DNA from: Candidatus Thioglobus sp. MED-G25
Lineage (GTDB): Bacteria > Pseudomonadota > Gammaproteobacteria > Arenicellales > UBA868
Assembly: GCA_002456995.1 (NCBI GenBank)
Contig: NTKC01000004.1
Span: 1 to 64,000 of the forward strand
DNA length: 64,000 bases
Direction of reading: 5' to 3'
Shown: positions 1 through 64,000 of the stretch, one piece after another
Layout of the letters: each line of letters starts with the position of its first letter
How positions within the stretch are numbered: the first letter of the stretch is position 1
Made by a program: the position numbers and the translations under genes
Notes under the pieces: generated by a model
What the model was told of the DNA's origin: nothing
Database searches by the model: none
What the model saw: only the letters and a program-made list of their open reading frames with translations

Positions 1-1381
1 GGCCAACCTTGGATTGCGGTAGAGCGTCGCCTGCCTGTCTGGGATGATAATGCTCTTCGATTGCCCTTCCGATCGCTTTCTTTTCGCCGTCATGAATTGC
101 GTAGTAGCGGCCCATGACGCCTTGCAAATCCGGAAATTCACCGACCATATCGGTGACTAGGTCGGCTTTGCACAGTTGAGCTGCTCGTTGACAGTTGTCG
201 GCGTCTTCGCCAAGTAGTCTGGCGAGATGCCCGGCGAGCTCGACCAGTCGATCCGTTTTATCCCACAGGCTTCCCAGTTCATGATGGAATGTAACGCTCT
301 CGAGATCGGCGATACGGGATTCGAGTGTTCGTCTACGGTCTTCATCCCAGAAAAAGCGCGCGTCCGAAAGGCGGGCCTGCAGCACGCGTTCATTTCCTTG
401 ACGGACCCGGGCTGGTTGTTTGCTGCGAATGTTGCTTACCGTGATGAACTTGGGCAACAGCTGTCCCCGTTCATCGACAAGGTGAAAATATTTTTGATGG
501 TCGCGCATGGCACAAATCAGTATTTCCGCGGGGATCTGCAGAAACGCCGGTTTAAAACTGCCCAGCAGTGCGTGGGGTTTTTCCACCAGGCCGGTCACTA
601 TCTCCAGCAGAGCAGTATCGACTACCGGGACTCCACCAGCTCGTTGTCCCAGGCGTTTTATCTGTGTCTCGATCATCGACCGACGGGCGGCAAAATCAGC
701 GATGACGTGGCCTGAGTTTTTCAAGCATTCGCTGTAACTGTCGGCTGATGTGAGTGGCACCGGGGTTGTACACATGAAGCGGTGGCCGTGGCTGGTGTTA
801 CTCGACGGCACCCCGAAGATCGAGCAGCGAATGATCTGCCGGCCGTGCAACACCACCAGCCAGTGCACCGGCCGGACAAACTCCGCAGTTCCAGACCCCC
901 AGCGCATCATTTTGGGTATTGGCAACGAAGTCAGAGCACTTTCGATGCTCTCCGGTACGAGGTCACGTGCGAGCGCCCCAGGCTGCAATGTCCGGTGCAC
1001 GAGCCACGTGCCCTTGTCCGTTTCATTTTGAACCAGCTGGTCAACGGTCACCCCGCAAGATCCCGCAAACCCGGTTGCCGCGGCAGTCGGTAACCCTGCC
1101 GCATCGAATGCTTTGGTTAATGCGGGCCCACGACGTTCAGAAATTCGGTCGGGTTGGCGGCGTAAAACCGCCGGTATTGTTACCGCAAGACGACGGGGGG
1201 TTGCGTACCAAACCGGCATGGCATCAGCCACAAGAGCGTGCTCCGAGAGGCGCTTGGCCAGGGCCGTGGCAAATGCCTCACCGAGGCGGGCGATTGCTCG
1301 TGGCGGGAGTTCTTCAGTGCCCACTTCCACTAGAAGTGTCGCTGCACTAGAACGTTTGGCTTTAGACAGCGTGTGAGTCAT
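1..1381 (-). CDS. glyS: glycyl-tRNA synthetase beta subunit (3' part outside the window)
   Basis: Beta subunit of the heterotetrameric bacterial glycyl-tRNA synthetase, which charges tRNA-Gly together with GlyQ. An uninterrupted frame of 460 codons runs from an ATG at 1381 to the window edge, so roughly the last third is missing. My translation shows family hallmarks in order: [12 protein letters not shown] near residue 20, [34 protein letters not shown] and [20 protein letters not shown]. The start overlaps the end of glyQ by 20 bp, the usual coupled glyQS arrangement. Several apparent plus-strand frames over this stretch are shadows. Identity is certain from the motifs and the partner gene. 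Confidence 0.95.
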
Positions 1382-2255
1382 CGTTATGATCTAAGCCGCG
1401 CGGGAAGCCGAGTTGTTGCCGACGCTGATAGTAGTTTTCGGCCACACCTCGGGCGAGTGTACGAACCCGGCCAATGTAGCGCGCTCGCTCGGTCACACCA
1501 ATTGCGTGTCGTGCATCCAAAAGATTAAACGTATGAGACGCCTTGAGTACCTGTTCGTAAGCCGGCAGCGGCAGGTTCACCTCAAGCAGCTTGAAGCAGG
1601 TATTCTCGCAAACATCAAATTGATGAAGCAGCGCTGAGACATCGGCGTGCTCAAAATTATAGGCGGATTGCTCGACTTCATTTTGCCGATAGAGGTCACC
1701 ATAGCTGAATTGAGCATTCCAACTCAGGTCGAAGATGTTGTCTTTGCCCTGCAGCAAAAGCGCGACGCGTTCCAGTCCATAGGTGATCTCACCGGTGACC
1801 GGGCGGCAGTCCATCCCGCCGACCTGCTGGAAATATGTGAACTGAGACACCTCCATCCCGTTTAGCCACACCTCCCAACCCAGGCCCCAGGCTCCGAGTG
1901 TCGGTGATTCCCAGTCATCTTCTACAAATCGGATGTCATCGCGTAGAAAGTCTATCCCCAGAGTTTCTAAGGACCCCAGATAGCGTTGCTGGAAGTCGTC
2001 CGGTGATGGTTTCAGAACTACCTGAAATTGAAAATAATGCTGCAGACGGTTGGGGTTTTCACCGTAGCGGCCATCGGTAGGTCGGCGTGAAGGTTGAACG
2101 TATGCGGCACGCAACGGCTCAGGGCCGATTGCGGCAAGGAAAGTGGCCGTGTGAAACGTACCCGCACCGACCTCAAGGTCGTAAGGTTGCAAGATCACAC
2201 AGTCCTGCGCGGCCCAGTAATTCTGGAGGCGCAGGATAAGTTCCTGAAAATGCAC
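1362..2255 (-). CDS. glyQ: glycyl-tRNA synthetase alpha subunit
   Basis: Catalytic alpha subunit of tetrameric glycyl-tRNA synthetase. Motifs are near identical to the enterobacterial protein: [49 protein letters not shown] and [12 protein letters not shown] chose a GTG start at 2255 (reading [15 protein letters not shown]) because it has a strong GAGGGGG ribosome-binding site eight bases upstream and gives 297 residues, the normal family length. The open frame extends about 56 codons further upstream, but those residues (many T, A, V and S) match nothing in the family. glyS follows with a 20-bp overlap, so the two subunits are made from one mRNA. Confidence 0.95.
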
Positions 2256-2374
2256 GGGAAGAGCCCCCTCTGGTAGACGCTTTGATACCGAAGAGATTAT
2301 AACGGTAGCGCTTGGTACTGTCGCAGCAGTACAGTCAGGGGTACCGGTGACCCCGTCGGTAAGTTGGTAAAATT

Positions 2375-2389
2375 GCGCTGTGTCAGCGC
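2375..2389 (+). promoter_or_regulatory. short hairpin touching a ribosome-binding site
   Basis: GCGCTG and CAGCGC form a perfect 6-bp stem with a TGT loop. Its 3' arm ends directly against the GGAG ribosome-binding site of the PP-loop gene that starts at 2400, so it might limit translation. A stem this short can arise by chance. Confidence 0.25.
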
Positions 2390-2399
2390 GGAGAAAACA

Positions 2400-3455
2400 A
2401 TGACGACCAATGCTCAGACTCAAGCAAAAGCTGTGGCCCTGATTTCAGGCGGGCTGGATTCGATGCTGGCCGCGCGTGTCGTGAAGGACCAGGGCGTGCA
2501 TGTTGAGGGGATTAATTTCTTTACCGGGTTCTGCGTTGAAGGACACACACATGCCATTCGAAACCACGATCGTAAGCGCCCAAAACGCAACAATGCGCTA
2601 TGGGTAGCCGAGCAACTGGGCATAAAACTCCACATTATCGATGTCATCGAGGAATATAAGGATGTGGTGATTAATCCCCGACATGGTTACGGCGCCAATC
2701 TGAATCCCTGTCTAGACTGTAAGTCGTTCATGGTCGGAAAAGCTCGACAATGGATGCAAGCACACGGGTTTGATTTTATTGTTACTGGCGAAGTTGTGGG
2801 CCAAAGGCCTATGTCGCAAAGACGCGAAACCTTCCCGGTTGTGCAGCGGGAATCAGGTGCCGGCGATCTGTTGTTGCGGCCGTTGTGCGCGAAACTTCAA
2901 CCCCCCACGGCGGCTGAACGCAACGGCTGGGTGGATCGGCAGTCGCTCTATGATTTCAGTGGCCGCAGCCGAAAACCACAGATGGCATTGGCGGCGGCCC
3001 TAGGGATCGAAGATTACGCGCAGCCGGCCGGAGGCTGCTGTTTTCTCACCGATGCAACTTACTCTCGAAAGCTCAACGATTTGTGGCAATCCAGGGGTGA
3101 GAAAACCTACGAACTCGATGACATTATGCTGTTGAAGGTTGGCCGACATATCCGCCCCCGACCCCATTTCAAATTGATCATCGCCAGAGACGCAGGAGAA
3201 ACCAATTATCTGCAAGGTTACAGGCATCGATTCAGTCATCTGACGATGACTAGCCACAATGGTCCGCTGACGCTGATCGAAGGTGATCTCAACGAATCAG
3301 AATTGCAACTCGCTGCCGGTATTGCTGCACGCTTTGGTCAAGGCCGTGACCAATCTCGGGTTACTTTCGAGTTTGTCATCGGTAAGGCTGATCCGACTTC
3401 CTTGTCGGTCCGGCCACTTATGGTTTCCGAGATCCCAGCTCAGTGGTACGTATGA
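2400..3455 (+). CDS. PP-loop ATPase, thiouridylase-like (ThiI/MnmA-related)
   Basis: Cytosolic adenylating enzyme of the PP-loop superfamily, probably acting in sulfur transfer to tRNA or a cofactor. The N-terminal [10 protein letters not shown] (about residues 17-26 of the chosen product) is the PP-loop pyrophosphate-binding motif. [10 protein letters not shown] and GGCCFL supply cysteines typical of sulfur-relay members of the family, and [13 protein letters not shown] resembles the MnmA/ThiI-like region. ATG 2400 is preferred over an in-frame start 36 bases upstream because GGAG lies six bases before it. It overlaps the next gene, a TusA-like sulfur carrier, in an ATGA junction, which suggests that carrier is its sulfur donor. 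The exact product is not known to me. Confidence 0.75.
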
Positions 3456-3691
3456 GCCGGCACATCCTGGACGCCAGAAATCTGTTGTGCCCGATGCCAG
3501 TAATTCGCACGCAGGATCGTGTAAAAGTACTGGATGATGGCGACATACTTGAAGTGCGGTGTACAGATCCGGGCGCATTGAACGACATCCCTGCCTGGTG
3601 TCGCGTCCATGGTCACCAGCTGATTGAGACAAAAGAGGAGGCCGATGAAGTTGTAATAATTCTCAGCGTTAAAACGACATCGGCCACATAA
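3452..3691 (+). CDS. TusA/SirA-family sulfur carrier protein
   Basis: Small (79 residue) persulfide carrier of the TusA/SirA/YedF family. The signature is LDARNLLCPMPVIRT near the N terminus: the first Cys of CPxP carries the persulfide. The rest (DGDILEVRCTDPGALNDIPAWCRVHGH) matches the two-helix, four-strand fold. The start ATG at 3452 overlaps the stop of the upstream PP-loop gene (ATGA), so the two are translationally coupled. I infer that this protein passes sulfur to that enzyme. Whether it is orthologous to TusA itself, which works with TusBCD and MnmA, cannot be settled from this window. Confidence 0.85.
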   Translation: MSRHILDARNLLCPMPVIRTQDRVKVLDDGDILEVRCTDPGALNDIPAWCRVHGHQLIETKEEADEVVIILSVKTTSAT

Positions 3692-3712
3692 TTTAGTGTT
3701 GGGCAATTCTAG

Positions 3713-3729
3713 TGCACAATAATAGTGCA
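3713..3729. promoter_or_regulatory. NtrC-type binding palindrome 1 upstream of glnA
   Basis: TGCACAATAATAGTGCA is TGCAC-N7-GTGCA, a perfect inverted repeat of the NtrC half-site. Its centre is 32 bp, about three helical turns, from the second palindrome, so two dimers would sit on the same DNA face. Confidence 0.7.
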
Positions 3730-3744
3730 TAATTTGGTTTATGT

Positions 3745-3761
3745 TGCACCATATTGGTGCG
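3745..3761. promoter_or_regulatory. NtrC-type binding palindrome 2 upstream of glnA
   Basis: TGCACCATATTGGTGCG closely matches the classic enterobacterial glnA NtrC site (TGCACC-N5-GGTGCA). It lies about 140 bp upstream of glnA. I could not find a convincing sigma54 -24/-12 promoter between here and glnA. Confidence 0.75.
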
Positions 3762-3899
3762 TATTTATCGAAGTAACTATAATACCTTGCGACTTTAAGT
3801 GGAACAGAACGTATTCGTTCCAACAGACTCGGCTTCCACAGCCGTGATTCCAACATGCGGCTGTAGGCGCCGCTATAAACCAAAGCGAGGTAATAGAAG

Positions 3900-5309
3900 A
3901 TGTCACCGGCCGATGCCCTAAAGATGATTCAGGAGAGTAAAGCGAAGTTTGTTGACTTCAGATTCACTGATACCAAAGGCAAGGAACAACATGTCTCCAT
4001 GCCAGCTACTGTAGTCGACGAAGAAACATTCGAAGAAGGCAAGATGTTCGACGGCTCTTCGATCGCGGGTTGGAAAGGAATCAATGAGTCAGACATGATT
4101 CTTATGCCCGATGCTACAACTGCGGTGATCGACCCCTTTATGCAGGATACAACCGTACTGTTGCGGTGTGATGTGGTGGAACCGGTGACCATGCAGGGTT
4201 ATGACCGAGATCCTCGATCGATCGCCAAACGCGGCGAAGCCTACCTCAAATCCACAGGTATAGGGGACGAGGTATTTTTCGGTCCTGAAGCAGAATTTTT
4301 TATCTTTGACTCAGTAAAATGGTCCAATGAGATGAGCGGGGCTTCTTACAATATTGAATCTGTGGAAGCCGCGTGGAGCTCAAATAAGGATTATGAAGAT
4401 GGTAATACTGGCCATCGACCAGGTGTTAAAGGGGGTTATTTTCCGGTGCCACCGGTTGATTCGTTGCAGGATGTTCGTTCAGCGATGTGTTTGGCCATGG
4501 CCGATATGGGGCTTGATGTCGAAGTGCATCACCATGAGGTCGGTACAGCTGGGCAGGGAGAGATCGGGACTCGGTTCGATACGCTAGTTAAAAAGGCTGA
4601 TCAGCTACAGATATACAAGTATTGTGTGCACAACGTTGCCCATGTGCATGGACTGACGGCGACTTTTATGCCTAAGCCGCTGGTGGGTGACAATGGTTCG
4701 GGTATGCATGTTCACCAATCGGTGTTTAAAGCCGGTGAAAACATGTTTGCTGGTGACGCATATGGCGGGCTGAGTGAGGCCGCGTTGTATTACATCGGTG
4801 GGATATTCAAGCACGCCCGTGCGCTTAACGCCTTTACCAATGCGAGCACCAATAGTTACAAACGTCTGGTACCCGGATTTGAGGCGCCGGTCATGCTAGC
4901 TTATTCTGCACGTAACCGGTCGGCATCCTGTCGGATTCCGCATGTGTCAAACCCGAAGGGCCGGCGCATAGAGATCCGCTTCCCCGACGCTACTGCCAAC
5001 CCCTATCTGGCGTTTACGGCCATGATGATGGCGGGATTAGACGGCATTCACAACAAGATTCACCCTGGGGAATCACTCGACAAGGATTTGTACGATCTAC
5101 CGCCTGAGGAAGAAAAAGGAATCCCAACGGTCGCTCACTCCCTAGATGTTGCTCTGGAAGCGTTATCTGGAGATCGTGATTTTCTCAAGGCTGGTGGCGT
5201 CATAATGGATGACACGATTGATGCCTATATCGAACTTAAAAGTGAGGAAGTTCAGCGCTTGTCACAGGCCACACATCCAGCAGAGTTTGAGATGTATTAC
5301 AGCGTTTGA
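3900..5309 (+). CDS. glnA: glutamine synthetase, type I
   Basis: Makes glutamine from glutamate, ammonia and ATP; the main ammonium-assimilating enzyme, a cytosolic dodecamer. The product has the standard 469-residue length. It carries [20 protein letters not shown] at the N terminus, [42 protein letters not shown] and [14 protein letters not shown]. Tyr398 in [11 protein letters not shown] is the expected adenylylation site, so GlnE-type regulation is likely. Two NtrC-type palindromes lie 140-190 bp upstream and ntrB-ntrC follow, the standard enterobacterial nitrogen-control order. GAGGT about ten bases upstream serves as ribosome-binding site. It is distinct from the second glutamine-synthetase-family gene at 26859-28154. 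Confidence 0.98.
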
Positions 5310-5387
5310 TTACTCAGCCGGACGAAGAGTCCTGGGTCAGGATGTCTTCTACTCGGTGCTAAATATGGGTTATTGCGATAAAAAAGT

Positions 5388-6449
5388 TTGACCGTGAAAG
5401 CATCACCCCCTGCTGACGAGATCCTCGATAGTCTTACGACGACCATCTTGCTCGTGGAACTTGATGGTACGGTTCACTATGTCAATGGTGCTGCAGAGGC
5501 AGTGTTGGCAACCAGTGCGGAACGAGTACGTGGCAGACGAGCCCACGATCTGTTGGGAATCGGTGCTCCCCTCCAGGTAGCACTGGCAGCCACCGAGGAG
5601 AATCGCTCGACCACATTACGTGAACTGACTCTCAAACAGTTTATAGGCGGACAATCATTGGTTGTTGACTGTACAGTGTCTCCGTTTGGCTGGGATGGAG
5701 CCGAGAAGCTAGCTCTAATCGAACTGATACGGGTTGATCAGCTATCGCGCTTTACGGCGGAAGCGCGCTCACAGGAGCGACATGCGGTGACCACCATGTT
5801 GACCGATCGTTTGGCACACGAAATTAAGAACCCGCTTGGGGGTTTACGTGGTGCAGCCCAGCTTTTGGATAGGGAGCTGTCAGACCGAGAGTCGAAAGAA
5901 TATACCCGGATTATCATTCATGAAGCAGACCGACTAAGTGCGCTGGTCGATCGGATGATGGGTCCGTTCACAGCACATAAGAAGACTTGGTTTAACCTGC
6001 ATGCGGTACTAGAGCACGTGCGAAGGCTCACGCTCGCTGATGTTCAGGAAGGTTTGACAATCAGCCGGGACTACGATCCTAGTCTCCCAGAGATAATGGG
6101 CGATCGAGAACTGCTAGTTCAGGCGGTGCTCAACATAGTTCGTAACGCTGTACAGGCTATGGGCGGACGAGGGGAAATAGGCTTATTGACACGGATACGA
6201 CGTCAATTCACCTTAGGCAATCGTTGCCACCGCCAGGTCCTGGAAGCCCTCATCAGCGATAACGGTCCAGGGATTCCAGCAGACATACGAAAAAATATAT
6301 TTTTCCCAATGGTGTCCGGTCGGACGGGCGGGGCCGGGCTGGGCCTTTCAATAGCGCAGGATATTTTGTCTCGCCATGGCGGTGCGATCGAGTGTGTAAG
6401 TCAACCGGGTGACACAAAGTTCTTTTTGTATTTGCCGGTGGTGGAATAA
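5388..6449 (+). CDS. glnL: nitrogen regulation sensor kinase NtrB (GlnL)
   Basis: PII-responsive histidine kinase/phosphatase for NtrC. A PAS-like domain fills about residues 10-110. Then come the dimerisation/phosphoacceptor helix with LAHEIKNPLGGLRGAAQLL (His near residue 144), the N box ILNIVRNAVQAMG, ISDNGPGIP, and the G box GAGLGLSIAQDILSRHGG. There is no membrane segment, as expected for cytosolic NtrB. The start is TTG at 5388 or GTG at 5394. Length (about 353) and position after glnA fit the family. Its partner at 6452 starts two bases after its stop but lacks the usual output domain, so what this kinase controls is unusual. Confidence 0.95.
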   Translation: MTVKASPPADEILDSLTTTILLVELDGTVHYVNGAAEAVLATSAERVRGRRAHDLLGIGAPLQVALAATEENRSTTLRELTLKQFIGGQSLVVDCTVSPFGWDGAEKLALIELIRVDQLSRFTAEARSQERHAVTTMLTDRLAHEIKNPLGGLRGAAQLLDRELSDRESKEYTRIIIHEADRLSALVDRMMGPFTAHKKTWFNLHAVLEHVRRLTLADVQEGLTISRDYDPSLPEIMGDRELLVQAVLNIVRNAVQAMGGRGEIGLLTRIRRQFTLGNRCHRQVLEALISDNGPGIPADIRKNIFFPMVSGRTGGAGLGLSIAQDILSRHGGAIECVSQPGDTKFFLYLPVVE

Positions 6450-6451
6450 GC

Positions 6452-7075
6452 GTGAGCGGCCAACCTAGCGTATGGATCGTGGATGACGATGCGTCCATTA
6501 GATGGGTACTCGAAAAAGCGTTGAGTGGCGCTGGGTGGGGGACGACGGTGTTTGACAATGCTAGTGACGTCCTACGCCAGGTCCATTCCGACAATCCAGA
6601 TGTAATCATCACCGATATCCGTATGCCTGGGACCGATGGACTAGAGCTGCTTCGGTATCTGAATGATCGAACACCGTCTTTACCGGTCATTGTTATGACA
6701 GCGCACCCAGATCTCAAGGATGCCCTGTCAGCCTACAGACCAGTTGCTTTTGAGTATCTTGCCAAGCCGTTTGACCTCGACGAGGCAGTAGGCCTTGTGC
6801 GCCGTGCACTTGAAAAACAAAGTAAGACACGATCACTCGATGCTGCTCCATCTGTGGAACATCCAAGTTGGGAACAACAACTAGAAAACGTAGTGCAGAG
6901 AAGGCTGGGCCAGGGAAAAATTGGAATCCTCGACGAGATCGGCCCGCAATTTGAGCGGGTGCTGTTGCAGACGGCGTTGTCATTTACCCACGGGCGAAAA
7001 CAGGAGGCGGCCCGTCGCTTGGGCTGGGGGCGAAACACGCTGACCCGTAAATTAAAAGAACTGCAGCTAGACTGA
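6452..7075 (+). CDS. NtrC-like response regulator lacking the AAA+ domain
   Basis: Clearly derived from NtrC (GlnG) at both ends but only 207 residues long instead of about 470. Residues 1-120 are a receiver: WIVDDDASIRWVLEKAL, phosphoacceptor Asp55 in ITDIRMPG, Lys105 in YLAKPF. Residues about 145-207 match the NtrC C terminus, including ERVLLQTALSFTHGRKQEAA and RRLGWGRNTLTRKLKEL, a Fis-type helix-turn-helix. The whole AAA+ sigma54-interaction module (Walker A, GAFTGA) is absent, with no frameshift or stop, so it looks like a clean in-frame loss. It could still be phosphorylated by NtrB and bind the glnA palindromes, but it cannot drive sigma54 in the normal way. Confidence 0.9.
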   Translation: MSGQPSVWIVDDDASIRWVLEKALSGAGWGTTVFDNASDVLRQVHSDNPDVIITDIRMPGTDGLELLRYLNDRTPSLPVIVMTAHPDLKDALSAYRPVAFEYLAKPFDLDEAVGLVRRALEKQSKTRSLDAAPSVEHPSWEQQLENVVQRRLGQGKIGILDEIGPQFERVLLQTALSFTHGRKQEAARRLGWGRNTLTRKLKELQLD

Positions 7076-7084
7076 TGCCCCGCA

Positions 7085-7786
7085 TTAACGCTGGACTTTG
7101 GCAATAAACTCGACGATCGACTGGCATGCTGTGGTTCGATTTTCCGTCTCGGTCAGGCCCGATCTTTTTCGTGGTTTGAAGCTGTGGTCGCCATCAGTCA
7201 GCCAGCTGAATTGGATCGAACGGGACAGCCGCCAGCTATCCGACTCAACTCTGTGGCCAAAGACATCGCGTTCGCCCTGACAGACCAGCATGGGAATGTT
7301 TAAGTCTTCGAGATGTTCAGTACGCAGTTTGTCGGGTTTACCCGGTGGGTGAAAGGGATAACCTAGGCAGACGATGCCATCGACCTTTTCATCTTTGGCA
7401 ACGATGCTGGCGATGCGCCCGCCCATCGATTTTCCACCGATAAAAAGCCGGCGGGGCGGTGCCGAGGATCGGCGAACAAAATTAATTGCTTGTTGCCAGG
7501 TTTCTATTAGAACAGCAGCCCGGTCGGGCGGGCGTTTTATTCCAGTCGAACGGCGCGTGACCATGTAGGGGAAGTCGAACCGGCAAATAACTAGCCCACC
7601 TGCGAGTTCCGGGCCGGTCAGTGATTGTGCAAACCACTCCATGAACTCCGAGTCGGAACCCGCACCAGCACCATGGGCCAGAATCAGCACCGCCGCTGCC
7701 TGATCAGGTCCGTCTCGAATAATGTGCATGGGTTGGGTTGGGCGAAACGCCTGATTTGTGCGATCGTTGTTCGGATCGTGCGGCAT
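7085..7786 (-). CDS. alpha/beta hydrolase, KANL3/Tex30-like
   Basis: Predicted soluble serine hydrolase of the KANL3/Tex30 (dienelactone-hydrolase-like) group. The sequence shows LILAHGAGAGSDS as the oxyanion strand, IGGKSMGGRIAS with the nucleophile Ser, an acid in VCQGERDVFG and the catalytic His in DGDHSFKPRKRSG. Length 233 is typical. An internal Met at residue 20 (MHIIRDGPDQ) may be the real start, because the first 19 residues are not conserved-looking. The substrate is unknown. It is convergent with the NtrC-like gene, ten bases apart, and has no obvious functional link to it. Confidence 0.8.
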   Translation of the reverse strand: MPHDPNNDRTNQAFRPTQPMHIIRDGPDQAAAVLILAHGAGAGSDSEFMEWFAQSLTGPELAGGLVICRFDFPYMVTRRSTGIKRPPDRAAVLIETWQQAINFVRRSSAPPRRLFIGGKSMGGRIASIVAKDEKVDGIVCLGYPFHPPGKPDKLRTEHLEDLNIPMLVCQGERDVFGHRVESDSWRLSRSIQFSWLTDGDHSFKPRKRSGLTETENRTTACQSIVEFIAKVQR

Positions 7787-7882
7787 ACAGCAAAAGATGA
7801 ATGAGACAAATTATACTGGCCAGCCAACTTAGGGCTAATTCCGACTGGAACAGGCGCCACAGCATCACGGGAGACGAAATCG

Positions 7883-8638
7883 ATGGGACATCTGGACGGA
7901 AAAATTGCTTTGGTGACCGGGGCCAGTGCGGGTATCGGCGAACAAACGGCGCGCACCCTCGCTAATGCTGGTGCGCGGGTGATCTGCGCGGCCCGTCGGT
8001 TGCCGCATCTTGAATCACTGGCCGCAGAGCTCGGTGACGCGGCCATTGCGCTGGAGCTCGATGTGACGGATGAAGATTCAGTCGCAAAGTTACTTGATCG
8101 CTTGCCCCGGGACTGGCGGGATATCGATATTCTCGTCAACAACGCTGGCCACGACATTGGCGGTCGTCGGCAATTTCACGAAGGGACTGCCAGTCAGTGG
8201 GCTGCCACGATTGAGACTAACGTCATCGGCCTCATGCGTGTGACTCGCACTGTGCTTGACTCCATGGTGGAGCGAAATACCGGCCATATTGTGAATATTG
8301 GTTCTGTCGCGGGTATCCAGGCGTACAAAGCCTGTGCTGCTTACGCAGCAAGCAAGCACGCAGTACATGGATTAAGCGAGACATTGCGTCTTGACTACGG
8401 TGCGACGGGTATCAAGGTCTCGGAGGTACTGCCTGGTATGGTGGAGACCGAATTTGCAGCCACCCGGTTTGGTGACGAAAAACTTGGTGAGGAGTACTAC
8501 CGGGACTTTGGGGTTTGCTTGAAGCCGGAGGATATTGCCCGGTCGGTTCACTTCGTTCTCGATCAGCCCACAGAAGTGGTAATTGCTCAGATCGTAGTAG
8601 TACCAACTCGAAGGACACCTGACTCTTCCGTCGTTTAG
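7883..8638 (+). CDS. short-chain dehydrogenase, YdfG-like
   Basis: NAD(P)-dependent oxidoreductase of the classical SDR family. It has TGASAGIGEQTA (cofactor glycine motif, residues 12-23), NNAGHD, the catalytic Ser in IVNIGSVAG and YAASK (Tyr-x3-Lys). The C-terminal AQIVVVPTR resembles YdfG, the 3-hydroxy acid/serine dehydrogenase, so a small hydroxy acid is a reasonable guess for the substrate. An Arg-Arg in ICAARRLPHL after strand two favours NADP. It is a single gene with its own upstream region, divergent from the alpha/beta hydrolase. Confidence 0.85.
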   Translation: MGHLDGKIALVTGASAGIGEQTARTLANAGARVICAARRLPHLESLAAELGDAAIALELDVTDEDSVAKLLDRLPRDWRDIDILVNNAGHDIGGRRQFHEGTASQWAATIETNVIGLMRVTRTVLDSMVERNTGHIVNIGSVAGIQAYKACAAYAASKHAVHGLSETLRLDYGATGIKVSEVLPGMVETEFAATRFGDEKLGEEYYRDFGVCLKPEDIARSVHFVLDQPTEVVIAQIVVVPTRRTPDSSVV

Positions 8639-9044
8639 TCGCTGACACCGGGATGCTCGAACAATTAGGTCAATCGATCTAATTGGGGCGTGTTGCAAAT
8701 TCACAGTCTGTTCATTAGGTAGTCTAGATCAAGAATTCTGTAGGTAGTGCAGCCGTCTAGGAACTTGAGAAGTTGTGGCTAAATTGCGGTAGCTACTTGC
8801 TTAATTGACGTTCTTACATCTCTTATTTCTTGATGTACCGGATATTCTGTGACAGAATTCCGGCCTGCGATATGCTGGTCCGTAAAAGATTTTGTGGAGG
8901 CATAAGGCGCCTTTATGGCGCTGTCGTTTTTTCTGGTCTAGGTAATACGAAAATCGTTACTAGTCATAGGAATTAAATGCGCGAAGCTCGGTGCTTGTTG
9001 GAGTCTTTTAAAATAACTAGGAACAATTTAGAGGTACTGAACGC
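8639..9044. other. intergenic region upstream of the cytochrome oxidase operon
   Basis: About 400 bp without a recognisable gene. It contains the palindrome AAGGCGCCTT at 8904-8913 and a weak hairpin at 8906-8922 (GGCGCC-TTTAT-GGCGCT) followed at 8927 by six T, which may terminate transcription on the plus strand. The oxidase promoter should lie after this; I could not assign -35/-10 boxes with confidence. Confidence 0.45.
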
Positions 9045-10145
9045 ATGGTTCTAGTCATCGTCCTCATTGTATTGATTGTCGGCTCGGTGCTGTTTCATTT
9101 TCTGAGCCCTTGGTACTTGACGCCGATCGCGTCGAACTGGGGCATGATCGACGACACACTTACCATTACATTCATTGTTTGTGGTTTCGTATTTGTTGCT
9201 ATCAACGCATTTATGGTCTACGCCATTTATAAGTATCGGTACCGCAAGGACCGTCGTGCGGAGTACGAACCAGAAAACAAGAAGCTCGAATGGTGGCTGA
9301 CAGCGTTCACCACAGTTGGAGTTATCGCGATGTTGGCACCTGGGTTGTTTGTCTGGGCTAAATATGTAGAAGTTCCAGAGGATGCCATGCTCGTCGAAGC
9401 CATCGGACAGCAGTGGAACTGGACTTACCGCTACCCTGGTGCTGACGGTGTGTTAGGCACCGTGGATACACGCAATATCAATGGCACTAATCCGTTCGGG
9501 TTAGACCTGGACGATCCTAACGGCCAGGACGATATATTGGTCAGCGGTCCCGAGGTGCACCTGCCAATTGGTGGGCCAGTCAAGATGTTGTTGCGATCCA
9601 AGGACGTACTACATGATTTTTATGTGCCTCAGATCCGCGCCAAGATGGATCTAGTCCCAGGAATGATCACCTATTTCTGGTTTACGCCAACCAAAAACGG
9701 CGAATACGATGTACTTTGTGCGGAACTGTGCGGTTCAGGGCATTACAACATGCGTAGCCGCATGGTGGTGGAAGACGAGAACGACTTTCAAGCTTGGTTG
9801 CAGACTCAGCCTACCTTTGCCCAGATGCTGGCCGGTGCCGGGAGCACTTCGGGTGGATCTTTGATCGAGCAGGGTGAGCAGCTGGCCCGAAATCAAGGCT
9901 GCATCGCCTGTCACAGTTTGGACGGTAGCGCGGGTGTTGGCCCGACTTGGAAAGGACTTGTTGGTAAGAACGAGATCCTGGTCGATGGCAGCAGTGTGCT
10001 GGTTGATGACGATTATTTAAAGGAATCGATCGTCAACCCAAATGCTAAGCTTGTGAAAGGCTATGCACCGATCATGCCGCCAGCGCAACTAACTGAAGAC
10101 CAACTCGATGCACTCATGGCTTATCTAAAGTCAGCTTCGGGTTGA
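9045..10145 (+). CDS. coxB: cytochrome c oxidase subunit II with fused cytochrome c (caa3 type)
   Basis: Electron-entry subunit of an aa3/caa3-type terminal oxidase in the cytoplasmic membrane. Hydrophobic segments lie near residues 2-22, 42-65 and 85-107. The periplasmic cupredoxin domain has EAIGQQWNWTYRYPG, VLHDFYVPQIRAKMDLVPG and the CuA site CAELCGSGHYNM. The C terminus adds a cytochrome c domain with CIACH (haem c) and a distal Met in PIMPPAQLTEDQ. The fusion identifies the caa3 class, which takes electrons from a small c-type cytochrome. It is first in an operon with coxA, two subunit III genes, a subunit IV and a c5-type cytochrome. Confidence 0.95.
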   Translation: MVLVIVLIVLIVGSVLFHFLSPWYLTPIASNWGMIDDTLTITFIVCGFVFVAINAFMVYAIYKYRYRKDRRAEYEPENKKLEWWLTAFTTVGVIAMLAPGLFVWAKYVEVPEDAMLVEAIGQQWNWTYRYPGADGVLGTVDTRNINGTNPFGLDLDDPNGQDDILVSGPEVHLPIGGPVKMLLRSKDVLHDFYVPQIRAKMDLVPGMITYFWFTPTKNGEYDVLCAELCGSGHYNMRSRMVVEDENDFQAWLQTQPTFAQMLAGAGSTSGGSLIEQGEQLARNQGCIACHSLDGSAGVGPTWKGLVGKNEILVDGSSVLVDDDYLKESIVNPNAKLVKGYAPIMPPAQLTEDQLDALMAYLKSASG

Positions 10146-10219
10146 TAGTAGTTGGAATTTAGAGCTTAAACACATAATTCAATTTAGACATCACACGTAA
10201 AAGTTTAAGGGTATTTATC

Positions 10220-12007
10220 ATGGCACTAACTGACGTCACACATGATGCGCAAGATTTTGTTCCACCAGCAGAGGTAGCAGAGGAGGAGCTGTATCACCCT
10301 AAAACTTGGCTCGGAAAATACGTTTTCTCCCAAGACGCGAAAATCATCGCGCTACAGTACTCCATCACGGCCATGGGTGTCGGCTTGTTAGCTTTGGTGT
10401 TGTCTGTACTGATGCGGGTTCAGTTAGCCTGGCCGGGTGCGGTGTCGTTCATCACTCCTGACGCGTACATACAGTTTGTGACCATGCATGGCATGATCAT
10501 GGTCATATATCTATTGACAGCCCTTTTCCTCGGGGGCTTCGGAAATTACCTCATACCGCTAATGGTTGGCGCACGAGACATGGTCTTTCCGTATGTCAAT
10601 ATGATCAGTTATTGGATCTATTTGCTGGCGGTTTTGATTCTTCTAGCAAGCTTTTTCACACCCGGTGGGCCAACCGGATCAGGGTGGACACTTTATCCGC
10701 CACAGGCAATTTTACCTGGCACGCCAGGGTCCGGTTGGGGTATTACCCTGATGTGTATTTCGCTGGGAATTTTTGTTGTCGGTTTTACCATGGGTGGATT
10801 GAACTATGTCGTGACGGTTCTACAGGCCCGCGCCCGGGGTATGACACTGATGAGAATGCCCCTGACCGTGTGGGCGATCTTCACAGCCACGATACTGGCG
10901 TTGCTGGCCTTTCCGGCACTCTTGGTCAGTGCCATCATGATGAGTTTGGATAACCTGCTTGGCACCAGTTATTTTATGCCCGCCATTATTTCTTTAGGGC
11001 AACAGCTCGATCACTCTGGCGGTAGCCCGGTATTATTTCAGCACTTGTTCTGGTTTTTTGGCCACCCTGAGGTTTATATCGTCGCCCTTCCGGCGTTCGG
11101 TATTGTCTCTGAACTCCTCAGCGTCCATGCCCGTAAGAATATTTTTGGCTACCGCCTCATGGTTTGGGCGATCGTGGTTATTGGTGGCTTGAGTTTTGTT
11201 GTCTGGGCACACCACATGTACGTGAGCGGTATGAACCCCTACTTCGGGTTTTTCTTCGCGACCACGACATTGATCATTGCGGTGCCCACGGCAATCAAGG
11301 TCTACAACTGGGTGCTCACCTTGTGGCGCGGAAACATTCGACTGACCGTGCCGATGTTATTTGCGATCGGTTTTGTGTTTACGTTTATCAACGGTGGCCT
11401 CACGGGTATTTTTCTAGGTAACGTGATTGTGGACGTGCCGTTGTCGGACACCTATTTTGTGGTTGCCCACTTTCATATGGTAATGGCCGTATCGCCGATC
11501 CTCGCTGTATTTGGGGCTGTGTATCACTGGTATCCCAAGATCACAGGTCGTATGTTGAATGATGGAATGGGCAAGTTTCACTTCTGGGTGACCTTTGTAG
11601 GCCTCTATTGCATTTATTATCCGATGCACTACCTGGGCATCATGGGCGTGCCACGACGCTACTTCGCTAACGAAGGTTCTAATGGTTTGCCGGACTGGAT
11701 TCCAGAATCCGCCCAAATGGTCAATGTTGGAATAACTATTGCAGCAATCTTAGTCGCGAGTACTCAGCTTGTTTTTCTGTATAACCTTTACCATAGCGCT
11801 ACCCGTGGAAAGCCGTCGGGCGGAAACCCCTGGGGCGCGACAACGCTGGAGTGGCAGACAGCTGATACGCCGCCGACTCATGGCAACTTTGGTAAAGAGT
11901 TGCCATCGGTTTATCGTTGGGCGTATGACTATAGTGTGCCGGGTGCCGAAGAAGACTTTATTCCTCAGAACGTGCCTGCAAGCAAGAAAACCGGTCAAGC
12001 TACTTAG
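10220..12007 (+). CDS. coxA: cytochrome c oxidase subunit I
   Basis: Catalytic haem-copper oxidase subunit, 595 residues with about 12 membrane helices, reducing oxygen to water and pumping protons. Visible ligands and motifs are TMHGMIMV (low-spin haem His), FFGHPEVYIVALPAFGIVSE (CuB His and the cross-linked Tyr, the glutamate-type E following in PAFGIVSE), AHHMYVSGMNP (two CuB His) and HFHMVMAVSP (high-spin and low-spin haem His). The N-terminal 45 residues are a charged cytosolic extension. It follows coxB by 75 bp. The set of motifs places it in the A-type haem-copper oxidases. Confidence 0.97.
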   Translation: MALTDVTHDAQDFVPPAEVAEEELYHPKTWLGKYVFSQDAKIIALQYSITAMGVGLLALVLSVLMRVQLAWPGAVSFITPDAYIQFVTMHGMIMVIYLLTALFLGGFGNYLIPLMVGARDMVFPYVNMISYWIYLLAVLILLASFFTPGGPTGSGWTLYPPQAILPGTPGSGWGITLMCISLGIFVVGFTMGGLNYVVTVLQARARGMTLMRMPLTVWAIFTATILALLAFPALLVSAIMMSLDNLLGTSYFMPAIISLGQQLDHSGGSPVLFQHLFWFFGHPEVYIVALPAFGIVSELLSVHARKNIFGYRLMVWAIVVIGGLSFVVWAHHMYVSGMNPYFGFFFATTTLIIAVPTAIKVYNWVLTLWRGNIRLTVPMLFAIGFVFTFINGGLTGIFLGNVIVDVPLSDTYFVVAHFHMVMAVSPILAVFGAVYHWYPKITGRMLNDGMGKFHFWVTFVGLYCIYYPMHYLGIMGVPRRYFANEGSNGLPDWIPESAQMVNVGITIAAILVASTQLVFLYNLYHSATRGKPSGGNPWGATTLEWQTADTPPTHGNFGKELPSVYRWAYDYSVPGAEEDFIPQNVPASKKTGQAT

Positions 12008-12061
12008 CTGTTCGATAAGTGATAGCTAAATTATTTATTTGACTTGGAGATAATCAACGCC

Positions 12062-12670
12062 GTGAGTGTTTTCAGGACTTTATCGACCAAACCTTGGGTG
12101 GCCGACCGTGGCTACATTTCCGATTCGCATGGATTTAGTTCGCCGACTGCAAAGGTGTTTCTGTCAATATTCCTGGGTGTTATTACAGCTGTTTTTGCAT
12201 TGCTCACGGCGGCGTACTTTATTCGTATGGCCTACGCCGATTGGCAGTCGATCCCTGTCCCTGCGTTGTTGTGGCTAAATACAGCTATCTTGATACTGAG
12301 TAGTGTCGCACTGCAGTGGGCGCGTACTTCGGCCAGGCGTGAACAGGCCGTTGGTGTGCGCCGAGGGTTGCTGGTGGGTGGCGCGTTTGCATTTGCATTT
12401 CTAGTGGGCCAATTTTTGGTGTGGCGCCAACTGGGGTCGCTAGGTTATTTTGTCGATACTAATCCGTCGAACTCGTTTTTTTATCTTATTACTGGATTAC
12501 ACGGATTACATTTGCTGGGTGGTCTAGTTGCTTGGTTCAGAGCATCACTTAGGTTGTGGCGCGGTGCTGATGTTGCCAAGATTCGAATGAGTGTGGATTT
12601 GTGTGCAGTCTACTGGCACTTCCTGCTACTGGTCTGGCTCGTGATGTTTGGCCTGCTGTTGGTCACCTAA
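12062..12670 (+). CDS. cytochrome c oxidase subunit III-like protein (first copy)
   Basis: Membrane protein of about 202 residues with five hydrophobic segments, of the haem-copper oxidase subunit III family. ITGLHGLHLLGGLVAWF and VDLCAVYWHFLLLVWLVMFGLLL are the two conserved His-containing helices near the C terminus. The N terminus (VADRGYISDSHGFSSPTAKVFL) differs from the second copy, so it is a divergent paralogue, not a duplicate. I chose GTG 12062 over an upstream TTG because GGAG lies upstream of the GTG. It is followed after 15 bp by the second subunit III gene. Confidence 0.8.
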   Translation: MSVFRTLSTKPWVADRGYISDSHGFSSPTAKVFLSIFLGVITAVFALLTAAYFIRMAYADWQSIPVPALLWLNTAILILSSVALQWARTSARREQAVGVRRGLLVGGAFAFAFLVGQFLVWRQLGSLGYFVDTNPSNSFFYLITGLHGLHLLGGLVAWFRASLRLWRGADVAKIRMSVDLCAVYWHFLLLVWLVMFGLLLVT

Positions 12671-12685
12671 GGAGAATAAAAACAT

Positions 12686-13411
12686 ATGACGCAATCTGGG
12701 CAAGCCACCATGACTGAGACGGCTCCGCTACTGGACGGTACACCTGGTGTAATCGCCGACTGGTCCTCTGACCAAAGAGCATTCAAGAAAACCCCTTGGG
12801 GGAAGGCCATGATGTGGATCTTCCTCCTCAGTGACACATTTATCTTCAGCTGTTTCCTAATCAGTTATGGAACGGTTCGGATGTCAACGACGATTCCGTG
12901 GCCAAATGCGAGTGAAGTCTTTGCCTTGACCATGTTTGGTAATCATGTGCCGCTCTTACTGATTGCCATTATGACCTTTGTATTGATCACCAGCAGTGGC
13001 ACGATGGCTTTAGCCGTCAATTTCGGCTATCGAAAGGATCGAATGACCTGCTTCTGGTTGCTGCTTGCGACTGCATTGCTCGGTGCTACTTTTGTGGGCA
13101 TGCAGGCTTATGAGTGGACCAAACTTATTGTTGAGGAAGGCGTCAGACCATGGGGTAATCCCATGGGTGCACCTCAGTTCGGCGCCATCTTTTTTATGGT
13201 GACGGGGTTCCATGGGACACACGTCTCATTTGGCGTGTTATTTCTGTTTATCATGGCTGTAAAAGTTATACGCGGCAAAATGGATCGGGGAGAACCTGGT
13301 TTTATGACGGGCCGCCCACAAGATTACGGCATGGTCGAAGTCATGGGCCTTTATTGGCATTTCGTCGATCTGGTTTGGGTATTCATATTCGCAGTCTTTT
13401 ATCTCTGGTAG
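12686..13411 (+). CDS. coxC: cytochrome c oxidase subunit III (second copy)
   Basis: Haem-copper oxidase subunit III family, 241 residues, about seven hydrophobic segments. Typical regions are WIFLLSDTFIFSCFLISYG, GMQAYEWTKLI, MVTGFHGTHVSFGVLFLFIM and GLYWHFVDLVWVFIFAVFYLW. The family shapes the entry of the proton and oxygen paths and stabilises subunit I. An AGGAG site lies 12 bases before the ATG; a second ATG eight codons in is an alternative. Having two adjacent subunit III-like genes is less common than one and may reflect a two-piece arrangement in this oxidase class. Confidence 0.9.
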   Translation: MTQSGQATMTETAPLLDGTPGVIADWSSDQRAFKKTPWGKAMMWIFLLSDTFIFSCFLISYGTVRMSTTIPWPNASEVFALTMFGNHVPLLLIAIMTFVLITSSGTMALAVNFGYRKDRMTCFWLLLATALLGATFVGMQAYEWTKLIVEEGVRPWGNPMGAPQFGAIFFMVTGFHGTHVSFGVLFLFIMAVKVIRGKMDRGEPGFMTGRPQDYGMVEVMGLYWHFVDLVWVFIFAVFYLW

Positions 13412-13418
13412 GAAAGCT

Positions 13419-13748
13419 ATGTCAACGTCAACAACAGAAGGCCAACAACATCCACTCGGCATTTATTTCCAGATCTGGATTCTGCTGTTCGTACTGAGCG
13501 GGTTCTCCTATGCCGTCGACTATTTGCAGTTCCAAGGTTACCTCCGCTGGTTTCTAATCGTTGTTTTTATGATGCTCAAAGCGGGACTGATCGTTGCGGT
13601 GTTTATGCACATGATCTGGGAGCGGATGGCATTAGTCTATGCAATCATCGTGCCGCCGTTGCTCCTACTGGTTTTCGTAGGAATTGGTACGCTCGAAGGC
13701 GACTATACATTTCTCACCCGGGAGATCTTCTTCGGCGGTGCGGAATAA
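13419..13748 (+). CDS. cytochrome c oxidase subunit IV-type protein
   Basis: Small (109 residue) membrane protein of the prokaryotic cytochrome c oxidase subunit IV family. It has three hydrophobic segments, at about residues 14-34, 41-63 and 68-90. The middle segment, WFLIVVFMMLKAGLIVAVFM followed by HMIWER, is the family's most recognisable part. It starts seven bases after coxC, so it is in the oxidase operon and probably has an assembly or stabilising role. Confidence 0.8.
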   Translation: MSTSTTEGQQHPLGIYFQIWILLFVLSGFSYAVDYLQFQGYLRWFLIVVFMMLKAGLIVAVFMHMIWERMALVYAIIVPPLLLLVFVGIGTLEGDYTFLTREIFFGGAE

Positions 13749-13805
13749 CGTTAGCGCTGTAAAGCACTTCTATAGGTTACTCGGAATCAAAAAGAACTAA
13801 GAATC

Positions 13806-14282
13806 ATGAAAAGTTATCTGATCATTTTCCATTTGGTGCTCGCATTGTTTGGGTTTATTTTTATTGAGCATCATCTCGATACCCCTGGACGTGCTGAGGC
13901 AGATCGAGAATCTCTTATGAGTGACGGTTCGGGCATCGCAGCTCGAATCGCTGCCGTTGGCCAGATCAATTCAGCACAGGCCCAAAGTAAATCGACTACG
14001 ACGCAGGTCGCGTCAACTAGCGAAGCTGTGGTAGACGGACAGAAAGTCTATCAATCCGCTTGTATAGCCTGTCATGGTGCGGGTGTCGCTGGTGCGCCGA
14101 TGGTCGGTAACGCTGCTGCCTGGACGGATCGTATCGCTGCAGGTAATGAAATCATGTATGCCAATGCTATCAATGGTTTCGTGGGTAGCTCAGGTGTGAT
14201 GCCTGGAAAGGGGGGAAATCCCACTTTAAGTGATGCAGAAGTCAAAGCGGCTGTTGATCATATGGTGAGCAAATCCCAATAA
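13806..14282 (+). CDS. membrane-anchored c5-type cytochrome
   Basis: Monohaem c-type cytochrome of 158 residues. Residues 4-22 form a membrane anchor or uncleaved signal (LIIFHLVLALFGFIFIEHHL). A low-complexity linker rich in Ser, Thr and Gln follows (about 60-78). The haem site CIACHGAG is near residue 95, with a distal Met in GVMPGKGG. The pattern VYQSACIACHGAGVAGAP is that of cytochrome c5. As the last gene of the oxidase cluster it is a plausible electron donor to the CuA/cytochrome c part of CoxB, but this is inferred from position. Confidence 0.88.
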   Translation: MKSYLIIFHLVLALFGFIFIEHHLDTPGRAEADRESLMSDGSGIAARIAAVGQINSAQAQSKSTTTQVASTSEAVVDGQKVYQSACIACHGAGVAGAPMVGNAAAWTDRIAAGNEIMYANAINGFVGSSGVMPGKGGNPTLSDAEVKAAVDHMVSKSQ

Positions 14283-14323
14283 TTTGTTAGGCTGCGGGCC
14301 TTGACCCTAGCCTGTGAGAAGCT

Positions 14324-15115
14324 ATGTTGGGTTGTCAATCCGCCCTTTTAGAATTGTTTAGCTTATCAGTCGATATCTATAGGCGGAACCGGAAGTACGG
14401 AAACCGTGTTAGTCAGATTTGTCGTTCGCTGGTTTTTTTCTCGGTGTTGTCTATATTGGGGTATCCCAACACTATCTTTGCAGCCAAGTTGCTGCCAATC
14501 ACCAAACAACTTCCCGTCTCAAACATCGTCCTTGATAGTTATGGCCTATCGAATATTCAGGTTGCAGTCCATTTTCGACCCGGGGGGGTTGATCAGAATC
14601 AACGTGGCGACACAGACTCTTACGATATCCGCTTAACACAACTCTTGTATTCCAATGAATGCCCGGGTTGTGATCTCCGTGGAGCAAGTCTACAGCGCAA
14701 GATACTAAACGGTGCAAATCTCGCTAAAGCTGATCTTAACGGTGCGCGGTTTGATGAATCCGAACTTAATGCCGCCGATTTAACAGGAGCCTATCTATTC
14801 GGCGCTAACCTGAGTCGGGCAAATCTTCGTGGCGCGCAGTTAATTAATGCAGACCTCCGAAAAGCTAACCTGAGTCGAGCTGTTCTACAGGGCGCCTATT
14901 TGCTCTTGGCAAATCTGAGGAAAGCTGATTTGCGTGGAGCACAATTGACGGGTGCCTTTCTTAATGGTGCTGATCTAACCGGTGCAAGGCTCAGTCGCAC
15001 TAATTTGACTAATGCTGACCTGACGAATGCAATTGTCATTGAGGCCGATACCGATAAGGCAATTCTTTGTCATACGCGATTGCCTTGGGGTGAGATTAAT
15101 CGCGACTGTAGTTGA
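14324..15115 (+). CDS. exported pentapeptide-repeat protein
   Basis: Predicted exported protein of up to 263 residues. A hydrophobic stretch SLVFFSVLSILGYPNTIFA near residues 35-53 looks like a signal peptide, so the true start is probably inside the first 30 codons. From about residue 110 (NECPGCDLRGASL) to the end there are around 25 tandem A(D/N)Lxx pentapeptides such as ANLSRANLRGAQL, which form a right-handed quadrilateral beta-helix. The C terminus closes with CHTRLPWGEINRDCS, and its two Cys could pair in the periplasm. Function is unknown. It lies between the oxidase operon and a large membrane protein, with no overlap with either. Confidence 0.8.
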   Translation: MLGCQSALLELFSLSVDIYRRNRKYGNRVSQICRSLVFFSVLSILGYPNTIFAAKLLPITKQLPVSNIVLDSYGLSNIQVAVHFRPGGVDQNQRGDTDSYDIRLTQLLYSNECPGCDLRGASLQRKILNGANLAKADLNGARFDESELNAADLTGAYLFGANLSRANLRGAQLINADLRKANLSRAVLQGAYLLLANLRKADLRGAQLTGAFLNGADLTGARLSRTNLTNADLTNAIVIEADTDKAILCHTRLPWGEINRDCS

Positions 15116-15234
15116 TACCGTTGGGCTGTGTTCAAGTTATCATGTCAGACGAGTAGCACTTTGTATTTGCTCGTTATTGGTTGCAATCGTGATACAGCAC
15201 AACGATTAACCTGTTCGTTTTCTTTACGCGAGAT

Positions 15235-16806
15235 ATGATGCGAACAAAAAAGTTTTTAAGAACCGTCGCTACGGCGAGCAGAGTCGTCTTATCGATTGGC
15301 ACGATCATTTTTTCGCCGACGGTCGTGGGTCATGGTTTCGGACAGCGGTATGATTTGCCGGTCCCATTATGGTTGTGGGTGATCGGTGCAGGATTGACGA
15401 TAGTTGCGAGTTTCGTGATTGTTGGGGTGGTCAGTCGTGATCGCAGAGGCACAACAACTTATCCTCGAGTAAACCTGCTGAGAGTAGAATTTATGCGCAG
15501 TCTTGCGCACTGGCTGTCACTGGGATTGCTGCGAGTATTGGCAGTAGTGTTTCTGATTACAACTGTACTTGCGGGTTTTATCGGGGACCCGGACCCGTTT
15601 CATAACCTAGCGCCGGTGATGGTCTGGGTGGTCTGGTGGGTCGGGATAGCATTCGTCTGTGCGCTCGTTGGCGACTTATGGGCGCTGGTTAATCCTTTTC
15701 GAACGCTCTTTTTGTGGGCCGAGTGGGTTTTCGGCCGCCTGGTGACTGGTCGTCAGTTGTCCGCGGTTCGCCCATACCCACTAACATTAGCCATGTGGCC
15801 CGCGGTTGGAGGGCTACTGATATTTTTCTGGGCGGAATTGATCTGGTCTGGCGGCGGTGTGCCACAAAATATCGCGATCGCGATTGTGGTTTACGCGGCT
15901 GTAACTTGGGTGGGTATGTTCGTATATGGACGTGATGTCTGGTTGCAAAATGCTGATGCCTTTTCCATTGTTTTTGGAATATTTGCTCGGTTCGCGCCGC
16001 TTGAAGTACGAGTAGCCAACACGGCTATGATAAGCAGCTGTATAAGTCCAGCTTGTTGCAATAAAACGCAAGATTGCGTGAACGGCTACCAGTGCATGAT
16101 TAGAACGGAGCCGAGTCGCCGGGAATGGAATGTGCGTCCACCAGCAGTGGGATTGTTGAACGATCAGAAGGTCTCGTTCTCCATGATGGTGTTGGTCATT
16201 GTGTTACTGGCGACAGTTACGTTCGATGGGTTGTTAGAGACCCGTTTGTGGACGCACATTTTGGATCGAACCCTAACCGGAGAAATCCGATGGGTAGGCA
16301 GTGCTGCATTGGTTTTATTTTCCAGTGGGTTTCTATTTATTTATCTGTTATTCAGTGCATTGATGCGTTGGTTTGCTCAACGATATGGTGACCAAAATAT
16401 AGCCGGTCACCCCAAAAGTACTCTAGAAGTCGCAAGGGTTTTTGTGTTGACGCTGGTCCCAATTGCGATCGCCTATCATCTAGCTCACTATCTGTCTTAT
16501 CTAGTCATTACGGGGCAGTACTTTATTGCTCGAATATCCGATCCACTAGGTTATGGCTGGAACTTATTTGCGACTGCGGATTACAAGGTCGATATAGGTT
16601 TGCTTAGTGCCCGTGTTGCCTGGTATTTGGCGGTAACCTTCGTTGTGCTGGGCCATGTGTTCGCTGTATACCTTGCTCATGTGGTTGCACAGCGTACATT
16701 TGGAGGTGGTCGTTCGGCGCTTATAAGCCAGATACCGATGGTTGTGCTGATGGTCCTCTACACCATGGTCAGTCTGTGGATACTGGCGCAGCCAATGGTC
16801 GCATAA
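15235..16806 (+). CDS. polytopic membrane protein, fenitrothion-hydrolase-like family
   Basis: A 523-residue protein with about 11-12 hydrophobic segments. The N-terminal signal-like helix is followed by HGFGQRYDLPVPLWLWVIGAG, which resembles proteins annotated as fenitrothion hydrolase (FedA/FedB-like). I recognise this resemblance from memory, not from a search, and the activity should not be assumed. FIGDPDPFHNLAPVMVWVVWW is another strongly patterned segment. A loop at about residues 263-285 is rich in Cys (SSCISPACCNKTQDCVNGYQC), unlike the rest of the protein, and could bind a metal or form disulfides. It lies downstream of the oxidase genes, so an oxidase or copper role is possible but unproven. 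Confidence 0.55.
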   Translation: MMRTKKFLRTVATASRVVLSIGTIIFSPTVVGHGFGQRYDLPVPLWLWVIGAGLTIVASFVIVGVVSRDRRGTTTYPRVNLLRVEFMRSLAHWLSLGLLRVLAVVFLITTVLAGFIGDPDPFHNLAPVMVWVVWWVGIAFVCALVGDLWALVNPFRTLFLWAEWVFGRLVTGRQLSAVRPYPLTLAMWPAVGGLLIFFWAELIWSGGGVPQNIAIAIVVYAAVTWVGMFVYGRDVWLQNADAFSIVFGIFARFAPLEVRVANTAMISSCISPACCNKTQDCVNGYQCMIRTEPSRREWNVRPPAVGLLNDQKVSFSMMVLVIVLLATVTFDGLLETRLWTHILDRTLTGEIRWVGSAALVLFSSGFLFIYLLFSALMRWFAQRYGDQNIAGHPKSTLEVARVFVLTLVPIAIAYHLAHYLSYLVITGQYFIARISDPLGYGWNLFATADYKVDIGLLSARVAWYLAVTFVVLGHVFAVYLAHVVAQRTFGGGRSALISQIPMVVLMVLYTMVSLWILAQPMVA

Positions 16807-16927
16807 GCCGCCGTTTGACTAATTAACTACCCAGAAATCGGGGTATAAGTGCTGTCACAAATGGCTCTGTCTTTGCTAGCCGTATATACTACGCCCAGGC
16901 TAAATTTATTCGTGAGTAACTAGAGTT

Positions 16928-17038
16928 ATGAGTGAGCACAGTGGTGGTTTGACTGAAATGCAGGGTGTTGGCAGAGTGGTTCTTATCATTGGCCTGGTTG
17001 TATTTGGGATTGGGATGCTTGGATTATTTGTGATGTAG
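16928..17038 (+). CDS. small single-helix membrane protein (36 residues)
   Basis: ATG at 16928 opens a 36-codon frame: a hydrophilic N terminus (MSEHSGGLTEMQG) then a hydrophobic helix (VVLIIGLVVFGIGMLGLFVM) to the stop. The part MQGVGRVVLIIGL resembles the start of DUF2905-type small proteins, but it stops after one helix. No strong ribosome-binding site is visible. It may be a real small membrane protein or a remnant. Confidence 0.4.
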   Translation: MSEHSGGLTEMQGVGRVVLIIGLVVFGIGMLGLFVM

Positions 17039-17095
17039 TTGTGAAGCTTTAAAGACGGGCTGACCCCCAGGATAGTACCCAGTAGTTTTTCGGAG

Positions 17096-17398
17096 TCAGT
17101 CTGGCGGTGGTTTATGCCTTCCTCTAACTAACTGAACAAGCGGTGGCACGACCGCAAACACCAATCCGTTCCATAACCAGCTGTCATCTTGCGTATACGA
17201 GTGGCTGATCACACCACCAAAAAATACAACGCAACCAAGTGTGATCGCGTTTTTCATCGATCGATTGACTGATCTCAGTTTAGGGAACAATTGGCTGATA
17301 GCCTTGTTGTAGCCTTCTCCGAACTGAATAATTTCCTGATGGACGATCAGTAGGATAAGCACACAGCCTGCAACCAGCAGTAATATGAGGTAGTCCAT
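17096..17398 (-). CDS. small membrane protein of unknown function (100 residues)
   Basis: Three hydrophobic segments: residues 3-20 (LILLLVAGCVLILLIVH), about 53-65 (ITLGCVVFFGGVI) and about 75-90 (WNGLVFAVVPPLVQLV). A charged loop FGEGYNKAISQLFPKLRSVNRS lies between the first two. I do not recognise the family. It is the last of four closely spaced minus-strand frames for tiny membrane proteins (17096-17875), starting 16 bases after its neighbour's stop. That spacing suggests one transcript. The end of the segment, PPLVQLVRGRHKPPPD, resembles the end of its neighbour (PVLAQLIWRERISLK), hinting that the two are related. Confidence 0.55.
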   Translation of the reverse strand: MDYLILLLVAGCVLILLIVHQEIIQFGEGYNKAISQLFPKLRSVNRSMKNAITLGCVVFFGGVISHSYTQDDSWLWNGLVFAVVPPLVQLVRGRHKPPPD

Positions 17399-17413
17399 TT
17401 CCGTGTGTTTGGG

Positions 17414-17596
17414 TCAGGGATTACGGGGCCGAAACAGGTCTTTCAGAGAAATTCGCTCCCGCCAAATCAGTTGCGCCAGAACCGGGATGGCTGCGATGGT
17501 AAACGCGCCGTACAGCCATCGCAGGTCTTTACTAAAAATGTAGCCGAGCAGGCAAGACACACACAACAAGCCAGCTAAGATGAGTGCGGTGCGCAC
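17414..17596 (-). CDS. small membrane protein of unknown function (60 residues)
   Basis: Two hydrophobic segments (LILAGLLCVSCLLGYIF and YGAFTIAAIPVLAQLIW) with a charged C terminus RERISLKDLFRPRNP. The start is GTG at 17596, three bases after the stop of the 30-residue frame upstream. No family is recognised. AIPVLAQLIW resembles VVPPLVQLV in the 100-residue neighbour, so they may share an origin. Confidence 0.5.
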   Translation of the reverse strand: MRTALILAGLLCVSCLLGYIFSKDLRWLYGAFTIAAIPVLAQLIWRERISLKDLFRPRNP

Positions 17597-17599
17597 AAC

Positions 17600-17692
17600 T
17601 CAGCTAATGCCAATCAGCGAAGCAGACGCAAAGAACGGATAAACACAGCCAACCAGCGAGATAATTAGTAGGGCGATGAGAGCGAATCGCAT
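17600..17692 (-). CDS. tiny hydrophobic protein, lipoprotein-like (30 residues)
   Basis: ATG at 17692 with AGGGA six bases upstream opens a 30-codon frame: MRFALIALLIISLVGCVYPF then FASASLIGIS. LVGC could be a lipobox, but then almost nothing would remain after cleavage. It is followed three bases later by the 60-residue gene. The good ribosome-binding site and tight spacing argue that it is translated, perhaps as a leader. Confidence 0.4.
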   Translation of the reverse strand: MRFALIALLIISLVGCVYPFFASASLIGIS

Positions 17693-17758
17693 GGTTTTCC
17701 CTAAAAGAATAGCACTCGCAGTCCGTAATCGATGGACCGTGTGCTGTGGAGCAACGGG

Positions 17759-17875
17759 CTATTTGACGTGTGGATCATCGTCAGAACCTTTCCACGCAAG
17801 TTTCCACCCGATCCAGAAGATAGCGATGCAAAGGACCAATCCGAGCACCGCAAAGAGCAAATAGCCAATTTTCAT
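17759..17875 (-). CDS. small single-helix membrane protein (38 residues)
   Basis: ATG at 17875 to TAG at 17759: one long hydrophobic helix (IGYLLFAVLGLVLCIAIFWIG) and a short acidic tail (WKGSDDDPHVK). No ribosome-binding site stands out. It is the first of four small minus-strand membrane-protein frames. Function unknown. Confidence 0.4.
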   Translation of the reverse strand: MKIGYLLFAVLGLVLCIAIFWIGWKLAWKGSDDDPHVK

Positions 17876-18254
17876 GAGCGTTTAATTTTAGTTCATTTCA
17901 AGGCCCCGGTCAGTGGAGAAACCGTTTAAATAACGACAAATTTGTTCCATCGTAGAGTGGATTGTTGTGCGTTGTGCGTTGAGTCTCGGGTAACTGGTGC
18001 CTGTTGAGCTGGAACCGACCCGTCGGGTGGGGCCGGTCGTACATAGTGGGTAAAACAAGCCACTGATGTTTAAGCCGCAAGGCGTCTGGTTTAAGACGGT
18101 GACATGAAATGCCCACCTAGGCTCACTATTCCGAGTGGAATACACTAAATTCCCCATTAAACAGTATTAAATGTCCTAAATTGGCAACCTTAGCGGGTTC
18201 TTGATTTTGGTCAGCTAATTAGACATAAATCGCCATGGCGAATAGAATCTCTAT
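17876..18254. other. intergenic region between the small membrane proteins and the MerR-type gene
   Basis: About 380 bp with no convincing gene. It contains TATTCC-GAGT-GGAATA at 18127-18142, a perfect 6-bp inverted repeat about 115 bp before the regulator start that could be an operator, and a GC-rich stretch around 18017-18040 that can fold on itself. Confidence 0.35.
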
Positions 18255-18851
18255 ATGGCGAATTTGAGGTTCTCACTAGAAGAACTGGCCCATCTCGGTG
18301 GGTGCTCACCTCGATTGGTGCGTCGTTACATCGAGCAGGGTCTGTTGCCACCCGCGCAGGTTCGAGGCCGCGGCGCGTATTACGCGGCGGCGCACCTGGA
18401 TCGTCTGCGCGCAGTGTCGGTCCTTAAATCCAGGGATCGGCTTAGAATCACGGTGATTCGCCAGGTTTTGGACAATCTGAGTGGGGATGAGATCCAACAA
18501 ATAGCAGCGGGTACTGCCCTTGAATGGGATGCCTTACCACACGTCAAGTCGCCCCCAATTAACGCTGCAGTGGTGGATTCAGCTGTTCGATTACAGCCGC
18601 AGGATGTAGCCGTGAGTGAAGAAGGTGTGGAAATATGGGCTACGGTCCGGATTACGGCGGATATCGAGTTGCGTGCAAGGGGTCAGAACCAAAAAGCGCT
18701 GGGCCGACTGCAGGCAATAGCAGAACAGCTGCGACAGGTTATCCAGACTAATCAGCCGCTGGTGCCAACCGGGGTAGACGGATTAACACCTGGATACAAT
18801 GAAAGGGAACCGCCCTCGTTGTTGACGCCACTCGACGACGCATTACTGTGA
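18255..18851 (+). CDS. MerR-type transcriptional regulator
   Basis: DNA-binding regulator of 198 residues. The N-terminal 75 residues are a MerR-like winged helix: FSLEELAHLGGCSPRLVRRY, then IEQGLLPPAQVRGRGAYYAA and HLDRLRAVSVLKSRDRLRI. The remaining 120 residues are not a known metal-binding end; no Cys cluster is present. A stretch EEGVEIWATVRITADIELRAR looks like a beta-rich domain, followed by a helix LGRLQAIAEQLRQVIQ. The inducer is unknown. It stands alone between intergenic regions, so its target may be itself or the nearby small genes. Confidence 0.75.
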   Translation: MANLRFSLEELAHLGGCSPRLVRRYIEQGLLPPAQVRGRGAYYAAAHLDRLRAVSVLKSRDRLRITVIRQVLDNLSGDEIQQIAAGTALEWDALPHVKSPPINAAVVDSAVRLQPQDVAVSEEGVEIWATVRITADIELRARGQNQKALGRLQAIAEQLRQVIQTNQPLVPTGVDGLTPGYNEREPPSLLTPLDDALL

Positions 18852-19009
18852 GGGGTCTCTACCGGCTGTAGTGGCAGCAAGTCGACAATTCGGATGGCAC
18901 AGAAGCGTATTACGGTCGGGTCTGAGTCAATAAAAGCGGTGTGTTGGGCTGTGAGTCGTCGGCGACTAGGGGGTCCCGACGCAAAAACATCAATCTGAGG
19001 TATTGTCAG

Positions 19010-19720
19010 ATGTTGAATTTAACAGGTCGTGTCATCATGATCTCGGGAGCCAATAGGGGTATCGGTCTCGCCGTAGCGCGCCGACTCTTGGATGGCGGTG
19101 CGAAACTGAGCCTGGGCATGAGAGACGAAGCGGCAGCAACAAGCCTGTTCGGCGATACCCAAGACATTATTTTGAATCGCTATCAGGCACGTGATGCGGG
19201 TTCTGCTAAACGGTGGGTCGAGAACACGGCGTCAACTTTCGGGAAAATCGATGGGTTGGTCAACAATGCAGGTATTTCACAGCCGGCAGTGAGTCTTATG
19301 GATGATGATGAAACCCAGCTGGATGAGATGTGGGCAGTCAATGTCAAGGGACCTACACGGTTAACGCGGTTAGCGATGCCTTACCTGGCTAAAAGTGGTA
19401 GCGGGCGTGTCGTAAACGTCGCGTCGCTGTCCGGGAAACGCCTGAAAAATAGTAATATGGGTTACGCGATGACCAAATTTGCCGTCATAGCTCTGACTCA
19501 CGCGACTCGGCGTGAGGGCTGGGATCAAGGTATTAGGGCAACCGCAATTTGTCCAAGTTTCGTTCGGACGGATATGACTTCTGAAGTCAGTCGCGTTGAC
19601 CCTAACGAGATGATTCAACCTCAGGACCTGGCAGAGCTGATACACACGGCACTCACGTTGCCCAACAATGCGGTGATGGCCGAAATGCTGGTGAATTACA
19701 CACTCGAAGACATGTTCTAA
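19010..19720 (+). CDS. short-chain dehydrogenase
   Basis: SDR-family NAD(P) oxidoreductase of 236 residues. Motifs are SGANRGIGLAVARRL (cofactor), NNAGIS, the catalytic Ser in VVNVASLSG and YAMTK (Tyr-x3-Lys). I place the start at ATG 19010 because GAGGT lies eight bases upstream and the product then begins directly before the first Rossmann strand. The frame extends 23 codons further upstream without SDR-like sequence. Substrate unknown. The gene is not obviously tied to the BMC locus that starts 1.3 kb downstream. Confidence 0.8.
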   Translation: MLNLTGRVIMISGANRGIGLAVARRLLDGGAKLSLGMRDEAAATSLFGDTQDIILNRYQARDAGSAKRWVENTASTFGKIDGLVNNAGISQPAVSLMDDDETQLDEMWAVNVKGPTRLTRLAMPYLAKSGSGRVVNVASLSGKRLKNSNMGYAMTKFAVIALTHATRREGWDQGIRATAICPSFVRTDMTSEVSRVDPNEMIQPQDLAELIHTALTLPNNAVMAEMLVNYTLEDMF

Positions 19721-20078
19721 CCGGGTCTGACCTCGAATTTTCCCACAAGACGTCGCTGGAATTTAGTTCGTTAATCTCTGAAAAGAATATCGACCGATTG
19801 GATGATGCCGGTTGCTCGATGCACAAGAAAGTCATCAAAATTGAGGGGGCAAGCACACCACACTACCTAGATACGATCAGTGGTTTAGTATCAGGCCAGA
19901 TGAAATGTAAACGCGCCGGACTGACCATAGTCAAACTTAGCACTTCGGGAACGCTCTTAGCACAAGTTGATTGAAGTAATAAAGGCAGAAAGGTTTACAG
20001 TTTTAGTGGGATGTTGGGAATGAAATAAACATACGCCTTCCCTTGTCTGTTTTTACTGATTGTTGTCACTGATAGCAA
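19721..20078. other. intergenic region
   Basis: About 360 bp. A 51-codon frame (19819-19974, beginning MHKKVIKIEGASTPHYL) is present, but it has no ribosome-binding site and no recognised family. No tRNA, repeat or mobile element seen. Confidence 0.3.
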
Positions 20079-20100
20079 AACACCCGCCGTAGCGGGTGTT
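20079..20100 (-). terminator. Rho-independent terminator of the GYD-domain gene
   Basis: AACACCCGC-CGTA-GCGGGTGTT is a perfect 9-bp stem with a 4-base loop. Read on the minus strand it is followed by TTTTGCT, so it should end transcripts of the gene at 20149-20484. It may also slow plus-strand read-through from the SDR gene. Confidence 0.75.
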
Positions 20101-20148
20101 AAGCATTGAGAGTCAGAAACAGCTTATAGACTATTTTCTGACAAGCGC

Positions 20149-20484
20149 CTACGAAGATGGCGGTGCATAAGACGCCTTGTGGGCTTTGTATACTGCACTC
20201 GCTTTTACAATATCGTCTGAGCTGTACAGAGCAATAGATTTGAAATCCGCTATTGCACCACCCAATACGGTTGTTATTACAGTTCCTAAATAACTTGGCA
20301 GATCGTCGTATTCAACGACGAGTGCAATATGATAGTCCTGTCCCAGCATACCCCACATACCAATTAGCTTGCCGCCACATTGTTCAATTACTGCTCGTGC
20401 AGCGTCTTCCCGGTTGCTACCAGATTCGGCGATATTTCGGATTGCTTCCGATGTATATTTTGCCTGTAACATGTATAAAGCCAT
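20149..20484 (-). CDS. GYD-domain protein
   Basis: A 111-residue soluble protein of the GYD family. The pattern YMLQAKYTSEAIRNIAESG, then GGKLIGMWGMLGQDYHIALVVEYDDLPS, matches the ferredoxin-like fold with its glycine-rich turn and tyrosine-aspartate strand. GYD proteins are widespread and of unclear function. There is an AAGGAG ribosome-binding site seven bases before the ATG and a good terminator after the stop, so it is a stand-alone transcript. No link to neighbours is evident. Confidence 0.7.
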   Translation of the reverse strand: MALYMLQAKYTSEAIRNIAESGSNREDAARAVIEQCGGKLIGMWGMLGQDYHIALVVEYDDLPSYLGTVITTVLGGAIADFKSIALYSSDDIVKASAVYKAHKASYAPPSS

Positions 20485-20987
20485 TAAATTCTCCTTGTTG
20501 ATTGTTATGGATTCGCTTTAGAAGTATGCCCGGTAGGCAGAACTGTATGCAACGGATATAGGGAGATTTGATAGATGGTGGTAATGGATAGGTAATAGGC
20601 CTTTACGGTTTTACCCAAGCCCACAGAGCATTGGCTACTCTGCTCACTGTCCACCAACAGTGCCGGTTACCAGCCGGTAATTACTCACCGATACGATGGC
20701 TCATATCAGACCATTACTCCACCACCTTTAAATGTTTACCTCCAAATTTTTAGATGCCCACAATTTACGATGAGTAAGTGGATAGAACATACCTAATGCG
20801 TAAAAGGATCAATGGGCGTGGGTAGGGGTCGATGCCACCACACCTATGCCACAATTTGCCACAACAATTCTGTCAATAGATTTGCGCGCTTCATGTGGGT
20901 GATGTAGATTGCGATTCTCTTATGAGACAGACAAAGGCTAGCAACTACAAACGCTTACATGATATTGAATAGCGATATAGGGTCAGC
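20485..20987. other. intergenic region upstream of the gamma-glutamyl hydrolase gene
   Basis: About 500 bp without a recognisable gene. It holds three TGCCAC hexamers at 20833, 20847 and 20857 (one strand, starts 14 and 10 bp apart), about 130-155 bp upstream of the hydrolase start, which could be protein-binding repeats. The 15-bp palindrome found at the BMC and glx promoters was not seen here. Confidence 0.35.
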
Positions 20988-21746
20988 ATGAGTGGCACAA
21001 AACGAAAACCATTAATTGGCGTATCCGCCTGTCGCAAGCAGATTGACCCTCATCCATTCAATATTGTGGGAGAGAAATACATCAATGGCATTGTTGACGG
21101 TGCCGATGCGATGCCAATGATGATTCCGCCGCTCGGTGATCGGCTTGATATCGAAGAATTGTTGGGTCGGGTAGATGGCCTGCTGCTGACAGGTAGCCCG
21201 TCCAACATAGAGCCACAGCACTACGGGGGCAACAACAGTGTGCCGCCCCACGATCCCCACCGTGATGCCACCACACTTAAGTTGCTGCGACGAGCGGTGG
21301 AGCGTGCTGTACCACTGCTGGCTATTTGCCGGGGATGTCAGGAGGTGAATGTGGCCTATGGCGGTACGTTGCATCCACAACTCGATCAGGTCGAGGGCTT
21401 GATCAGGCACCGCGAGGACAGCGCGAGGCCACTAGAAGAACAGTACGCGCCGACGCATCAACTGGAACTGACAGACGCGGGGCTGCTCGCGAGCTTGGCC
21501 GGTACAACAGAAGTGTTGGTCAATTCACTGCATACCCAGGGTGTGGCGGAGTTGGGCGCAGGGTTAGTGGTAGAAGCAACTGCACCCGATGGTTTGATCG
21601 AGGCTTTTTCAGTGCGAGGTTCAGCCGCTTTCAGCTTGGCTGTGCAATGGCATCCGGAATGGAAAGTGGTTGAGAATCCGTTCTATCTTGCAATTTTCAG
21701 AGCTTTTGGCGCAGCTTGTCACCAGCGGATGTCGGGGGCAATTTAA
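20988..21746 (+). CDS. puuD: gamma-glutamyl hydrolase, PuuD-like (class I glutamine amidotransferase fold)
   Basis: Cytosolic peptidase C26 enzyme of 252 residues, very like E. coli PuuD, which frees gamma-aminobutyrate from gamma-glutamyl-GABA. Catalytic Cys114 sits in LLAICRGCQEVNVAYGG, and His222 and Glu224 in VQWHPEW; these are the same positions as in the E. coli enzyme. LTGSPSNIEPQHYGG, HREDSARPLEEQYAPTH and VNSLHTQG also match. Its presence beside a PuuA-like ligase argues that gamma-glutamyl amides or acids are made and cleaved here. It is convergent with the BMC operon, 16 bp apart, and must have its own promoter. The real substrate may differ from GABA. Confidence 0.88.
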   Translation: MSGTKRKPLIGVSACRKQIDPHPFNIVGEKYINGIVDGADAMPMMIPPLGDRLDIEELLGRVDGLLLTGSPSNIEPQHYGGNNSVPPHDPHRDATTLKLLRRAVERAVPLLAICRGCQEVNVAYGGTLHPQLDQVEGLIRHREDSARPLEEQYAPTHQLELTDAGLLASLAGTTEVLVNSLHTQGVAELGAGLVVEATAPDGLIEAFSVRGSAAFSLAVQWHPEWKVVENPFYLAIFRAFGAACHQRMSGAI

Positions 21747-21762
21747 CGCCACTGAGGACCGG

Positions 21763-22968
21763 TCAAATATTTGTGTTTGCTGTTTGACCCAGCCTGCTGC
21801 GTACAGATTCAGCTGCAGCTTCAAGCAGAGTTTGTTCCTCGTCAGTTATGGACAGCTCAATAATTTCTCGCAGACCGTTACTATCGAGCACGCAAGGCAC
21901 ACCCAGTACAACATCATGGATGCCATACGATCCGTTCAACATGACTGATACGGGCAGTGCACCTGGCCTGGCACCGCGAATCGCATCCAGGAGCTCACAA
22001 ACCGCGTGCGCGGGCGCCAGTGTCGCAGAACCTGTCTTGCGCAATGCCACGACCGATTCACCGCCATGCACGGTGGTTTCGACACAGTCCCGAATGTCAT
22101 CGTCTGATAGGACTGTCGTTACGGGTTTATTACGAATCAATGCGGTTGACACTATCGGTACCATTTCGCCGCCATGACTGCCCAGCGTCACGGCTTCGAC
22201 ATCACTTACTGGCACACCCGCCTTTTGCGCCAGCGTCCACCGGAAGCGGCTGGAATCCAATGTGCCTGCCATGCCCAGTACTTTATGATGCGGAAATCCG
22301 GTAGCCTCTAGAACTGTCGTGGTCATTTCATCTAACGGGTTGGTGACAACGATCACGATCGAATCCGGCGCGTGAGTGCGGACCGATTCTGAGATCGACT
22401 GAATAATTCTACGATTAATCGTCATCAGGTCAGCACGACTCATACCAGGGCTTCTCGGACGGCCTGCCGTGATAACGACCACCTGAGCGTCGGCAATCAG
22501 ACTGAGATCGGTGCCGCCTTGAACGTGTGTACCACTGCGGGTAATTCCGGATGCGTGGTTAAGGTCTAACGCGGTTGCTTCAGCCACACCGGGTGCGATA
22601 TCAATTAGCGTAACTTCGTTTGCGATGCCGCGGTTCGCCACGAGATGTGCAATGTTCAGGCCAACACCACCGGCCCCGATCAGGGCAAGACGAGAAATTG
22701 TGCCGGGGGATCTGCCCTGGCTAGGTTTGGGTGCGATCCACTTGGGGTTCCTTCGATATAGACTGCGCTGGAGGGTGATAGCGCCATCAGTTTGTGGGAT
22801 GGCTGGTTTTTCTAGTGGGCCATCGACGAGTGTAATGCGGGCGCTTTCGGCAGATTCTCGTGCCAGTTGGGTGACGATGTCACCGGGCAGAATTTCCAAA
22901 ACCTGTCGACCGTTCTGACGGGCGTCAGCGATCTGTTCTGCGCCGATGACACGCGGGCTTCGGGTCAT
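21763..22968 (-). CDS. malate/lactate-dehydrogenase family enzyme with EutQ-like N-terminal region
   Basis: Last gene of the BMC operon; 401 residues. Residues 92-401 are an NAD-dependent malate/lactate dehydrogenase: GAGGVGLNIAHL, GRPRSPGMSRADLM, VVTNPLDEM, LDSSRFRW (Asp238) and the catalytic His265 in LGSHGGE. Arg172 sits where malate dehydrogenases have the residue selecting a dicarboxylate, so oxaloacetate/malate is the likelier pair. Residues 5-50 (VIGAEQIADARQNGRQVLEI, PGDIVTQLARESAE) resemble the start of EutQ; a proline-rich linker joins them. I infer that this region targets or docks the enzyme to the shell and that it regenerates NAD+ inside, replacing the usual alcohol dehydrogenase. 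The start overlaps the BMC-T stop by ATGA. Confidence 0.85.
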   Translation of the reverse strand: MTRSPRVIGAEQIADARQNGRQVLEILPGDIVTQLARESAESARITLVDGPLEKPAIPQTDGAITLQRSLYRRNPKWIAPKPSQGRSPGTISRLALIGAGGVGLNIAHLVANRGIANEVTLIDIAPGVAEATALDLNHASGITRSGTHVQGGTDLSLIADAQVVVITAGRPRSPGMSRADLMTINRRIIQSISESVRTHAPDSIVIVVTNPLDEMTTTVLEATGFPHHKVLGMAGTLDSSRFRWTLAQKAGVPVSDVEAVTLGSHGGEMVPIVSTALIRNKPVTTVLSDDDIRDCVETTVHGGESVVALRKTGSATLAPAHAVCELLDAIRGARPGALPVSVMLNGSYGIHDVVLGVPCVLDSNGLREIIELSITDEEQTLLEAAAESVRSRLGQTANTNI

Positions 22969-23600
22969 TGTGACGCCGTTTCGATGCCCTCGACCATACC
23001 GATGGCTGTGGTTGCCGCCTCCAGTGCGGTCTGTACCGAAGCTTCGCTGCCCGACATGAAAAATCGACCGTATCGACCCAGTGCTTGCACTTGTATGATG
23101 TCAATCTCCGCCGCTTTTTCTGCTTCATTGGCGGCGATCGAGATATACGCTGCTGGGGCGCACTCAATGATGCCAAGTGTTTGACCTGGCACCACCAGTG
23201 ATCCGCTGGACCACTTGTTCAGAAGTTGAGCTTGATAAGGTTCGACCGAAGTAATGATCTGGGTTGATTCAACCTCAGGTTTAAGGCGTTGATTCATGGA
23301 CAAGCCCAGTTCGCCCAAAATTGCATCGCATGCTGCGCTGACCTCTGAATTGTTCGGCGAGCGCAGAATGAAAAAGCCGAACTCGCGTTCCACAATTTGT
23401 GATGTGGCCTCAACACTGGAAGCTTTGAGTGCTTTGTCCACGAGCCGGAAGACTTCGTTGCCTGGCGCCAGTTCGCCGATCAACACCGTGTCTCCGGCCA
23501 GTGGGATCGAACCTTGAACAGTGGCGCCGGTGTAAGCCGCAAACTTGGGTTGCAGCCGGTCGATCTGTATCAGTGCACGAATAGTAAGGTCTGGATTCAT
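22965..23600 (-). CDS. BMC-T shell protein (tandem BMC domains)
   Basis: Trimeric shell protein that builds hexagonal tiles with a larger pore. It has two BMC-fold halves: first IPLAGDTVLIGELAPGNEVF and DKALKASSVEATSQIVEREF, then LGIIECAPAAYISIAANEAE and KAAEIDIIQVQALGRYGRFF. The start is ATG 23600 (MNPDLTIRALIQIDR) with AGGACC seven bases upstream; the open frame runs 16 codons further but overlaps the aldehyde dehydrogenase end. About 211 residues, the usual size. It is the only BMC-T gene here, making a minimal set of one BMC-H, one BMC-T and one BMC-P. Confidence 0.9.
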   Translation of the reverse strand: MNPDLTIRALIQIDRLQPKFAAYTGATVQGSIPLAGDTVLIGELAPGNEVFRLVDKALKASSVEATSQIVEREFGFFILRSPNNSEVSAACDAILGELGLSMNQRLKPEVESTQIITSVEPYQAQLLNKWSSGSLVVPGQTLGIIECAPAAYISIAANEAEKAAEIDIIQVQALGRYGRFFMSGSEASVQTALEAATTAIGMVEGIETASQ

Positions 23601-23610
23601 CGTAGAGGTC

Positions 23611-24981
23611 CTACAAGTCGTAAATATCTCGCCACGGGCGCGACTCATAGGCGATGCGTTTGATGTTGATTAGGTGCAGAGCAGTCACATTGTCCGAGAC
23701 GATTGAGCCGGATGCCGTGCCGGTGCCCAGCATGAAGCTCGGTTCCAGATCGGTGGAAAAACCCATACCCCCTGTAATGGCGGGCGTATTGACCAGCAAT
23801 CGCCCCACCGGTAACTGGCCAAACTGGGCCACGGTATTTGGATCGTCACAATAAATCACCGCTGTATGTCCCCAGCCGCCCAACTCAACGACCTGTCGAC
23901 ACAGGTCGTAGCCGTTATCGACATCACGTGCTTCGTACCAGGCTAGTACGGGATTAAGTTTCTCCATAGACAGCGGTATCTGGCGACCGATTTCGGTCTG
24001 TTCTGATAGTAGTACCCGTGTATTCGGGGGTAATGTGATATTGGCGAGTTGTGCAAGGTGATGCGCTGATTGACCAACGCTGCCGATGCGAATGGATAAT
24101 TCCTCGGTAAATATCACGTCGGCCAACCGTGCCGATTCTTCCGCAGTACAGAAATATCCCCCTCTGGACTTGATTTCATAGCGCAACTGTTGAGCAACGC
24201 TCTGGTCAGCGATTACTGACTGTTCGGATACACACGCTGTCCCGTAGTCAAAAGATTTAGACATCATGATCTGCTCAGCAATTTCATCGAGCTCATGGGC
24301 CTTGGAACTGTGCACATAGAGAGGAACGTTACCAGGCCCGACCGCGAGCGTAGGTTTGCCGGATGAATAGGCGGCTCGGACCATGGCGCTGCCACCGGTT
24401 GCCATGACCACAGAAGTGCGCCGATGCCGCATCAGTTCAGCAGTGCCTTCCTGTGTCACGTGTGGTAGGCATTGAATCAGGCCGCGGGGAGCGCCCATCT
24501 GTTCAGCAGCTTGTGCCATGATGCGGGTTGTTTCCAGCCCGCACTGTACCCCGCGAGGATGGGGCGCACAGACGATGGCATTGCCAGCTTTGACTGCAGA
24601 CAATACTTTATAAATTATCGTCGAAGTCGGGTTGGTCACCGGGATAAGCGCAGCAACCACACCCATCGGTTCGCCCACAGCAGCAATTTTTGTTACATCG
24701 TCCTGCCATAAGACGCCTAGAGTGCGCACATTGCGCAGCCAGTCCGCGACTGTCAGGCAGTTAAAAAGGTTTTTGAGTCGCTTGTCTTCGGCATTGCCAT
24801 AACCGGTTTCTTCTGCCGCCAACAACCCAAGACGCGCACATTCGGGCTCTATGGCTGATGACATGGCTTGAACCACTTCATCGATCAACGAGACATCAGT
24901 ACCCCTAAACTTGCGAAAAGCTTCCCAGGCCGACTCAGCGGCTCGCCGGGCTTCGTAGATTGACAGTAAGTCAGCGTCCAT
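23611..24981 (-). CDS. CoA-acylating aldehyde dehydrogenase (BMC signature enzyme)
   Basis: Converts an aldehyde, CoA and NAD+ to acyl-CoA. The 456-residue sequence has ETGYGNAEDKRLKN, VTNPTSTIIYKVLSAVKAGNA, the NAD region VGPGNVP and the catalytic Cys250 in DYGTACVSEQSV, typical of EutE/AdhE-type acylating enzymes rather than CoA-independent ones. It lacks the 18-residue amphipathic encapsulation peptide and linker that start PduP; the N terminus goes straight into the first domain helices. Its start overlaps the opine-dehydrogenase stop (TAATG). In all metabolosomes this enzyme consumes the toxic aldehyde; here the aldehyde would come from the flavin oxidase at 28274 or the phospholyase at 35534. 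Confidence 0.92.
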   Translation of the reverse strand: MDADLLSIYEARRAAESAWEAFRKFRGTDVSLIDEVVQAMSSAIEPECARLGLLAAEETGYGNAEDKRLKNLFNCLTVADWLRNVRTLGVLWQDDVTKIAAVGEPMGVVAALIPVTNPTSTIIYKVLSAVKAGNAIVCAPHPRGVQCGLETTRIMAQAAEQMGAPRGLIQCLPHVTQEGTAELMRHRRTSVVMATGGSAMVRAAYSSGKPTLAVGPGNVPLYVHSSKAHELDEIAEQIMMSKSFDYGTACVSEQSVIADQSVAQQLRYEIKSRGGYFCTAEESARLADVIFTEELSIRIGSVGQSAHHLAQLANITLPPNTRVLLSEQTEIGRQIPLSMEKLNPVLAWYEARDVDNGYDLCRQVVELGGWGHTAVIYCDDPNTVAQFGQLPVGRLLVNTPAITGGMGFSTDLEPSFMLGTGTASGSIVSDNVTALHLINIKRIAYESRPWRDIYDL

Positions 24982-26168
24982 TAAGTAGCCACCGTCATTG
25001 CGTCCAGTTGTGTTCGTATGCTGTCTAAGTCTGTATTGACGAAGCCCATGTTATCGAGCCGGCGTCCAGCATGGAGCAAGTCACCGCCAATGCTCTGATG
25101 GGCAAGTTCGATCATTGCGGATGTTGCCGGAACAGGCAAATCCGCTAACTGTGCTGCCGATTGCAGCGGCACCAGTGAGCCCATTGTCGCACAGCGGATA
25201 AGATCGTCCGCCTGATTTGGTTGTGGCACTGGACGGACCATCGTACCGGCCATCGTACCGGCAAAACGATCCAGCCACTCATCGGTCGAGGGTAGATTAC
25301 GTACCCCCCAACGTGCGGCAACTGCACGCCGTTCTTTCGCCAGCGTTGTCACGATGCGATTGTGCCGCTCACCGAGAAGTGTCCGGAAAACACGCCTGTT
25401 TTCCAGGGGTTCTGCGCCGGCGGGTAATGGCGTTTGGCCGTCTTGTAGAGCTAAACCGCCCAGAGTTAGGGCTACGACCTCGACCAGGCCGCTGGCATCG
25501 CCAAAACCAGAATGAAGTACGTTGGCGACAGGTGCCAAATCGGGTATCAGCGCAGCCATTGCACCCAAGACGCCCCTATTTCCGCTGGGTAACACCGCTG
25601 TTGTGACTGGGCCGGTTTCAGTCAGATAGAGCGTCCCACCCCGGTCATCGACCCAAAAAGGCAGAGACTGAAGCTCGACGATCGATATGGCTGAAGAATT
25701 ACCGCCGACCCTGAGGTACCAAGCGGTTTCAACCGCCCCCAAGGTTCGGCCTGGCGCGACCACCACCACCTGACCATCATTCAGATGTCCACCCAACACC
25801 ATGGCGTAGGTACGCTGCTTGAGAACCGGACCGGTGACGAAGATAGCATCGGCGTCGAGAACAGCCTCATCCAGGCTGGATGACAGTGTTATGGAGGGTA
25901 CTTCGGACTGATTGATCTGATAGGTCCCGACCGGACCGCTGCCACGAATGGTAATTGCACCGCGTTGCCTGAGCGGGTCCAGATCCCGGGCATAGGCGGA
26001 GAACAGGGTGACGTCGCAGCCGGCGGCCAGACATAGACAAGCCAGAGCACAACCCTCTGCATTCGCGCCGAGTACGGTGATCCTTTTCAAAGGATGCTCA
26101 TTAGTAGGGATAACCGCGGGCATCGTAGCGAAAGCCCCAACGACTTGCTGGATCTCTGTGGTACTCAT
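24981..26168 (-). CDS. opine/octopine dehydrogenase family protein
   Basis: NAD(P)-dependent enzyme of the octopine/nopaline dehydrogenase family, 395 residues. A Rossmann domain starts at about residue 28 (ITVLGANAEGCALACLCLAA) with DADAIFVTGPVLKQRTYAMV and VVVAPGRTLGAVETAWYLR. The helical C-terminal domain carries PLENRRVFRTLLGERHNRIV and a helix WGVRNLPSTDEWLDRFAGT. Known members join or split an amino acid and a keto acid through a secondary amine, so an N-alkyl amino acid is a plausible substrate. The first 28 residues (TTEIQQVVGAFATM, then a Pro-rich link) precede the fold and may be an encapsulation peptide. It lies between BMC-H and the aldehyde dehydrogenase, inside the shell operon. 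Confidence 0.8.
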   Translation of the reverse strand: MSTTEIQQVVGAFATMPAVIPTNEHPLKRITVLGANAEGCALACLCLAAGCDVTLFSAYARDLDPLRQRGAITIRGSGPVGTYQINQSEVPSITLSSSLDEAVLDADAIFVTGPVLKQRTYAMVLGGHLNDGQVVVVAPGRTLGAVETAWYLRVGGNSSAISIVELQSLPFWVDDRGGTLYLTETGPVTTAVLPSGNRGVLGAMAALIPDLAPVANVLHSGFGDASGLVEVVALTLGGLALQDGQTPLPAGAEPLENRRVFRTLLGERHNRIVTTLAKERRAVAARWGVRNLPSTDEWLDRFAGTMAGTMVRPVPQPNQADDLIRCATMGSLVPLQSAAQLADLPVPATSAMIELAHQSIGGDLLHAGRRLDNMGFVNTDLDSIRTQLDAMTVAT

Positions 26169-26252
26169 AAAAGCGGTACGACCTGCCCCGCTCAGGATTG
26201 ACCGGTTGGCAGGTCAGTCAGAGTCTTGAACGGGCGGTGCGAACTGCGTCGC

Positions 26253-26549
26253 TCAGCCCAGCGACGGCAGCAGGCCTTCGATTTCCGAATCTGGCCTCGG
26301 GATTACATGAACAGCAACCAGTTCACCCACCTTGTTGGCTGCAACGGCACCGGCATCGGTCGCAGCTTTGACAGCACCGACTTCACCTCTGACCAGTACC
26401 GAAACCAGACCGCCACCCGCCTTGACGTGGCCTATGATGGTGACATTTGCAGCCTTGACCATTGCGTCTGCTGCTTCTATTGCCGGGACAACGCCCCGGG
26501 TTTCAATCATCCCCAGGGCGACATGCCCCGGACTTAATTTTTCTGCCAT
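26253..26549 (-). CDS. BMC-H shell protein (hexamer-forming)
   Basis: Canonical single BMC-domain protein of 98 residues, the main tile of the shell. [20 protein letters not shown], then [20 protein letters not shown] and [18 protein letters not shown] align with PduA/CsoS1/CcmK. The pore loop reads KAGGG where PduA has KIGSG, so the pore would be small and lined by backbone amides. There is a GAGGA ribosome-binding site. It sits 13 bp after BMC-P and 84 bp before the opine dehydrogenase. Confidence 0.96.
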
Positions 26550-26562
26550 GGTGTAGTCCTCG

Positions 26563-26859
26563 TTAGCCAGAATTAGCCTGGTATGTTAGTTGATTGTTCA
26601 CAGTAATTTCGTCTACCAGCATAACAGCTGTTTCGTCAGTCGGAGCACCACTGGTTTCCGGTGATATCCGAGCTGCCGATCCCGATGCCAGTAAGACCAT
26701 ATCACCAACACCGGCACCACAGGTATCAGTGATCACCTGGCTCGGGTTCAGTACTGCCCCACTGGCATCTACGATATCCACAAGTAGTAGTTTTTGGCCC
26801 ACCAATCGACCGTCTTTGATAGCACCGGTTACTGAGCCGATGACTCGGGCAATTTTCAT
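26563..26859 (-). CDS. BMC-P shell vertex protein (EutN/CcmL family)
   Basis: Pentameric vertex protein of 98 residues that closes the shell corners. [54 protein letters not shown] and the C-terminal [15 protein letters not shown] are the EutN/CcmL pattern. Its start overlaps the stop of the ligase gene by one base, so the ligase and shell are translationally coupled. Confidence 0.96.
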
Positions 26860-28154
26860 CAGAAGTTTTCTAGGTATCGTTCAATTTCTACGGGCGTGAC
26901 CTGGTTGGCAATAAACTCTATTTCACGCTCCGACTGCTGGATTAAAAGCTCGAGCAGATCCGCTCCTAAAACTTCGGCCATAAGGTCGGACTCTCGTGCG
27001 AGCGCTACAGCGGTCGCGAGATCTGTAGGTATAGGCTGACAGTCCGGGTTTTCGTATCCATTGCCTACCGTTTCTGCCGTAGGCTCAAGACTGTCTTCAA
27101 TGCCTTTGAGGCCGGCAGCAATTTCCAGTGCCAGTAAGAGATAGGGATTGCAATCAGCAGAGCCATCGCGTTTTTCTACTCGGACCGCGTTATCGTTGCC
27201 CAGAATGACGCGCAATCCAACTGTACGGTTGTCAATACCCCAAGCATTGTTTATCGGGCAGAAAGAATAGGGTTGACGGCGACGGTAGGCATTTGGTGTG
27301 GTTGCTGAAACCATTGCCATTTCAGCCATGTGTTTTTGAAGTCCCGCGAGATAGTGTCGTCCGAGCTTAGACAACGCACCATTGTCAGCCATTACATTCT
27401 GGTTATCTTTCCACAAGGAGTGATGAACATGGAACCCATTACCGGACTCGGCGAAGAAAGGCTTAGACATGAAAGTCGCATGATACCCATGCGCGTTTCC
27501 AAGTTCTTTGACGAGTCCCCTGAAAGTGACGACACGATCGGCCGCTATCAGTGCTTCGTCGTATCGGATATTGACTTCTACTTGACCGGCAGCATATTCC
27601 GGGTTGGACTGTTCAATCGGTATGCCGACTGCGGTTAAATGACGTCGAATTGGACCCAACACATGTTCCAGTTCAGCTGCCCTTGGCAGGCCATAAACCT
27701 GGATTCCGCGATCTCTGGGCTTCAAGGTTTCTTTGTCCAGTAGGTAGAACTCAAGTTCAGTCCCGATTCGCGTTACATATCCCATATCACTAGCTTTCTG
27801 TAAAACTCGCACAAGCGCAGCTCGAGGGTCTATCGCCACTGGCTGATGATCTGTGCCTACAGATTCGGAGAACGAATAGACCACACCTTCTTCCCAGGGA
27901 ATCGGGTGGACCTCACCAATGGGCATAACATGCACGTCAGGGTAGCCCGTGTCCCAGTTCGTATAGGGGGTATCCCACACGTCGCAAGTCATGTCGATGG
28001 CAAATATCGCGTTCGCCATTGCCATCCCGGACTCACAGATGTTGGCCCAGTTTTCCGCCGGGATACGTTTGCCCCTTAGTAACCCGTTTAAGTCACCCAT
28101 TCCCAGCACGACAGTGTGGACACCCTCTGGTAGCGGCTTATGTTCTTGGCTCAT
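26859..28154 (-). CDS. glutamine-synthetase-family gamma-glutamyl-amine ligase (PuuA/GlnT/GmaS-like)
   Basis: First gene of the BMC operon, 431 residues. Glutamine-synthetase fold with RIGTELEFYLLD (metal-binding Glu), GQVEVNI, GNGFHVHHSLW, NAYRRRQPYSFCPINNAWGI, NRTVGLRV and ADCNPYLLLA. The pattern matches PuuA (gamma-glutamylputrescine synthetase) and related amine ligases rather than GlnA, and the adenylylation-site region of GlnA is absent. It probably uses ATP to join glutamate to a primary amine. AGGAG lies ten bases before the ATG. A GntR-type palindrome lies 78-92 bp upstream in the divergent promoter shared with the oxidase. Which amine it takes is unknown; ethylamine, an amino alcohol or a diamine would fit. 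Confidence 0.88.
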   Translation of the reverse strand: MSQEHKPLPEGVHTVVLGMGDLNGLLRGKRIPAENWANICESGMAMANAIFAIDMTCDVWDTPYTNWDTGYPDVHVMPIGEVHPIPWEEGVVYSFSESVGTDHQPVAIDPRAALVRVLQKASDMGYVTRIGTELEFYLLDKETLKPRDRGIQVYGLPRAAELEHVLGPIRRHLTAVGIPIEQSNPEYAAGQVEVNIRYDEALIAADRVVTFRGLVKELGNAHGYHATFMSKPFFAESGNGFHVHHSLWKDNQNVMADNGALSKLGRHYLAGLQKHMAEMAMVSATTPNAYRRRQPYSFCPINNAWGIDNRTVGLRVILGNDNAVRVEKRDGSADCNPYLLLALEIAAGLKGIEDSLEPTAETVGNGYENPDCQPIPTDLATAVALARESDLMAEVLGADLLELLIQQSEREIEFIANQVTPVEIERYLENF

Positions 28155-28231
28155 CTGCGTGAATCTCCTAGTTTGAGCTCCTAAGCATACGCATTAAATT
28201 CAGATTTGTACGTGAGTGCAACCGGACTAAT

Positions 28232-28246
28232 TGTATACTGTATTCA
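28232..28246. promoter_or_regulatory. candidate GntR operator in the ligase/oxidase divergent promoter
   Basis: TGTATACTGTATTCA is a near-perfect TGTAT-N5-ATACA inverted repeat and is 13/15 identical to the element at 32505-32519 before the glx genes. It sits between the divergent starts at 28154 and 28274. The FCD-type GntR gene at 32605-33270 is the natural candidate to bind it. Confidence 0.6.
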
Positions 28247-28273
28247 TCACTGCCGAGCAATGGTGAGTTGACA

Positions 28274-29419
28274 GTGCCCATCTCTACACATGCCGTGGTA
28301 GTTGGTGCGGGAATTGCTGGTGTAATGACCGCCCTCTACCTCCAACGACGAGGCTGCAGCGTGACGCTGGTCGATCGCTGGGAGCCCGGTCATTCGCGCG
28401 CGTCATCTTCCGACTACAACCGGATTCTGCGCGCCATTCATGGCAGTGATGAGATGTATACCCGCTGGGTGCGTGAAGCGCGGCTGCGCTGGATGGAGCT
28501 GGAACAGGAACTCAACACAGAACTCTACATCGAATGCGGTGCGCTCATTCTGGCCGAAGAAGGTCACTCCACCTGGGAAGAGGTCACCATGCCTACGTTC
28601 GACAAACTGGGCGTTCCCTATGTGCGTGTCGGGCCTGATGAATTACCGGTGCGATTTCCGCAGTTTGATTTTCGCAAAGTGGCTTTTGGTTTATGGGAGC
28701 CCGAAGCCGGTATGGTGCTGGCCCATCGTGCGGTAACTGAAACTTTTAAGCAGTTCCTGCGTGAAGGCGGTCAGTTTCGTAGGGGTCGTGTCACCACCGA
28801 CGAAACTGAGACACCGCTTTTGGATGGGAAGCCCCTGTCTGCTGATCTCGTGGTCATGAGCTGTGGGTCATGGCTGGCGTATCTGTTTCGGCAGACTTTG
28901 GGCTCTATGCTGAAGGTGATCCGGCAGGATATTGTGTACACGTCGACACCTGATGGTGATCGGTCATTTGACGCTGATCAGATGCCCTGTTTTGTAGATC
29001 ATGGGTATGGGGCTTACGGGGTCCCGTCGGTCTACGGCTGGGGAGTTAAGGCGGCAATCGCCTGGCATGCCACAGATATTGATCTGGATGATGAGGATCG
29101 GGTGGTCGACCAGTCGGCCATCGCACGGTCACGACAGTACTGGGCGTACCGATTTCCACGCCTTGCAAATGAAATTGTGATCGACCAAAAAGCCTGTCAT
29201 ATCTCAATGACGCCGGACACGCACTTCATCATCGATTTCCACCCTCGCCACAGCAACGTGCTGATCGTCGGTGGGTGTTCAGGCCATCTGTTCAAGCATG
29301 GTCCGATGCTAGGAGATTATGTTGCCGGCGTTGGTTTGCAGGAGTGGGGAACAGCGCCGCGATTCAAGATCGGCCCGCGAACGTCAATGCCGATGAGCGA
29401 ATCGCCCTCGGGGCGTTAG
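28274..29419 (+). CDS. FAD-dependent amine oxidase, monomeric sarcosine oxidase-like
   Basis: Flavoprotein of about 381 residues that likely oxidises an N-alkyl amino acid to the free amino acid, an aldehyde and hydrogen peroxide. It has the dinucleotide motif VVGAGIAGVMTALYLQRRG and the sarcosine-oxidase end: KACHISMTPDTHFIIDFHP then NVLIVGGCSGHLFKHGP. The Cys in KACH (residue about 308) aligns with the Cys that holds FAD covalently in monomeric sarcosine oxidase, so covalent FAD is expected. The start is GTG 28274 (GGTGAG seven bases upstream) or TTG 28268. It is divergent from the BMC operon and convergent with the glx genes. PuuB-type oxidases look different, so I favour the N-alkylglutamate role. 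Confidence 0.85.
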   Translation: MPISTHAVVVGAGIAGVMTALYLQRRGCSVTLVDRWEPGHSRASSSDYNRILRAIHGSDEMYTRWVREARLRWMELEQELNTELYIECGALILAEEGHSTWEEVTMPTFDKLGVPYVRVGPDELPVRFPQFDFRKVAFGLWEPEAGMVLAHRAVTETFKQFLREGGQFRRGRVTTDETETPLLDGKPLSADLVVMSCGSWLAYLFRQTLGSMLKVIRQDIVYTSTPDGDRSFDADQMPCFVDHGYGAYGVPSVYGWGVKAAIAWHATDIDLDDEDRVVDQSAIARSRQYWAYRFPRLANEIVIDQKACHISMTPDTHFIIDFHPRHSNVLIVGGCSGHLFKHGPMLGDYVAGVGLQEWGTAPRFKIGPRTSMPMSESPSGR

Positions 29420-29442
29420 CTGGATCGTTTCAGCAAGCTTAC

Positions 29443-30864
29443 CTACCAGCTGTAGGGTCGGTCGATGCCGGCGAGCTTGACGCCAGTGAAGGCCGATGCT
29501 TCCAGTGACAGGGCTCTCAGGTCTTCGACTTCAAGATTGTGGACATTGGATTTACCGCAGGCTTTAGCCAGCAGCGTGACTTCCATAGTCATCGCTGTCA
29601 GGAATCGCGCGACTCGTTCGGACGCAGCGGGAACGTCCACGCGTTTTTCCAGCTCAGGGTCCTGTGTTGCCACACCCACCGGACATAGACCGGTATGGCA
29701 GTGGTGACATCGACCCGGTGCGGTGCCCAACGCCGCGTAGTCATCTAAGTAGCGGGGTGAATTACAACCCAGGGCGACTAGACCGGCTGTACCGATCATC
29801 ACCGCATCAGCGCCCAGTGCGAGGCATTTGGCGACGTCTGTGCCAGAACGGATGCCGCCGGCAGCGACCAGTGAGACCTCGTCAGTTTTACCGCACTCAT
29901 CCAGAGCCTCACGCGCAGCACGAATCGCGGAAATTAGCGGGATCCCGGTGTGGTCGAGCAGCAGTTCTGGGGAAGCTCCGGTGCCGCCTTCGGCGCCGTC
30001 AACCACGATGACGTCCACCCCAGCTTTAGCTGCAATTGCAACGTCGTAACGTGGCCGGGTGGCGCCCATCTTGAGAAAAATCGGGACCTGGTAATTGGTT
30101 GCCTCACGGAGTTCTTCGATTTTGACCTGCATGTCATCGGCGCCTAGAAAATCAGGGTGGCGTACGGTCGACCGCTGATCAACTCCTTTAGGCAGAGAAC
30201 GCATTGCGGCTACTCTGTCTGAGACTTTCATCCCCAGCAGCAGACCGCCGGTGCCGGGTTTGGCCCCCTGCCCGACGACGAGTTCAATACCGTCCGCCAT
30301 GCGCAGATGCTCCAGGTCCAGCATGTAGCGCGAAGGGGTCATTTGGTAAACCAGTGTGCTGGACGCTTGCCGCTCATCTTCCAGCATGCCCCCTTCGCCC
30401 GTGCACGTCATACTGCCGACCTTGGATGTACCGTATCCCAGTGCAGCCTTTGCAGACGCGGACAACGCACCGAAGGACATGGATGCGATATAGATCGGGA
30501 TGTCCAGTTCTATCGGTTTTTCAACCAGACCGGGACGATTGCCCAGAACGGTGCGCGTGTCGCAGCTTTCCCGGTAACCCTCAAGTGGTAGGCGAGTCAT
30601 GGTGGCTGGTACGAATGTCAAATCATCAAACGTGGGCATCCGTTGATTGAAGGTATTAAAGCCCCGGATCTGGTAACGCCCCAGACGCGATAACGCATGC
30701 ACCTCCGACAAAGATTGGGGAGTCCAACGGACAGAATCGCCCTTTTCATAAGACGACGGGACACCCGCCGGCCGGTTAGCATCGGCGCCGTCGGTCATTG
30801 CAACGGCGTCTTCTGCTGGCGTTGCAAAGGGGTAGCTGTAGGGAGTTTTTAGATCATCAGCCAT
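29443..30864 (-). CDS. glxD: FMN glutamate-synthase-like subunit (GlxD/MgsC family)
   Basis: 473-residue homologue of the FMN/Fe-S central domain of glutamate synthase. ASMSFGALSASAKAALGYG, AKPGTGGLLLGMKVSDRVA, FLKMGATRPRYDVAIAAKAG, DGAEGGTGASPE and the iron-sulfur motif CHHCHTGLCPVG (residues 386-397) are visible. In N-methylglutamate synthase (MgsABC) this is the subunit where the amine is joined to the glutamate skeleton. The start overlaps the end of glxC by 16 bp. The three glx genes are transcribed toward the oxidase. Their role is probably to convert a gamma-glutamyl-amide or free amine to an N-alkylglutamate. Confidence 0.85.
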   Translation of the reverse strand: MADDLKTPYSYPFATPAEDAVAMTDGADANRPAGVPSSYEKGDSVRWTPQSLSEVHALSRLGRYQIRGFNTFNQRMPTFDDLTFVPATMTRLPLEGYRESCDTRTVLGNRPGLVEKPIELDIPIYIASMSFGALSASAKAALGYGTSKVGSMTCTGEGGMLEDERQASSTLVYQMTPSRYMLDLEHLRMADGIELVVGQGAKPGTGGLLLGMKVSDRVAAMRSLPKGVDQRSTVRHPDFLGADDMQVKIEELREATNYQVPIFLKMGATRPRYDVAIAAKAGVDVIVVDGAEGGTGASPELLLDHTGIPLISAIRAAREALDECGKTDEVSLVAAGGIRSGTDVAKCLALGADAVMIGTAGLVALGCNSPRYLDDYAALGTAPGRCHHCHTGLCPVGVATQDPELEKRVDVPAASERVARFLTAMTMEVTLLAKACGKSNVHNLEVEDLRALSLEASAFTGVKLAGIDRPYSW

Positions 30865-31541
30865 GCGCTTGCGTCCCGACTTTCAAAGTGCCATAGCCGC
30901 TGTGCTGATACAATTTTCTGCCAAGAGCGGCTGCCGTTATCCAGGCCCCTGCTGGCGAGCAGATCCTCGATTTGTTCAATTTCATCATCGGACGGTTGCG
31001 CGATTTTTGAATCTACGCCTAAGGATTCGATAGGGCCTGCGACCCAGACTTCACCGCCCCAGAGGGAATCAGCGCATGCTTCATCGGCGCCACCCAGTGC
31101 GATGATGCGGCCGGCGTGTGCCATAAACCCCGACAGATAGCCGATCTTTCCTTCGACAATTATGTCGCCGCCTTTCATGGAGACACCACAGCGAGGGCCG
31201 GCATCCCCTTTGACGTGAATCAGACCACCGCGCATTGAGGCCCCGAGGCTCATACCGGCATAGCCGTTTATCGTGATTTCGCCGCTGGCCATTGCCTCCC
31301 CGGCGGCCCAGCCGGCATTGCGTGATATCGTGATGTGAGCGCCATTGTTGAGACCGCCACAGTAATAGCCGACACTGCCGTCGAAATGAACCTCTGCACC
31401 AGCAGGTAGGCCGATGCCTAGATTATGGCGGGAACGGGTATCGGTCACGGCGACGGGCTGGCCGGATTCGATTCCGGCCCGAATAGCCTGGTTGCACTCG
31501 CGCAGCGGTCGGTCGGCAACCCGAACTTCGTGTCTGTTCAT
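30849..31541 (-). CDS. glxC: glutamate synthase GXGXG-domain protein (GlxC/MgsB family)
   Basis: 230-residue protein made mostly of the GXGXG beta-helix domain that forms the C-terminal part of glutamate synthase. Repeats such as GVSMKGGDIIVEGKIGYLSG and FMAHAGRIIALGGADEACAD are visible. In MgsABC-type complexes it scaffolds the amidotransferase and FMN subunits. It overlaps glxB by four bases (ATGA) and glxD by 16, so the three are made together. The last 50 residues (EQIEDLLASRGLDNGSRSWQ) are helical and end in the common C-terminal form of this subunit. Confidence 0.85.
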   Translation of the reverse strand: MNRHEVRVADRPLRECNQAIRAGIESGQPVAVTDTRSRHNLGIGLPAGAEVHFDGSVGYYCGGLNNGAHITISRNAGWAAGEAMASGEITINGYAGMSLGASMRGGLIHVKGDAGPRCGVSMKGGDIIVEGKIGYLSGFMAHAGRIIALGGADEACADSLWGGEVWVAGPIESLGVDSKIAQPSDDEIEQIEDLLASRGLDNGSRSWQKIVSAQRLWHFESRDASAWLMI

Positions 31542-32485
31542 GCCGCACGGTCCAGCGATGAGTGAGTCTGCCAGGTTTGCGTTAGGCTGGGACCGTCAAA
31601 GTTGACCACTTCGACTTCGTCAAGATGGACAGTTCGCACGGCTTGCTCTTCGGTGGCGATTGAGAGTGTATTGTTGCTGTCTACCGCCACCAGCGGTTTA
31701 ATAGCCCAACGATCTTTTGCAAATCCCAGCCGGTCGTGGTTGCTGTACAGAAAGGTGAAGCAGCCATCGATCTCCGTCAGCGAACGCTTCAATGCATCAG
31801 CCTGGGTCTCGCCTTGGCTCATACGGTCGGATATCCATACCGCCAGCAGTTCACTGTCGTTTTCGGTCATGAAGCGGTAGCCTTTTCGTTCCAGTCGTGC
31901 CCGCCAAGTGAAGTAATCGGTAATCTGGCCGTTGTGGACAATGGCGACATCGGGAAAAGGTCGGGCCCAGAATGGATGGCTGGCAGTCGGCGAGACATCT
32001 GATTCCGTCGCCATTCGAGCATGCCCTAATCCGTGTGTGCCAATGAAATCACGGACGTTGTGTTTTTCCGCGACCTCTGCTGCACCGCCGAGGTCCTTTA
32101 CAATTTCCAGAGCTCGGCCGACAGATTGCACTTCAATTCGATCAGAATATTCATCGATCTGTTGGACCCAATCTGTGAGAGACGTGGGCTCACGAATCTC
32201 CATACGTACAGACACATGATCTGAATCAGCTTCGTCATGAGTTGGGTCGCTCAAAAAGTCGCTGCCGTGCTCACGCAGAAGGTCGAGAAAAAATTCGAGA
32301 TCTGCCGACAGATTCTGTCGTTTGGCAGTCATTGCCCGCACAATATAACCGCTCTCAAGAGGCTTGCCGTAGAGGGCAAAGCCGGTCGAATCCGCACCGC
32401 GGTGGCGCTGGGCGTGCATTAGCTTAACCAGGTCCGCGCCAACCAGACCAGGTTCAGTCAGAATTCTGCCTGCGATACCACACAT
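31538..32485 (-). CDS. glxB: class II glutamine amidotransferase subunit (GlxB/MgsA family)
   Basis: Ntn-type glutaminase domain protein, 315 residues. I chose the start that gives MCGIAGRILTEPG, because the catalytic Cys must be residue 2 after Met removal; the open frame runs 18 codons further upstream but would bury it. HRGADSTGFALYG, GLGHARMATESDVSPTASHP, IVHNGQITDYFTWR and ENDSELLAVWI are amidotransferase landmarks. In MgsABC the subunit acts on glutamine or a gamma-glutamyl amide to feed amine to the FMN subunit. A perfect TGTAT-N5-ATACA palindrome lies 20-34 bp upstream of the chosen start, overlapping the likely promoter, so repression by the nearby GntR is likely. Confidence 0.87.
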   Translation of the reverse strand: MCGIAGRILTEPGLVGADLVKLMHAQRHRGADSTGFALYGKPLESGYIVRAMTAKRQNLSADLEFFLDLLREHGSDFLSDPTHDEADSDHVSVRMEIREPTSLTDWVQQIDEYSDRIEVQSVGRALEIVKDLGGAAEVAEKHNVRDFIGTHGLGHARMATESDVSPTASHPFWARPFPDVAIVHNGQITDYFTWRARLERKGYRFMTENDSELLAVWISDRMSQGETQADALKRSLTEIDGCFTFLYSNHDRLGFAKDRWAIKPLVAVDSNNTLSIATEEQAVRTVHLDEVEVVNFDGPSLTQTWQTHSSLDRAA

Positions 32486-32504
32486 AATGCCGCCCTTCCT
32501 GCTT

Positions 32505-32519
32505 TGTATACTGAATACA
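32505..32519. promoter_or_regulatory. candidate GntR operator upstream of glxB
   Basis: TGTATACTGAATACA is a perfect TGTAT-N5-ATACA inverted repeat, 20-34 bp before the glxB start and 13/15 identical to the element at 28232-28246. Its repetition at two promoters of the locus and next to a GntR gene supports a common regulator. Confidence 0.65.
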
Positions 32520-32604
32520 CTGATTATAGATCCTGGCAAATGCGGATCATAGAGGTGCTGTCTAACAACAAGTACAGCCTGAATGCCGCCAGTTTGGCTG
32601 GTGC

Positions 32605-33270
32605 TCAGTGTCGCTCGTCATGAAGCCAACGAACATGGTTGTCCAGGCCCTCACGGATGTGCGCCACCATCGCGGTTTCTGCCTCGTCTACGTTCCCCGT
32701 CTTAATCTGGTCAAGCAATAACAAATGCTGTTCTCTGTTGTCTTGATTGTTTGGTATCGGGTAAGCCGCAAAGCTGCGAATAGAAAGGCCCCTATTCCAA
32801 ATGCTGTCAAACATGTCGAGTAGGATCCCATTACCGGTTTGGGCGACGATAGTTCGATGGATAGTCCGATTGGCGTGAAAGTGTTCTTTTTTGTGGATGG
32901 ATTTCAAGTCCATCTCCGATCTAACGGCTGTTTCAATGTTCTGTGCTTGCTCTTCAGAAAGCGCTCCGGCTAAGAGTTTGGCTGCGAAACCTTCTACGGC
33001 CTCTCGGGCGAGGTACAGGTCTTGAATTTCCTTTTCGGTAATGTCGCGGATCTGGAAACCACCTCGCCCCGCCGCTTCCAGCACGCCTTCGCGTTCAAGT
33101 CGCAAAAACGCCTCTCGGACCGGGGTACGGCTGACATTGATCTGACTGGCGATGGCTTCCTGAATCAGGCGCTCACCGGGTACGATCTTACCCGACAGGA
33201 TTGCAGAGAGGATCTGTTCATAGACGTCATCGGCCAGTCGGGTTCGTTTTCGGTCAAGTCGAGTAAACAT
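32605..33270 (-). CDS. GntR-family regulator, FCD subgroup
   Basis: 221-residue transcription factor. The N-terminal winged helix has LADDVYEQILSAILSGKIVP, GERLIQEAIASQINVSRTPV and REAFLRLEREGVLEAAGRGG; the rest is an all-helical FCD ligand domain with HFHANRTIHRTI and a final HIREGLDNHV that provides metal-binding His. Such proteins usually repress catabolic operons until a pathway acid or amino acid binds. It is divergent from ridA. Two matching palindromes (28232, 32505) and a weaker half-site at 33298 suggest that it controls the ligase/BMC, oxidase and glx transcripts and possibly itself. Confidence 0.88.
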   Translation of the reverse strand: MFTRLDRKRTRLADDVYEQILSAILSGKIVPGERLIQEAIASQINVSRTPVREAFLRLEREGVLEAAGRGGFQIRDITEKEIQDLYLAREAVEGFAAKLLAGALSEEQAQNIETAVRSEMDLKSIHKKEHFHANRTIHRTIVAQTGNGILLDMFDSIWNRGLSIRSFAAYPIPNNQDNREQHLLLLDQIKTGNVDEAETAMVAHIREGLDNHVRWLHDERH

Positions 33271-33297
33271 CGGGACAATTCTCGGTAGTGTGTCTTA

Positions 33298-33312
33298 TGT
33301 ATTTGGGATTAC
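33298..33312. promoter_or_regulatory. weak half-operator between gntR and ridA
   Basis: TGTATTTGGGATTAC keeps one good half (TGTATT) of the palindrome at 28232 and 32505 but the other half is degraded. It lies in the divergent gntR/ridA gap, where autoregulation would act. Confidence 0.25.
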
Positions 33313-33329
33313 GTTAGACTGACGAGATT

Positions 33330-33746
33330 ATGGTAATCATGTCAACCTCAGGCGGTGGCCGGTTTGAGAAGATCGGTTCCTACGTTCGGGCTAAACGCAT
33401 TGGCCCGTTCGTCTTTGTAGCCGGCACAACAGCCATTGAACCCAGCGGCAAACTGCATGCCCCAGGAGATACCTATGCCCAGACGATTTACGCGTTTGAG
33501 CGAATCGCCGATGCACTGGCTCGTGTGGGTGCTGAGATTAAGTATGTGGTGAGAACCCGGGCCTACCTCGCAGACATGAAAGAGGCCGGCGGCTTTGTTC
33601 GGGCACACGGGGAGATTTTTGCAGGCATCGAGCCCGTCAGTACCGCGGTTGAGGCCGGATTGACTACTCCAGGCATGATGGTAGAAATTGAAGTAGATGC
33701 CATCATTCATGATGTAGATGGGCAAATAACACTCGAAGGTACCTAA
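33330..33746 (+). CDS. RidA-family imine/enamine deaminase
   Basis: 138-residue protein of the RidA/YjgF family, which hydrolyses reactive enamines and imines to ketones or aldehydes and ammonia. VFVAGTTAIEPSGKLHAPGD, YVVRTRAYLADMKEAGGFVR and a C-terminal MMVEIEVDAIIH fit the fold; an Arg in VRTRAYL is at the place of the key active-site Arg. The start is ATG 33330 or, three codons on, ATG 33339. It is divergent from gntR, with a possible half-operator between. An imine hydrolase fits a pathway whose flavin oxidase makes imines. Confidence 0.85.
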   Translation: MVIMSTSGGGRFEKIGSYVRAKRIGPFVFVAGTTAIEPSGKLHAPGDTYAQTIYAFERIADALARVGAEIKYVVRTRAYLADMKEAGGFVRAHGEIFAGIEPVSTAVEAGLTTPGMMVEIEVDAIIHDVDGQITLEGT

Positions 33747-34284
33747 TATATTTAGCGGTTCAACTGCATTGACAACGTATTGTTGTCACCTTGGAGGTTG
33801 TTAAGGTGATACCAATTGTATTGCACGAAATCGATGAAAGAAGACTAACCTGGGCAAATTATTTTGAGTTGTTTTCAGCCTGGACTTAATGACTTCCGGA
33901 ATAACCTTTTAAAAATAGAAGCCGACTGGGATACCCGGGTTTTAGGTGAACCGCTTTCGAGGTGACGAAATTCACTGTGGAGGGTAAATGCCCGACGCAA
34001 AAAGCTGTTTGAGGCAACCTCTAATTCACAGGTTATAAGGGGTGTGTGGGTGGAGGTGCGGAACGTCTTTTAGATGGCCTAGCTAATTGAGAAAGATGTA
34101 CCTAGTAATGGAGAAAATAATTCCTAGAGGCCATCTACATTACAAGCTTGAATAAATGCACCGAGATGTTGATGCGGCACACCCATTTTAGAGCAGAGGA
34201 TTTGGTTGGGAGGTTGAGTTAAAGGTGTGTTTGCGTGGTATACATCTGTATGCCTTGTTTACGAATTATCTGCGTAGGGCGCGA
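33747..34284. other. intergenic region with inverted repeats
   Basis: About 540 bp with no credible gene, separating the BMC locus from the kinase/lyase/transporter block. It contains a long-spaced inverted repeat (34071-34137) and GGTATACA-TC-TGTATGCC at 34237-34254, an 8-bp inverted repeat with one mismatch that could be an operator or hairpin at the end of the minus-strand operon. Confidence 0.4.
34071..34137. repeat. 10-bp inverted repeat with 47-bp spacer
   Basis: TAGATGGCCT (34071-34080) and AGGCCATCTA (34128-34137) are exact reverse complements. The spacer is AT-rich. It could fold into a stem in RNA, be a binding site, or be what remains of a small element; nothing decides between these. 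Confidence 0.4.
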
Positions 34285-34518
34285 TTAGAAATTGCTTTTG
34301 TCTACTTGAGAAACTCTCTCATCCAACACAGTATTACGTAGAGGCTTGTCAACATATTTAATCGAGAGTATCGCGTCAGTCGCAGTATCGTAGTCAACTT
34401 CATCGCTATGATCGTTTATATATTCACAAGCCGAAACAATAAATCTGTCGCCAACTGTGAAACGATTGGCGAATCCAAACGAAGTACTGTCGGCTTGAGG
34501 GTATTTCTCTTCCAACAC
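34285..34518 (-). CDS. small protein, possibly a degenerate ASCH domain
   Basis: 77 codons starting at GTG or TTG nine bases after the kinase stop, so likely on the same transcript. LEEKYPQADSTSFGFANRF faintly recalls the YPxAxxxxFGD opening of ASCH-domain proteins, but the rest (DYDTATDAILSIKYVDKPL) does not match clearly. No strong ribosome-binding site. It may be a real small protein or a remnant. Confidence 0.3.
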   Translation of the reverse strand: MLEEKYPQADSTSFGFANRFTVGDRFIVSACEYINDHSDEVDYDTATDAILSIKYVDKPLRNTVLDERVSQVDKSNF

Positions 34519-34527
34519 CTAACTACT

Positions 34528-35541
34528 TTAAATGCTCGGCATCGGCTCGATCGAAATTCCATGGCTTGCCATTACCCTGACGGCCTTTGATCGCACGTAG
34601 TTGATAAGATGAGGTAAGGCTATGCTACCTGCCGTAACCTCCGGTCGTGCCGAATACCATCCAATAGATACCAATGCTCTTATCAACATGAAAATACGCA
34701 CGTATGCTAGATCATTGTCACTGATGGGCCGGAACTTGCGGTAACCAGTGATCATAGCTGCCTGCAGATGTTCAATGGGCTTGTCGAGGTGATAGTTAAA
34801 CAGAGCGACCGCTATGTCATAGTGATGCCAGCCGAAACCCGAATCATCAAAATCAATTACGTGTAACCGACTTCCTTCAACGACGATGTTGGCAGGATGC
34901 AGATCGGCATGGATGATACTGTACGTGTGCGGGTCTTTACCGAACTCAAGAAGGAGGTCATAAATATTGTGCCGCAACGTATCAAAATATATTTTTTGAT
35001 CTGGGGTTAAAGCAGAGGATTCCCAGAATCTTCCCCAGAATGGTGCCTCGCCCATTAATCCGTCGGCATCGAAGGAATGTCGCGAGAACTTTAACGGTAT
35101 GGTCCAAGAAACCGCTTGATTATGGAACTTAGCCATGATCTCACCCAAAAGTGAGAAAGAATTTTCAACAAATGTTGAATCAGGATTGCTTTCAATGAGA
35201 TTCTCCATTGGCATACCATCTACCCATTCGAGAAGTCCTGCATAACGGTGTTGATTACCAAGATAGACAGACACATATTGTTGACCGTCTCGAGTGATAC
35301 GGGGCACAGGAACAGTGAGTCCGGCGTCCAGAAGAGCCTCAGTCCACTGTAGCTCAGAAAGCAGTTCGTTCAGATTATGATAACCAGGCCTATGTAAGCG
35401 AAGAACAAAAGACTGTTTTGTGCCATCCGTAATCTTGAAAACGATGTTTTCGGTCAGAGTTAGGGGTTCGATATCTTGGGTCTGGATATCCCAGCTTGCA
35501 AGTGCATTATGAGCGGCCGCCCAGGACAAATCATTAAGCAT
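34528..35541 (-). CDS. APH-family kinase, hydroxylysine/amino-alcohol kinase-like
   Basis: 337-residue small-molecule kinase of the aminoglycoside phosphotransferase fold. SIIHADLHPANIVV is the catalytic loop (His-x-Asp...Asn) and LHVIDFDDSGFGWHHYDIAV the metal-binding Asp. ENIVFKITDGTKQSFVLRLH is the nucleotide-binding strand pair. It overlaps the PLP enzyme gene upstream by eight bases. An APH-type kinase paired with a class III PLP enzyme is the arrangement used for hydroxylysine, ethanolamine or 1-amino-2-propanol: the alcohol is phosphorylated, then the phosphate and amine are eliminated to an aldehyde. Antibiotic resistance is unlikely given this context. Confidence 0.8.
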   Translation of the reverse strand: MLNDLSWAAAHNALASWDIQTQDIEPLTLTENIVFKITDGTKQSFVLRLHRPGYHNLNELLSELQWTEALLDAGLTVPVPRITRDGQQYVSVYLGNQHRYAGLLEWVDGMPMENLIESNPDSTFVENSFSLLGEIMAKFHNQAVSWTIPLKFSRHSFDADGLMGEAPFWGRFWESSALTPDQKIYFDTLRHNIYDLLLEFGKDPHTYSIIHADLHPANIVVEGSRLHVIDFDDSGFGWHHYDIAVALFNYHLDKPIEHLQAAMITGYRKFRPISDNDLAYVRIFMLIRALVSIGWYSARPEVTAGSIALPHLINYVRSKAVRVMASHGISIEPMPSI

Positions 35542-36793
35542 CTAAATGTTCAAGTGTCTGTTCTAGAGCACCTAAAAACTCCTCCGCATCAATTTTTGAA
35601 AACACAAGAGGTGGGCGAACCTTAAGAACATTGTCGTATGCGCCAGCATTACCTGTCAGAAAACCTCGATCTTTAAGTTCATTAACCACGCGTACTGCAC
35701 TTTGTTTATCTGGAGCTTTACTTTTCGAGTCTGTAACAAATTCAAGCCCCCGAAAAAGACCATGCCCACGAACATCTCCAATTGACTTATGTTTCGCTTG
35801 GATTTGAAGGAATCGTTCGTGTAGAAACTGGCCAACAGTAGTCACATTTTCATGGAGATTTTCTTGTTCAATTACGTCAAGCACAGCATTTCCAGCCGCG
35901 GCTTGCACTGGACTTGATGCGCAAGTGTTGAAATAACGGGTTTGTCGACGGAACATTTCAGTAACTTCCGTTGATGCAGCTGTTGCTGCAAGGGGTATAC
36001 CACCTCCTAGAGGTTTACCCATGGTGACAATATCGGGTACGAAGTCCATTAGCTCATACCCCCACCACAGACCGGTACGACAAAGCCCGGCCTGAACTTC
36101 ATCAGCAATAAATACTCCACCAGCTTGATGAATAAGTTTAACGGCCGCCTTCATATATCCTTCGGGAATATTTGGCAGACCCTCATTAGCTAGTATTGGA
36201 CATACGAGCATACCCGCAAACGGTATACCGTCTTCACGAAAAGAGTCGATCACTGATTGGAGCTCTCTGAGAAAATGTTCCTTTGGATCATCAGCATCAG
36301 TGCGGTAGGTCTCTGGAAACGGTATGGATCGCACTTCGCCCCGATTGTCCTTTGGAAGAGTTAGTTTCGAAACCTCAACACTGTTTCCGTGGTAAGTAGC
36401 GTTGGTGCATACAATACCTCGGCCTCCAGTTACCATTCTCGCCATTTGCAAAGCAATTTCATTGGCCTCTGTACCGGTGCAGCTAAAAATTACACTTTCA
36501 ATTGACTCATGATGAGTATTAATTAGTCGATCAGCATAATCTAGGATGGATTGATGCAGATACCGGCTATGGACGTTCAAAGTATTTAGTTGGCGTGACA
36601 CAGATTCTACAAAATGGGGATGACAATGACCTACACACGGTACATTGTTGTAAAGGTCAACATAACGGCGTCCAGACTCATCGTATATAGAAACGCCTTC
36701 CCCTCGTACGAGTTGTACGGGTTTTTCATAGAACAGAGTCGACCCCTTACCAAACAAGCTGTTTCGTCGGTTGAGGAGTGTTGTGTTAGTCAT
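35534..36793 (-). CDS. class III PLP enzyme, ethanolamine-phosphate/phosphohydroxylysine phospholyase-like
   Basis: 419-residue fold-type I PLP protein close to the AGXT2L group. YVDLYNNVPCVGHCHPHFVE, SCTGTEANEIALQMAR, TYHGNSVEVSKLTLPK, FIADEVQAGLCRTG and the PLP lysine in IVTMGKPLGGGIP are visible. AGXT2L proteins are not aminotransferases but lyases that turn O-phospho amino alcohols into aldehyde, ammonia and phosphate. The kinase next door supplies exactly such a substrate. It is the gene after the PotC-like permease, overlapping it by four bases. An ordinary omega-aminotransferase remains the alternative. Confidence 0.8.
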   Translation of the reverse strand: MTNTTLLNRRNSLFGKGSTLFYEKPVQLVRGEGVSIYDESGRRYVDLYNNVPCVGHCHPHFVESVSRQLNTLNVHSRYLHQSILDYADRLINTHHESIESVIFSCTGTEANEIALQMARMVTGGRGIVCTNATYHGNSVEVSKLTLPKDNRGEVRSIPFPETYRTDADDPKEHFLRELQSVIDSFREDGIPFAGMLVCPILANEGLPNIPEGYMKAAVKLIHQAGGVFIADEVQAGLCRTGLWWGYELMDFVPDIVTMGKPLGGGIPLAATAASTEVTEMFRRQTRYFNTCASSPVQAAAGNAVLDVIEQENLHENVTTVGQFLHERFLQIQAKHKSIGDVRGHGLFRGLEFVTDSKSKAPDKQSAVRVVNELKDRGFLTGNAGAYDNVLKVRPPLVFSKIDAEEFLGALEQTLEHLDA

Positions 36794-37587
36794 TTGTTAT
36801 CCTTTTGCCCGGAAAAGGCTTTTAGGCTGAAGCCTATTGCTAATGCTAATGCACCAACTAATACCGACAAGAAACCTACGGCAGGCACCATGGGTGTGTA
36901 TCCACCGATCATTTTTCCGTAAAGCCATTCAGGAATTGTTACATCCGCGCCACTGGTGAAATAAGCCAACGGAAAGTTACCCCAACTGAGCAAAACTGCG
37001 AACATAAACCCGGAGACAATTCCAGGGCCTAGCAGCGGTATCGTAATATCACGAAACACCTGCCAGCGAGACGCGCCGAGATCAGTAGCTGCCTCCTCGA
37101 CTGAAGCGTCATAGCCAAATGCCTGAATAGAAATTATTAGGGTAACAATCGGTGCAATCCAGACCAATTGTGCGAAAACTGTAGCCTCCCAAGACATAAC
37201 CACGCCAAACGAATTGAACCACAGTTGGAGTGCGAGCCCAAGCACCGACTGTGGAAAAAATACAGGAACAAGGAGTATTTGTTGGAACAATGACTTCCCG
37301 CGCCAATCATGTCTTGCATAGGCAAGAGCCCCGAACACTGCCAGCGTCACTGAAATCAGGGCTACGCAGAAAGCCACCGTCAGTGAGGTGAGGAATCCAT
37401 CGTGAATCTGGAGAGAAGAAAAAGTATTTTCATACCATTTCATGTCATAACGTCGAACCGGAAAAACGAAAAATCGTGATTTTGAAATCGATGCTAAGGC
37501 AACTATTAGCATCGGCACATACATCAAACTCAATATTAGTGCCAGATAGGACTTAGCTAAGCGGCGGTAAAGGACTGAATCAAACAT
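36790..37587 (-). CDS. ABC transporter permease, spermidine/putrescine type (PotC-like)
   Basis: 265-residue inner-membrane permease with six hydrophobic segments. The cytoplasmic coupling loop EEAATDLGASRWQVFRDITIPLLGPG is the EAA motif that contacts the ATPase. MYVPMLIVALASISKSRF and YDMKWYENTFSS match PotC. It is the second permease of an importer for a polyamine-like or amine-containing compound, followed directly by the phospholyase and kinase, so import and catabolism appear linked. Confidence 0.88.
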   Translation of the reverse strand: MFDSVLYRRLAKSYLALILSLMYVPMLIVALASISKSRFFVFPVRRYDMKWYENTFSSLQIHDGFLTSLTVAFCVALISVTLAVFGALAYARHDWRGKSLFQQILLVPVFFPQSVLGLALQLWFNSFGVVMSWEATVFAQLVWIAPIVTLIISIQAFGYDASVEEAATDLGASRWQVFRDITIPLLGPGIVSGFMFAVLLSWGNFPLAYFTSGADVTIPEWLYGKMIGGYTPMVPAVGFLSVLVGALALAIGFSLKAFSGQKDNK

Positions 37588-37600
37588 ATGTTGTATACCG

Positions 37601-38476
37601 CTAGCGTGTGCCTAGCACTTTATTGAGGTCTATCTTGCGCATTGCGAAAAAGACCGCTGTACCAGCTAGGATAATCAATAGTACGGCTAGGGCGGACCCA
37701 CGCGGCCAGTTTTGGCCATACGAAAATGCCGATTCGATATCTTGTGCGATGGTTACGATCACACCTTTGCCTAGAAATTTGGCTTCAGAGAACGCGCCTA
37801 GTGAGATCACAAAACAAAGAAGAGAACCAATCAAGATGCCTGGCATTGCTAATGGGATCTCGATGTCTCGAAATATTCTCCATTTACTGGCGCCCAAGTC
37901 GAGAGCCGCTTCTCGCACATCCGTTGGTACATTTGACAGGCCGAGTAAGACCGGAAACAGCATAAACGGCAAATAGATATAAACCATTCCAAATACTATG
38001 GATGGTACGTTGTTTACCAAGCTGCCAGGTCCGAAACCAAAAAGATAATTAAGACTTCCATCAAGAAATCCGGCTTTATCAAAAAATAGAACCCAGCCTT
38101 GTAGGCGAATATTTTCTGCAACAAATAGCGGAGCCACAACAAGAAGCGTCAGTGTGTCTGCCATCCCACCTGAGTAGCGCTTAAGTGCCAGAGCAAGTGG
38201 GTAACATATTATTAGGAGTAACGCCGTGCTGATAATTGCCAGAAGCAGTGACCACCCAAATGAAAGATAAAAAGCCTGCTCAATAATATCTATATAATTT
38301 TCTAAAGTCGGGGTTCCGAACGGACTAAAAGATCCTCTGGGCTGGACGCTGTAAAGCATAACTAGCGCGAGTGGACCGAAAAATCCTAGTCCTAGAAGGA
38401 CAAACAAAGGTGCACTACATAACAGGCCTGATGAAAGTGACGACCAAACTCGAGATATCGATTTTTGACTATCCAT
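37601..38476 (-). CDS. ABC transporter permease, spermidine/putrescine type (PotB-like)
   Basis: First permease of the importer, 291 residues, six hydrophobic segments and an EAA loop REAALDLGASKWRIFRDIEIPL. I start it at ATG 38476 (MDSQKSISRVWSS), which has AAGGG upstream; the open frame continues 69 codons upstream but that stretch is Cys-rich, unlike a permease, and overlaps the ATPase gene. It pairs with the PotC-like protein 13 bp downstream. Confidence 0.88.
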   Translation of the reverse strand: MDSQKSISRVWSSLSSGLLCSAPLFVLLGLGFFGPLALVMLYSVQPRGSFSPFGTPTLENYIDIIEQAFYLSFGWSLLLAIISTALLLIICYPLALALKRYSGGMADTLTLLVVAPLFVAENIRLQGWVLFFDKAGFLDGSLNYLFGFGPGSLVNNVPSIVFGMVYIYLPFMLFPVLLGLSNVPTDVREAALDLGASKWRIFRDIEIPLAMPGILIGSLLCFVISLGAFSEAKFLGKGVIVTIAQDIESAFSYGQNWPRGSALAVLLIILAGTAVFFAMRKIDLNKVLGTR

Positions 38477-38486
38477 GTATGACCCT

Positions 38487-39554
38487 TTACTCCGGAAACA
38501 ACATGGAATCCTCGGGATTCCATCCAAAACTGACCTGATCACCAGATTTCGGCAGTCCCGCCTCTCGAAGTCGTTCAACCAAGAAAGTATCGTTTTTACA
38601 TCGAATTTGGTATTGAATTCGGGAGCCAAGAACGTATTCGTTGAACAATTCGCCACTGAACACGTTCGTACTACGACCTTCATCAGGATTGACTAGGCGC
38701 ATATTTTCAGGTCGGATCATTAAAGTTCCTTGCCTAAAGGAAGTCTCCACACTAGAAGGAGGCGTTATGGCCGCACCCATGGATTCACACCATAACTCTC
38801 CACCGTTGCCTCGGGTTACAGCAATAGAATTAACTTCACCCATAAATTCGCATACGAATCGGTTGACAGGATTGCTATAGATTTCGTGGGGACTACCTAT
38901 TTGAGCGAGCCCACCGTCGCGCATCACGCCAATTCGATCGGACATTACCATCGCCTCTTCAAGCGAATGAGTGATATAAACGAACGTTTTTTTTGTTTCT
39001 CGCTGGATATCTTTTATTTCCTTTTCCAGCGTCTTTCGAAGTCGGTAGTCAATGGCAGATAGGGGCTCATCAAAGAAGAGGATTTCCGGATCAAATGCTA
39101 ATGCTCTGGCTAGTGCGACTCTTTGTCGCTCGCCACCTGAGCATGTAGTAACCGGTCTGTCGTAGTAAGAAATTGGGAGATGAGATAATTCTAAGCAACG
39201 TACCGCTCTTTCCTTTCGCTCCGATGGTGGAGTGCCACGGCACTTGAGAGGATATTCTACGTTGCCCCCAACTGTCATATGCGGAAACAACGCTAAAGAC
39301 TGAAACACCATACAAGTGGGACGCCAGTTGGCCGGTCTATCGTTGACGCGTTCACCTCTAAGCAGAATGTCGCCCCGAGTTGGCTTATCCATGCCAGCAA
39401 GCATTCGTAGTAAAGTGGTTTTCCCTGAACCTGAGGGTCCTACAAGTGTGAAGAACTCGCCTTCTTCGAATGCAAGAGTGATCTGGTTTACTGCGGCAAG
39501 ATTTCCAAAATACTTGTCCACACCGAGTAACTCCATTATCGGTTCTGCTGGCAC
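38487..39554 (-). CDS. ABC transporter ATPase, PotA-like
   Basis: 355-residue nucleotide-binding subunit. Walker A is VGPSGSGKTTLLRML, the signature is TCSGGERQRVALARAL (CSGGE instead of the common LSGGQ), Walker B is ILFFDEPLSAID and the switch His is in YITHSLEEA. The last 100 residues form a TOBE domain (LMIRPENMRLV), as in PotA/FbpC importers. It begins the permease genes with a 10-bp gap. A strong hairpin upstream separates it from the binding-protein gene. Confidence 0.93.
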   Translation of the reverse strand: MPAEPIMELLGVDKYFGNLAAVNQITLAFEEGEFFTLVGPSGSGKTTLLRMLAGMDKPTRGDILLRGERVNDRPANWRPTCMVFQSLALFPHMTVGGNVEYPLKCRGTPPSERKERAVRCLELSHLPISYYDRPVTTCSGGERQRVALARALAFDPEILFFDEPLSAIDYRLRKTLEKEIKDIQRETKKTFVYITHSLEEAMVMSDRIGVMRDGGLAQIGSPHEIYSNPVNRFVCEFMGEVNSIAVTRGNGGELWCESMGAAITPPSSVETSFRQGTLMIRPENMRLVNPDEGRSTNVFSGELFNEYVLGSRIQYQIRCKNDTFLVERLREAGLPKSGDQVSFGWNPEDSMLFPE

Positions 39555-39675
39555 TGATTTATCCTTTCATACTTAGATCAAAGTTGATTAACTATTACCT
39601 GTCTCAATCTTAAGAATATCTGTCTGTGAGGTAAATAGGAGCATTGTTCACACAATATTTGACGTTACTACTGAA

Positions 39676-39702
39676 CAGAGCGGCTGGGGTCCAGCCGCTC
39701 TG
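39676..39702 (-). terminator. strong hairpin between binding-protein and ATPase genes
   Basis: CAGAGCGGCTGG-GGT-CCAGCCGCTCTG is a perfect 12-bp stem with a 3-base loop. On the minus strand no T tract follows, so it is more likely an mRNA-stabilising or partial-termination hairpin that raises binding-protein expression over the rest of the operon. Confidence 0.6.
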
Positions 39703-39747
39703 TATTTAGCAGTAATGTGATGCTTTACCGTAGATAAAGCAGTTAAG

Positions 39748-41019
39748 TTAGGATCCGCGAGTTCGCTTAGCCTCTGTGTACATGTCGTGCATCGCATCGT
39801 AATCAGGATTGATATCAAAATCGATACATCGATCTACAAGTGATCCAAGCCACGAACCTCCCTCACCCCACTGGATAGCATCTAACTCATCTTTACTCCA
39901 TTTTGACAGACAGTCGTTAGATCCCATCTGGACAACTGGATTAAGCGTTCCGGGTGATTTTGCCCCTACTCGATAAGCTGCTTCAGGTGTGTGGCAATAA
40001 ACGAGAAACGCATCAGCTAAAGGTGTCGGCGATGGGTTTGCGACGAGAGATGTGACTTCGATCCAGATAATGCCTGCCCGACCGTTTGGATGTGAAGCAG
40101 TTTTTGTTTCTTCAGGACCCTCTATGGGCACTACGTTCATGATCTGAGTTTCGCCTTCGAGGCGAGCCGCAGATGCGGTATAGACACTGCCGGGGAAACA
40201 GCCCACAACTTCGCCGGTAATCATGTCACGGCCTAATGCAGCTTGGTCATCGGAAACTTTCTTGGCATTTTTAAAGATTTTGAAAATCATCTCTTTGTAA
40301 GCTGCCATCTCAGAATCTGTATGCTTACGAAACGGAGTAAATCCGGCTGCCATGCATGCGTGCATGATGACCCAGTTTTCGTAGTCAAGTATTGCGTACT
40401 TGCCAGCTGCGCCTTCGATCATCTCAGCGTACCCGCCTTTCTCGACTGTATCGGCGCTAATTAAGTCACTGTTAATAACCATCGCTGAAGGACCGTAACG
40501 CTGTATGATTCCAAGTAGATGATTACCACTGACATCTAAGGTCCAATGATACGGCCACTCAAATCCAGGGACATTCATTTCATAAAGAGGTTGATATTTG
40601 TCTTTATCGAGAGGGGTTATCAGTCCTTCTGGGTACAACATCTTGCGCTGCCATGCATTGTTTAAGTTAATCACGTCCCATGTTTTTGTGCCGCCTCCAC
40701 GAAGGTTGTTAACCGCAGCAGGATCAGAAATAAGCATCTGAGGGTTAACTTTGGCGCCAGTTTGGCGACTGAACGGATCTAGTACTGGTTCTTCTGTATA
40801 TCCTTCCCACGCATGGATATTAAGTTCCATCCGGTGATTCCCACCAGCAAGTTCAGCTTTTGTTCTTTCCCAAAGGTCATTGGCGTAGTCGGCGCCGGAA
40901 TCAGCGCGAGCGGACATAGCAGGGAGCATACCGGCTGCACCAACAGTGGCAGCAAGACTTGCGGTACTCCTGATAAAGTCTCGACGAGACGATGAAAAAT
41001 TTCGATAAACGTTAGTCAT
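39748..41019 (-). CDS. periplasmic binding protein of a spermidine/putrescine-type importer
   Basis: About 423 residues. The N terminus (SSRRDFIRSTASLAATVGAA then GMLPAMSARA) is a Tat-type signal, so the protein is exported folded. ELNIHAWEGYTEEPVLDPFS, TWDVINLNNAWQRKML and GCFPGSVYTASA are typical of the PotD/extracellular solute-binding family 1 fold. I prefer ATG 41019 to the adjacent ATG 41022 because AGGAGG then sits five bases away. The ligand is likely a cationic amine, given the family and the neighbouring kinase/lyase. Confidence 0.88.
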   Translation of the reverse strand: MTNVYRNFSSSRRDFIRSTASLAATVGAAGMLPAMSARADSGADYANDLWERTKAELAGGNHRMELNIHAWEGYTEEPVLDPFSRQTGAKVNPQMLISDPAAVNNLRGGGTKTWDVINLNNAWQRKMLYPEGLITPLDKDKYQPLYEMNVPGFEWPYHWTLDVSGNHLLGIIQRYGPSAMVINSDLISADTVEKGGYAEMIEGAAGKYAILDYENWVIMHACMAAGFTPFRKHTDSEMAAYKEMIFKIFKNAKKVSDDQAALGRDMITGEVVGCFPGSVYTASAARLEGETQIMNVVPIEGPEETKTASHPNGRAGIIWIEVTSLVANPSPTPLADAFLVYCHTPEAAYRVGAKSPGTLNPVVQMGSNDCLSKWSKDELDAIQWGEGGSWLGSLVDRCIDFDINPDYDAMHDMYTEAKRTRGS

Positions 41020-41124
41020 CATTACCTCCTTGGTAGGGTAGTGTTTAGTTTTATGTATTTACTTTCTTACAGATAGATATATCATAGATTTATAACTGTG
41101 AATTAGCAAGAAAGCGCACCTCTA

Positions 41125-42009
41125 ATGAATTCTCTTCCAGCAGCCGAGATCAAGGAAGTAGAAGTAGATGGGTATCGAGTCGTAACCTACTCCTATGGAT
41201 CAGGCGATAACATTTTATTTCTACTCAATGGTGGTCCAGGACTACCGTGCAACTATCTAAGGGACCCTCATATTCCATTGGTAGACGAAGGCTATCGAAT
41301 AGTTGCTTTCGACCAGTTGGGATGTGGTAGATCAGATCGGCCAGACGATAAAGCACTTTGGAACATCAGTCGCTATGTTGAAGAAGTTGAGATTGTTCGC
41401 AAGACACTAGGGCTCAATAAAATTCATCTCTTGGGACAATCGTGGGGAGGTTGGCTCAGTATTGAATACGCATTGACCTACCCAGATTCAATCTGTTCAT
41501 TAATTCTCGCCAATACCTGTGGCGATTTACCTCATTTAACTGTTGAGCTGAATCGTATGCGTGCCGCACTCGGAAGCGAGACAGTTACGATGATGCTACA
41601 TCATGAGGCGGCCGGCACACTTGATCATCCAGAATATCAGGCCGCTATCACTATCCTTAACTATCGCCATGTTTGTAGACTGAAAAAATGGCCAGAGTCG
41701 CTCATGGCTTCAGCCAATGACTGGAATATGGGCCCATATGGAACAATGCAGGGGCCGAATGAGTTTCTATATACCGGTAATCTAAAAGACTGGAACCGGA
41801 TACCTGACATGCATCGATTATCGATGCCAACCTTAATTGTTACCGGTACCTACGATGAGATAGGACCCGCTTGTGCCATAAAAATGCACAATGTGTTGCC
41901 AAATTCTGAAGTTATTGTTTTTCCTAACAGCTCTCACGTGCCGTTCTATGAAGAACCATTAGACTATTTCAGGGTACTAAAGCAATTCCTCGCAAAGCCG
42001 GGGCTTTAG
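41125..42009 (+). CDS. alpha/beta hydrolase, proline iminopeptidase-like
   Basis: 294-residue serine hydrolase. FLLNGGPGLPCNYL carries the GGPG motif of proline iminopeptidases, LLGQSWGGWLSIEYAL the nucleophile Ser, LIVTGTYDEIGPACA the Asp and NSSHVPFYEEP the His. This family removes N-terminal residues or cleaves small amides. No signal peptide, so cytosolic. It is divergent from the binding-protein gene and probably controlled with the importer; it may release the amine from an amide or peptide conjugate taken up by it. Confidence 0.8.
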   Translation: MNSLPAAEIKEVEVDGYRVVTYSYGSGDNILFLLNGGPGLPCNYLRDPHIPLVDEGYRIVAFDQLGCGRSDRPDDKALWNISRYVEEVEIVRKTLGLNKIHLLGQSWGGWLSIEYALTYPDSICSLILANTCGDLPHLTVELNRMRAALGSETVTMMLHHEAAGTLDHPEYQAAITILNYRHVCRLKKWPESLMASANDWNMGPYGTMQGPNEFLYTGNLKDWNRIPDMHRLSMPTLIVTGTYDEIGPACAIKMHNVLPNSEVIVFPNSSHVPFYEEPLDYFRVLKQFLAKPGL

Positions 42010-42216
42010 AGTAGTAACTATTGCCCAGTTCGGCTAACCACTTTTTAGCGCTTTTTATGTTTTCTCTTTGTTTTTTCGTTGGTCATTCTGCTTTCATCTA
42101 TTTTCCCGACTCTCATACTCGACAAAGACCGGCTGCATGTTGTCTTTGACTTTCTAGACACAGACTCTTGTATGACAGGTCTGTCCGGTCATGGGTTTTG
42201 ACTGGCACCAAAAAAA

Positions 42217-42236
42217 GCGGCTGCCGAAGCAGCCGC
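42217..42236 (-). terminator. Rho-independent terminator of the oligopeptide-binding gene
   Basis: GCGGCTGC-CGAA-GCAGCCGC is a perfect 8-bp stem. On the minus strand it is followed by seven T, giving a textbook terminator 25-45 bp after the stop of the gene at 42261. Confidence 0.85.
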
Positions 42237-42260
42237 CATGAACTTTGTGTTATTAACTGA

Positions 42261-43868
42261 TCAACCGAACCACCAGCGCTCGGCATTTTTGTTTCCGTCG
42301 AATTCCCAGTTTGAGGCGATATTTTCAGGACGCTTGACCTTGTCGGAACTGGCATGACCATAGGCAGAGAATATGGGAATAATCACGCTGCAGTTGTCGT
42401 GCACAATGCTTTGCATCTCGACATACATTTCGCGGCGCTTGGCATCATCAAGCTCTGCTCTTGCCTGCGGCAGTAACTCCTCAAAGCGCGGATTATTGAA
42501 GAAGGTTTCAGACCAGCCTGTGGCGATTGCATTTTTAGAGTACACCTGGCTGAACATCCAGTCTTCTGTCGGGCGGCCGCCCCAGTAAGACGCACACCAA
42601 GGATCGACCAGCCAGACATTCGACCAGTAACCGTCATCAGGTTTGCGTACCACCTCGATGTTGATACCCGCTGGACGAGCTGTTTCCTGGAACAAAACGC
42701 AAGCGTCATCTGAGTTCTGAAAGGCCGTGTCCGCTACCGCGATCTGCAGATCAAGCGAGGATCGCCCGGCCTGTTTCATGTAGTACTTGGCCTTGTCGAG
42801 ATCATATTCGCGCTGCGGGATCTCCTCATTGGTCGCCCGGTAACGGTTGGCCGGCCCAATAGGGATGTCGTTACCCAGTGAAGCATAGCCAAACCAGATC
42901 TTATCAAGCCATTCCTGGCGATCGATCGCATGCTTGAGCGCCATGACCACGTTGTTGTCGTTAAAGGGTGACACATTGTTGAGCATGGGCAGCGTGCAGT
43001 GTTGATTGCCGTTGGTGTAGAACACCTCGATCCCCGGTTTTTTCGCCAGGCGACCCGCAGTCGCCGCTGCGGGGGACGTGATCAAGTCGAGCTCATCGGA
43101 CATCAGCCCGTTTTCTCGAGCGCCGGTATCAGAAATAAACAGCGTTTCAATCGAATCAAAATGGGCCCGACCGGCCTTCCAATAGTTGGGATTACGAACG
43201 GTCAGCGTACGGACACCGGGATCGAATGATTCCAGTTTGTAGCCGCCTGTTCCAAGGCCGGACTGCGTATCTATAGTCCCGTCGTCGTTGGCCGGACAGA
43301 TTCCAAGGTGATAATCCGACATCAGATACGGAAAGTCCGCATTGGGGCCTTCCAGCACCATCATAACCTGATGGTCGCCGTGTGCCATGATGTCGGTGAT
43401 CTGCGAGACGATGCCTTTGGCCGCTGATTTAGTGTTCTCTCCCAGGTGATGCTGGATCGATGCGACTACATCGCTGGCTTTGAGTGATCGACCATTATGA
43501 AACTCAACACCCTGACGCAGTTCGAAGGCCCAAGTTTGGCCATCCGAAGAATCCCATGACTCCGCGAGCTCTGGAACAAGCTGATTGTTTTCATCGATCT
43601 CAGTGAGGTTGTTACGCAACTGTCCCATGCCGACATTGATCATGTAGGAGTCCAAATAGGTTGCGGGATCTAGGCTATCGCTCGATGCGCCACCGGTCAG
43701 TGCCTGTCGAAGCATACCGCCTTTATTGGGCGTTGCCGCCAATACGGCGCTCGACAGCGATGTGGCAGTCGGCAGAGCAACGCCCAGTGCGATAGCACTG
43801 CGAATGAAATCGCGTCGTGTAATCCGGCCTTGCGATAGCCGTTCTCTAAGTTGGTTAATCTCTTTCAT
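42261..43868 (-). CDS. ABC-type oligopeptide/dipeptide-binding protein (orphan)
   Basis: About 535 residues, solute-binding family 5 (OppA/DppA). The N terminus ITRRDFIRSAIALGVALPTA is a Tat-like signal. LVPELAESWDSSDGQTWAFE, LRQGVEFHNGRSLKASDVVA and GTGGYKLESFDPGVRTLTV are the family landmarks. ATG 43868 is chosen for its GGAGG site; nine codons upstream are open but unlikely. No permease or ATPase gene is next to it, and a terminator closes the transcript, so it must borrow a transporter encoded elsewhere. Confidence 0.88.
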   Translation of the reverse strand: MKEINQLRERLSQGRITRRDFIRSAIALGVALPTATSLSSAVLAATPNKGGMLRQALTGGASSDSLDPATYLDSYMINVGMGQLRNNLTEIDENNQLVPELAESWDSSDGQTWAFELRQGVEFHNGRSLKASDVVASIQHHLGENTKSAAKGIVSQITDIMAHGDHQVMMVLEGPNADFPYLMSDYHLGICPANDDGTIDTQSGLGTGGYKLESFDPGVRTLTVRNPNYWKAGRAHFDSIETLFISDTGARENGLMSDELDLITSPAAATAGRLAKKPGIEVFYTNGNQHCTLPMLNNVSPFNDNNVVMALKHAIDRQEWLDKIWFGYASLGNDIPIGPANRYRATNEEIPQREYDLDKAKYYMKQAGRSSLDLQIAVADTAFQNSDDACVLFQETARPAGINIEVVRKPDDGYWSNVWLVDPWCASYWGGRPTEDWMFSQVYSKNAIATGWSETFFNNPRFEELLPQARAELDDAKRREMYVEMQSIVHDNCSVIIPIFSAYGHASSDKVKRPENIASNWEFDGNKNAERWWFG

Positions 43869-44085
43869 AAAGCACCTTCCTCCCAGAAGAATCAAATTCT
43901 TTGAGCTCGCCGTTAGACTGTGCTCAAGAATTGCTTAAACCACGTTACTGTCTCTACAGGGACGCATCTTCACCCTTTCTTTCAGTCTCGTCAAATTCCG
44001 GTAGAAACGCAGGAAAAACGTAAGGTATTGGCGCATTGCGATCAACAGCAATAGCCAATTAATTGAGAACGGGTTGCTGCTGATC

Positions 44086-47000
44086 CTAAGACGATGAATT
44101 GGCGGCTAATGAGGTCGAGTGGCGTGCAAAGAATGAGTGCTCGTAAATCATGAGCAGAGCCGGCACTAGAAAAAGAACCAGCAGCGTTGCAAAAGCTAGA
44201 CCAAAGGCAATGGAGGTCGCCATTGGGATCAGGAACTGCGCTTGAAGCGATGTCTCAAACAGTAGCGGCGTTAGCCCAGCGATGGTTGTCAGCGAAGTTA
44301 ACAGCACGGCCCGCAGGCGTTGGCAGGCGGCTTCGACCACCGCCTGTTCGGGGCTAAGACCGTCAGCTCGAATCTGTTTGTAAAACACCACCAAGATGAT
44401 TGAGTTATTGACCACGATGCCAGCGAGGCCGAAAAACCCGAACATCGAGAGAATCGTCAGGTCGATATTCATCAAGGTATGGCCCCAGATTGCACCCACC
44501 AGGCCAAACGGAATAATCATCATGACCAGCAACGGCCAACCATAGGAGCCGAAGACCCACGCCAGAACGAGATAGATCAGCACCAGCGCTAGAATTGCGC
44601 CGCGCTTCATGTCACTCAGCGTTTCACGCTGGTCCGCTTGCCGACCTTCAAACGAAAATCTGACGCCGTGGCGTTGTTCGAGTTCGGGCAGAGTATTCTG
44701 CTTTAGGTTGGCGATGATCCGGTTATCGTTGTTGACCGCATCATCGACGTCACCGGTCACGGTTATGGCCAGGTTGCCTTCCACATGCCGGATAGAATCA
44801 AAGCCACGTCTGCTCTGAAGCGTAACAACGTTGGCAAATGGGACTGTTCCGCCACCCGGCAGCATGACCTCAAATTCGTCGAGGCTGTCCAGCCGATTTC
44901 TTTCATTGTCAGGCAAGACCACACGAACCTCGACTTCATCGTTGTTATCAGCCATGAGCTGTACTAGGTAGCCTTCGTAACCAGCCCGAAGTTGCCGGCC
45001 GAGATTTTCGACCGATAGACCCAGCGCTTCGCCAGTTGGGGTCAGCCGGAGTATGAGCTGTTCGCGGCCATACGGCATATCGTCTTCAACACCCGACACA
45101 CCCGGGATATCGATCAATACATTTTTGAGTGTCAACGCAGCTGATTTGACTGCGACCAGGCTCGAGCCCGTGATCTGAACCTCTATGTCCTGTCCCGGTG
45201 GACCGGCAGTCGGCTCCTTGATCGATAGGTTTTCAAGTCCGGGTGCGTCAGGGATCCGGGCTCGCCATTCTTCGATGAAGGTTCTATTACGGACTGTTCG
45301 TGCATCCGGTTTAACCAGTTCAACCAGTACAGAACCGATATTTTCGCTTCTGCGTCGTTCCCAATCCCCGCTTTCTCCCAGGCCCAGTCGTGAAATCGCT
45401 GTTACCACCAGGTCACCTCCGAAATGATCATTTGCGTCCCACAATGCTTGTTCTACCTTGGCAAGATGGTCGGCGACATGTTTCTGCGGCGTCCCCGCGA
45501 CGAAATCAACGTTGGCAAAAAAGATAGGCCCCTCGGCAACCGGGAAAAAATTGAACGCAATACGGCCACCGGCGACCCAGCCGATACTGACGATGAAAAT
45601 CGCAGTTGCCAGCGCTACCGTCATCCAGCGATAGCGAACGCCCGCGACAATCATGGGGCGAAAACGGAACTCTCTAAAACGGGCAAATCCGTCGTCGAGT
45701 ATTTTTCTCAGCCGCCGCGGACGATAGCTCCCGACGCGAGTGAAAGTGCCCCGAAGATGACCGGGTAAAACAAGAAACGCTTCAATTAAGGAGGCCAAGA
45801 TAACGCAGATCACCACCATCGGCAGGGTTCGCAGGATGATGCCGATAATGCCACCTACCAACAGTAGCGGCATAAATGCAGCAATCGTTGTCAGTGACGA
45901 TGCGAGTACCGGTGCCAGCATTCTTTGAGCACCTTTTTGTACCGCTGTTAGAGGGCTGTCGCCGCGTTCAAAATGCGTCACAGCATCTTCCCCGACAACA
46001 ATAGCATCATCTACAATGATGCCGAGCGTCATGATCAGGCCAAACAGACTGATCATGTTGATTGACCCACCGTAAACGTAAAGCGCACCCAGTGCTGCCA
46101 TGAAAGAGGTGGGGATTCCGACCGTGACCCAACTGGCTGCCGGCACGTTCAGGAATAAGTAAAGTATCAGTATGACCAGGACCAGGCCGGTGGCACCGTT
46201 TTTGAGCAGCAGATTGATCCGGTCCTTAATGTAGCCCCAGCGTTCATCGTAGACATTGAGCTCAAACCCGGTCGGCAGCAAGGGCCGGGTTTGCTCGACC
46301 CACTCGCGCATGATTCGGGCTGATTTCAAACTGTCTGCATCCTTGGAGCGCGACAGCCTCATTTCTACGGCTGGCCGGCCACGATAGGTGACCGTTGTCT
46401 GGGCGTTCTGCGGTCGCCGCTGGATATCGGCGATATCGCCCAGTGTCAGCAGACGACCGTTCTCACCTGCGATAACAGGTAGGTCTGCGAAGGCGAGCTC
46501 ACCGCGACGTTGATCCTTGAAGCGAAGCTGCCGGGCTGACTCACCTCGACCGATTACGCCCACTGGTAAATCGCGTGACGCCGCACCGACCCGCCTGCCA
46601 ATATCTTCCAACGATAGACCCACCTCGCGCAGCGTTTCTGAGGGTATCTGGATTGCGATTTCCTCTTCCGGTAGGCCGAAAATTCGGATATTCGAGATGC
46701 CCCGTTCAAGCAGTTCACGTTCAAAACGGCGTACGATGCTACGCAGACCGCGGGGATCGTCGGGTCCTGCGATGAGCACGCTCGCAATGGGTTCGTAATT
46801 GATAATGCGACCAATCTCCGGTGTTTCAGCAGTCGCCGGCAGATTGCGTACCAGGTCAACTTGCTCTTTAACCTGGTCGACCGCAAAGCCCATATCGGTG
46901 CCTTCTTTGAATTCAAGGGTGACCAGCGACAGCCCGTCGACGGACCGAGACCGCAGTTCCTTGGCGCGATCAACCCCTCGCAGCTGTTGTTCAAGCGGTT

Positions 47001-47211
47001 CGGTAATGAGTTTCTCGATATCTTCAGCACTCGCGCCGACCCAGACGACTTTGACGGAAACAAAGTCGATATCAAAATTAGGAAAGAACTGGGCGTTTAG
47101 TTTTGAAAGCCCCCAAATGCCGGCGATGATCATCATCGTCATCATCAGGTTGGCAGCAACTGGATGACGCGCCAGCAGACCGAGCAGGTCATTTCTCGGT
47201 TCCACCGACAT
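44086..47211 (-). CDS. RND efflux transporter, AcrB/HAE1-type
   Basis: 1041-residue inner-membrane proton-driven pump with 12 predicted helices and two large periplasmic loops. Motifs include NAQFFPNFDIDFVSVKVVWV (the first loop entry), VGIPTSFMAALGALYVYGGS, ISLFGLIMTLGIIVDDAIVV with the Asp-Asp relay in helix four, and LTSLTTIAGLTPLLFETSLQ in helix 11. It starts one base after the stop of its membrane-fusion partner at 47213. Substrate unknown; no outer-membrane channel gene is nearby. Confidence 0.93.
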   Translation of the reverse strand: MSVEPRNDLLGLLARHPVAANLMMTMMIIAGIWGLSKLNAQFFPNFDIDFVSVKVVWVGASAEDIEKLITEPLEQQLRGVDRAKELRSRSVDGLSLVTLEFKEGTDMGFAVDQVKEQVDLVRNLPATAETPEIGRIINYEPIASVLIAGPDDPRGLRSIVRRFERELLERGISNIRIFGLPEEEIAIQIPSETLREVGLSLEDIGRRVGAASRDLPVGVIGRGESARQLRFKDQRRGELAFADLPVIAGENGRLLTLGDIADIQRRPQNAQTTVTYRGRPAVEMRLSRSKDADSLKSARIMREWVEQTRPLLPTGFELNVYDERWGYIKDRINLLLKNGATGLVLVILILYLFLNVPAASWVTVGIPTSFMAALGALYVYGGSINMISLFGLIMTLGIIVDDAIVVGEDAVTHFERGDSPLTAVQKGAQRMLAPVLASSLTTIAAFMPLLLVGGIIGIILRTLPMVVICVILASLIEAFLVLPGHLRGTFTRVGSYRPRRLRKILDDGFARFREFRFRPMIVAGVRYRWMTVALATAIFIVSIGWVAGGRIAFNFFPVAEGPIFFANVDFVAGTPQKHVADHLAKVEQALWDANDHFGGDLVVTAISRLGLGESGDWERRRSENIGSVLVELVKPDARTVRNRTFIEEWRARIPDAPGLENLSIKEPTAGPPGQDIEVQITGSSLVAVKSAALTLKNVLIDIPGVSGVEDDMPYGREQLILRLTPTGEALGLSVENLGRQLRAGYEGYLVQLMADNNDEVEVRVVLPDNERNRLDSLDEFEVMLPGGGTVPFANVVTLQSRRGFDSIRHVEGNLAITVTGDVDDAVNNDNRIIANLKQNTLPELEQRHGVRFSFEGRQADQRETLSDMKRGAILALVLIYLVLAWVFGSYGWPLLVMMIIPFGLVGAIWGHTLMNIDLTILSMFGFFGLAGIVVNNSIILVVFYKQIRADGLSPEQAVVEAACQRLRAVLLTSLTTIAGLTPLLFETSLQAQFLIPMATSIAFGLAFATLLVLFLVPALLMIYEHSFFARHSTSLAANSSS

Positions 47212-47212
47212 G

Positions 47213-48460
47213 TCAGTCAGTCTGAGTCAGGATGTCGACTTTCAGGCCCTCTACAGCGTTCGGCAACTGATTGGCCAATATCATGTCGCCCTCGGAGAGG
47301 TTTTCACTGCGGAAAAGGATCCAGCTGCCCCATTGTCCATTACGATAATCACCGACCCGCTCAATTTGAACCATCGACAGCCGGTTGTCCTGAATGCGGT
47401 AAACGTTATTGGCACCGTAGACGGCTGTCGCCGGTAGGGCAAAGACGTTGGCTTCTTCTGGAAGGTCGACGAATACCGATACCGTGCGACCAAGTTCAAT
47501 CAGGTGTTTTTCGCCAATAATGTTGAAAAAGGCGTCTACTCCCCCCTGACCCCTCTCGATTTTGCCGGCCAACCGGTCGAGTTCAAGTTGGATCGCGTTG
47601 CCGTTAAGTTCTATTGTCGCAGTGACGGGATTACCGTGGTTTAGAGCCTGCCGGAGGGTAGGCAGGTACCGATTAGGAATCTGGGCGCGCAGTTCAACGA
47701 AATTCGTGTCAAATAAATCGATCAGGCGATCACCAGGACGCACGCGGTCGCCTGGGGAGATGTGTACCGCAGTAATGCGCCCATCAAACGGCGCTGTCAG
47801 CTCGGAACGCTGTAGATCTCGATGAACCTGGTCGCGTACGGCTTTGCTTTTGTTCAGCCGTGCATCGAGCTGGGCCAGCCGAGGAGTGTGGTCGCTGACA
47901 GCTCGCTGACGACTGGTCAGGGCGAGAGCCTGGAGGCGTAAGGCGCGCTGCGCCTCATCAACCCTTGCTTGAGTGCCGGCCTGAGACTGGGCAAGGCGTT
48001 CGGCTCTTTTGAGGACACGCTCCGCGAGGTCGTAAAGCGCATGCTCATGTTTCAGTGCTGTGAGATCTGATCCATGCCGCTTTTTTTCACTTTCGATTTG
48101 TGCTTTGATGTCTGCAACTTCGGCATTTCGTTGGCGCAGCATTAGCTTAAGATCGTGGTCGTCCAGGCGCAGTAACAGCTCGCCTTTGCTCACCACGCGC
48201 CCCGACAGGGCGGTCAGTTCCTTAACGTCTGCGGGTACCGCCGAGCGCAGTCGAGTTTCCCGAGGGGATTCGACCCGACCGTAGAGACGAAGCGTAGGCG
48301 ACAAATGTTTGTATTCGACAGAAACAGCAGTGACTGACCAAACCCGCGCACTGGGTTCGAGCGGGGGATCAACCGGTGCGTTCGATTTCAGCAGTGCAAA
48401 GCCCGCGACACCCAACGCCACGACAATAACGGGCAAGAGAATTCTAAGGATTGTTTTCAT
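47213..48460 (-). CDS. RND membrane-fusion (periplasmic adaptor) protein
   Basis: 415-residue adaptor of the HlyD/AcrA family. A single N-terminal membrane helix (ILLPVIVVALGVAGFALL), a beta-barrel/lipoyl part (LRLYGRVESPRETRLRSAVP, VSKGELLLRLDD), a long coiled-coil hairpin (about residues 110-205, rich in QRNAEVADIKAQIESEKKRH-type heptads) and the second lipoyl half (LTAPFDGRITAVHISPGDRV). It connects the inner-membrane pump to an outer-membrane channel encoded elsewhere. Confidence 0.92.
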   Translation of the reverse strand: MKTILRILLPVIVVALGVAGFALLKSNAPVDPPLEPSARVWSVTAVSVEYKHLSPTLRLYGRVESPRETRLRSAVPADVKELTALSGRVVSKGELLLRLDDHDLKLMLRQRNAEVADIKAQIESEKKRHGSDLTALKHEHALYDLAERVLKRAERLAQSQAGTQARVDEAQRALRLQALALTSRQRAVSDHTPRLAQLDARLNKSKAVRDQVHRDLQRSELTAPFDGRITAVHISPGDRVRPGDRLIDLFDTNFVELRAQIPNRYLPTLRQALNHGNPVTATIELNGNAIQLELDRLAGKIERGQGGVDAFFNIIGEKHLIELGRTVSVFVDLPEEANVFALPATAVYGANNVYRIQDNRLSMVQIERVGDYRNGQWGSWILFRSENLSEGDMILANQLPNAVEGLKVDILTQTD

Positions 48461-48575
48461 CTAGAAGACAACTGATGACTGTGGCATAACGTTATCGATT
48501 TAGCATTGTAGAGGTGAGGTGACTCAAAATCGACCGCCTGCAGCGAGTTGATTACTTAGGGCTATCCGGACGATA

Positions 48576-49409
48576 TTAATTCTTGATTGCGATTGAAAAA
48601 CTGGTTTGGCCCAGCGCTGGACGGTCGGCATCGTATCGCTGCATGAAGGACTGCAGCTGATTTTTAGCAGCCAGATCGGCGACCTGCGCCAGGGCGGTTT
48701 GGAGCTCATGATTGCTGGCCAAGGCCCAGATCGAATCGCCTTTTCGCCATGCGTAATCCAGTACCGCTTCAGCATCGAAGTAACTTTCACCTTGCAGTAC
48801 ACTGTCTAAATCGACCAGGCGATCGTTGAGAGTTAAGCCGACACCGCAAATCAGGGCATCCAATGCTTTCTCTGGGATTATCTTGCGCATGACGGTTGTT
48901 CGCGCGTTGGGTATAAGCTCGTAGAACCAGAACCCTTTTTCCAGCTGCTCATGTGTACAGCTGTTGATGATGAGCACGCCACCGGGTTGTAGAACGCGCG
49001 CACATTCTTTGAGTACTTGATGATGTAACGGCCAGCCGTGTCCCGCTTGATCAGGCAGATGGTGAAGGACCTGGTTGATCATCACACCATTGACGCTCTG
49101 GGTTTTAAGCGGTAGTTGGGCAATAGACCCTAGCGTGAACCCGATGCGGCCGTGTTCCGCGGCCGAACGCATTTTAGTCCGGGCCACAGACAGCATTGAG
49201 CGGTTCAGGTCGATGGCTTCCACGCGGTGGACTCGGTCGACCAGGGCGAACGCATAAATTCCGGTGCCGCAGCCGGCATCCAGTAGAATCTGCTGATCCC
49301 GATTTGCGGAGCCGGAAGATAGAGCGGCCGTGATTATTTCCAGACCTATCGGCACCCGGGTATGGTCGTAGACGGCACTGGTCTGGGTATAATTTTCGTA
49401 ACTGCTCAT
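48576..49409 (-). CDS. class I SAM-dependent methyltransferase
   Basis: 277-residue soluble methyltransferase. The SAM-binding motif is LLDAGCGTGIYAFAL, followed by EAIDLNRSML (acid that contacts the ribose) and VNGVMINQVLHHLPD (motif IV region) and LQPGGVLIINS. The order and spacing are those of methyltransferase type 11/25 proteins. Substrate unknown. A stand-alone gene between the efflux pair and a divergent YedK-type gene. Confidence 0.82.
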   Translation of the reverse strand: MSSYENYTQTSAVYDHTRVPIGLEIITAALSSGSANRDQQILLDAGCGTGIYAFALVDRVHRVEAIDLNRSMLSVARTKMRSAAEHGRIGFTLGSIAQLPLKTQSVNGVMINQVLHHLPDQAGHGWPLHHQVLKECARVLQPGGVLIINSCTHEQLEKGFWFYELIPNARTTVMRKIIPEKALDALICGVGLTLNDRLVDLDSVLQGESYFDAEAVLDYAWRKGDSIWALASNHELQTALAQVADLAAKNQLQSFMQRYDADRPALGQTSFSIAIKN

Positions 49410-49505
49410 CGTGTTTGGAAGGTACCAACTGCGTCACGGTATGCTCGCGGTACAGTAGATTAGTTTATCGTGCTTTAACTCTCAAGAGAGTCGAGTGAGG
49501 CAAAA

Positions 49506-50195
49506 ATGTGTGGACGGTTCGAACGCCATAGTGCGCTGTCAGAATTTTCAAAGGTCGTGGAGGGGTTGATGGCTGAGGGTATTGACCCATTGCCACCAAG
49601 CTACAACATTGCTCCCTCGCAGGCTGCACTGGTGGTGCGACATCAGACTGGTGCGCACAGAGTTGACTCACTCACCTGGGGGTTGGTGCCGGGTTGGATG
49701 AAGGAACCCGGCAAAATTCGCCCCATTAATGCGCGCGCTGAGACCATCCACCAGAAACCGATGTTTCGAGATGCATTCAGATACCACCGATGTTTGGTTC
49801 TGTGTGATGGTTACTACGAATGGAAAAAGCTCACCAATGGCAAGAAGCAGCCGTACCATCTGGGCAGGACAGACAAATCGCCTTTCGTCATGGCCGGGCT
49901 GTGGTCACACAATGCGCATGCTGCGACCGAGGGGGTAGAGACATTCTGCGTAATCACAACGCCGGCCAGCGGTGAGGCAGCCACCGTTCATCACCGGATG
50001 CCGGTCATACTCTCGCGCGCGGTCCAGACACAGTGGTTGGACCCGTCAGTCTCGAAGACCGAACAGGTCCAAGAGTTGTTGTTGACCGGCGACACCGACC
50101 TATCGGTCTATCCAGTCAGTACTTTCGTCAACAGCCCGACAAACAATTCGGTTAGTTGTGCTACGCCGTTCGTGAACTCATCGGTCTTGTCCTGA
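49506..50195 (+). CDS. SRAP-family protein, YedK-like (abasic-site crosslinker)
   Basis: 229-residue HMCES/YedK-family protein that protects abasic sites in single-stranded DNA through a thiazolidine link to Cys2. MCGRFERH puts Cys at position 2; NARAETIHQKPMFRDAF, CLVLCDGYYEWKK and ATVHHRMPVIL give the catalytic Asn, Glu and His. The length is typical. GAGG lies upstream of the ATG. The C-terminal 30 residues (SVYPVSTFVNSPTNNS) are the usual end. Confidence 0.9.
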   Translation: MCGRFERHSALSEFSKVVEGLMAEGIDPLPPSYNIAPSQAALVVRHQTGAHRVDSLTWGLVPGWMKEPGKIRPINARAETIHQKPMFRDAFRYHRCLVLCDGYYEWKKLTNGKKQPYHLGRTDKSPFVMAGLWSHNAHAATEGVETFCVITTPASGEAATVHHRMPVILSRAVQTQWLDPSVSKTEQVQELLLTGDTDLSVYPVSTFVNSPTNNSVSCATPFVNSSVLS

Positions 50196-50207
50196 GGCAA
50201 TTCGAGG

Positions 50208-50648
50208 ATGGTGGCTCGGACTGCAAAGCAGGTTGTTATTCTGGGCGGTACCGGATTCATAGGTCGACGCTTGGTTGAAACTCTGGGCCTTCAAGGTCGT
50301 GGTGTTCGTGTGCCGATTCGTGTCCGGGCGTATGTGGCGGGCGCCGGCTCAATCTGTGTGGACTGTGTATCTCTTCATGTGAAGAGTTGGTCCAGTTCAT
50401 GGCCCACGTACTGGGTCGCAAAAGGTTGATTATCAGCCTGCCAGATCCTATCTCTCGTATTTAGGTCAGGTTTTTGCTGTGTCTACCCGGGCAGTTTTCA
50501 CAAGGGGTAACAATCTGTCTCTGCAGGCCCACAGCGTTTGGGTAATCATCTTGAGGAGATGGGTATCGACCCAGCCAAACCTGGCGGCAGTTATAACTCC
50601 GCTTTTGCGTGGTGGCGCATGAGGCGGGTTATCGGGCTCCAGTTTTGA
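50208..50648 (+). pseudogene. decayed NAD-dependent epimerase (complex I NDUFA9-like)
   Basis: Remains of a nucleotide-sugar epimerase-like gene that starts KQVVILGGTGFIGRRLVETL and then breaks down. Fragments in different frames continue the family order: EELVQFMAHVLGRKRLIISL, FTRGNNLSLQAHS, and NHLEEMGIDPAKPGG before a TGA. The middle half of the normal roughly 310-residue protein is missing, and at least two frame changes are needed to read the pieces. It is convergent with and slightly overlaps the GNAT remnant. I see no sign that any part still makes a functional protein. Confidence 0.75.
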
Positions 50649-51051
50649 GCATCAGAAATACAGGCAGCAGCTCAAAGTCGAGGCCTTCCCAATAAGACTG
50701 AGAATCTTCTGTAGCGGCCACGGCGACCGTGGGTGCGCCGCGGTGGTTGAGTTCCGTGCAAGCAGCACGAACCTGGGTGCGACCGATATTCTGTTTTTGA
50801 AATTGTGGATCAACGCTGAGCAGGTGGATAATCGTACGGGCTCCATCATAGGTTGCCCGTATGCACCCCGCGACCTTGTTATCGATCTCAACACCTAGAA
50901 AAACAGTCGCACTGCACAACCCGCCGCGACGCATGGCCTCGGGTCCTTCAACTTCGGGGAAATCATATTGGCCGTTTGCGGTCAAAATTCGGACCAGCGG
51001 CGCTATGTCTGCTTCTCTGAAACGGCGTACTGCTATTTACTCTGCATTCAT
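50629..51051 (-). pseudogene. GNAT acetyltransferase with an early in-frame stop
   Basis: From ATG 51051 the frame reads M-N-A-E then TAA (51037-51039), then continues IAVRRFREADIAPLVRILTA and into a complete GNAT-type core: LLSVDPQFQKQNIGRTQVRA and AVAATEDSQSYWEGLDFELL. The text before the stop and directly after it fits one protein, so a nonsense change at codon five is the simplest reading. A shorter product could still begin at TTG 50985, but it would lose the first strand and helix. A GNAT fold of about 140 residues is expected, which matches the full frame. Confidence 0.6.
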
Positions 51052-51347
51052 GGCAAAGACAATATACTACGACGGAAATCTGAAGCCAGTGATGGGGGTC
51101 GGATAAATATCAACGAGAAAGAACGGTTTTTACATCACGTATGCTTTTGGTATGTATAATCAATTCTTATATGTACAACGCTACCCCCAGTGGTGACTTG
51201 AGCTGTTAATAGCACTTAGTTCGAAATTTCTCTGCTCGACCGGTAGCGGTGTGCTCGATACGCTGAACGCGAATCACGAGCCCTCTGTGAGGCGTAGCCG
51301 GCTGGTCTGCTGAGTACCCGATATAGATTATTGTTAAAGGGAATGCT

Positions 51348-53147
51348 TTGAAGCCGACAGATACGTCTGACCCTCAGTACTACCACAAAGTGGTTGACTG
51401 CCAGTGGGGTTGTCCTGCCCATACGGATGTTCCCGAATACATCCGTATGATTGCGCAGGGGCGCTACACGGATGCCTATCTGCTCAATCGTCGTTCGAAT
51501 GTTTTTCCGGCGATACTGGGCCGAGTCTGTGACCGGCCCTGCGAGCCGGTGTGTCGCCGTGTTCGAGTCGAAGAAGAGCCTGTTGCCATCTGCCGGTTGA
51601 AACGGGTCGCTGCAGATCTGGCCGACGATATAAGACCGCACTTACCGGCTATACCCGCAAAGAAGAACGGAAAGCGTATTGCTTGTATTGGTGCTGGTTG
51701 TGCATCGTTGACGGTAGCCAACGATTTGTTGCCGCTGGGTTATGAGATCGTGATGTTTGAACAGTTCGATCAAGCGGGCGGGTTGATGCGGACTAATATC
51801 CCGGCTTTTCGGTTGCCGGCACCAGTGCTGGATGATGAAATTGCCATGATTGTTGAACTGGGTGTGGATCTACGGCTGGGTCACCGGATTGACAGCATGG
51901 CTGCTCTTCTGGAAGAAGACTTTGATGCCGTATTTGTTGGTACCGGCGCGCCACGCGGGAAAGAACTCAATCTGCCTGGTCGACAGGAATCCGACCGAAT
52001 CCATATCGGTATTGACTGGCTTGAGTCGGTCGCCTTTGAGCACACTGAAAAAATCGGCGAGCGGGTGCTTATCATCGGTGTCGGAAACACTGCGATGGAC
52101 TGTTGTCGCACTGCACTAAGACTGGGGGGCGAGTCGGTCAAGGTGATGGCACGCAAACCACGCGGTTATTTCAAGGCTTCGCCATGGGAACTGGAGGATG
52201 CCGAAGAGGAAAAGGTTGAAATTATTGTTAACCATTCACCCAAAGCGTTTGTGGTCGATGGTGGCCAGTTGAAAGGGATGACATTTGATCACCTTGAATA
52301 TCATATGGATGCGGACGGGAATCTTCAGTCAACCGTCATCGATGAGGTATTTCTTGCTTGTGACGATGTAATTCTTGCCATTGGCCAGGAAAACGCTTTT
52401 CCCTGGATCGAACGAGATCTCGGCATTGTGTTTGATGAGTGGGATGTGCCGAAAGTTGATAAAGTGACATTTGAATCAACCCGTCAAGGCGTATATTTTG
52501 GGGGTGATTCCGCGTTTGGACCCGAAAACATCATCTGGGCTGTTGAACACGGGCACCAGGCAGCGATTTCGATTCACAAGCACTGCTCAAGTGAACCATT
52601 GGACAAGCGCTTACCCCATGGCATGAATTTGCTGAGCACCAAGATGAGTATCCACGAGTGGAGTTTCAGTAATGATTACGACCCTTCGAATCGCCGCCAG
52701 ATGCGGCATGTCGAGCTCAAACAACGATTTGATGAACTCAACATAGAAGTGGAGCTTGGGTTTTCGGCAGAGCAATTTGTAACAGAGGTCGAGCGCTGTC
52801 TGAACTGTGACATCCAGACCGAGTTTACAGCGAAGCTTTGTATTGAATGTGACGCCTGTATCGATGTCTGCCCAGTTCGTTGTTTGACCATTACTCAGAA
52901 CGGTGACAAATCAGACTTGGTTAAGCGTCTGAGTGCTCCGGTCACAAACCAAGATGCGCCTTTTTATGTGTCGGACGCACTGCCGCAGACAAGTCGGGTC
53001 ATGGTCAAGGACGAAAATCTTTGTGTCCACTGTGCATTGTGTGCCGAACGTTGCCCAACTGGCGCCTGGGACATGCGTAAATCTGAACTGTTGATTCCTT
53101 ACGCGATCGATGAAGAGGTTGCAGCATGCAAGCGGAAGACCGGATAA
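51348..53147 (+). CDS. FAD/NAD(P) oxidoreductase with ferredoxin domains (GltD-like), OFOR-associated
   Basis: 599 residues. The N-terminal third has the glutamate-synthase-small-subunit Cys set (CQWGCPAHTDVPEY, ILGRVCDRPCEPVCRRVR). Then an FAD dinucleotide motif IACIGAGCASLTVANDL and an NAD(P) motif VLIIGVGNTAMDCCRTAL. The C terminus has two [4Fe-4S] motifs, LCIECDACIDVCPVRC and LCVHCALCAERCPTG. It starts at TTG 51348 with AAAGGGA seven bases upstream. It overlaps the next gene by 22 bp, so it probably passes electrons between the 2-oxoacid oxidoreductase encoded downstream and NAD(P), without a free ferredoxin. Confidence 0.85.
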   Translation: MKPTDTSDPQYYHKVVDCQWGCPAHTDVPEYIRMIAQGRYTDAYLLNRRSNVFPAILGRVCDRPCEPVCRRVRVEEEPVAICRLKRVAADLADDIRPHLPAIPAKKNGKRIACIGAGCASLTVANDLLPLGYEIVMFEQFDQAGGLMRTNIPAFRLPAPVLDDEIAMIVELGVDLRLGHRIDSMAALLEEDFDAVFVGTGAPRGKELNLPGRQESDRIHIGIDWLESVAFEHTEKIGERVLIIGVGNTAMDCCRTALRLGGESVKVMARKPRGYFKASPWELEDAEEEKVEIIVNHSPKAFVVDGGQLKGMTFDHLEYHMDADGNLQSTVIDEVFLACDDVILAIGQENAFPWIERDLGIVFDEWDVPKVDKVTFESTRQGVYFGGDSAFGPENIIWAVEHGHQAAISIHKHCSSEPLDKRLPHGMNLLSTKMSIHEWSFSNDYDPSNRRQMRHVELKQRFDELNIEVELGFSAEQFVTEVERCLNCDIQTEFTAKLCIECDACIDVCPVRCLTITQNGDKSDLVKRLSAPVTNQDAPFYVSDALPQTSRVMVKDENLCVHCALCAERCPTGAWDMRKSELLIPYAIDEEVAACKRKTG

Positions 53148-54937
53148 ACGACTTCGTAGTTCAAATCGCCACGGTGAACGGTACGGGTTCGTCTAGTGCC
53201 AACACACTGCTGATGAAAGCTATTTTTCGCATGGGTATTCCAGTAGTTGGAAAAAACTATTTTCCATCCAACATTCAGGGGCTGCCCACCTGGTACGAAA
53301 TACGGGTGACAGGAGAGGGGTATCTGGCTCGGTCCAGCAAAGTCGACATTATGGTTGCGATGAATGCGCAGACCTATGCGGAAGACCTGGCCTCTGTGGT
53401 CACCAACGGGGTACTGATCTACGACTCCAGCTGGCCGAGGGCAGAACTTGAAGATCGATCGGATATCACTGTATTGCCAGTACCTCTGTCGAAAATGTGT
53501 AACGAGTCGTTCACTGGTGCTCGGGCACGTATTCTGATGAAAAATATAGCCTATGTTGGTGCTATTGCGGCATTGATCGAAATTGATCGGGACGTTGTGC
53601 GTCAATTATTGAGTGAAACGTTTGTCGACAAGCCCAATCTGGTTGATTCGAACATGCAGGCATTCGAGCTGGGCTACGATTATTCACAGGCAGAATTTAA
53701 TTGTCCGTTGGAGAGCCGTCTGGTTCCAATGGATGCCATGACTAATCACATCATGATTGATGGAAACACAGCGGCTGCTTTGGGGTGTGTTTACGCTGGC
53801 GCTACGGTTGGGAGCTGGTACCCGATCACGCCATCAACATCGTTGTTTGATGCGTTCGGTAAATTTTGTAAACAGCTACGACAGGATCTGGAAACCGGCG
53901 AACAGAATTATTGCATTATCCAGGCTGAAGACGAGCTGGCTGCAATAGGTATGGCACTGGGAGCTGCGTGGAACGGCGCACGCGCATTTACGGCCACGAG
54001 CGGACCTGGTGTGTCATTGATGTCGGAATTCTTGGGGTTGGCTTACTTCACCGAAATACCGCTGGTGTTATTCGACGTTCAGCGGGCCGGCCCTTCGACC
54101 GGAATGCCGACGAGAACACAACAAAGTGACATTCTCGCCGCCGCTTTTGCATCCCACGGTGATACTCGGCATGTTCTGCTTTTCCCCGCCAATCCTGAAG
54201 AGTGTTTCCGGATGGCAGTGTCCTCTTTTGATCTAGCAGACCGGCTGCAAACGCCGATAATAGTCATGATGGACTTGGACATCGGGATGAACGACTGGCC
54301 CTGTCCGGAGTTAACATGGGATGATTCGTACCAGCCCGATCGAGGCAAAGTGTATAGCGCAAAGGAGCTGAGCAACATGGATAGTTTTGCTCGGTATCTT
54401 GATGTGGACGGGGACGGTATTTGTTATCGGACCCTTCCAGGAGAACATCCCAAAGGGGCCTACCTGATTCGCGGTTCAGGGCACAATAAATTGGGCGGTT
54501 ACACCGAAAATGCCGATGAGTATGTGGAAGTCGTTGACCGGTTACGCCGTAAGTTTGATACGGCCGCGGAGCTGGTACCAGAACCGGTAACCGAAACTTT
54601 GAACAAAAGTAGTTGTGTGATTGTCACATTAGGCAGTTGCGACGGCGCGGTTCGAGAAACCCGAAGCAAGCTGGCCGCTGACGGTGTGCAAACGGACTAT
54701 ATGCGGATTCGGGCATTTCCGTTCAGCAAGTCCGTGGTCAAATTCTTGGCTGGTTACAGTCAGGTCTTTGTTGTTGAACAAAATCGTGATGCACAGTTTT
54801 GCAACTTGTTGCAGACAGAAGCCGGAGTCAGTGTGGATAAGCTGATTCCGATACTCAGCTATGGGGGCATGCCCATTGCCTGTGAAGATATTTATGGACC
54901 GATTCTTGAAAAAATTTCTCAGGGGAAAGCAGCGTGA
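53126..54937 (+). CDS. 2-oxoacid:acceptor oxidoreductase, fused gamma-alpha subunit
   Basis: 603 residues combining two OFOR parts. Residues 1-190 are the gamma domain (FVVQIATVNGTGSSSANTLL, GIPVVGKNYFPSNIQGLPTW). The alpha domain follows from about 210 (GNTAAALGCVYAGATVGSWY, PITPSTSLFDAFGKFCK, IQAEDELAAIGMALGAAWNG, FTATSGPGVSLMSEFLGLAY). GPGVSLM and QRAGPSTGMPTRTQQSD are typical of 2-oxoglutarate:ferredoxin enzymes (KorA). It shares overlaps with the genes on both sides, so the three are co-expressed. Confidence 0.88.
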   Translation: MQAEDRINDFVVQIATVNGTGSSSANTLLMKAIFRMGIPVVGKNYFPSNIQGLPTWYEIRVTGEGYLARSSKVDIMVAMNAQTYAEDLASVVTNGVLIYDSSWPRAELEDRSDITVLPVPLSKMCNESFTGARARILMKNIAYVGAIAALIEIDRDVVRQLLSETFVDKPNLVDSNMQAFELGYDYSQAEFNCPLESRLVPMDAMTNHIMIDGNTAAALGCVYAGATVGSWYPITPSTSLFDAFGKFCKQLRQDLETGEQNYCIIQAEDELAAIGMALGAAWNGARAFTATSGPGVSLMSEFLGLAYFTEIPLVLFDVQRAGPSTGMPTRTQQSDILAAAFASHGDTRHVLLFPANPEECFRMAVSSFDLADRLQTPIIVMMDLDIGMNDWPCPELTWDDSYQPDRGKVYSAKELSNMDSFARYLDVDGDGICYRTLPGEHPKGAYLIRGSGHNKLGGYTENADEYVEVVDRLRRKFDTAAELVPEPVTETLNKSSCVIVTLGSCDGAVRETRSKLAADGVQTDYMRIRAFPFSKSVVKFLAGYSQVFVVEQNRDAQFCNLLQTEAGVSVDKLIPILSYGGMPIACEDIYGPILEKISQGKAA

Positions 54938-55986
54938 GTTTTATCAAGAAACCGAGAATCACGAAGGGACTTCCGCAGAACGGACTGGGCTTGTCAATTG
55001 TCGATTACGAAGGGGCCATGTCGACCTTATGTGCTGGATGTGGACACGATTCAGTCTCTGCCGCAATTATTCAAGCCTATTTTGAACTTGAAATCGAACC
55101 CCACCGGGTGGCCAAGGTATCCGGTATTGGATGTTCGAGTAAAACACCGACCTATTTTCTAAGGCCGGCGCACGGTTTTAATTCAGTACATGGCAGGATG
55201 CCCTCGATTGTGACCGGCGCAAACGCCGCGAACCGCGATCTGCACTACATCGGTGTATCTGGAGATGGTGATTCTTTGTCTATTGGGCTCGGGCAATTCT
55301 GCCATGCTATTCGGCGTAACGTGAACATGCTTTACGTACTGGAGAACAATGGTGTTTACGGGCTCACTAAAGGACAGTTTTCAGCATCGACAGACGTCGG
55401 TAGTACTGCCCGCAAAGGTGGTGCTGTTAACCAGCAGCCGCCAATTGATCCTGTGTTGACAGCCATCAATTTTGGGTGCACTTTTGCCGCCCGTGGATTT
55501 TCAGGTGATAAACAGAACCTGGTACCCTTGCTCAAAGCCGCGATCCAACATCCAGGATTTGCGCTGCTGGATGTGATATCCCCCTGTGTAACATTTAACG
55601 ATCACGAAGGCTCGACAAAAAGTTATGCCTATACCCGCGAGTCAGAACGCACAACTGTTTATGCGGATTTTGTTCCCAGGCGTGAGCCGATAGAGACCGA
55701 CCTGGTACAGGACGTGACGACGGTAACACTACATGATGGAAGCCGGATTGTGTTGCGCAAGGTTGATGATGACTACAACCCATTCGATGCCAACGCAGCA
55801 ACAGCTTACATTCGTGATCACCAAGAGCAGGGAGAAATTGTGACAGGTCTTTTGTATATGGACGAAGAAGCTCAAGATCTGCACGCCATGAATAACACAC
55901 CCACCACTCCCCTCAGTGCGTTGGAGCCCAGCAAGCTGATCCCGGGCGCAGCAAACCTCGCAGCGCTACAGAAGGCCTGGCGTTAA
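54934..55986 (+). CDS. 2-oxoacid:acceptor oxidoreductase beta subunit
   Basis: 350-residue thiamine-diphosphate subunit. STLCAGCGHDSVSAAIIQAY, RVAKVSGIGCSSKTPTYFLR, the TPP motif GDGDSLSIGLGQFCHAIRRN and VLENNGVYGLTKGQFSAS match KorB. Cys residues in CAGCGH and the IGCSS region fit the [4Fe-4S]-binding pattern of this subunit. It starts four bases before the alpha stop. The C-terminal 90 residues, including IRDHQEQGEIVTGLLYMDE, are typical. Substrate is most likely 2-oxoglutarate or pyruvate. Confidence 0.9.
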   Translation: MSFIKKPRITKGLPQNGLGLSIVDYEGAMSTLCAGCGHDSVSAAIIQAYFELEIEPHRVAKVSGIGCSSKTPTYFLRPAHGFNSVHGRMPSIVTGANAANRDLHYIGVSGDGDSLSIGLGQFCHAIRRNVNMLYVLENNGVYGLTKGQFSASTDVGSTARKGGAVNQQPPIDPVLTAINFGCTFAARGFSGDKQNLVPLLKAAIQHPGFALLDVISPCVTFNDHEGSTKSYAYTRESERTTVYADFVPRREPIETDLVQDVTTVTLHDGSRIVLRKVDDDYNPFDANAATAYIRDHQEQGEIVTGLLYMDEEAQDLHAMNNTPTTPLSALEPSKLIPGAANLAALQKAWR

Positions 55987-55998
55987 GCTAGACGTTGT

Positions 55999-57084
55999 TT
56001 AAGGATTTTCGGTTCTTGCTTGACGAGACAGCAGTGCCGTAACCGCAAGCGTTGGATCGAGATCTTCAAACAGGACCTTATATACCTGTTCAGTAATCGG
56101 CATTTCTACTGCAGTCACTGCGCTTTTCCGGTACAACTCCCGAGTCGTGTTGATGCCCTCGGCTTCCTGGCCGATTTCCGACAGAATGTCTTCTTTGGAT
56201 TTTCCTTTACCTAGCCCTAGGCCTAGCCGGCGATTTCGTGACTGATCGTCGGTGCAGGTCAGGATGAGGTCTCCCATCCCTGTCAGGCCCATAAAAGTTT
56301 CGATCTGACCACCCAGAACAACACCTAGCCTGCTCATTTCTGCTAGGCCCCGGGCGATCAGGGCTGCGCGGGCGTTTGCCCCGAATCCCAATCCGTCACT
56401 GATTCCAGCGGCGATCGCCATGACGTTCTTGATGGCGCCCCCAAGTTGGACACCAGACAGATCAGTACTCGTATAGACCCGTGTTCGGTTGTCTCTGAAC
56501 CACGAGGCTACGGTATCGGCAACCGTTTCATTGCGAGCGGCTACGGTGAGCGCCGTAGGTAAACGCTGGGCGACTTCAATGGCAAAGCTTGGACCTGACA
56601 ACACGGCAGGCTGGGCAGTTTGGCCTAGAACCTGGTCGAAAACTTCGCTCAGCAACAGACCGGTACCGGATTCAAAGCCCTTCGTTCCCCAGCAGATAGT
56701 CGGTGGAGCAGAGCATGCTGTCACCGCATCGTTCAACTTGTTAAGTACTGATCGGAATGCATGGCTGGGGACAGCGATGATGTAATGATGGGCCTCATCC
56801 ACAACCCGGTCGATTTGAGCGGTAGGCTCGACACCCGAGGGTAGTGCTAGCGGGCCCAGGAAACTGGGGTTACGGCCCGTCGTGATCATCTCCTGCGCAT
56901 GGGGGCGGTTTCGGGTCCACAGCAACACCGGATGGCCATGATGAGCGAGCAGCCCAGCCAGTGCGGTTCCCCAGGATCCTGCACCCAACACCGCCAGAGT
57001 CGGCTGGTTTTTGGTGTTCACGCTGTATGGTCGGGCGTCTAGTTTGGTGGAGTTTCCCCCGTAGGGGTTCTCAGCCGGTGGCAC
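55999..57084 (-). CDS. gpsA: NAD(P)-dependent glycerol-3-phosphate dehydrogenase
   Basis: Makes sn-glycerol-3-phosphate from dihydroxyacetone phosphate for phospholipid synthesis. LAVLGAGSWGTALAGLLAHH is the Rossmann motif; CWGTKGFE, VLSGPSFAIEVAQRLPTAL, GAIKNVMAIAAGISDGLGFG (catalytic Lys) and GLTGMGDLILTCTDDQSRNR are diagnostic. The start is uncertain: GTG 57084 overlaps secB by 14 bp; GTG 57021 (VNTKNQPTLAVLG) gives a length nearer the usual 340. Order yibN-secB-gpsA is as in enterobacteria. Confidence 0.95.
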   Translation of the reverse strand: MPPAENPYGGNSTKLDARPYSVNTKNQPTLAVLGAGSWGTALAGLLAHHGHPVLLWTRNRPHAQEMITTGRNPSFLGPLALPSGVEPTAQIDRVVDEAHHYIIAVPSHAFRSVLNKLNDAVTACSAPPTICWGTKGFESGTGLLLSEVFDQVLGQTAQPAVLSGPSFAIEVAQRLPTALTVAARNETVADTVASWFRDNRTRVYTSTDLSGVQLGGAIKNVMAIAAGISDGLGFGANARAALIARGLAEMSRLGVVLGGQIETFMGLTGMGDLILTCTDDQSRNRRLGLGLGKGKSKEDILSEIGQEAEGINTTRELYRKSAVTAVEMPITEQVYKVLFEDLDPTLAVTALLSRQARTENP

Positions 57085-57541
57085 CGCTGTCAGAGCGGCT
57101 GATCACGGCATTTTTGTTTTCGTGCATCAGCGCAATGCTGACTGGTGGCAGGTAAAATGCGGGAAATCCACCTTTCGCGATCATTTGCCCAATGGTTTCT
57201 CGCAGATAAGGGAAAAGCACTTGTGGGCATGCTTTTTTTACCATTTCATTCAGAGTTTCTTCGTCATAGCCTTTCAAGGTGAATATACCGGCCTGATGGC
57301 ATTCGGTGACGTAGGCGACATCACCATCTTCGGTTTTCGCAGTAACCGTCCACTTCAGTTGTGACTCAAAAATGCCGTTGGTTGCATCGAGCGGCTGTTG
57401 GATGACTTCGAAGTCGTGATCATATTTGAGCTTATATTCGCGGGTAAATATCAGAGGACTATTGGGCGCTTCAAAGGATAAGTCTTTGACGTAGATCTGA
57501 TTGATCTCAAAAGTCGGTTCGATGGTGTTGGTTTCTGCCAT
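57071..57541 (-). CDS. secB: protein-export chaperone SecB
   Basis: 156-residue cytosolic chaperone that keeps preproteins unfolded for SecA. FEINQIYVKDLSFEAPNSPL, LKWTVTAKTEDGDVAYVTEC, HQAGIFTLKG and VLFPYLRETIGQMIAKGGFP then AFYLPPVSI are near textbook. It lies between yibN and gpsA; grxC, which sits between yibN and secB in E. coli, is missing here. Confidence 0.97.
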   Translation of the reverse strand: MAETNTIEPTFEINQIYVKDLSFEAPNSPLIFTREYKLKYDHDFEVIQQPLDATNGIFESQLKWTVTAKTEDGDVAYVTECHQAGIFTLKGYDEETLNEMVKKACPQVLFPYLRETIGQMIAKGGFPAFYLPPVSIALMHENKNAVISRSDSGATG

Positions 57542-57567
57542 GGTAGGGCTCCTAGTGCTTCAGAGTC

Positions 57568-57987
57568 TTAGCGCTCGACTGGTAAGTTTTCTTTTTCCCA
57601 TGCCGCAAGACCTCCTGCGAGTGTGTAAACATCTGAGAATTCGTTTTTACGCAATATAGCGGCGGCCCTTCCCGCTTTGGTTCCAGTCTTACACGTCAGA
57701 ACAATCGGTTTCTTTTTGTCCCGATACTTCTTCAAGCGATTCAGGTTACTGTCTAGCTGACCCAGCGGAATGTTGATCGCAGCCGGAATATGACCATTCT
57801 CGAATTCCGCAGATTCGCAGATATCAATCACGACGGCGCCGTCATGATTGATCAGCTGAGGCAGTTGTACGGCAGTAACCTGGCTAGAGTTGGCACCACG
57901 TCTGAACGTGTCTACAGCGATTAGGCCGCAGATGACGACAAGCGCGGCAAACAGATACCAGTTAGTAGTGATGAATTCAATGTCCAT
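57568..57987 (-). CDS. yibN: membrane-anchored rhodanese (YibN-like)
   Basis: 139 residues: an N-terminal membrane helix (WYLFAALVVICGLIAVDTF), then one rhodanese domain with VVIDICESAEFENGHIPAAI and the active-site loop CKTGTKAGRAAAIL, Cys being the sulfur-accepting residue. YAGG-like ending LAGGLAAWEKENLP. First gene of the yibN-secB-gpsA group. Confidence 0.9.
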   Translation of the reverse strand: MDIEFITTNWYLFAALVVICGLIAVDTFRRGANSSQVTAVQLPQLINHDGAVVIDICESAEFENGHIPAAINIPLGQLDSNLNRLKKYRDKKKPIVLTCKTGTKAGRAAAILRKNEFSDVYTLAGGLAAWEKENLPVER

Positions 57988-58080
57988 GGTAGGAAGTACT
58001 GATTAAACGGGCGCGTTAGTGTACAGCAAGCGGGTACTGGCGCGCGCCAATGGCTACGTGCCTCTATCGCAAGGTGCCGA

Positions 58081-58437
58081 TCAGGTAGCAGGTGGGCAGA
58101 ACGCTTCGCGCATGGTACCGATCAGCTGCAGGATTTTCTCATCGCCGATTCGGTAAAAGACTTTGTTTGCATCTTTGCGGGAGCCAAGAATCCCCTTGTC
58201 GCGCATGATAGAAAGGTGCTGGGAGATGTTACTCTGGGAGGTGCCAACCATCTCAACCAGGTCCTGGACACTGATTTCCTGGGCCCCGGCCAGTATGCAG
58301 AGGATTTTAAGGCGCAACGGATGGCCCATGGCTTTCAGTGCCCGGGAAGCCACGTACAAATCCCGTTCGTCCGCCAAAAGTGACGCCGCATCTCCGCGTT
58401 CTATTTGAGGAGTTTCACTATCTGAAACTAGGGCCAT
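58081..58437 (-). CDS. ArsR/SmtB-family regulator
   Basis: 118-residue winged-helix repressor. ALKAMGHPLRLKILCILAGA, ISVQDLVEMVGTSQSNISQH and LSIMRDKGILGSRKDANKVF match the family. No ELCVCDL metal site is present in the recognition helix region, so it may sense something other than a thiophilic metal; the C-terminal FCPPAT has a single Cys. Its neighbour at 57568 encodes a rhodanese, which in other bacteria goes with sulfur-sensing ArsR proteins (BigR/SqrR type), but those use two Cys and I see only two well-separated ones (in LCIL and FCPP). Confidence 0.85.
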   Translation of the reverse strand: MALVSDSETPQIERGDAASLLADERDLYVASRALKAMGHPLRLKILCILAGAQEISVQDLVEMVGTSQSNISQHLSIMRDKGILGSRKDANKVFYRIGDEKILQLIGTMREAFCPPAT

Positions 58438-58674
58438 ATCGACGACTTCTGATAAATTACGTTAATATTAATCTTACCTTATACGCTAATGTACGATTTG
58501 TCCAGTGGTGAGCGGCTGTCATTGCTTTTCAGGTCGGATAATGGCCTCAACTGGGGGGAACTAGGGTAGGAACCCAGCCATTTTAGGGCCTGATCATCAG
58601 CTGGCTGGGCTGGACGTATACTGTGGACGTTGCCACGAACCAGGCTCATGGGGCCGAAGTCATGGAGAAATTGG

Positions 58675-59982
58675 ATGATTGTGTTGTGTAGAGCTTTGAA
58701 ACGACTGCTGATTGGACTGGCTGCGGCTTTTTGCTTAGGTCCTTTGTGGGTAGCGCATGCCGGACAGGCTGAAAATGCGGTGCAGCTGCCGATTGAAGAC
58801 CTCAAGATCTTCGCCGAGATCTTCGGGAAGATAAAGTCGGACTATGTAGAAGACATCGATGACAGCCAGTTGTTGAACAATGCCATAAAGGGGATGTTGG
58901 ACGGTCTTGATCCGCACACGGTCTATCTTGATCCGGATTCCTTTCGCGAGATGAACATCGACACCCATGGGGAATTCGGTGGGCTGGGTCTGGAAGTTAC
59001 GATGGAAAATGGTGTGATCAGGATCGTCGCCCCTATCGATGACACGCCTGCCCATAAGGCTGGGTTGAAATCAGGAGACTTGATCATCAGTATGGACGGT
59101 GTTCAGGTCAAAGGACTTTCACTGGGTGAATCCGTATCATTGATGCGGGGTAAACCCGGTTCCGAAATTGTTCTGACCATCGTACGCAAGGACCGACCAG
59201 AACCGTTTGAGGTGACACTCAAACGGGCGATTATTCAGCTTGAAAGCGTTCGAGCAGAGCTCCTGGAGACTGGTTTTGGTTATGTGCGGGTCATACAGTT
59301 TCAGATCGGTACAGCGACTTCCTTACGCCAGCAACTGGCTCGTTTAGCACGCGAAGCGGGCACAGCGCTCAAAGGACTCGTTCTTGACCTGCGCGATAAT
59401 CCCGGCGGTGTTCTGGATGGTGCAATACAGGTAAGCGATACTTTTCTCAGAGATGGTTTGATCGTTTCGACACGAGGCAGAGCAGAGGACTCGGAAGTCA
59501 CGTTCAGTGCCAGTCCCAAAGACTACCTGAATGATGCTCCTTTGGTGGTGCTGGTCAACGGCGGTTCGGCATCGGCATCGGAGATTGTGGCGGGTGCTCT
59601 GCAGGACCATGGTCGGGCGTTGATCCTCGGCACGGCTACCTTTGGCAAGGGATCAGTCCAGACCATACTGCCCATGCTCAACGGAGCAGCGCTCAAACTA
59701 ACCACAGCCCGTTACTACACTCCCAACGATCGCTCGATTCAAGCTACCGGCATCACGCCGGATGTCGTGAGTCAACCTGCAGAATCTAGCCAGACACTGG
59801 ACAGAGATGCTTCCCGACTTCGTGAATCGGATTTAGCCGGGCATTTGGAAAATGAGCTCGAAAAGGATCAAAACGCTACAGTCGATACTAAAACCGACCC
59901 GTTACTGTTCAGCGATCTTCAGGTCAGAGAGGCCTTAAACATCCTGAAAGGAATGGTGATTGCACGCCAGCAGAGTTTATGA
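58675..59982 (+). CDS. ctpA: C-terminal processing protease (CtpA/Prc-like S41 peptidase)
   Basis: 435-residue periplasmic serine protease. A signal/anchor helix near the N terminus (LIGLAAAFCLGPLWVAHAG), a PDZ domain (FGGLGLEVTMENGVIRIVAP, AHKAGLKSGDLIISMDGVQV) and the S41 catalytic domain with the nucleophile Ser in VNGGSASASEIVAGAL and the general-base Lys in TFGKGSVQTI. ATG 58675 is preferred because GGAGA lies six bases before it. In relatives ctpA follows gpmI-envC; those genes are not here. Confidence 0.92.
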   Translation: MIVLCRALKRLLIGLAAAFCLGPLWVAHAGQAENAVQLPIEDLKIFAEIFGKIKSDYVEDIDDSQLLNNAIKGMLDGLDPHTVYLDPDSFREMNIDTHGEFGGLGLEVTMENGVIRIVAPIDDTPAHKAGLKSGDLIISMDGVQVKGLSLGESVSLMRGKPGSEIVLTIVRKDRPEPFEVTLKRAIIQLESVRAELLETGFGYVRVIQFQIGTATSLRQQLARLAREAGTALKGLVLDLRDNPGGVLDGAIQVSDTFLRDGLIVSTRGRAEDSEVTFSASPKDYLNDAPLVVLVNGGSASASEIVAGALQDHGRALILGTATFGKGSVQTILPMLNGAALKLTTARYYTPNDRSIQATGITPDVVSQPAESSQTLDRDASRLRESDLAGHLENELEKDQNATVDTKTDPLLFSDLQVREALNILKGMVIARQQSL

Positions 59983-60057
59983 AAGTGACCGCAACAGAGG
60001 TGCTTTACTGATCCATCAGTCGGTTTGAGTATTTAGCTATTTGCGACCCAACTGGCA

Positions 60058-60474
60058 CTAGCGGCTACACTGCCAGGATCGGACTGCTGCTTCTCGACCA
60101 CGACTGAAAAGCCACATCGCGCCTTCAGTCATCTTGAAAGTTGGCTCTTGTTTGTCCGAGTTTTTCCGGCTTTTTCCTGACCAAACCATAGGTTGGATAT
60201 GGACAGCTGCACAATCCTTACTGTGATAGATCGAACAACTTGTGAACCCGGTCTGTGCAATGCGAAAAACACGAAGCGATACAGGTAAGTTAAAACATCC
60301 CTCAGCGTGCCTTTTTGGCAGCCATGAAAGCTCTCTTTGCTGATCTAGGCTGTTGATCGTGTAGAAGCGAATTTCACTTCGGGGCGCATCTGGTTTTTGA
60401 TTTAGTGTCTGGCAACCGGCCAATAACAAAAGAACAAAGATCAATACCAACTGACGATGCAGGCGAGAGGTCAA
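60058..60474 (-). CDS. putative lipoprotein of unknown function
   Basis: 138 residues with a clear lipoprotein signal: LHRQLVLIFVLLLLAGCQTL, lipobox LAGC. The mature part has Cys at KDCAAVHI, TSCSIY, EGCFN and near the end WQCSR, possibly disulfide-bonded. I do not recognise a family. It overlaps the upstream 63-codon gene by four bases (ATGA), so they form a small operon. Confidence 0.6.
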   Translation of the reverse strand: MTSRLHRQLVLIFVLLLLAGCQTLNQKPDAPRSEIRFYTINSLDQQRELSWLPKRHAEGCFNLPVSLRVFRIAQTGFTSCSIYHSKDCAAVHIQPMVWSGKSRKNSDKQEPTFKMTEGAMWLFSRGREAAVRSWQCSR

Positions 60475-60659
60475 CGCTTACTCCAGTAAAAGTGTGCCCA
60501 AAACATCTTGGGTATTATGGCGGTAAGTTCAAGTTTTGTGGATTCTGCGCCGAGACCTGAATATCGGACAGTGAGGCTGTCCATACGAGCAAAACAATAC
60601 TGTTTCTCGTTCTGACAGCCCCGTATACTCGTGGCGTAGACAGTTGCGAGATACTTCAT
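60471..60659 (-). CDS. small protein of unknown function
   Basis: 62 residues from ATG 60659 (MKYLATVYATSIRGCQNEKQ). A start 18 codons upstream is open but would run into the divergent polA gene. Cys in RGCQNEK and YCFARM could pair if exported; an N-terminal signal is not convincing. ATGA overlap with the lipoprotein gene that follows suggests a joint role. Confidence 0.4.
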   Translation of the reverse strand: MKYLATVYATSIRGCQNEKQYCFARMDSLTVRYSGLGAESTKLELTAIIPKMFWAHFYWSKR

Positions 60660-60702
60660 TGACTGTTGTCTGTCTACGAAACTTGCATAGAGGGGATCAA
60701 GC

Positions 60703-63393
60703 GTGTCTGACAAACTCGTTCTTGTAGACGGTTCGTCTTATCTTTACCGCGCATTTCACGCGATGCCTAATCTCACCAACTCCCAAGGCGAGCCCACCGG
60801 GGCTGTCTACGGTGTTGTGAATATGTTGCAACGTTTGCTTAAAGAGCAGCCATCGGAATATTTTGCCGTGGTGTTCGATGCATCCGGACCCACATTCAGA
60901 GATCAGATGTACCCTGAATACAAGGCCAATAGGCCGCCGATGCCTGGTGAATTACGCGCTCAGATACAGCCGTTGCATGACGTTATCTCGGCCCTAGGTT
61001 TGCCGCTGATCTGTGTCAAGGGAGTTGAAGCTGATGATGTCATCGGAACGCTGACTGTGGCGGCATCCGAGATAGGGATCGAGACACTCATTGCCAGCGG
61101 AGACAAGGACTTGGCTCAATTGGTGGGAGACAAAGTGTTGCTTATGGACAGTATGAAAGGCATCACCTACAACACCGCCGGTGTCGTGAACAAATTCGGT
61201 GTCCCTCCTGAACGCATGGTCGATTTTTTGACATTGGTGGGTGACAGTGTCGACAACATTCCGGGCGTACCCAAGGTAGGCCCTAAAACGGCAAGCAAAT
61301 GGCTGAATGAGTTTGGCTCCCTCGACGAACTGGTTCAGCATGCGGACGATATCAGCGGCAAGGTCGGAGAAAATCTTCGCGCTGCCCTGGACCAATTACC
61401 GATGTCTAGGGCACTGGCAACAATCAAGCTGGACGTACAACTCGATGTGCATCCGGATGGCCTGCAATTACAACCCGCCGATAAATCTCGTCTTCGTGCG
61501 TTGTACGCAGGCCTGGAATTCAAAACCTGGCTGTCAGAACTCGGTGGCTTATCAGGGGGTGATGACAAAGCAAAAAGCCCGTCGGTCGACTACCAAGTCA
61601 TTCTTGATCAGAAGACACTGAACCGTTGGATAAAACGTCTGCAGTCGGCGAAGTTGATTTCAGTCGATACCGAAACCACCTCACTGGATCCGATGCAGGC
61701 TCGAATTGTCGGGCTTTCTTTTACCGACCGACCCTGTGAAGCGGCTTACCTGCCGCTGGGGCATGACTATGCCGGTGCGCCCGATCAACTGCCGCTGGAG
61801 GATACGCTGGCGCAGTTGAAGCCTCTGCTAGAAGATCCGACTTTGCCAAAGGTTGGTCAGAACCTGAAATACGACCGATCTGTTCTGCTTAATCACGACA
61901 TAGAACTCCGGGGAATCCGGTTTGACACAATGCTTGAGTCCTATGTTCTGGATAGTACCGGCTCCCGACATGATATGGACACCTTGTCGTTGAAATATCT
62001 GGGACTCAATCCAATACGCTTTGAGGATGTCGCTGGCAAAGGTAAAAAGCAGTTGACGTTTAATCAGGTGCCTGTGGAAACTGCGGCACCGTATGCTGCA
62101 GAAGATGCCGATTTGGTTTTGCGTCTTCATCAGACGCTTTATCCACGCCTGAAGCAGTTCGAAAAGCAGTGTGAACTGCTCGAAAACATAGAAATGCCTC
62201 TGCTGCCGGTATTGTCGCGCATCGAACGAACGGGCGTACGGGTAGACAGCGACATGTTGGCCCGACAAAGTAGCGAGCTTAGCGAGCGCATCGACACACT
62301 GGAGCAGCAGGCCTTCGATCAGGCTGGCACCGACTTCAACATCGCCTCACCCAAGCAGATCCAGGAAATCCTGTTTGAGAAACTCCAGCTGCCGGTGATC
62401 AGTAAAACGCCCAAAGGGCAGCCGTCCACCTCAGAGAGTGTGCTACAGGAACTTGCTGAACAACACGAGTTACCAAAACTGATCCTGGAACACCGGGCGC
62501 TCAGCAAATTGCGTTCGACCTACACCGAGAAACTGCCATTGCTCGTTAACCCCAATACGGGCCGTGTGCACACCTCTTATCACCAGGCCTCTGTTGCGAC
62601 CGGACGCTTGTCTTCCACTGACCCGAACCTGCAGAACATCCCGGTGCGGACTGCGGACGGTCGACGAATACGGGAGGCTTTCGTACCTGAGCCCGGTTCA
62701 GTGTTGTTGGCTGCCGATTATTCCCAGATCGAGCTGCGTATCATGGCGCATTTATCTGGCGATAAGGGACTATTGGTTGCTTTTGCTGAAAACCAGGACA
62801 TCCACCGTGCGACGGCTTCAGAAGTATTCAACATTGCGTTGGAAGATGTCGACAGGGACCAGAGACGTAGCGCAAAAGCCATCAATTTTGGACTCATCTA
62901 CGGCATGTCTGCCTTTGGACTGGCCCGCCAACTGGGAATCGACCGGTCCGAAGCACAGTCGTACATCGAGCTTTATTTTGACCGCTACCCCGGGGTGAAA
63001 GCCTATATGGAGCAGATACGAACACAAGCACGGGAGCAGCAGTTTGTTGAAACTGTTTTCGGTCGCAAGTTGTATCTACCCGACATCAGTTCAAGCAATC
63101 ATGCAAGACGTCAAGGTGCCGAACGTGCCGCGATCAATGCGCCGATGCAAGGCACGGCAGCAGATCTGATCAAGCTGGCGATGCTGGCCATCGATAGCTG
63201 GCTTACCGAAAATGCGTTCAAAACACGCATGATCATGCAGGTTCATGACGAACTCGTACTGGAGGTTCCGGACAGTGAGTTCAAAGATGTTCCGGAGGTC
63301 ATCGCCTCATTGATGAGCGGTGTTGCAGAACTCAGGGTACCGCTCCGTGTAGACGTTGGCAGTGGAGCAAACTGGGCCGAAGCACACAGCTAA
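60703..63393 (+). CDS. polA: DNA polymerase I
   Basis: 896-residue repair/replication polymerase. The 5' nuclease (residues 1-290) has LVLVDGSSYLYRAFHAMP, FDASGPTFRDQMYPEYKANR and SGDKDLAQLV. The 3'-5' exonuclease has ISVDTETTSLDPMQARIVGL with Asp/Glu intact, so proofreading is expected. The polymerase has motif A LLAADYSQIELRIMAHLSGD, motif B RRSAKAINFGLIYGMSAFGL and motif C MIMQVHDELVLEV. The start is GTG 60703. engB is convergent, eight bases from the stop; no Spot 42-like RNA gene fits between them. Confidence 0.98.
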   Translation: MSDKLVLVDGSSYLYRAFHAMPNLTNSQGEPTGAVYGVVNMLQRLLKEQPSEYFAVVFDASGPTFRDQMYPEYKANRPPMPGELRAQIQPLHDVISALGLPLICVKGVEADDVIGTLTVAASEIGIETLIASGDKDLAQLVGDKVLLMDSMKGITYNTAGVVNKFGVPPERMVDFLTLVGDSVDNIPGVPKVGPKTASKWLNEFGSLDELVQHADDISGKVGENLRAALDQLPMSRALATIKLDVQLDVHPDGLQLQPADKSRLRALYAGLEFKTWLSELGGLSGGDDKAKSPSVDYQVILDQKTLNRWIKRLQSAKLISVDTETTSLDPMQARIVGLSFTDRPCEAAYLPLGHDYAGAPDQLPLEDTLAQLKPLLEDPTLPKVGQNLKYDRSVLLNHDIELRGIRFDTMLESYVLDSTGSRHDMDTLSLKYLGLNPIRFEDVAGKGKKQLTFNQVPVETAAPYAAEDADLVLRLHQTLYPRLKQFEKQCELLENIEMPLLPVLSRIERTGVRVDSDMLARQSSELSERIDTLEQQAFDQAGTDFNIASPKQIQEILFEKLQLPVISKTPKGQPSTSESVLQELAEQHELPKLILEHRALSKLRSTYTEKLPLLVNPNTGRVHTSYHQASVATGRLSSTDPNLQNIPVRTADGRRIREAFVPEPGSVLLAADYSQIELRIMAHLSGDKGLLVAFAENQDIHRATASEVFNIALEDVDRDQRRSAKAINFGLIYGMSAFGLARQLGIDRSEAQSYIELYFDRYPGVKAYMEQIRTQAREQQFVETVFGRKLYLPDISSSNHARRQGAERAAINAPMQGTAADLIKLAMLAIDSWLTENAFKTRMIMQVHDELVLEVPDSEFKDVPEVIASLMSGVAELRVPLRVDVGSGANWAEAHS

Positions 63394-63400
63394 CATCATT

Positions 63401-64000
63401 TTACGTGGATTCGGTAGTTTGGAGGAGCGCCATAATTTGTTGACGCGCTTCTTCGACACCTACGCCATGCGTAGCTGAGAACAGCTGTACTGTCACACCG
63501 TGTTCAGCTGCTACCTTTTTACTGACTTCGCGCAGCGCAACTGTCATAGCACCGCGCTTAAGTTTGTCACACTTTGTGAGCAGGACATGCACAGGCAGTT
63601 GCTGTGACTGACACCACGCCAGCATCTGCTGATCCATCGTCGTTGTCCCCCGGCGAATATCGATTGGCAAGATCAGACCTCGGAGGGAAGAACGCTTTTC
63701 AAGATAATGCTGGACCGTTTTTGCCCAATGAATCTGCAGGTTTCGAGGAACTTTGGCATATCCATAACCGGGCAAATCGACCAGTCGATAGAGACTGTCT
63801 AGGGAAAAAAAAATGATCTGTTGGGTTCGCCCGGGTGTCTTGCTGGTTCGGGCCAGGCGATTCTGACCCGTGATTGCATTCAGCGCACTGGACTTGCCGA
63901 CATTCGATCTTCCGGCGAAAGCGACTTCGCTGACGGTATCATCTGGCCAGTCTTTGGGATGGTGGGCAGACAATACATACGCTGCCTGCCTCAGGAGGTT
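63401..64000 (-). CDS. engB: ribosome-biogenesis GTPase YihA/EngB (5' end outside the window)
   Basis: Small GTPase needed for 50S assembly. EVAFAGRSNVGKSSALNAIT is the P loop, TSKTPGRTQQIIFF switch I, LVDLPGYGYAKVP G3, LLTKCDKLKRGAM G4 and FSATHGVG G5. The frame stays open to the right edge (NLLRQAAYVLSAHHPKDW), so the N terminus and start lie outside; a TTG at 63973 is internal. Confidence 0.95.
   Translation of the reverse strand, partial: NLLRQAAYVLSAHHPKDWPDDTVSEVAFAGRSNVGKSSALNAITGQNRLARTSKTPGRTQQIIFFSLDSLYRLVDLPGYGYAKVPRNLQIHWAKTVQHYLEKRSSLRGLILPIDIRRGTTTMDQQMLAWCQSQQLPVHVLLTKCDKLKRGAMTVALREVSKKVAAEHGVTVQLFSATHGVGVEEARQQIMALLQTTEST

Follow-up and report, generated by a model that had tools for sequence, protein, structure and literature searches.

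A BMC operon lies in the window, the 64,000-nucleotide stretch of DNA analysed here, and includes a gene for a malate dehydrogenase (MDH) that carries an additional N-terminal module. The features of the locus are as follows.

21763..22968 (-), BMC-associated malate dehydrogenase, 401 aa; Pfam Ldh_1_N/Ldh_1_C, NF004863
21787..22692 (-), MDH catalytic region, residues 93-394; seven invariant residues in 45 sequences
22729..22788 (-), linker motif DG(x)5RxLxRR(x)3W(x)2P, residues 61-80; from conservation
22816..22968 (-), EutQ-N-like module, residues 1-51, core 6-48; from HMM, hhalign and models
22965..23600 (-), BMC-T, stacked gated BMC-Tdp (CcmP) type; PDB 5v74, 4ht5; NF053796
23611..24981 (-), CoA-acylating aldehyde dehydrogenase (AldDH); PDB 5j78, 417 bits
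24981..26168 (-), opine-dehydrogenase-family protein; PDB 1bg6, 148 bits
26253..26549 (-), BMC-H shell protein; Pfam BMC, E 7e-27
26563..26859 (-), BMC-P shell pentamer protein; Pfam EutN_CcmL, E 3.6e-20
26859..28154 (-), glutamine-synthetase-like gamma-glutamyl-amine ligase (GlnA-like), candidate GmaS-like; Gln-synt_C
28268..29419 (+), monomeric-sarcosine-oxidase-type FAD oxidase, candidate N-alkylglutamate oxidase; PDB 1el5, 114 bits
29443..30864 (-), GlxD / MgsC-like glutamate-synthase FMN domain; NF008730 partial, 137 bits
30849..31541 (-), GlxC / MgsB-like protein; TIGR03122-like beta-helix, 73 bits, below cut-off
31538..32539 (-), GlxB / MgsA-like class-II amidotransferase; NF001484-like, 78 bits, below cut-off
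33330..33746 (+), RidA-family protein; family read from sequence, tblastn in relatives

The coordinates originally proposed for the MDH gene, 21763-22968, are correct, and its strand is minus: the reading frame runs from an ATG at 22968 to a TGA at 21763, and the plus strand is stop-ridden there. The gene belongs to a co-directional set on the minus strand that comprises the GlnA-like gene (28154-26859), BMC-P, BMC-H, the opine-dehydrogenase-like gene, AldDH, BMC-T and MDH. Because the MDH start overlaps the BMC-T stop by 4 bases (ATGA), MDH closes a series of tightly coupled genes. The BMC-P and GlnA genes also overlap (TGATG). The BMC-T reading frame opens at 23648, and the conserved start is at 23600. 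In this genus a gene for a PuuD-like gamma-glutamyl hydrolase (20988-21746) is convergent with MDH, and in relatives from other genera the RidA gene is directly downstream of MDH. In Ruegeria, a branched-chain-amino-acid-type ABC transporter, a candidate substrate importer, is encoded directly 3' of RidA (L048:10623-15262). A cytochrome c oxidase gene cluster, read from sequence, is found upstream of the locus at 9045-13748 and fits aerobic life; the organism looks aerobic.

The shell inventory of the locus is minimal. In the genome, which is 86% complete, the PF00936 proteins are one BMC-H and one BMC-T only, and the operon encodes one BMC-P. Over its full length BMC-T matches 5v74 with 165 bits and CcmP (4ht5) with 157 bits, and it reaches 204 bits against the CcmP model NF053796, under the cut-off of 340. 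A predicted gating motif, VEREFG, is found in 70 of 76 BMC-T homologues. By its sequence, BMC-T consists of two stacked BMC domains with a gating Glu-Arg and is predicted to form a gated pore.

The catalytic region of MDH is complete and has Arg172, as the original prediction held. Ldh_1_N was found at residues 93-232 and Ldh_1_C at 236-394 in a Pfam scan, and the protein scores 332 bits against NCBIfam NF004863, above the cut-off of 283, which places it in the MDH family. Seven residues (D123, R172, R178, N210, D238, R241 and H265) are invariant in 45 non-redundant homologues. We take R172 to be the dicarboxylate-selecting position and D123 the NAD-selecting one, with the catalytic His/Asp and the Arg pair among the rest. 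The AF2 model of the full-length chain has a pLDDT of 92, and the predicted fold matches the MDH structures 4plh and 4cl3 with a target TM of 0.95 (Foldseek). Among the matches listed, the nearest structures by sequence and predicted fold are reconstructed ancestral apicomplexan and Chloroflexus MDHs. The active-site class thus marks the operon enzyme as an NAD-type malate dehydrogenase, for which a preference for oxaloacetate is predicted by analogy. A second MDH of another subfamily, 30% identical to the BMC enzyme, is encoded on contig 3 of the same genome. Since the operon MDH is not the sole copy, it is probably not the housekeeping enzyme; it is probably a dedicated BMC enzyme that is distinct from the other MDH of the genome.

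The N-terminal residues of MDH (about 5-50) had been proposed to resemble EutQ, and profile comparisons bear this out. We built an HMM of the MDH N-terminus with EutQ left out and searched it against 576 ORFs, drawn from the E. coli eut region and from one other locus. The top hit is E. coli EutQ, at 25.6 bits and E 1.9e-7; the alignment starts at EutQ residue 1 and covers residues 1-42. The best ORF that is not an EutQ homologue has an E value of 0.43 in the same search. With hhalign, the module aligns to the EutQ N-terminus with 91% probability (E 9e-7), and the EutP control gives 0.3%. On these comparisons, the module is homologous to residues 1-42 of EutQ. In EutQ of the ethanolamine BMC, this common 42-residue N-terminal module is followed by the cupin PF06249, whereas here it is followed by MDH; the C-terminal cupin is absent from MDH, in which the Pfam scan found Ldh domains only. 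T33 and A36 of the module are invariant in the 45 homologues. AlphaFold predicts a small alpha/beta unit with pLDDT mostly >90, either alone or in the full chain. A structure search with the model of the module gave no PDB match at E <= 0.001, and the solved EutQ structures are without the N-terminus; the best matches, to integrases and ribosomal proteins at E ~0.1, are taken as noise. A PDB sequence search with the module gave chance matches only. The N-terminus of E. coli EutT looked alike by eye but was rejected as a relative at 0.9% in hhalign.

The linker that joins the module to the enzyme (residues 50-92) is Pro-rich, as was noted earlier, with 7 Pro counted in 41 residues. It also holds a conserved element that the original prediction did not mention, in which D61, G62, R68, L70, R72, R73, W77 and P80 are each at least 90% conserved in MDH homologues. 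A helix is predicted at about residues 62-74 with a pLDDT of about 65-85. This helix was considered as an encapsulation peptide and rejected: it is significantly amphipathic in 0 of 44 homologues, and thus is not a standard encapsulation peptide. The MDH N-terminus as a whole also departs from that pattern, with a folded alpha/beta module instead of a terminal amphipathic helix and linker.

We compared 80 homologous loci, 54 of them with full flanks. In all 73 loci with upstream sequence, the gene for a module-bearing MDH directly follows the gene for the gated BMC-T; one further module-bearing MDH lies at a contig edge. Three full-length MDHs are without the module and have no BMC gene nearby, and contig ends truncate another two MDHs. 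None of the MDH/LDH PDB chains among the matches listed aligns before residue 88. The original prediction had regarded the extension as a BMC feature, and in this sample of 80 loci it is restricted to BMC-linked MDHs. One Silicimonas MAG (L094) has a full BMC operon and an MDH match for which the module was not recovered, possibly from a frameshift or assembly error. MDH, BMC-T, AldDH, BMC-H and BMC-P are each present in 54/54 full loci, followed by the opine dehydrogenase (53), GlnA (53), the FAD oxidase (51) and RidA (49); GlxD was found in 34, with others cut off by locus ends. The operon is present in culturable Ruegeria, Sulfitobacter and Hoeflea. In a tree of the catalytic region, two non-BMC MDHs group beside the MDHs of loci that resemble MIC1. 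The presence of the module therefore needs two changes on the tree, and a single origin of the module is thus unsupported.

The module is also seen outside MDH. A search of 185 Gammaproteobacteria returned its own genome only, and among 337 Alphaproteobacteria there were 4 matches, of which three adjoin BMC genes and one is an HflK-type chance match. An acidimicrobial BMC locus (L090) encodes a standalone module protein of 115 aa (L090:11521-11868), directly after MDH and the opine dehydrogenase, in which the module is joined to a C-terminal helix-like segment. This protein aligns to the module with 96.7% in hhalign and has a weak E3_binding match (E 0.09). In three alphaproteobacterial BMC loci (L119, L120 and L122), proteins encoded between BMC-T and BMC-H have a C-terminal EutQ-N module and start with an encapsulation-peptide-like N-terminus; that of L119 adds an inserted SnoaL-like domain. 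Positions 110-153 of the PduM profile (PF15953) match the module-like part of a protein from locus L126 (E 0.0022), and positions 115-152 match a Chloroflexi homologue (E 0.022); direct hhalign of the module with the L126 protein is weak (7%). In the PduM-like proteins, the module-like segment is C-terminal and is not fused to an enzyme.

The neighbouring enzymes indicate how an aldehyde could be made and used. AldDH keeps the catalytic Cys and matches the acetylating AldDH 5j78; it scores 472 bits against TIGR02518, under the cut-off of 620, and no obvious encapsulation peptide was found at either end. The opine-dehydrogenase-like protein has an N-terminal helix and linker that resemble an encapsulation peptide. 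The helix is amphipathic (p<0.05) in 54% of 56 homologues, with p=0.086 for the window copy. Its catalytic dyad is altered: in the proteobacterial set, the His202 equivalent is Glu/Asp and the Asp297 equivalent is Asp or Cys, with Cys in the window copy. The acidimicrobial opine dehydrogenase (L090:10183-11511) retains PF02317 in full, and its peptide-like N-terminus is longer. For the GlnA-like protein, the best NCBIfam model is TIGR03105 (type III), below cut-off, and GMAS belongs to the type III GS class; in PDB, 5dm3 ranks first with 219 bits, and GMAS 7cql gives 115 bits. The FAD oxidase keeps the equivalents of R49/R52, K265, H269, C315 and K348 of sarcosine oxidase (1el5), which we take to include the Cys that binds the flavin covalently, the Arg/Lys positions for the substrate carboxylate and the Lys that activates oxygen. 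Pfam and NCBIfam scans of the operon genes found no Fe- or Zn-type alcohol dehydrogenase, in agreement with the original prediction. The genome has one marginal Fe-type match on another contig, and an SDR gene lies outside the operon at 18941-19720. PduL was not found in the 86% complete genome.

We suggest, by analogy with published EutQ data, that the module probably tethers MDH to the shell. In pull-downs, the first 100 residues of EutQ are needed for binding to EutM, a BMC-H protein, and K53 and D57 of EutM are required (Held et al. 2016, PMC4827028). The equivalents of both residues are kept in 62 of 62 BMC-H homologues, including that of the operon; these positions are broadly conserved among EutM relatives, and their retention is therefore permissive and not specific evidence. 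It is the constant adjacency to BMC-T (73/73), the lack of BMC genes around the module-free MDHs, the EutQ data and the retained K53/D57 that together make a tether probable. A role in shell docking or assembly would also be the simplest reading of the varied protein contexts in which the module is found. The side of the shell is another matter. MDH had been placed inside the shell, and the EutQ N-terminus gives a basis for shell binding, but for EutQ itself the published work favours the cytosolic side of the shell. MDH could thus sit on the outer face, where it would catch exiting NADH or malate or act as an EutQ/PduM-like assembly hub, and would not be a luminal recycler. This would fit the mapping of EutQ binding to the EutM helix taken as cytosolic, a module without encapsulation-peptide character beside an opine-dehydrogenase-like neighbour that has a peptide-like N-terminus, and the module on standalone and PduM-like proteins. 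However, Held et al. assumed which way the EutM helix faces, with some support (PMC4827028), and the fully conserved catalytic site argues for an enzymatic role. We regard an outer-face MDH as somewhat unlikely.

In our proposed scheme, the GlnA-like ligase would convert a primary amine to a gamma-glutamyl-amide, GlxBCD would turn this into an N-alkylglutamate, and the sarcosine-oxidase-like flavoenzyme would release glutamate and an aldehyde. The enzyme families suggest this route; the GlnA and Glx models are under curated cut-offs, and the ligase substrate is therefore uncertain. Hydrolysis of reactive imines by RidA would fit. The CoA-acylating AldDH would then form acyl-CoA and NADH. MDH, tethered to the BMC-H shell by the EutQ-type module, perhaps aided by the LYRRxPxW linker motif, would re-oxidise this NADH by reducing oxaloacetate to malate. 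The malate would exit, perhaps through the gated BMC-Tdp pore, and the other MDH and respiration would re-oxidise it; in this way no aldehyde would be lost as alcohol. We infer the direction and substrate of MDH, the amine substrate and the malate shuttle, and MDH could instead run towards oxaloacetate. Further points speak against the joint reading of a module-tethered MDH, an N-methylglutamate-like route from amine to aldehyde, AldDH and a malate shuttle: CoA recycling is unaccounted for in the scheme, and the redox role could belong, wholly or in part, to the opine-dehydrogenase-like protein. On balance, we consider the chances of this joint reading to be about even.

The competing readings concern the recycler, its substrate and the source of the aldehyde. 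MDH had been put forward as the best candidate for re-oxidising the NADH. Its active site is of the malate type, but it is not the sole candidate, as the operon also encodes the opine-type NAD-fold dehydrogenase with its altered dyad. That protein could be the luminal NAD+ recycler or act on N-alkylglutamate, which would leave MDH a side role. It is a member of the NAD opine dehydrogenase family (1bg6) with a peptide-like N-terminal helix and linker, and in 53 of 54 loci its gene is flanked by those for BMC-H and AldDH; the intermediate that we propose is, as opine substrates are, an N-substituted amino acid. Against this, the family's catalytic His is replaced in the proteobacterial set, a loss that makes the protein weaker as a recycler, and the window copy has Cys for the paired Asp. 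The MIC1-like loci, in which MDH is retained, also showed no such gene. We find this quite unlikely. It is very unlikely, in our judgement, that MDH reduces another 2-oxo acid (e.g. hydroxypyruvate or an aldehyde-derived oxo acid): the dicarboxylate preference of the active-site class does rest on analogy, but R172 and R178 are invariant in 45/45 sequences and the MDH family cut-off is exceeded. The aldehyde might come from an amino alcohol through an RMM-like kinase and a phospholyase of class-III-aminotransferase fold, or by a Puu-like route with the PuuD-like hydrolase. An APH/choline kinase-type and class-III aminotransferase pair lies near the locus (34528-36793), and the RMM1 description has a phosphotransferase and an aminotransferase; GlnA, the FAD oxidase, AldDH and the PuuD-like protein also make up the Puu set by family. 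Nevertheless, the genes that loci from other genera have in common are those for GlnA, GlxCD and the oxidase, and not those for the kinase, the aminotransferase or PuuD; a CoA-acylating AldDH also misfits Puu chemistry. We consider such a source unlikely and retain the N-methylglutamate-like route in our scheme.

An MDH-based redox cycle was originally thought to be unusual for a BMC. It has precedents in the PVM and MIC1 types, to which a lactate/malate dehydrogenase was assigned in 2014, and the role of MDH is therefore a precedented variant and not a new principle. In the aerobic PVM system (Planctomycetes/Verrucomicrobia; fucose/rhamnose), the lactate/malate dehydrogenase is the only other NAD+ regenerating gene (PMC4207490). 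The operon in the window shares with it an AldDH metabolosome with a lactate/malate-type dehydrogenase, but the PVM signature, a class II aldolase, is not among the operon genes, which have GlnA, Glx and the FAD oxidase instead. The MIC1 locus has AldDH and a lactate/malate dehydrogenase and no PTAC (Axen 2014), a combination that our operon has as well. In the MIC1-like loci L100, L101 and L104, MDH is 38% identical to the window MDH over its whole length, module included; L101 also carries an MreB-like protein and a phosphatase. Pfam and NCBIfam scans found none of the MreB-like, phosphatase and alcohol dehydrogenase genes of MIC1 among the operon genes, and the operon adds GlnA, Glx, the oxidase, the opine dehydrogenase and RidA. 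The N-methylglutamate pathway is encoded by mgsABC-gmaS with divergent mgdABCD. GlxBCD-GlnA with the opposed oxidase gene resembles this arrangement, and GlxBCD resemble the NMG synthase subunits. However, the GlnA/GlxBCD homologues score below cut-offs, no MgdABCD was seen and a sarcosine-oxidase-like gene takes its place; unlike that pathway, the set here goes together with a BMC shell and an AldDH of the CoA-acylating kind. In the part of the literature that was searched, no paper links a BMC to this gene set. The locus may already bear a type name in the Sutter 2021 catalogue, and MIC2-7 are possible. The new elements are the fusion of a probable tether to MDH and the pathway context.

In many metabolosomes, NAD+ is recycled by alcohol dehydrogenase. 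This costs part of the aldehyde. How NAD+ is recycled in metabolosomes without this enzyme was stated as an open question in the 2014 BMC taxonomy, and the dedicated MDH of this operon, with its probable shell-binding module, opens such recycling to direct tests. With the GlnA-Glx-oxidase set there is a specific proposal for where the aldehyde comes from in a BMC class without an obvious signature enzyme. As the EutQ module occurs on a cupin, on small BMC-locus proteins and on an enzyme, and also as a standalone protein, it may be a general domain for docking to shells, with possible use in engineering. Tentatively, and as a reading that we hold to be somewhat less likely than not, the locus may represent a widespread, uncharacterised class of BMC in aerobic marine bacteria. 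The signature chemistry of this class would be the oxidative cleavage of an N-alkylglutamate by way of the GlnA-like ligase, GlxBCD and the sarcosine-oxidase-like enzyme, combined with a malate/oxaloacetate shuttle through an MDH that the EutQ-type module holds on the shell, so that the aldehyde would be fully oxidised and none of it given up as alcohol.

Follow-up and report, generated by a model that had tools for sequence, protein, structure and literature searches.

The window, by which we mean the whole 64,000-nt stretch that was analysed (source assembly 1.6 Mb, 86% complete), carries a gene for a protein with the opine dehydrogenase (ODH) fold within a run of bacterial microcompartment (BMC) genes. 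The order of this run is glutamine-synthetase-like (GS-like), BMC-P, BMC-H, ODH, aldehyde dehydrogenase (ALDH), BMC-T and malate/lactate dehydrogenase (MDH), and the genes concerned are as follows.

21763-22968, minus strand: MDH with an additional N-terminal domain of ~90 aa (profile matches)
22965-23648, minus strand: BMC-T (tandem) shell protein (PF00936; CcmP-like NF053796 below cut-off)
23611-24981, minus strand: CoA-acylating ALDH, type I EutE-like (TIGR02518 at 472 bits, which is under that model's equivalog cut-off; 451/488 positions matched)
24981-26168, minus strand: ODH-fold protein, candidate BMC cargo (phmmer, AlphaFold model, 69 named loci beside shell genes)
26253-26549, minus strand: BMC-H shell hexamer with the AMVKAA and AATDAG peptide-groove helices (groove motif counts)
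26563-26859, minus strand: BMC-P shell pentamer (PF03319)
26859-28154, minus strand: GS-like ligase (PF00120; TIGR03105 below cut-off)
28268-29419, plus strand: flavoenzyme resembling monomeric sarcosine oxidase/N-methyltryptophan oxidase, divergent from the operon
29443-32539, minus strand: three glutamate-synthase-like genes, putatively resembling N-methylglutamate (NMG) synthase subunits

BMC-H, BMC-P and an ALDH occur together in one locus, the combination that marks a BMC metabolosome operon. As originally predicted, the ODH gene lies between those for the hexamer and the CoA-type ALDH and overlaps the latter in a TAATG, one base (24981) being common to both. A search of eight locus-bearing genomes gave no match to the phosphotransacylase PduL (PF06130), an enzyme that MIC-type loci do not require. 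MDH is probably the NADH recycler, by analogy with the role that Axen 2014 (PMC4207490) proposes for malate/lactate dehydrogenase in PVM and possibly MIC1 loci, the same pfams being noted there in the PVM core. The extra N-terminal domain of MDH (DIVTxxAxExA, then RRxLYRRxPxW) is conserved across loci, and the sarcosine-oxidase-like protein has a conserved SPSGR C-terminal tail in all loci displayed. Beyond the RidA gene, at 34528-41022, the window encodes a kinase of the APH type, a class III aminotransferase and an ABC transporter of the Pot type; in many of the related loci this place is taken by a Liv/Urt-type ABC transporter.

The ODH-fold gene encodes 395 aa and begins with ATG, and in the window genus no other in-frame start lies 5' of this codon. 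This absence, combined with the conservation of the N-terminal motif described below, rules out a chance extension or a wrong start, and a dN/dS of 0.10 between the window and a same-genus relative rules out a relic; the ODH is a real gene under selection. An ODH-alignment scan of named genomes, which was based on two conserved peptides and therefore samples this ODH clade rather than all ODHs, recovered 69 loci from alpha- and gammaproteobacteria, including Rhodobacterales, Hyphomicrobiales and several gammaproteobacterial groups. The carriers comprise ~70 bacteria, mostly marine, with Ruegeria, Hoeflea, Nitratireductor and Sulfitobacter among the cultured marine representatives. A shell gene adjoins the ODH in all 69 named-genome loci, and the overlap with the ALDH gene is kept across loci (median -1; -1 or -4 in 42/70). 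On contigs that are long enough, related loci have the order GS/BMC-P/BMC-H/ODH/ALDH/BMC-T/MDH/RidA with a divergent sarcosine-oxidase-like gene, while a GltB1 match to the NMG-synthase-like genes was present in 37/72 loci, counting fetched flanks only.

Closer to the window, the operon recurs in two further genomes from the same genus and in a second family of the order, which also includes additional ODH relatives belonging to this clade. Across 369 genomes of the class, strong same-clade ODH matches coincide in the same genomes with BMC-T proteins of at least 74% identity, and a BMC-T search of these genomes for ODH-free loci found orthologues at this level only where the BMC-type ODH occurs. 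Other BMC-T matches, at about 33-46% identity, probably belong to other shell types such as carboxysomes. Plasmid records gave no match to the ODH. In the ODH tree, in which some outgroup branches are long, one long-stemmed branch (100/100) sets all BMC-type ODHs apart from the ordinary ones. Two Arenicellales genomic regions (L138:6259-10301 and L139:5563-9441) contain a second, different BMC locus that lacks this ODH. It consists of two BMC-T genes, BMC-H, a BMC-P-like gene, an ALDH whose C-terminal tail looks helical and a 178-aa protein that seems to begin with a helix. Separately, in the same-genus MAG contig LUSG01000139.1 (L011:11914-14178, also L020), residues 1-332 of the ODH run in frame into the ALDH from about residue 34 as a 755-aa ORF, which could reflect either a genuine fusion by deletion or a join made during assembly.

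The family likeness proposed in the original prediction is borne out at the level of fold. The protein matches 1bg6 by phmmer (E 5.6e-18), and its AlphaFold model (pLDDT 88.8) places a helix at residues 3-14, followed by a linker of low confidence that extends to about residue 28, after which the Rossmann domain begins. The best solved structure is again 1bg6 (Z 37.2, 2.6 A over 336 residues, 24% identity), with octopine dehydrogenase 3iqd at Z 30.4, and both matches indicate the two-domain fold of opine dehydrogenases (Rossmann plus helical). With the 1bg6 enzyme, N-(1-D-carboxylethyl)-L-norvaline dehydrogenase (CENDH/ArODH), the protein has in common this fold over residues 26-389, the Rossmann domain and the position of the active-site Trp (W298, retained in 59/67), but it differs in an additional N-terminal helix and linker, a score to Pfam Octopine_DH (PF02317) of 22.3 bits that is below the gathering cut-off of 30, and several exchanges at functional positions. 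The residues of interest, all on the minus strand, are:

25191-25193, minus strand: C326, near catalytic Asp297 of ODHs
25479-25481, minus strand: E230, in place of catalytic His202 of ODHs
25746-25748, minus strand: R141, at A111 of ArODH and Q118 of octopine dehydrogenase, an acidic-substrate signature
25818-25820, minus strand: K117, in an invariant K-x-R-T-Y-A-M cleft stretch
25992-26000, minus strand: S57-A58-Y59, invariant, at D34/I35/D36 of the reference ODH (cofactor ribose site)

Ordinary ODHs employ a catalytic His-Asp dyad (PMC10787698), which was not found here. The His202 position is acidic in 67/67 BMC-type ODHs (Glu 64, Asp 3; Glu 64 and Asp 4 when one partial-sequence row is included), whereas it is His in 16/16 ordinary ODHs. 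Near Asp297 the window has C326 and the family has Asp in 40, Cys in 22, Ser in 4 and Ala in 1 of 67, the alignment register at this position varying between two runs for the 40 Asp-bearing members. The RYxxED motif, present in 16/16 ordinary ODHs, is absent from the BMC-type ODHs compared. At the ribose site, Asp34 and Asp36 of the reference are Ser57 and Tyr59 in 67/67, and the cofactor glycine loop (26052-26069) reads GANAEG in the window genus versus GGGxDA in most members, the ODH pattern being GxGxxG/A. With the catalytic His and RYxxED lost and the ribose-site Asp replaced, ordinary ODH catalysis cannot be taken for granted, nor can a dependence on NAD, and judged by its aligned residues the protein fails the defining catalytic test and is not filed as an opine dehydrogenase. 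The cleft is nonetheless highly conserved. K117 is present in 67/67 members and lacking from ordinary ODHs, and K117, R119, T120, Y121, D224, E230 and R290 are invariant or nearly so. Combined with the dN/dS of 0.10, these invariant residues indicate that the protein is not decaying and argue for a working ligand site.

A second feature separating these proteins from ordinary ODHs is the N terminus, where 28 residues precede the first strand of the Rossmann fold, exactly as had been predicted. This segment comprises two parts.

26127-26162, minus strand: putative encapsulation helix, residues 3-14 (TTEIQQVVGAFA), predicted as helix in the AlphaFold model
26085-26126, minus strand: flexible linker, residues 15-28 (TMPAVIPTNEHPLK), low pLDDT

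Nearly all full-length members conform to the N-terminal consensus MSxxFxxF[A/T]xA. Both Phe residues of the motif are present in 65/67; in the window genus their places are taken by Ile6 and Val9, which preserve the hydrophobic pattern. The family linker has a higher fraction of Pro, Gly, Ser, Ala and Thr than the body (0.58 vs 0.44) and a lower one of hydrophobic residues (0.12 vs 0.32). The amphipathic character claimed for this stretch holds at family level, where 57 distinct N termini have a mean z of 1.9 relative to shuffles (z > 1 in 52), but is only mild in the window's own sequence, the 12-mer of the window genus having a moment of 0.37 vs 0.21 +- 0.10 for shuffles, with 180/2000 shuffles as high. 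Among 10,235 ATG starts in the loci, 63 match the motif and all are ODH genes, 11 of them assigned to ODH by their sequences. Ordinary ODHs begin within ~5 residues of the first strand in 12/16 cases, and the remaining four start further ahead without the motif and may be start mis-calls. The same N terminus was thus not encountered outside BMC loci, all 69 loci being shell-linked and the non-BMC ODHs lacking the motif.

Encapsulation peptides are terminal amphipathic helices of 15-20 residues joined to a flexible linker (PMC11157265, PMC12339742), and the groove between the AMVKAA and AATDAG helices of BMC-H is a proposed binding site for them (PMC11157265). The conserved helix motif, confined within the loci to ODH genes, and the Ser/Pro/Ala linker support the encapsulation-peptide layout of the original prediction. 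As in PduP/PduD/PduL-type peptides, there is a terminal amphipathic helix with a hydrophobic face and a flexible linker, and the BMC-H groove motifs are present; unlike them, the candidate shell-binding helix of the ODH has a core of ~12 residues with a Phe-x-x-Phe signature. From these features we infer that the ODH-fold protein is very probably encapsulated in the shell.

Several residues bear on what the protein may bind. ODHs with a preference for acidic amino acids carry Arg at position 111 together with a small residue at 198, and exchange of this pair switched the preference from Phe to Asp (PMC10787698). In the BMC-type ODHs, R141 occupies the first position in 66/67 and the small residue S226 stands at reference position 198 in 64/67, a combination that fits a glutamate-containing substrate. 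The metagenomic ODHs (mODHs) that prefer acidic amino acids have the same Arg and small residue, and in some of them D34 and D36 are likewise replaced by uncharged residues, but mODHs retain the His-Asp dyad, and no link to BMCs is described for them (PMC10787698). Arg292 of CENDH has no conserved Arg counterpart at the aligned column, a loss that parallels R292V in a directed-evolution CENDH variant that coupled a ketone without a carboxylate to butylamine (PMC6033044). A further parallel exists with imine reductases, which also combine Rossmann and helical domains and in which an acidic residue is possible where relatives have a catalytic base or Lys (PMC6033044). Imine reductases are a separate family without a sequence match to the BMC-type ODHs, so that the likeness is an analogy.

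Together with the GS-like, NMG-synthase-like, sarcosine-oxidase-like and RidA neighbours, these residues suggest an adduct of glutamate with a short amine as the substrate. The GS-like ligase would convert an amine to a gamma-glutamylamide. Since GmaS enzymes of the broad GS-like family accept ethylamine (PMC7948447) and the ALDH is an acetaldehyde-type enzyme, N-ethylglutamate would be a sensible candidate to begin with. That NMG-synthase-like genes were seen near only some of the loci (37/72, within the fetched flanks) counts against the first-choice reading given below. The NAD-linked oxidation of N-alkylglutamate originally predicted is favoured by the R141/S226 signature and disfavoured by the loss of His and RYxxED and of the ribose-site Asp. 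The accompanying suggestion that the ODH-fold protein replaces the flavin oxidase is unlikely, the oxidase gene being retained alongside in nearly all loci.

We posit, as a tentative first choice that is somewhat less than evenly probable as a whole, that the ODH-fold protein is carried in the lumen of a conserved metabolosome of mostly marine bacteria and is a re-tooled oxidoreductase acting on imines or secondary amines. Its N-terminal amphipathic helix and flexible linker would tether it to the shell, and its active site would have been rebuilt, with an acidic residue for His, RYxxED lost, and an acidic-substrate Arg and the K-x-R-T-Y stretch gained. The activity, substrate, cofactor and direction that we infer are those of a pyridine-nucleotide-dependent enzyme working on a glutamate adduct (N-alkylglutamate or the imine) beside the ALDH, such that an aldehyde would be produced or trapped within the shell and handed on as acyl-CoA. 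Against an oxidoreductase, the loss of His could equal a loss of catalysis, the D34 to Ser and D36 to Tyr exchanges and the GANAEG loop of the window genus weaken the case for NAD, and the flavin oxidase already oxidises N-alkyl amino acids.

The second choice takes the loss of His in 67/67 at face value and regards the protein as a non-catalytic adaptor, an ODH fold whose helix carries the ALDH into the shell. Type I BMC ALDHs usually have a C-terminal encapsulation peptide (PMC8217296), whereas in the loci examined none was found at either terminus and the C-terminus ends at the core. An ALDH without a peptide, translated in overlap with a peptide-bearing ODH directly upstream, could be brought inside by the latter, and the in-frame fusion ORF of one same-genus MAG, which may be an assembly join, would suit such a pairing. 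The near-invariance of the polar cleft residues K117, R119, Y121, R141, D224 and E230 is unlike that of a decayed pseudoenzyme, and we consider the adaptor unlikely, if credible. Alcohol dehydrogenase is the cofactor recycler of classical metabolosomes. None was recognised in the operon and no BMC-type phosphotransacylase in the eight genomes, which would leave room for the ODH-fold protein to recycle lumen NAD(P)H by reductive amination of a 2-oxo acid or aldehyde with glutamate or another amino acid, much as animal ODHs act reductively under hypoxia (PMC6033044). This seems improbable, as malate/lactate dehydrogenase already suits the role by the PVM and MIC1 precedent (PMC4207490) and the replaced ribose-site Asp means that the cofactor may differ from that of the ALDH. 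An ordinary encapsulated opine dehydrogenase with canonical His-Asp chemistry would agree with the 1bg6 similarity and fold and with the active-site Trp in 59/67; it was rejected on its catalytic residues and is very improbable, since His and RYxxED are both kept in 16/16 ordinary ODHs.

Signature enzymes of BMCs include those of the B12, glycyl-radical and aldolase types. If the oxidoreductase reading were correct, the ODH relative could take their place as signature enzyme in a hitherto undescribed type of microcompartment that degrades amines, generating the aldehyde from N-alkylglutamate within the shell by imine-reductase-like acid catalysis, an extension that we regard as doubtful. The locus resembles the MIC and PVM metabolosomes (PMC4207490, PMC8217296) in combining an ALDH with a lactate/malate dehydrogenase and in having no phosphotransacylase that was found, but differs in adding GS-like, ODH-fold, sarcosine-oxidase-like and RidA genes, none of which we found named as a signature enzyme in the main text of either paper. 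Our literature search found no paper that connects BMCs either to octopine dehydrogenase or to the present set of genes. Many metabolosomes have an aldehyde dehydrogenase and no known aldehyde-producing enzyme, according to PMC8217296. The present locus is that of an orphan microcompartment conserved among cultured marine bacteria, in which the putatively peptide-tagged protein beside the ALDH would be a rebuilt opine dehydrogenase. It may thereby provide a natural case of an ODH with an exchanged catalytic His, and glutamate adducts with short amines would give this orphan microcompartment a concrete substrate class.
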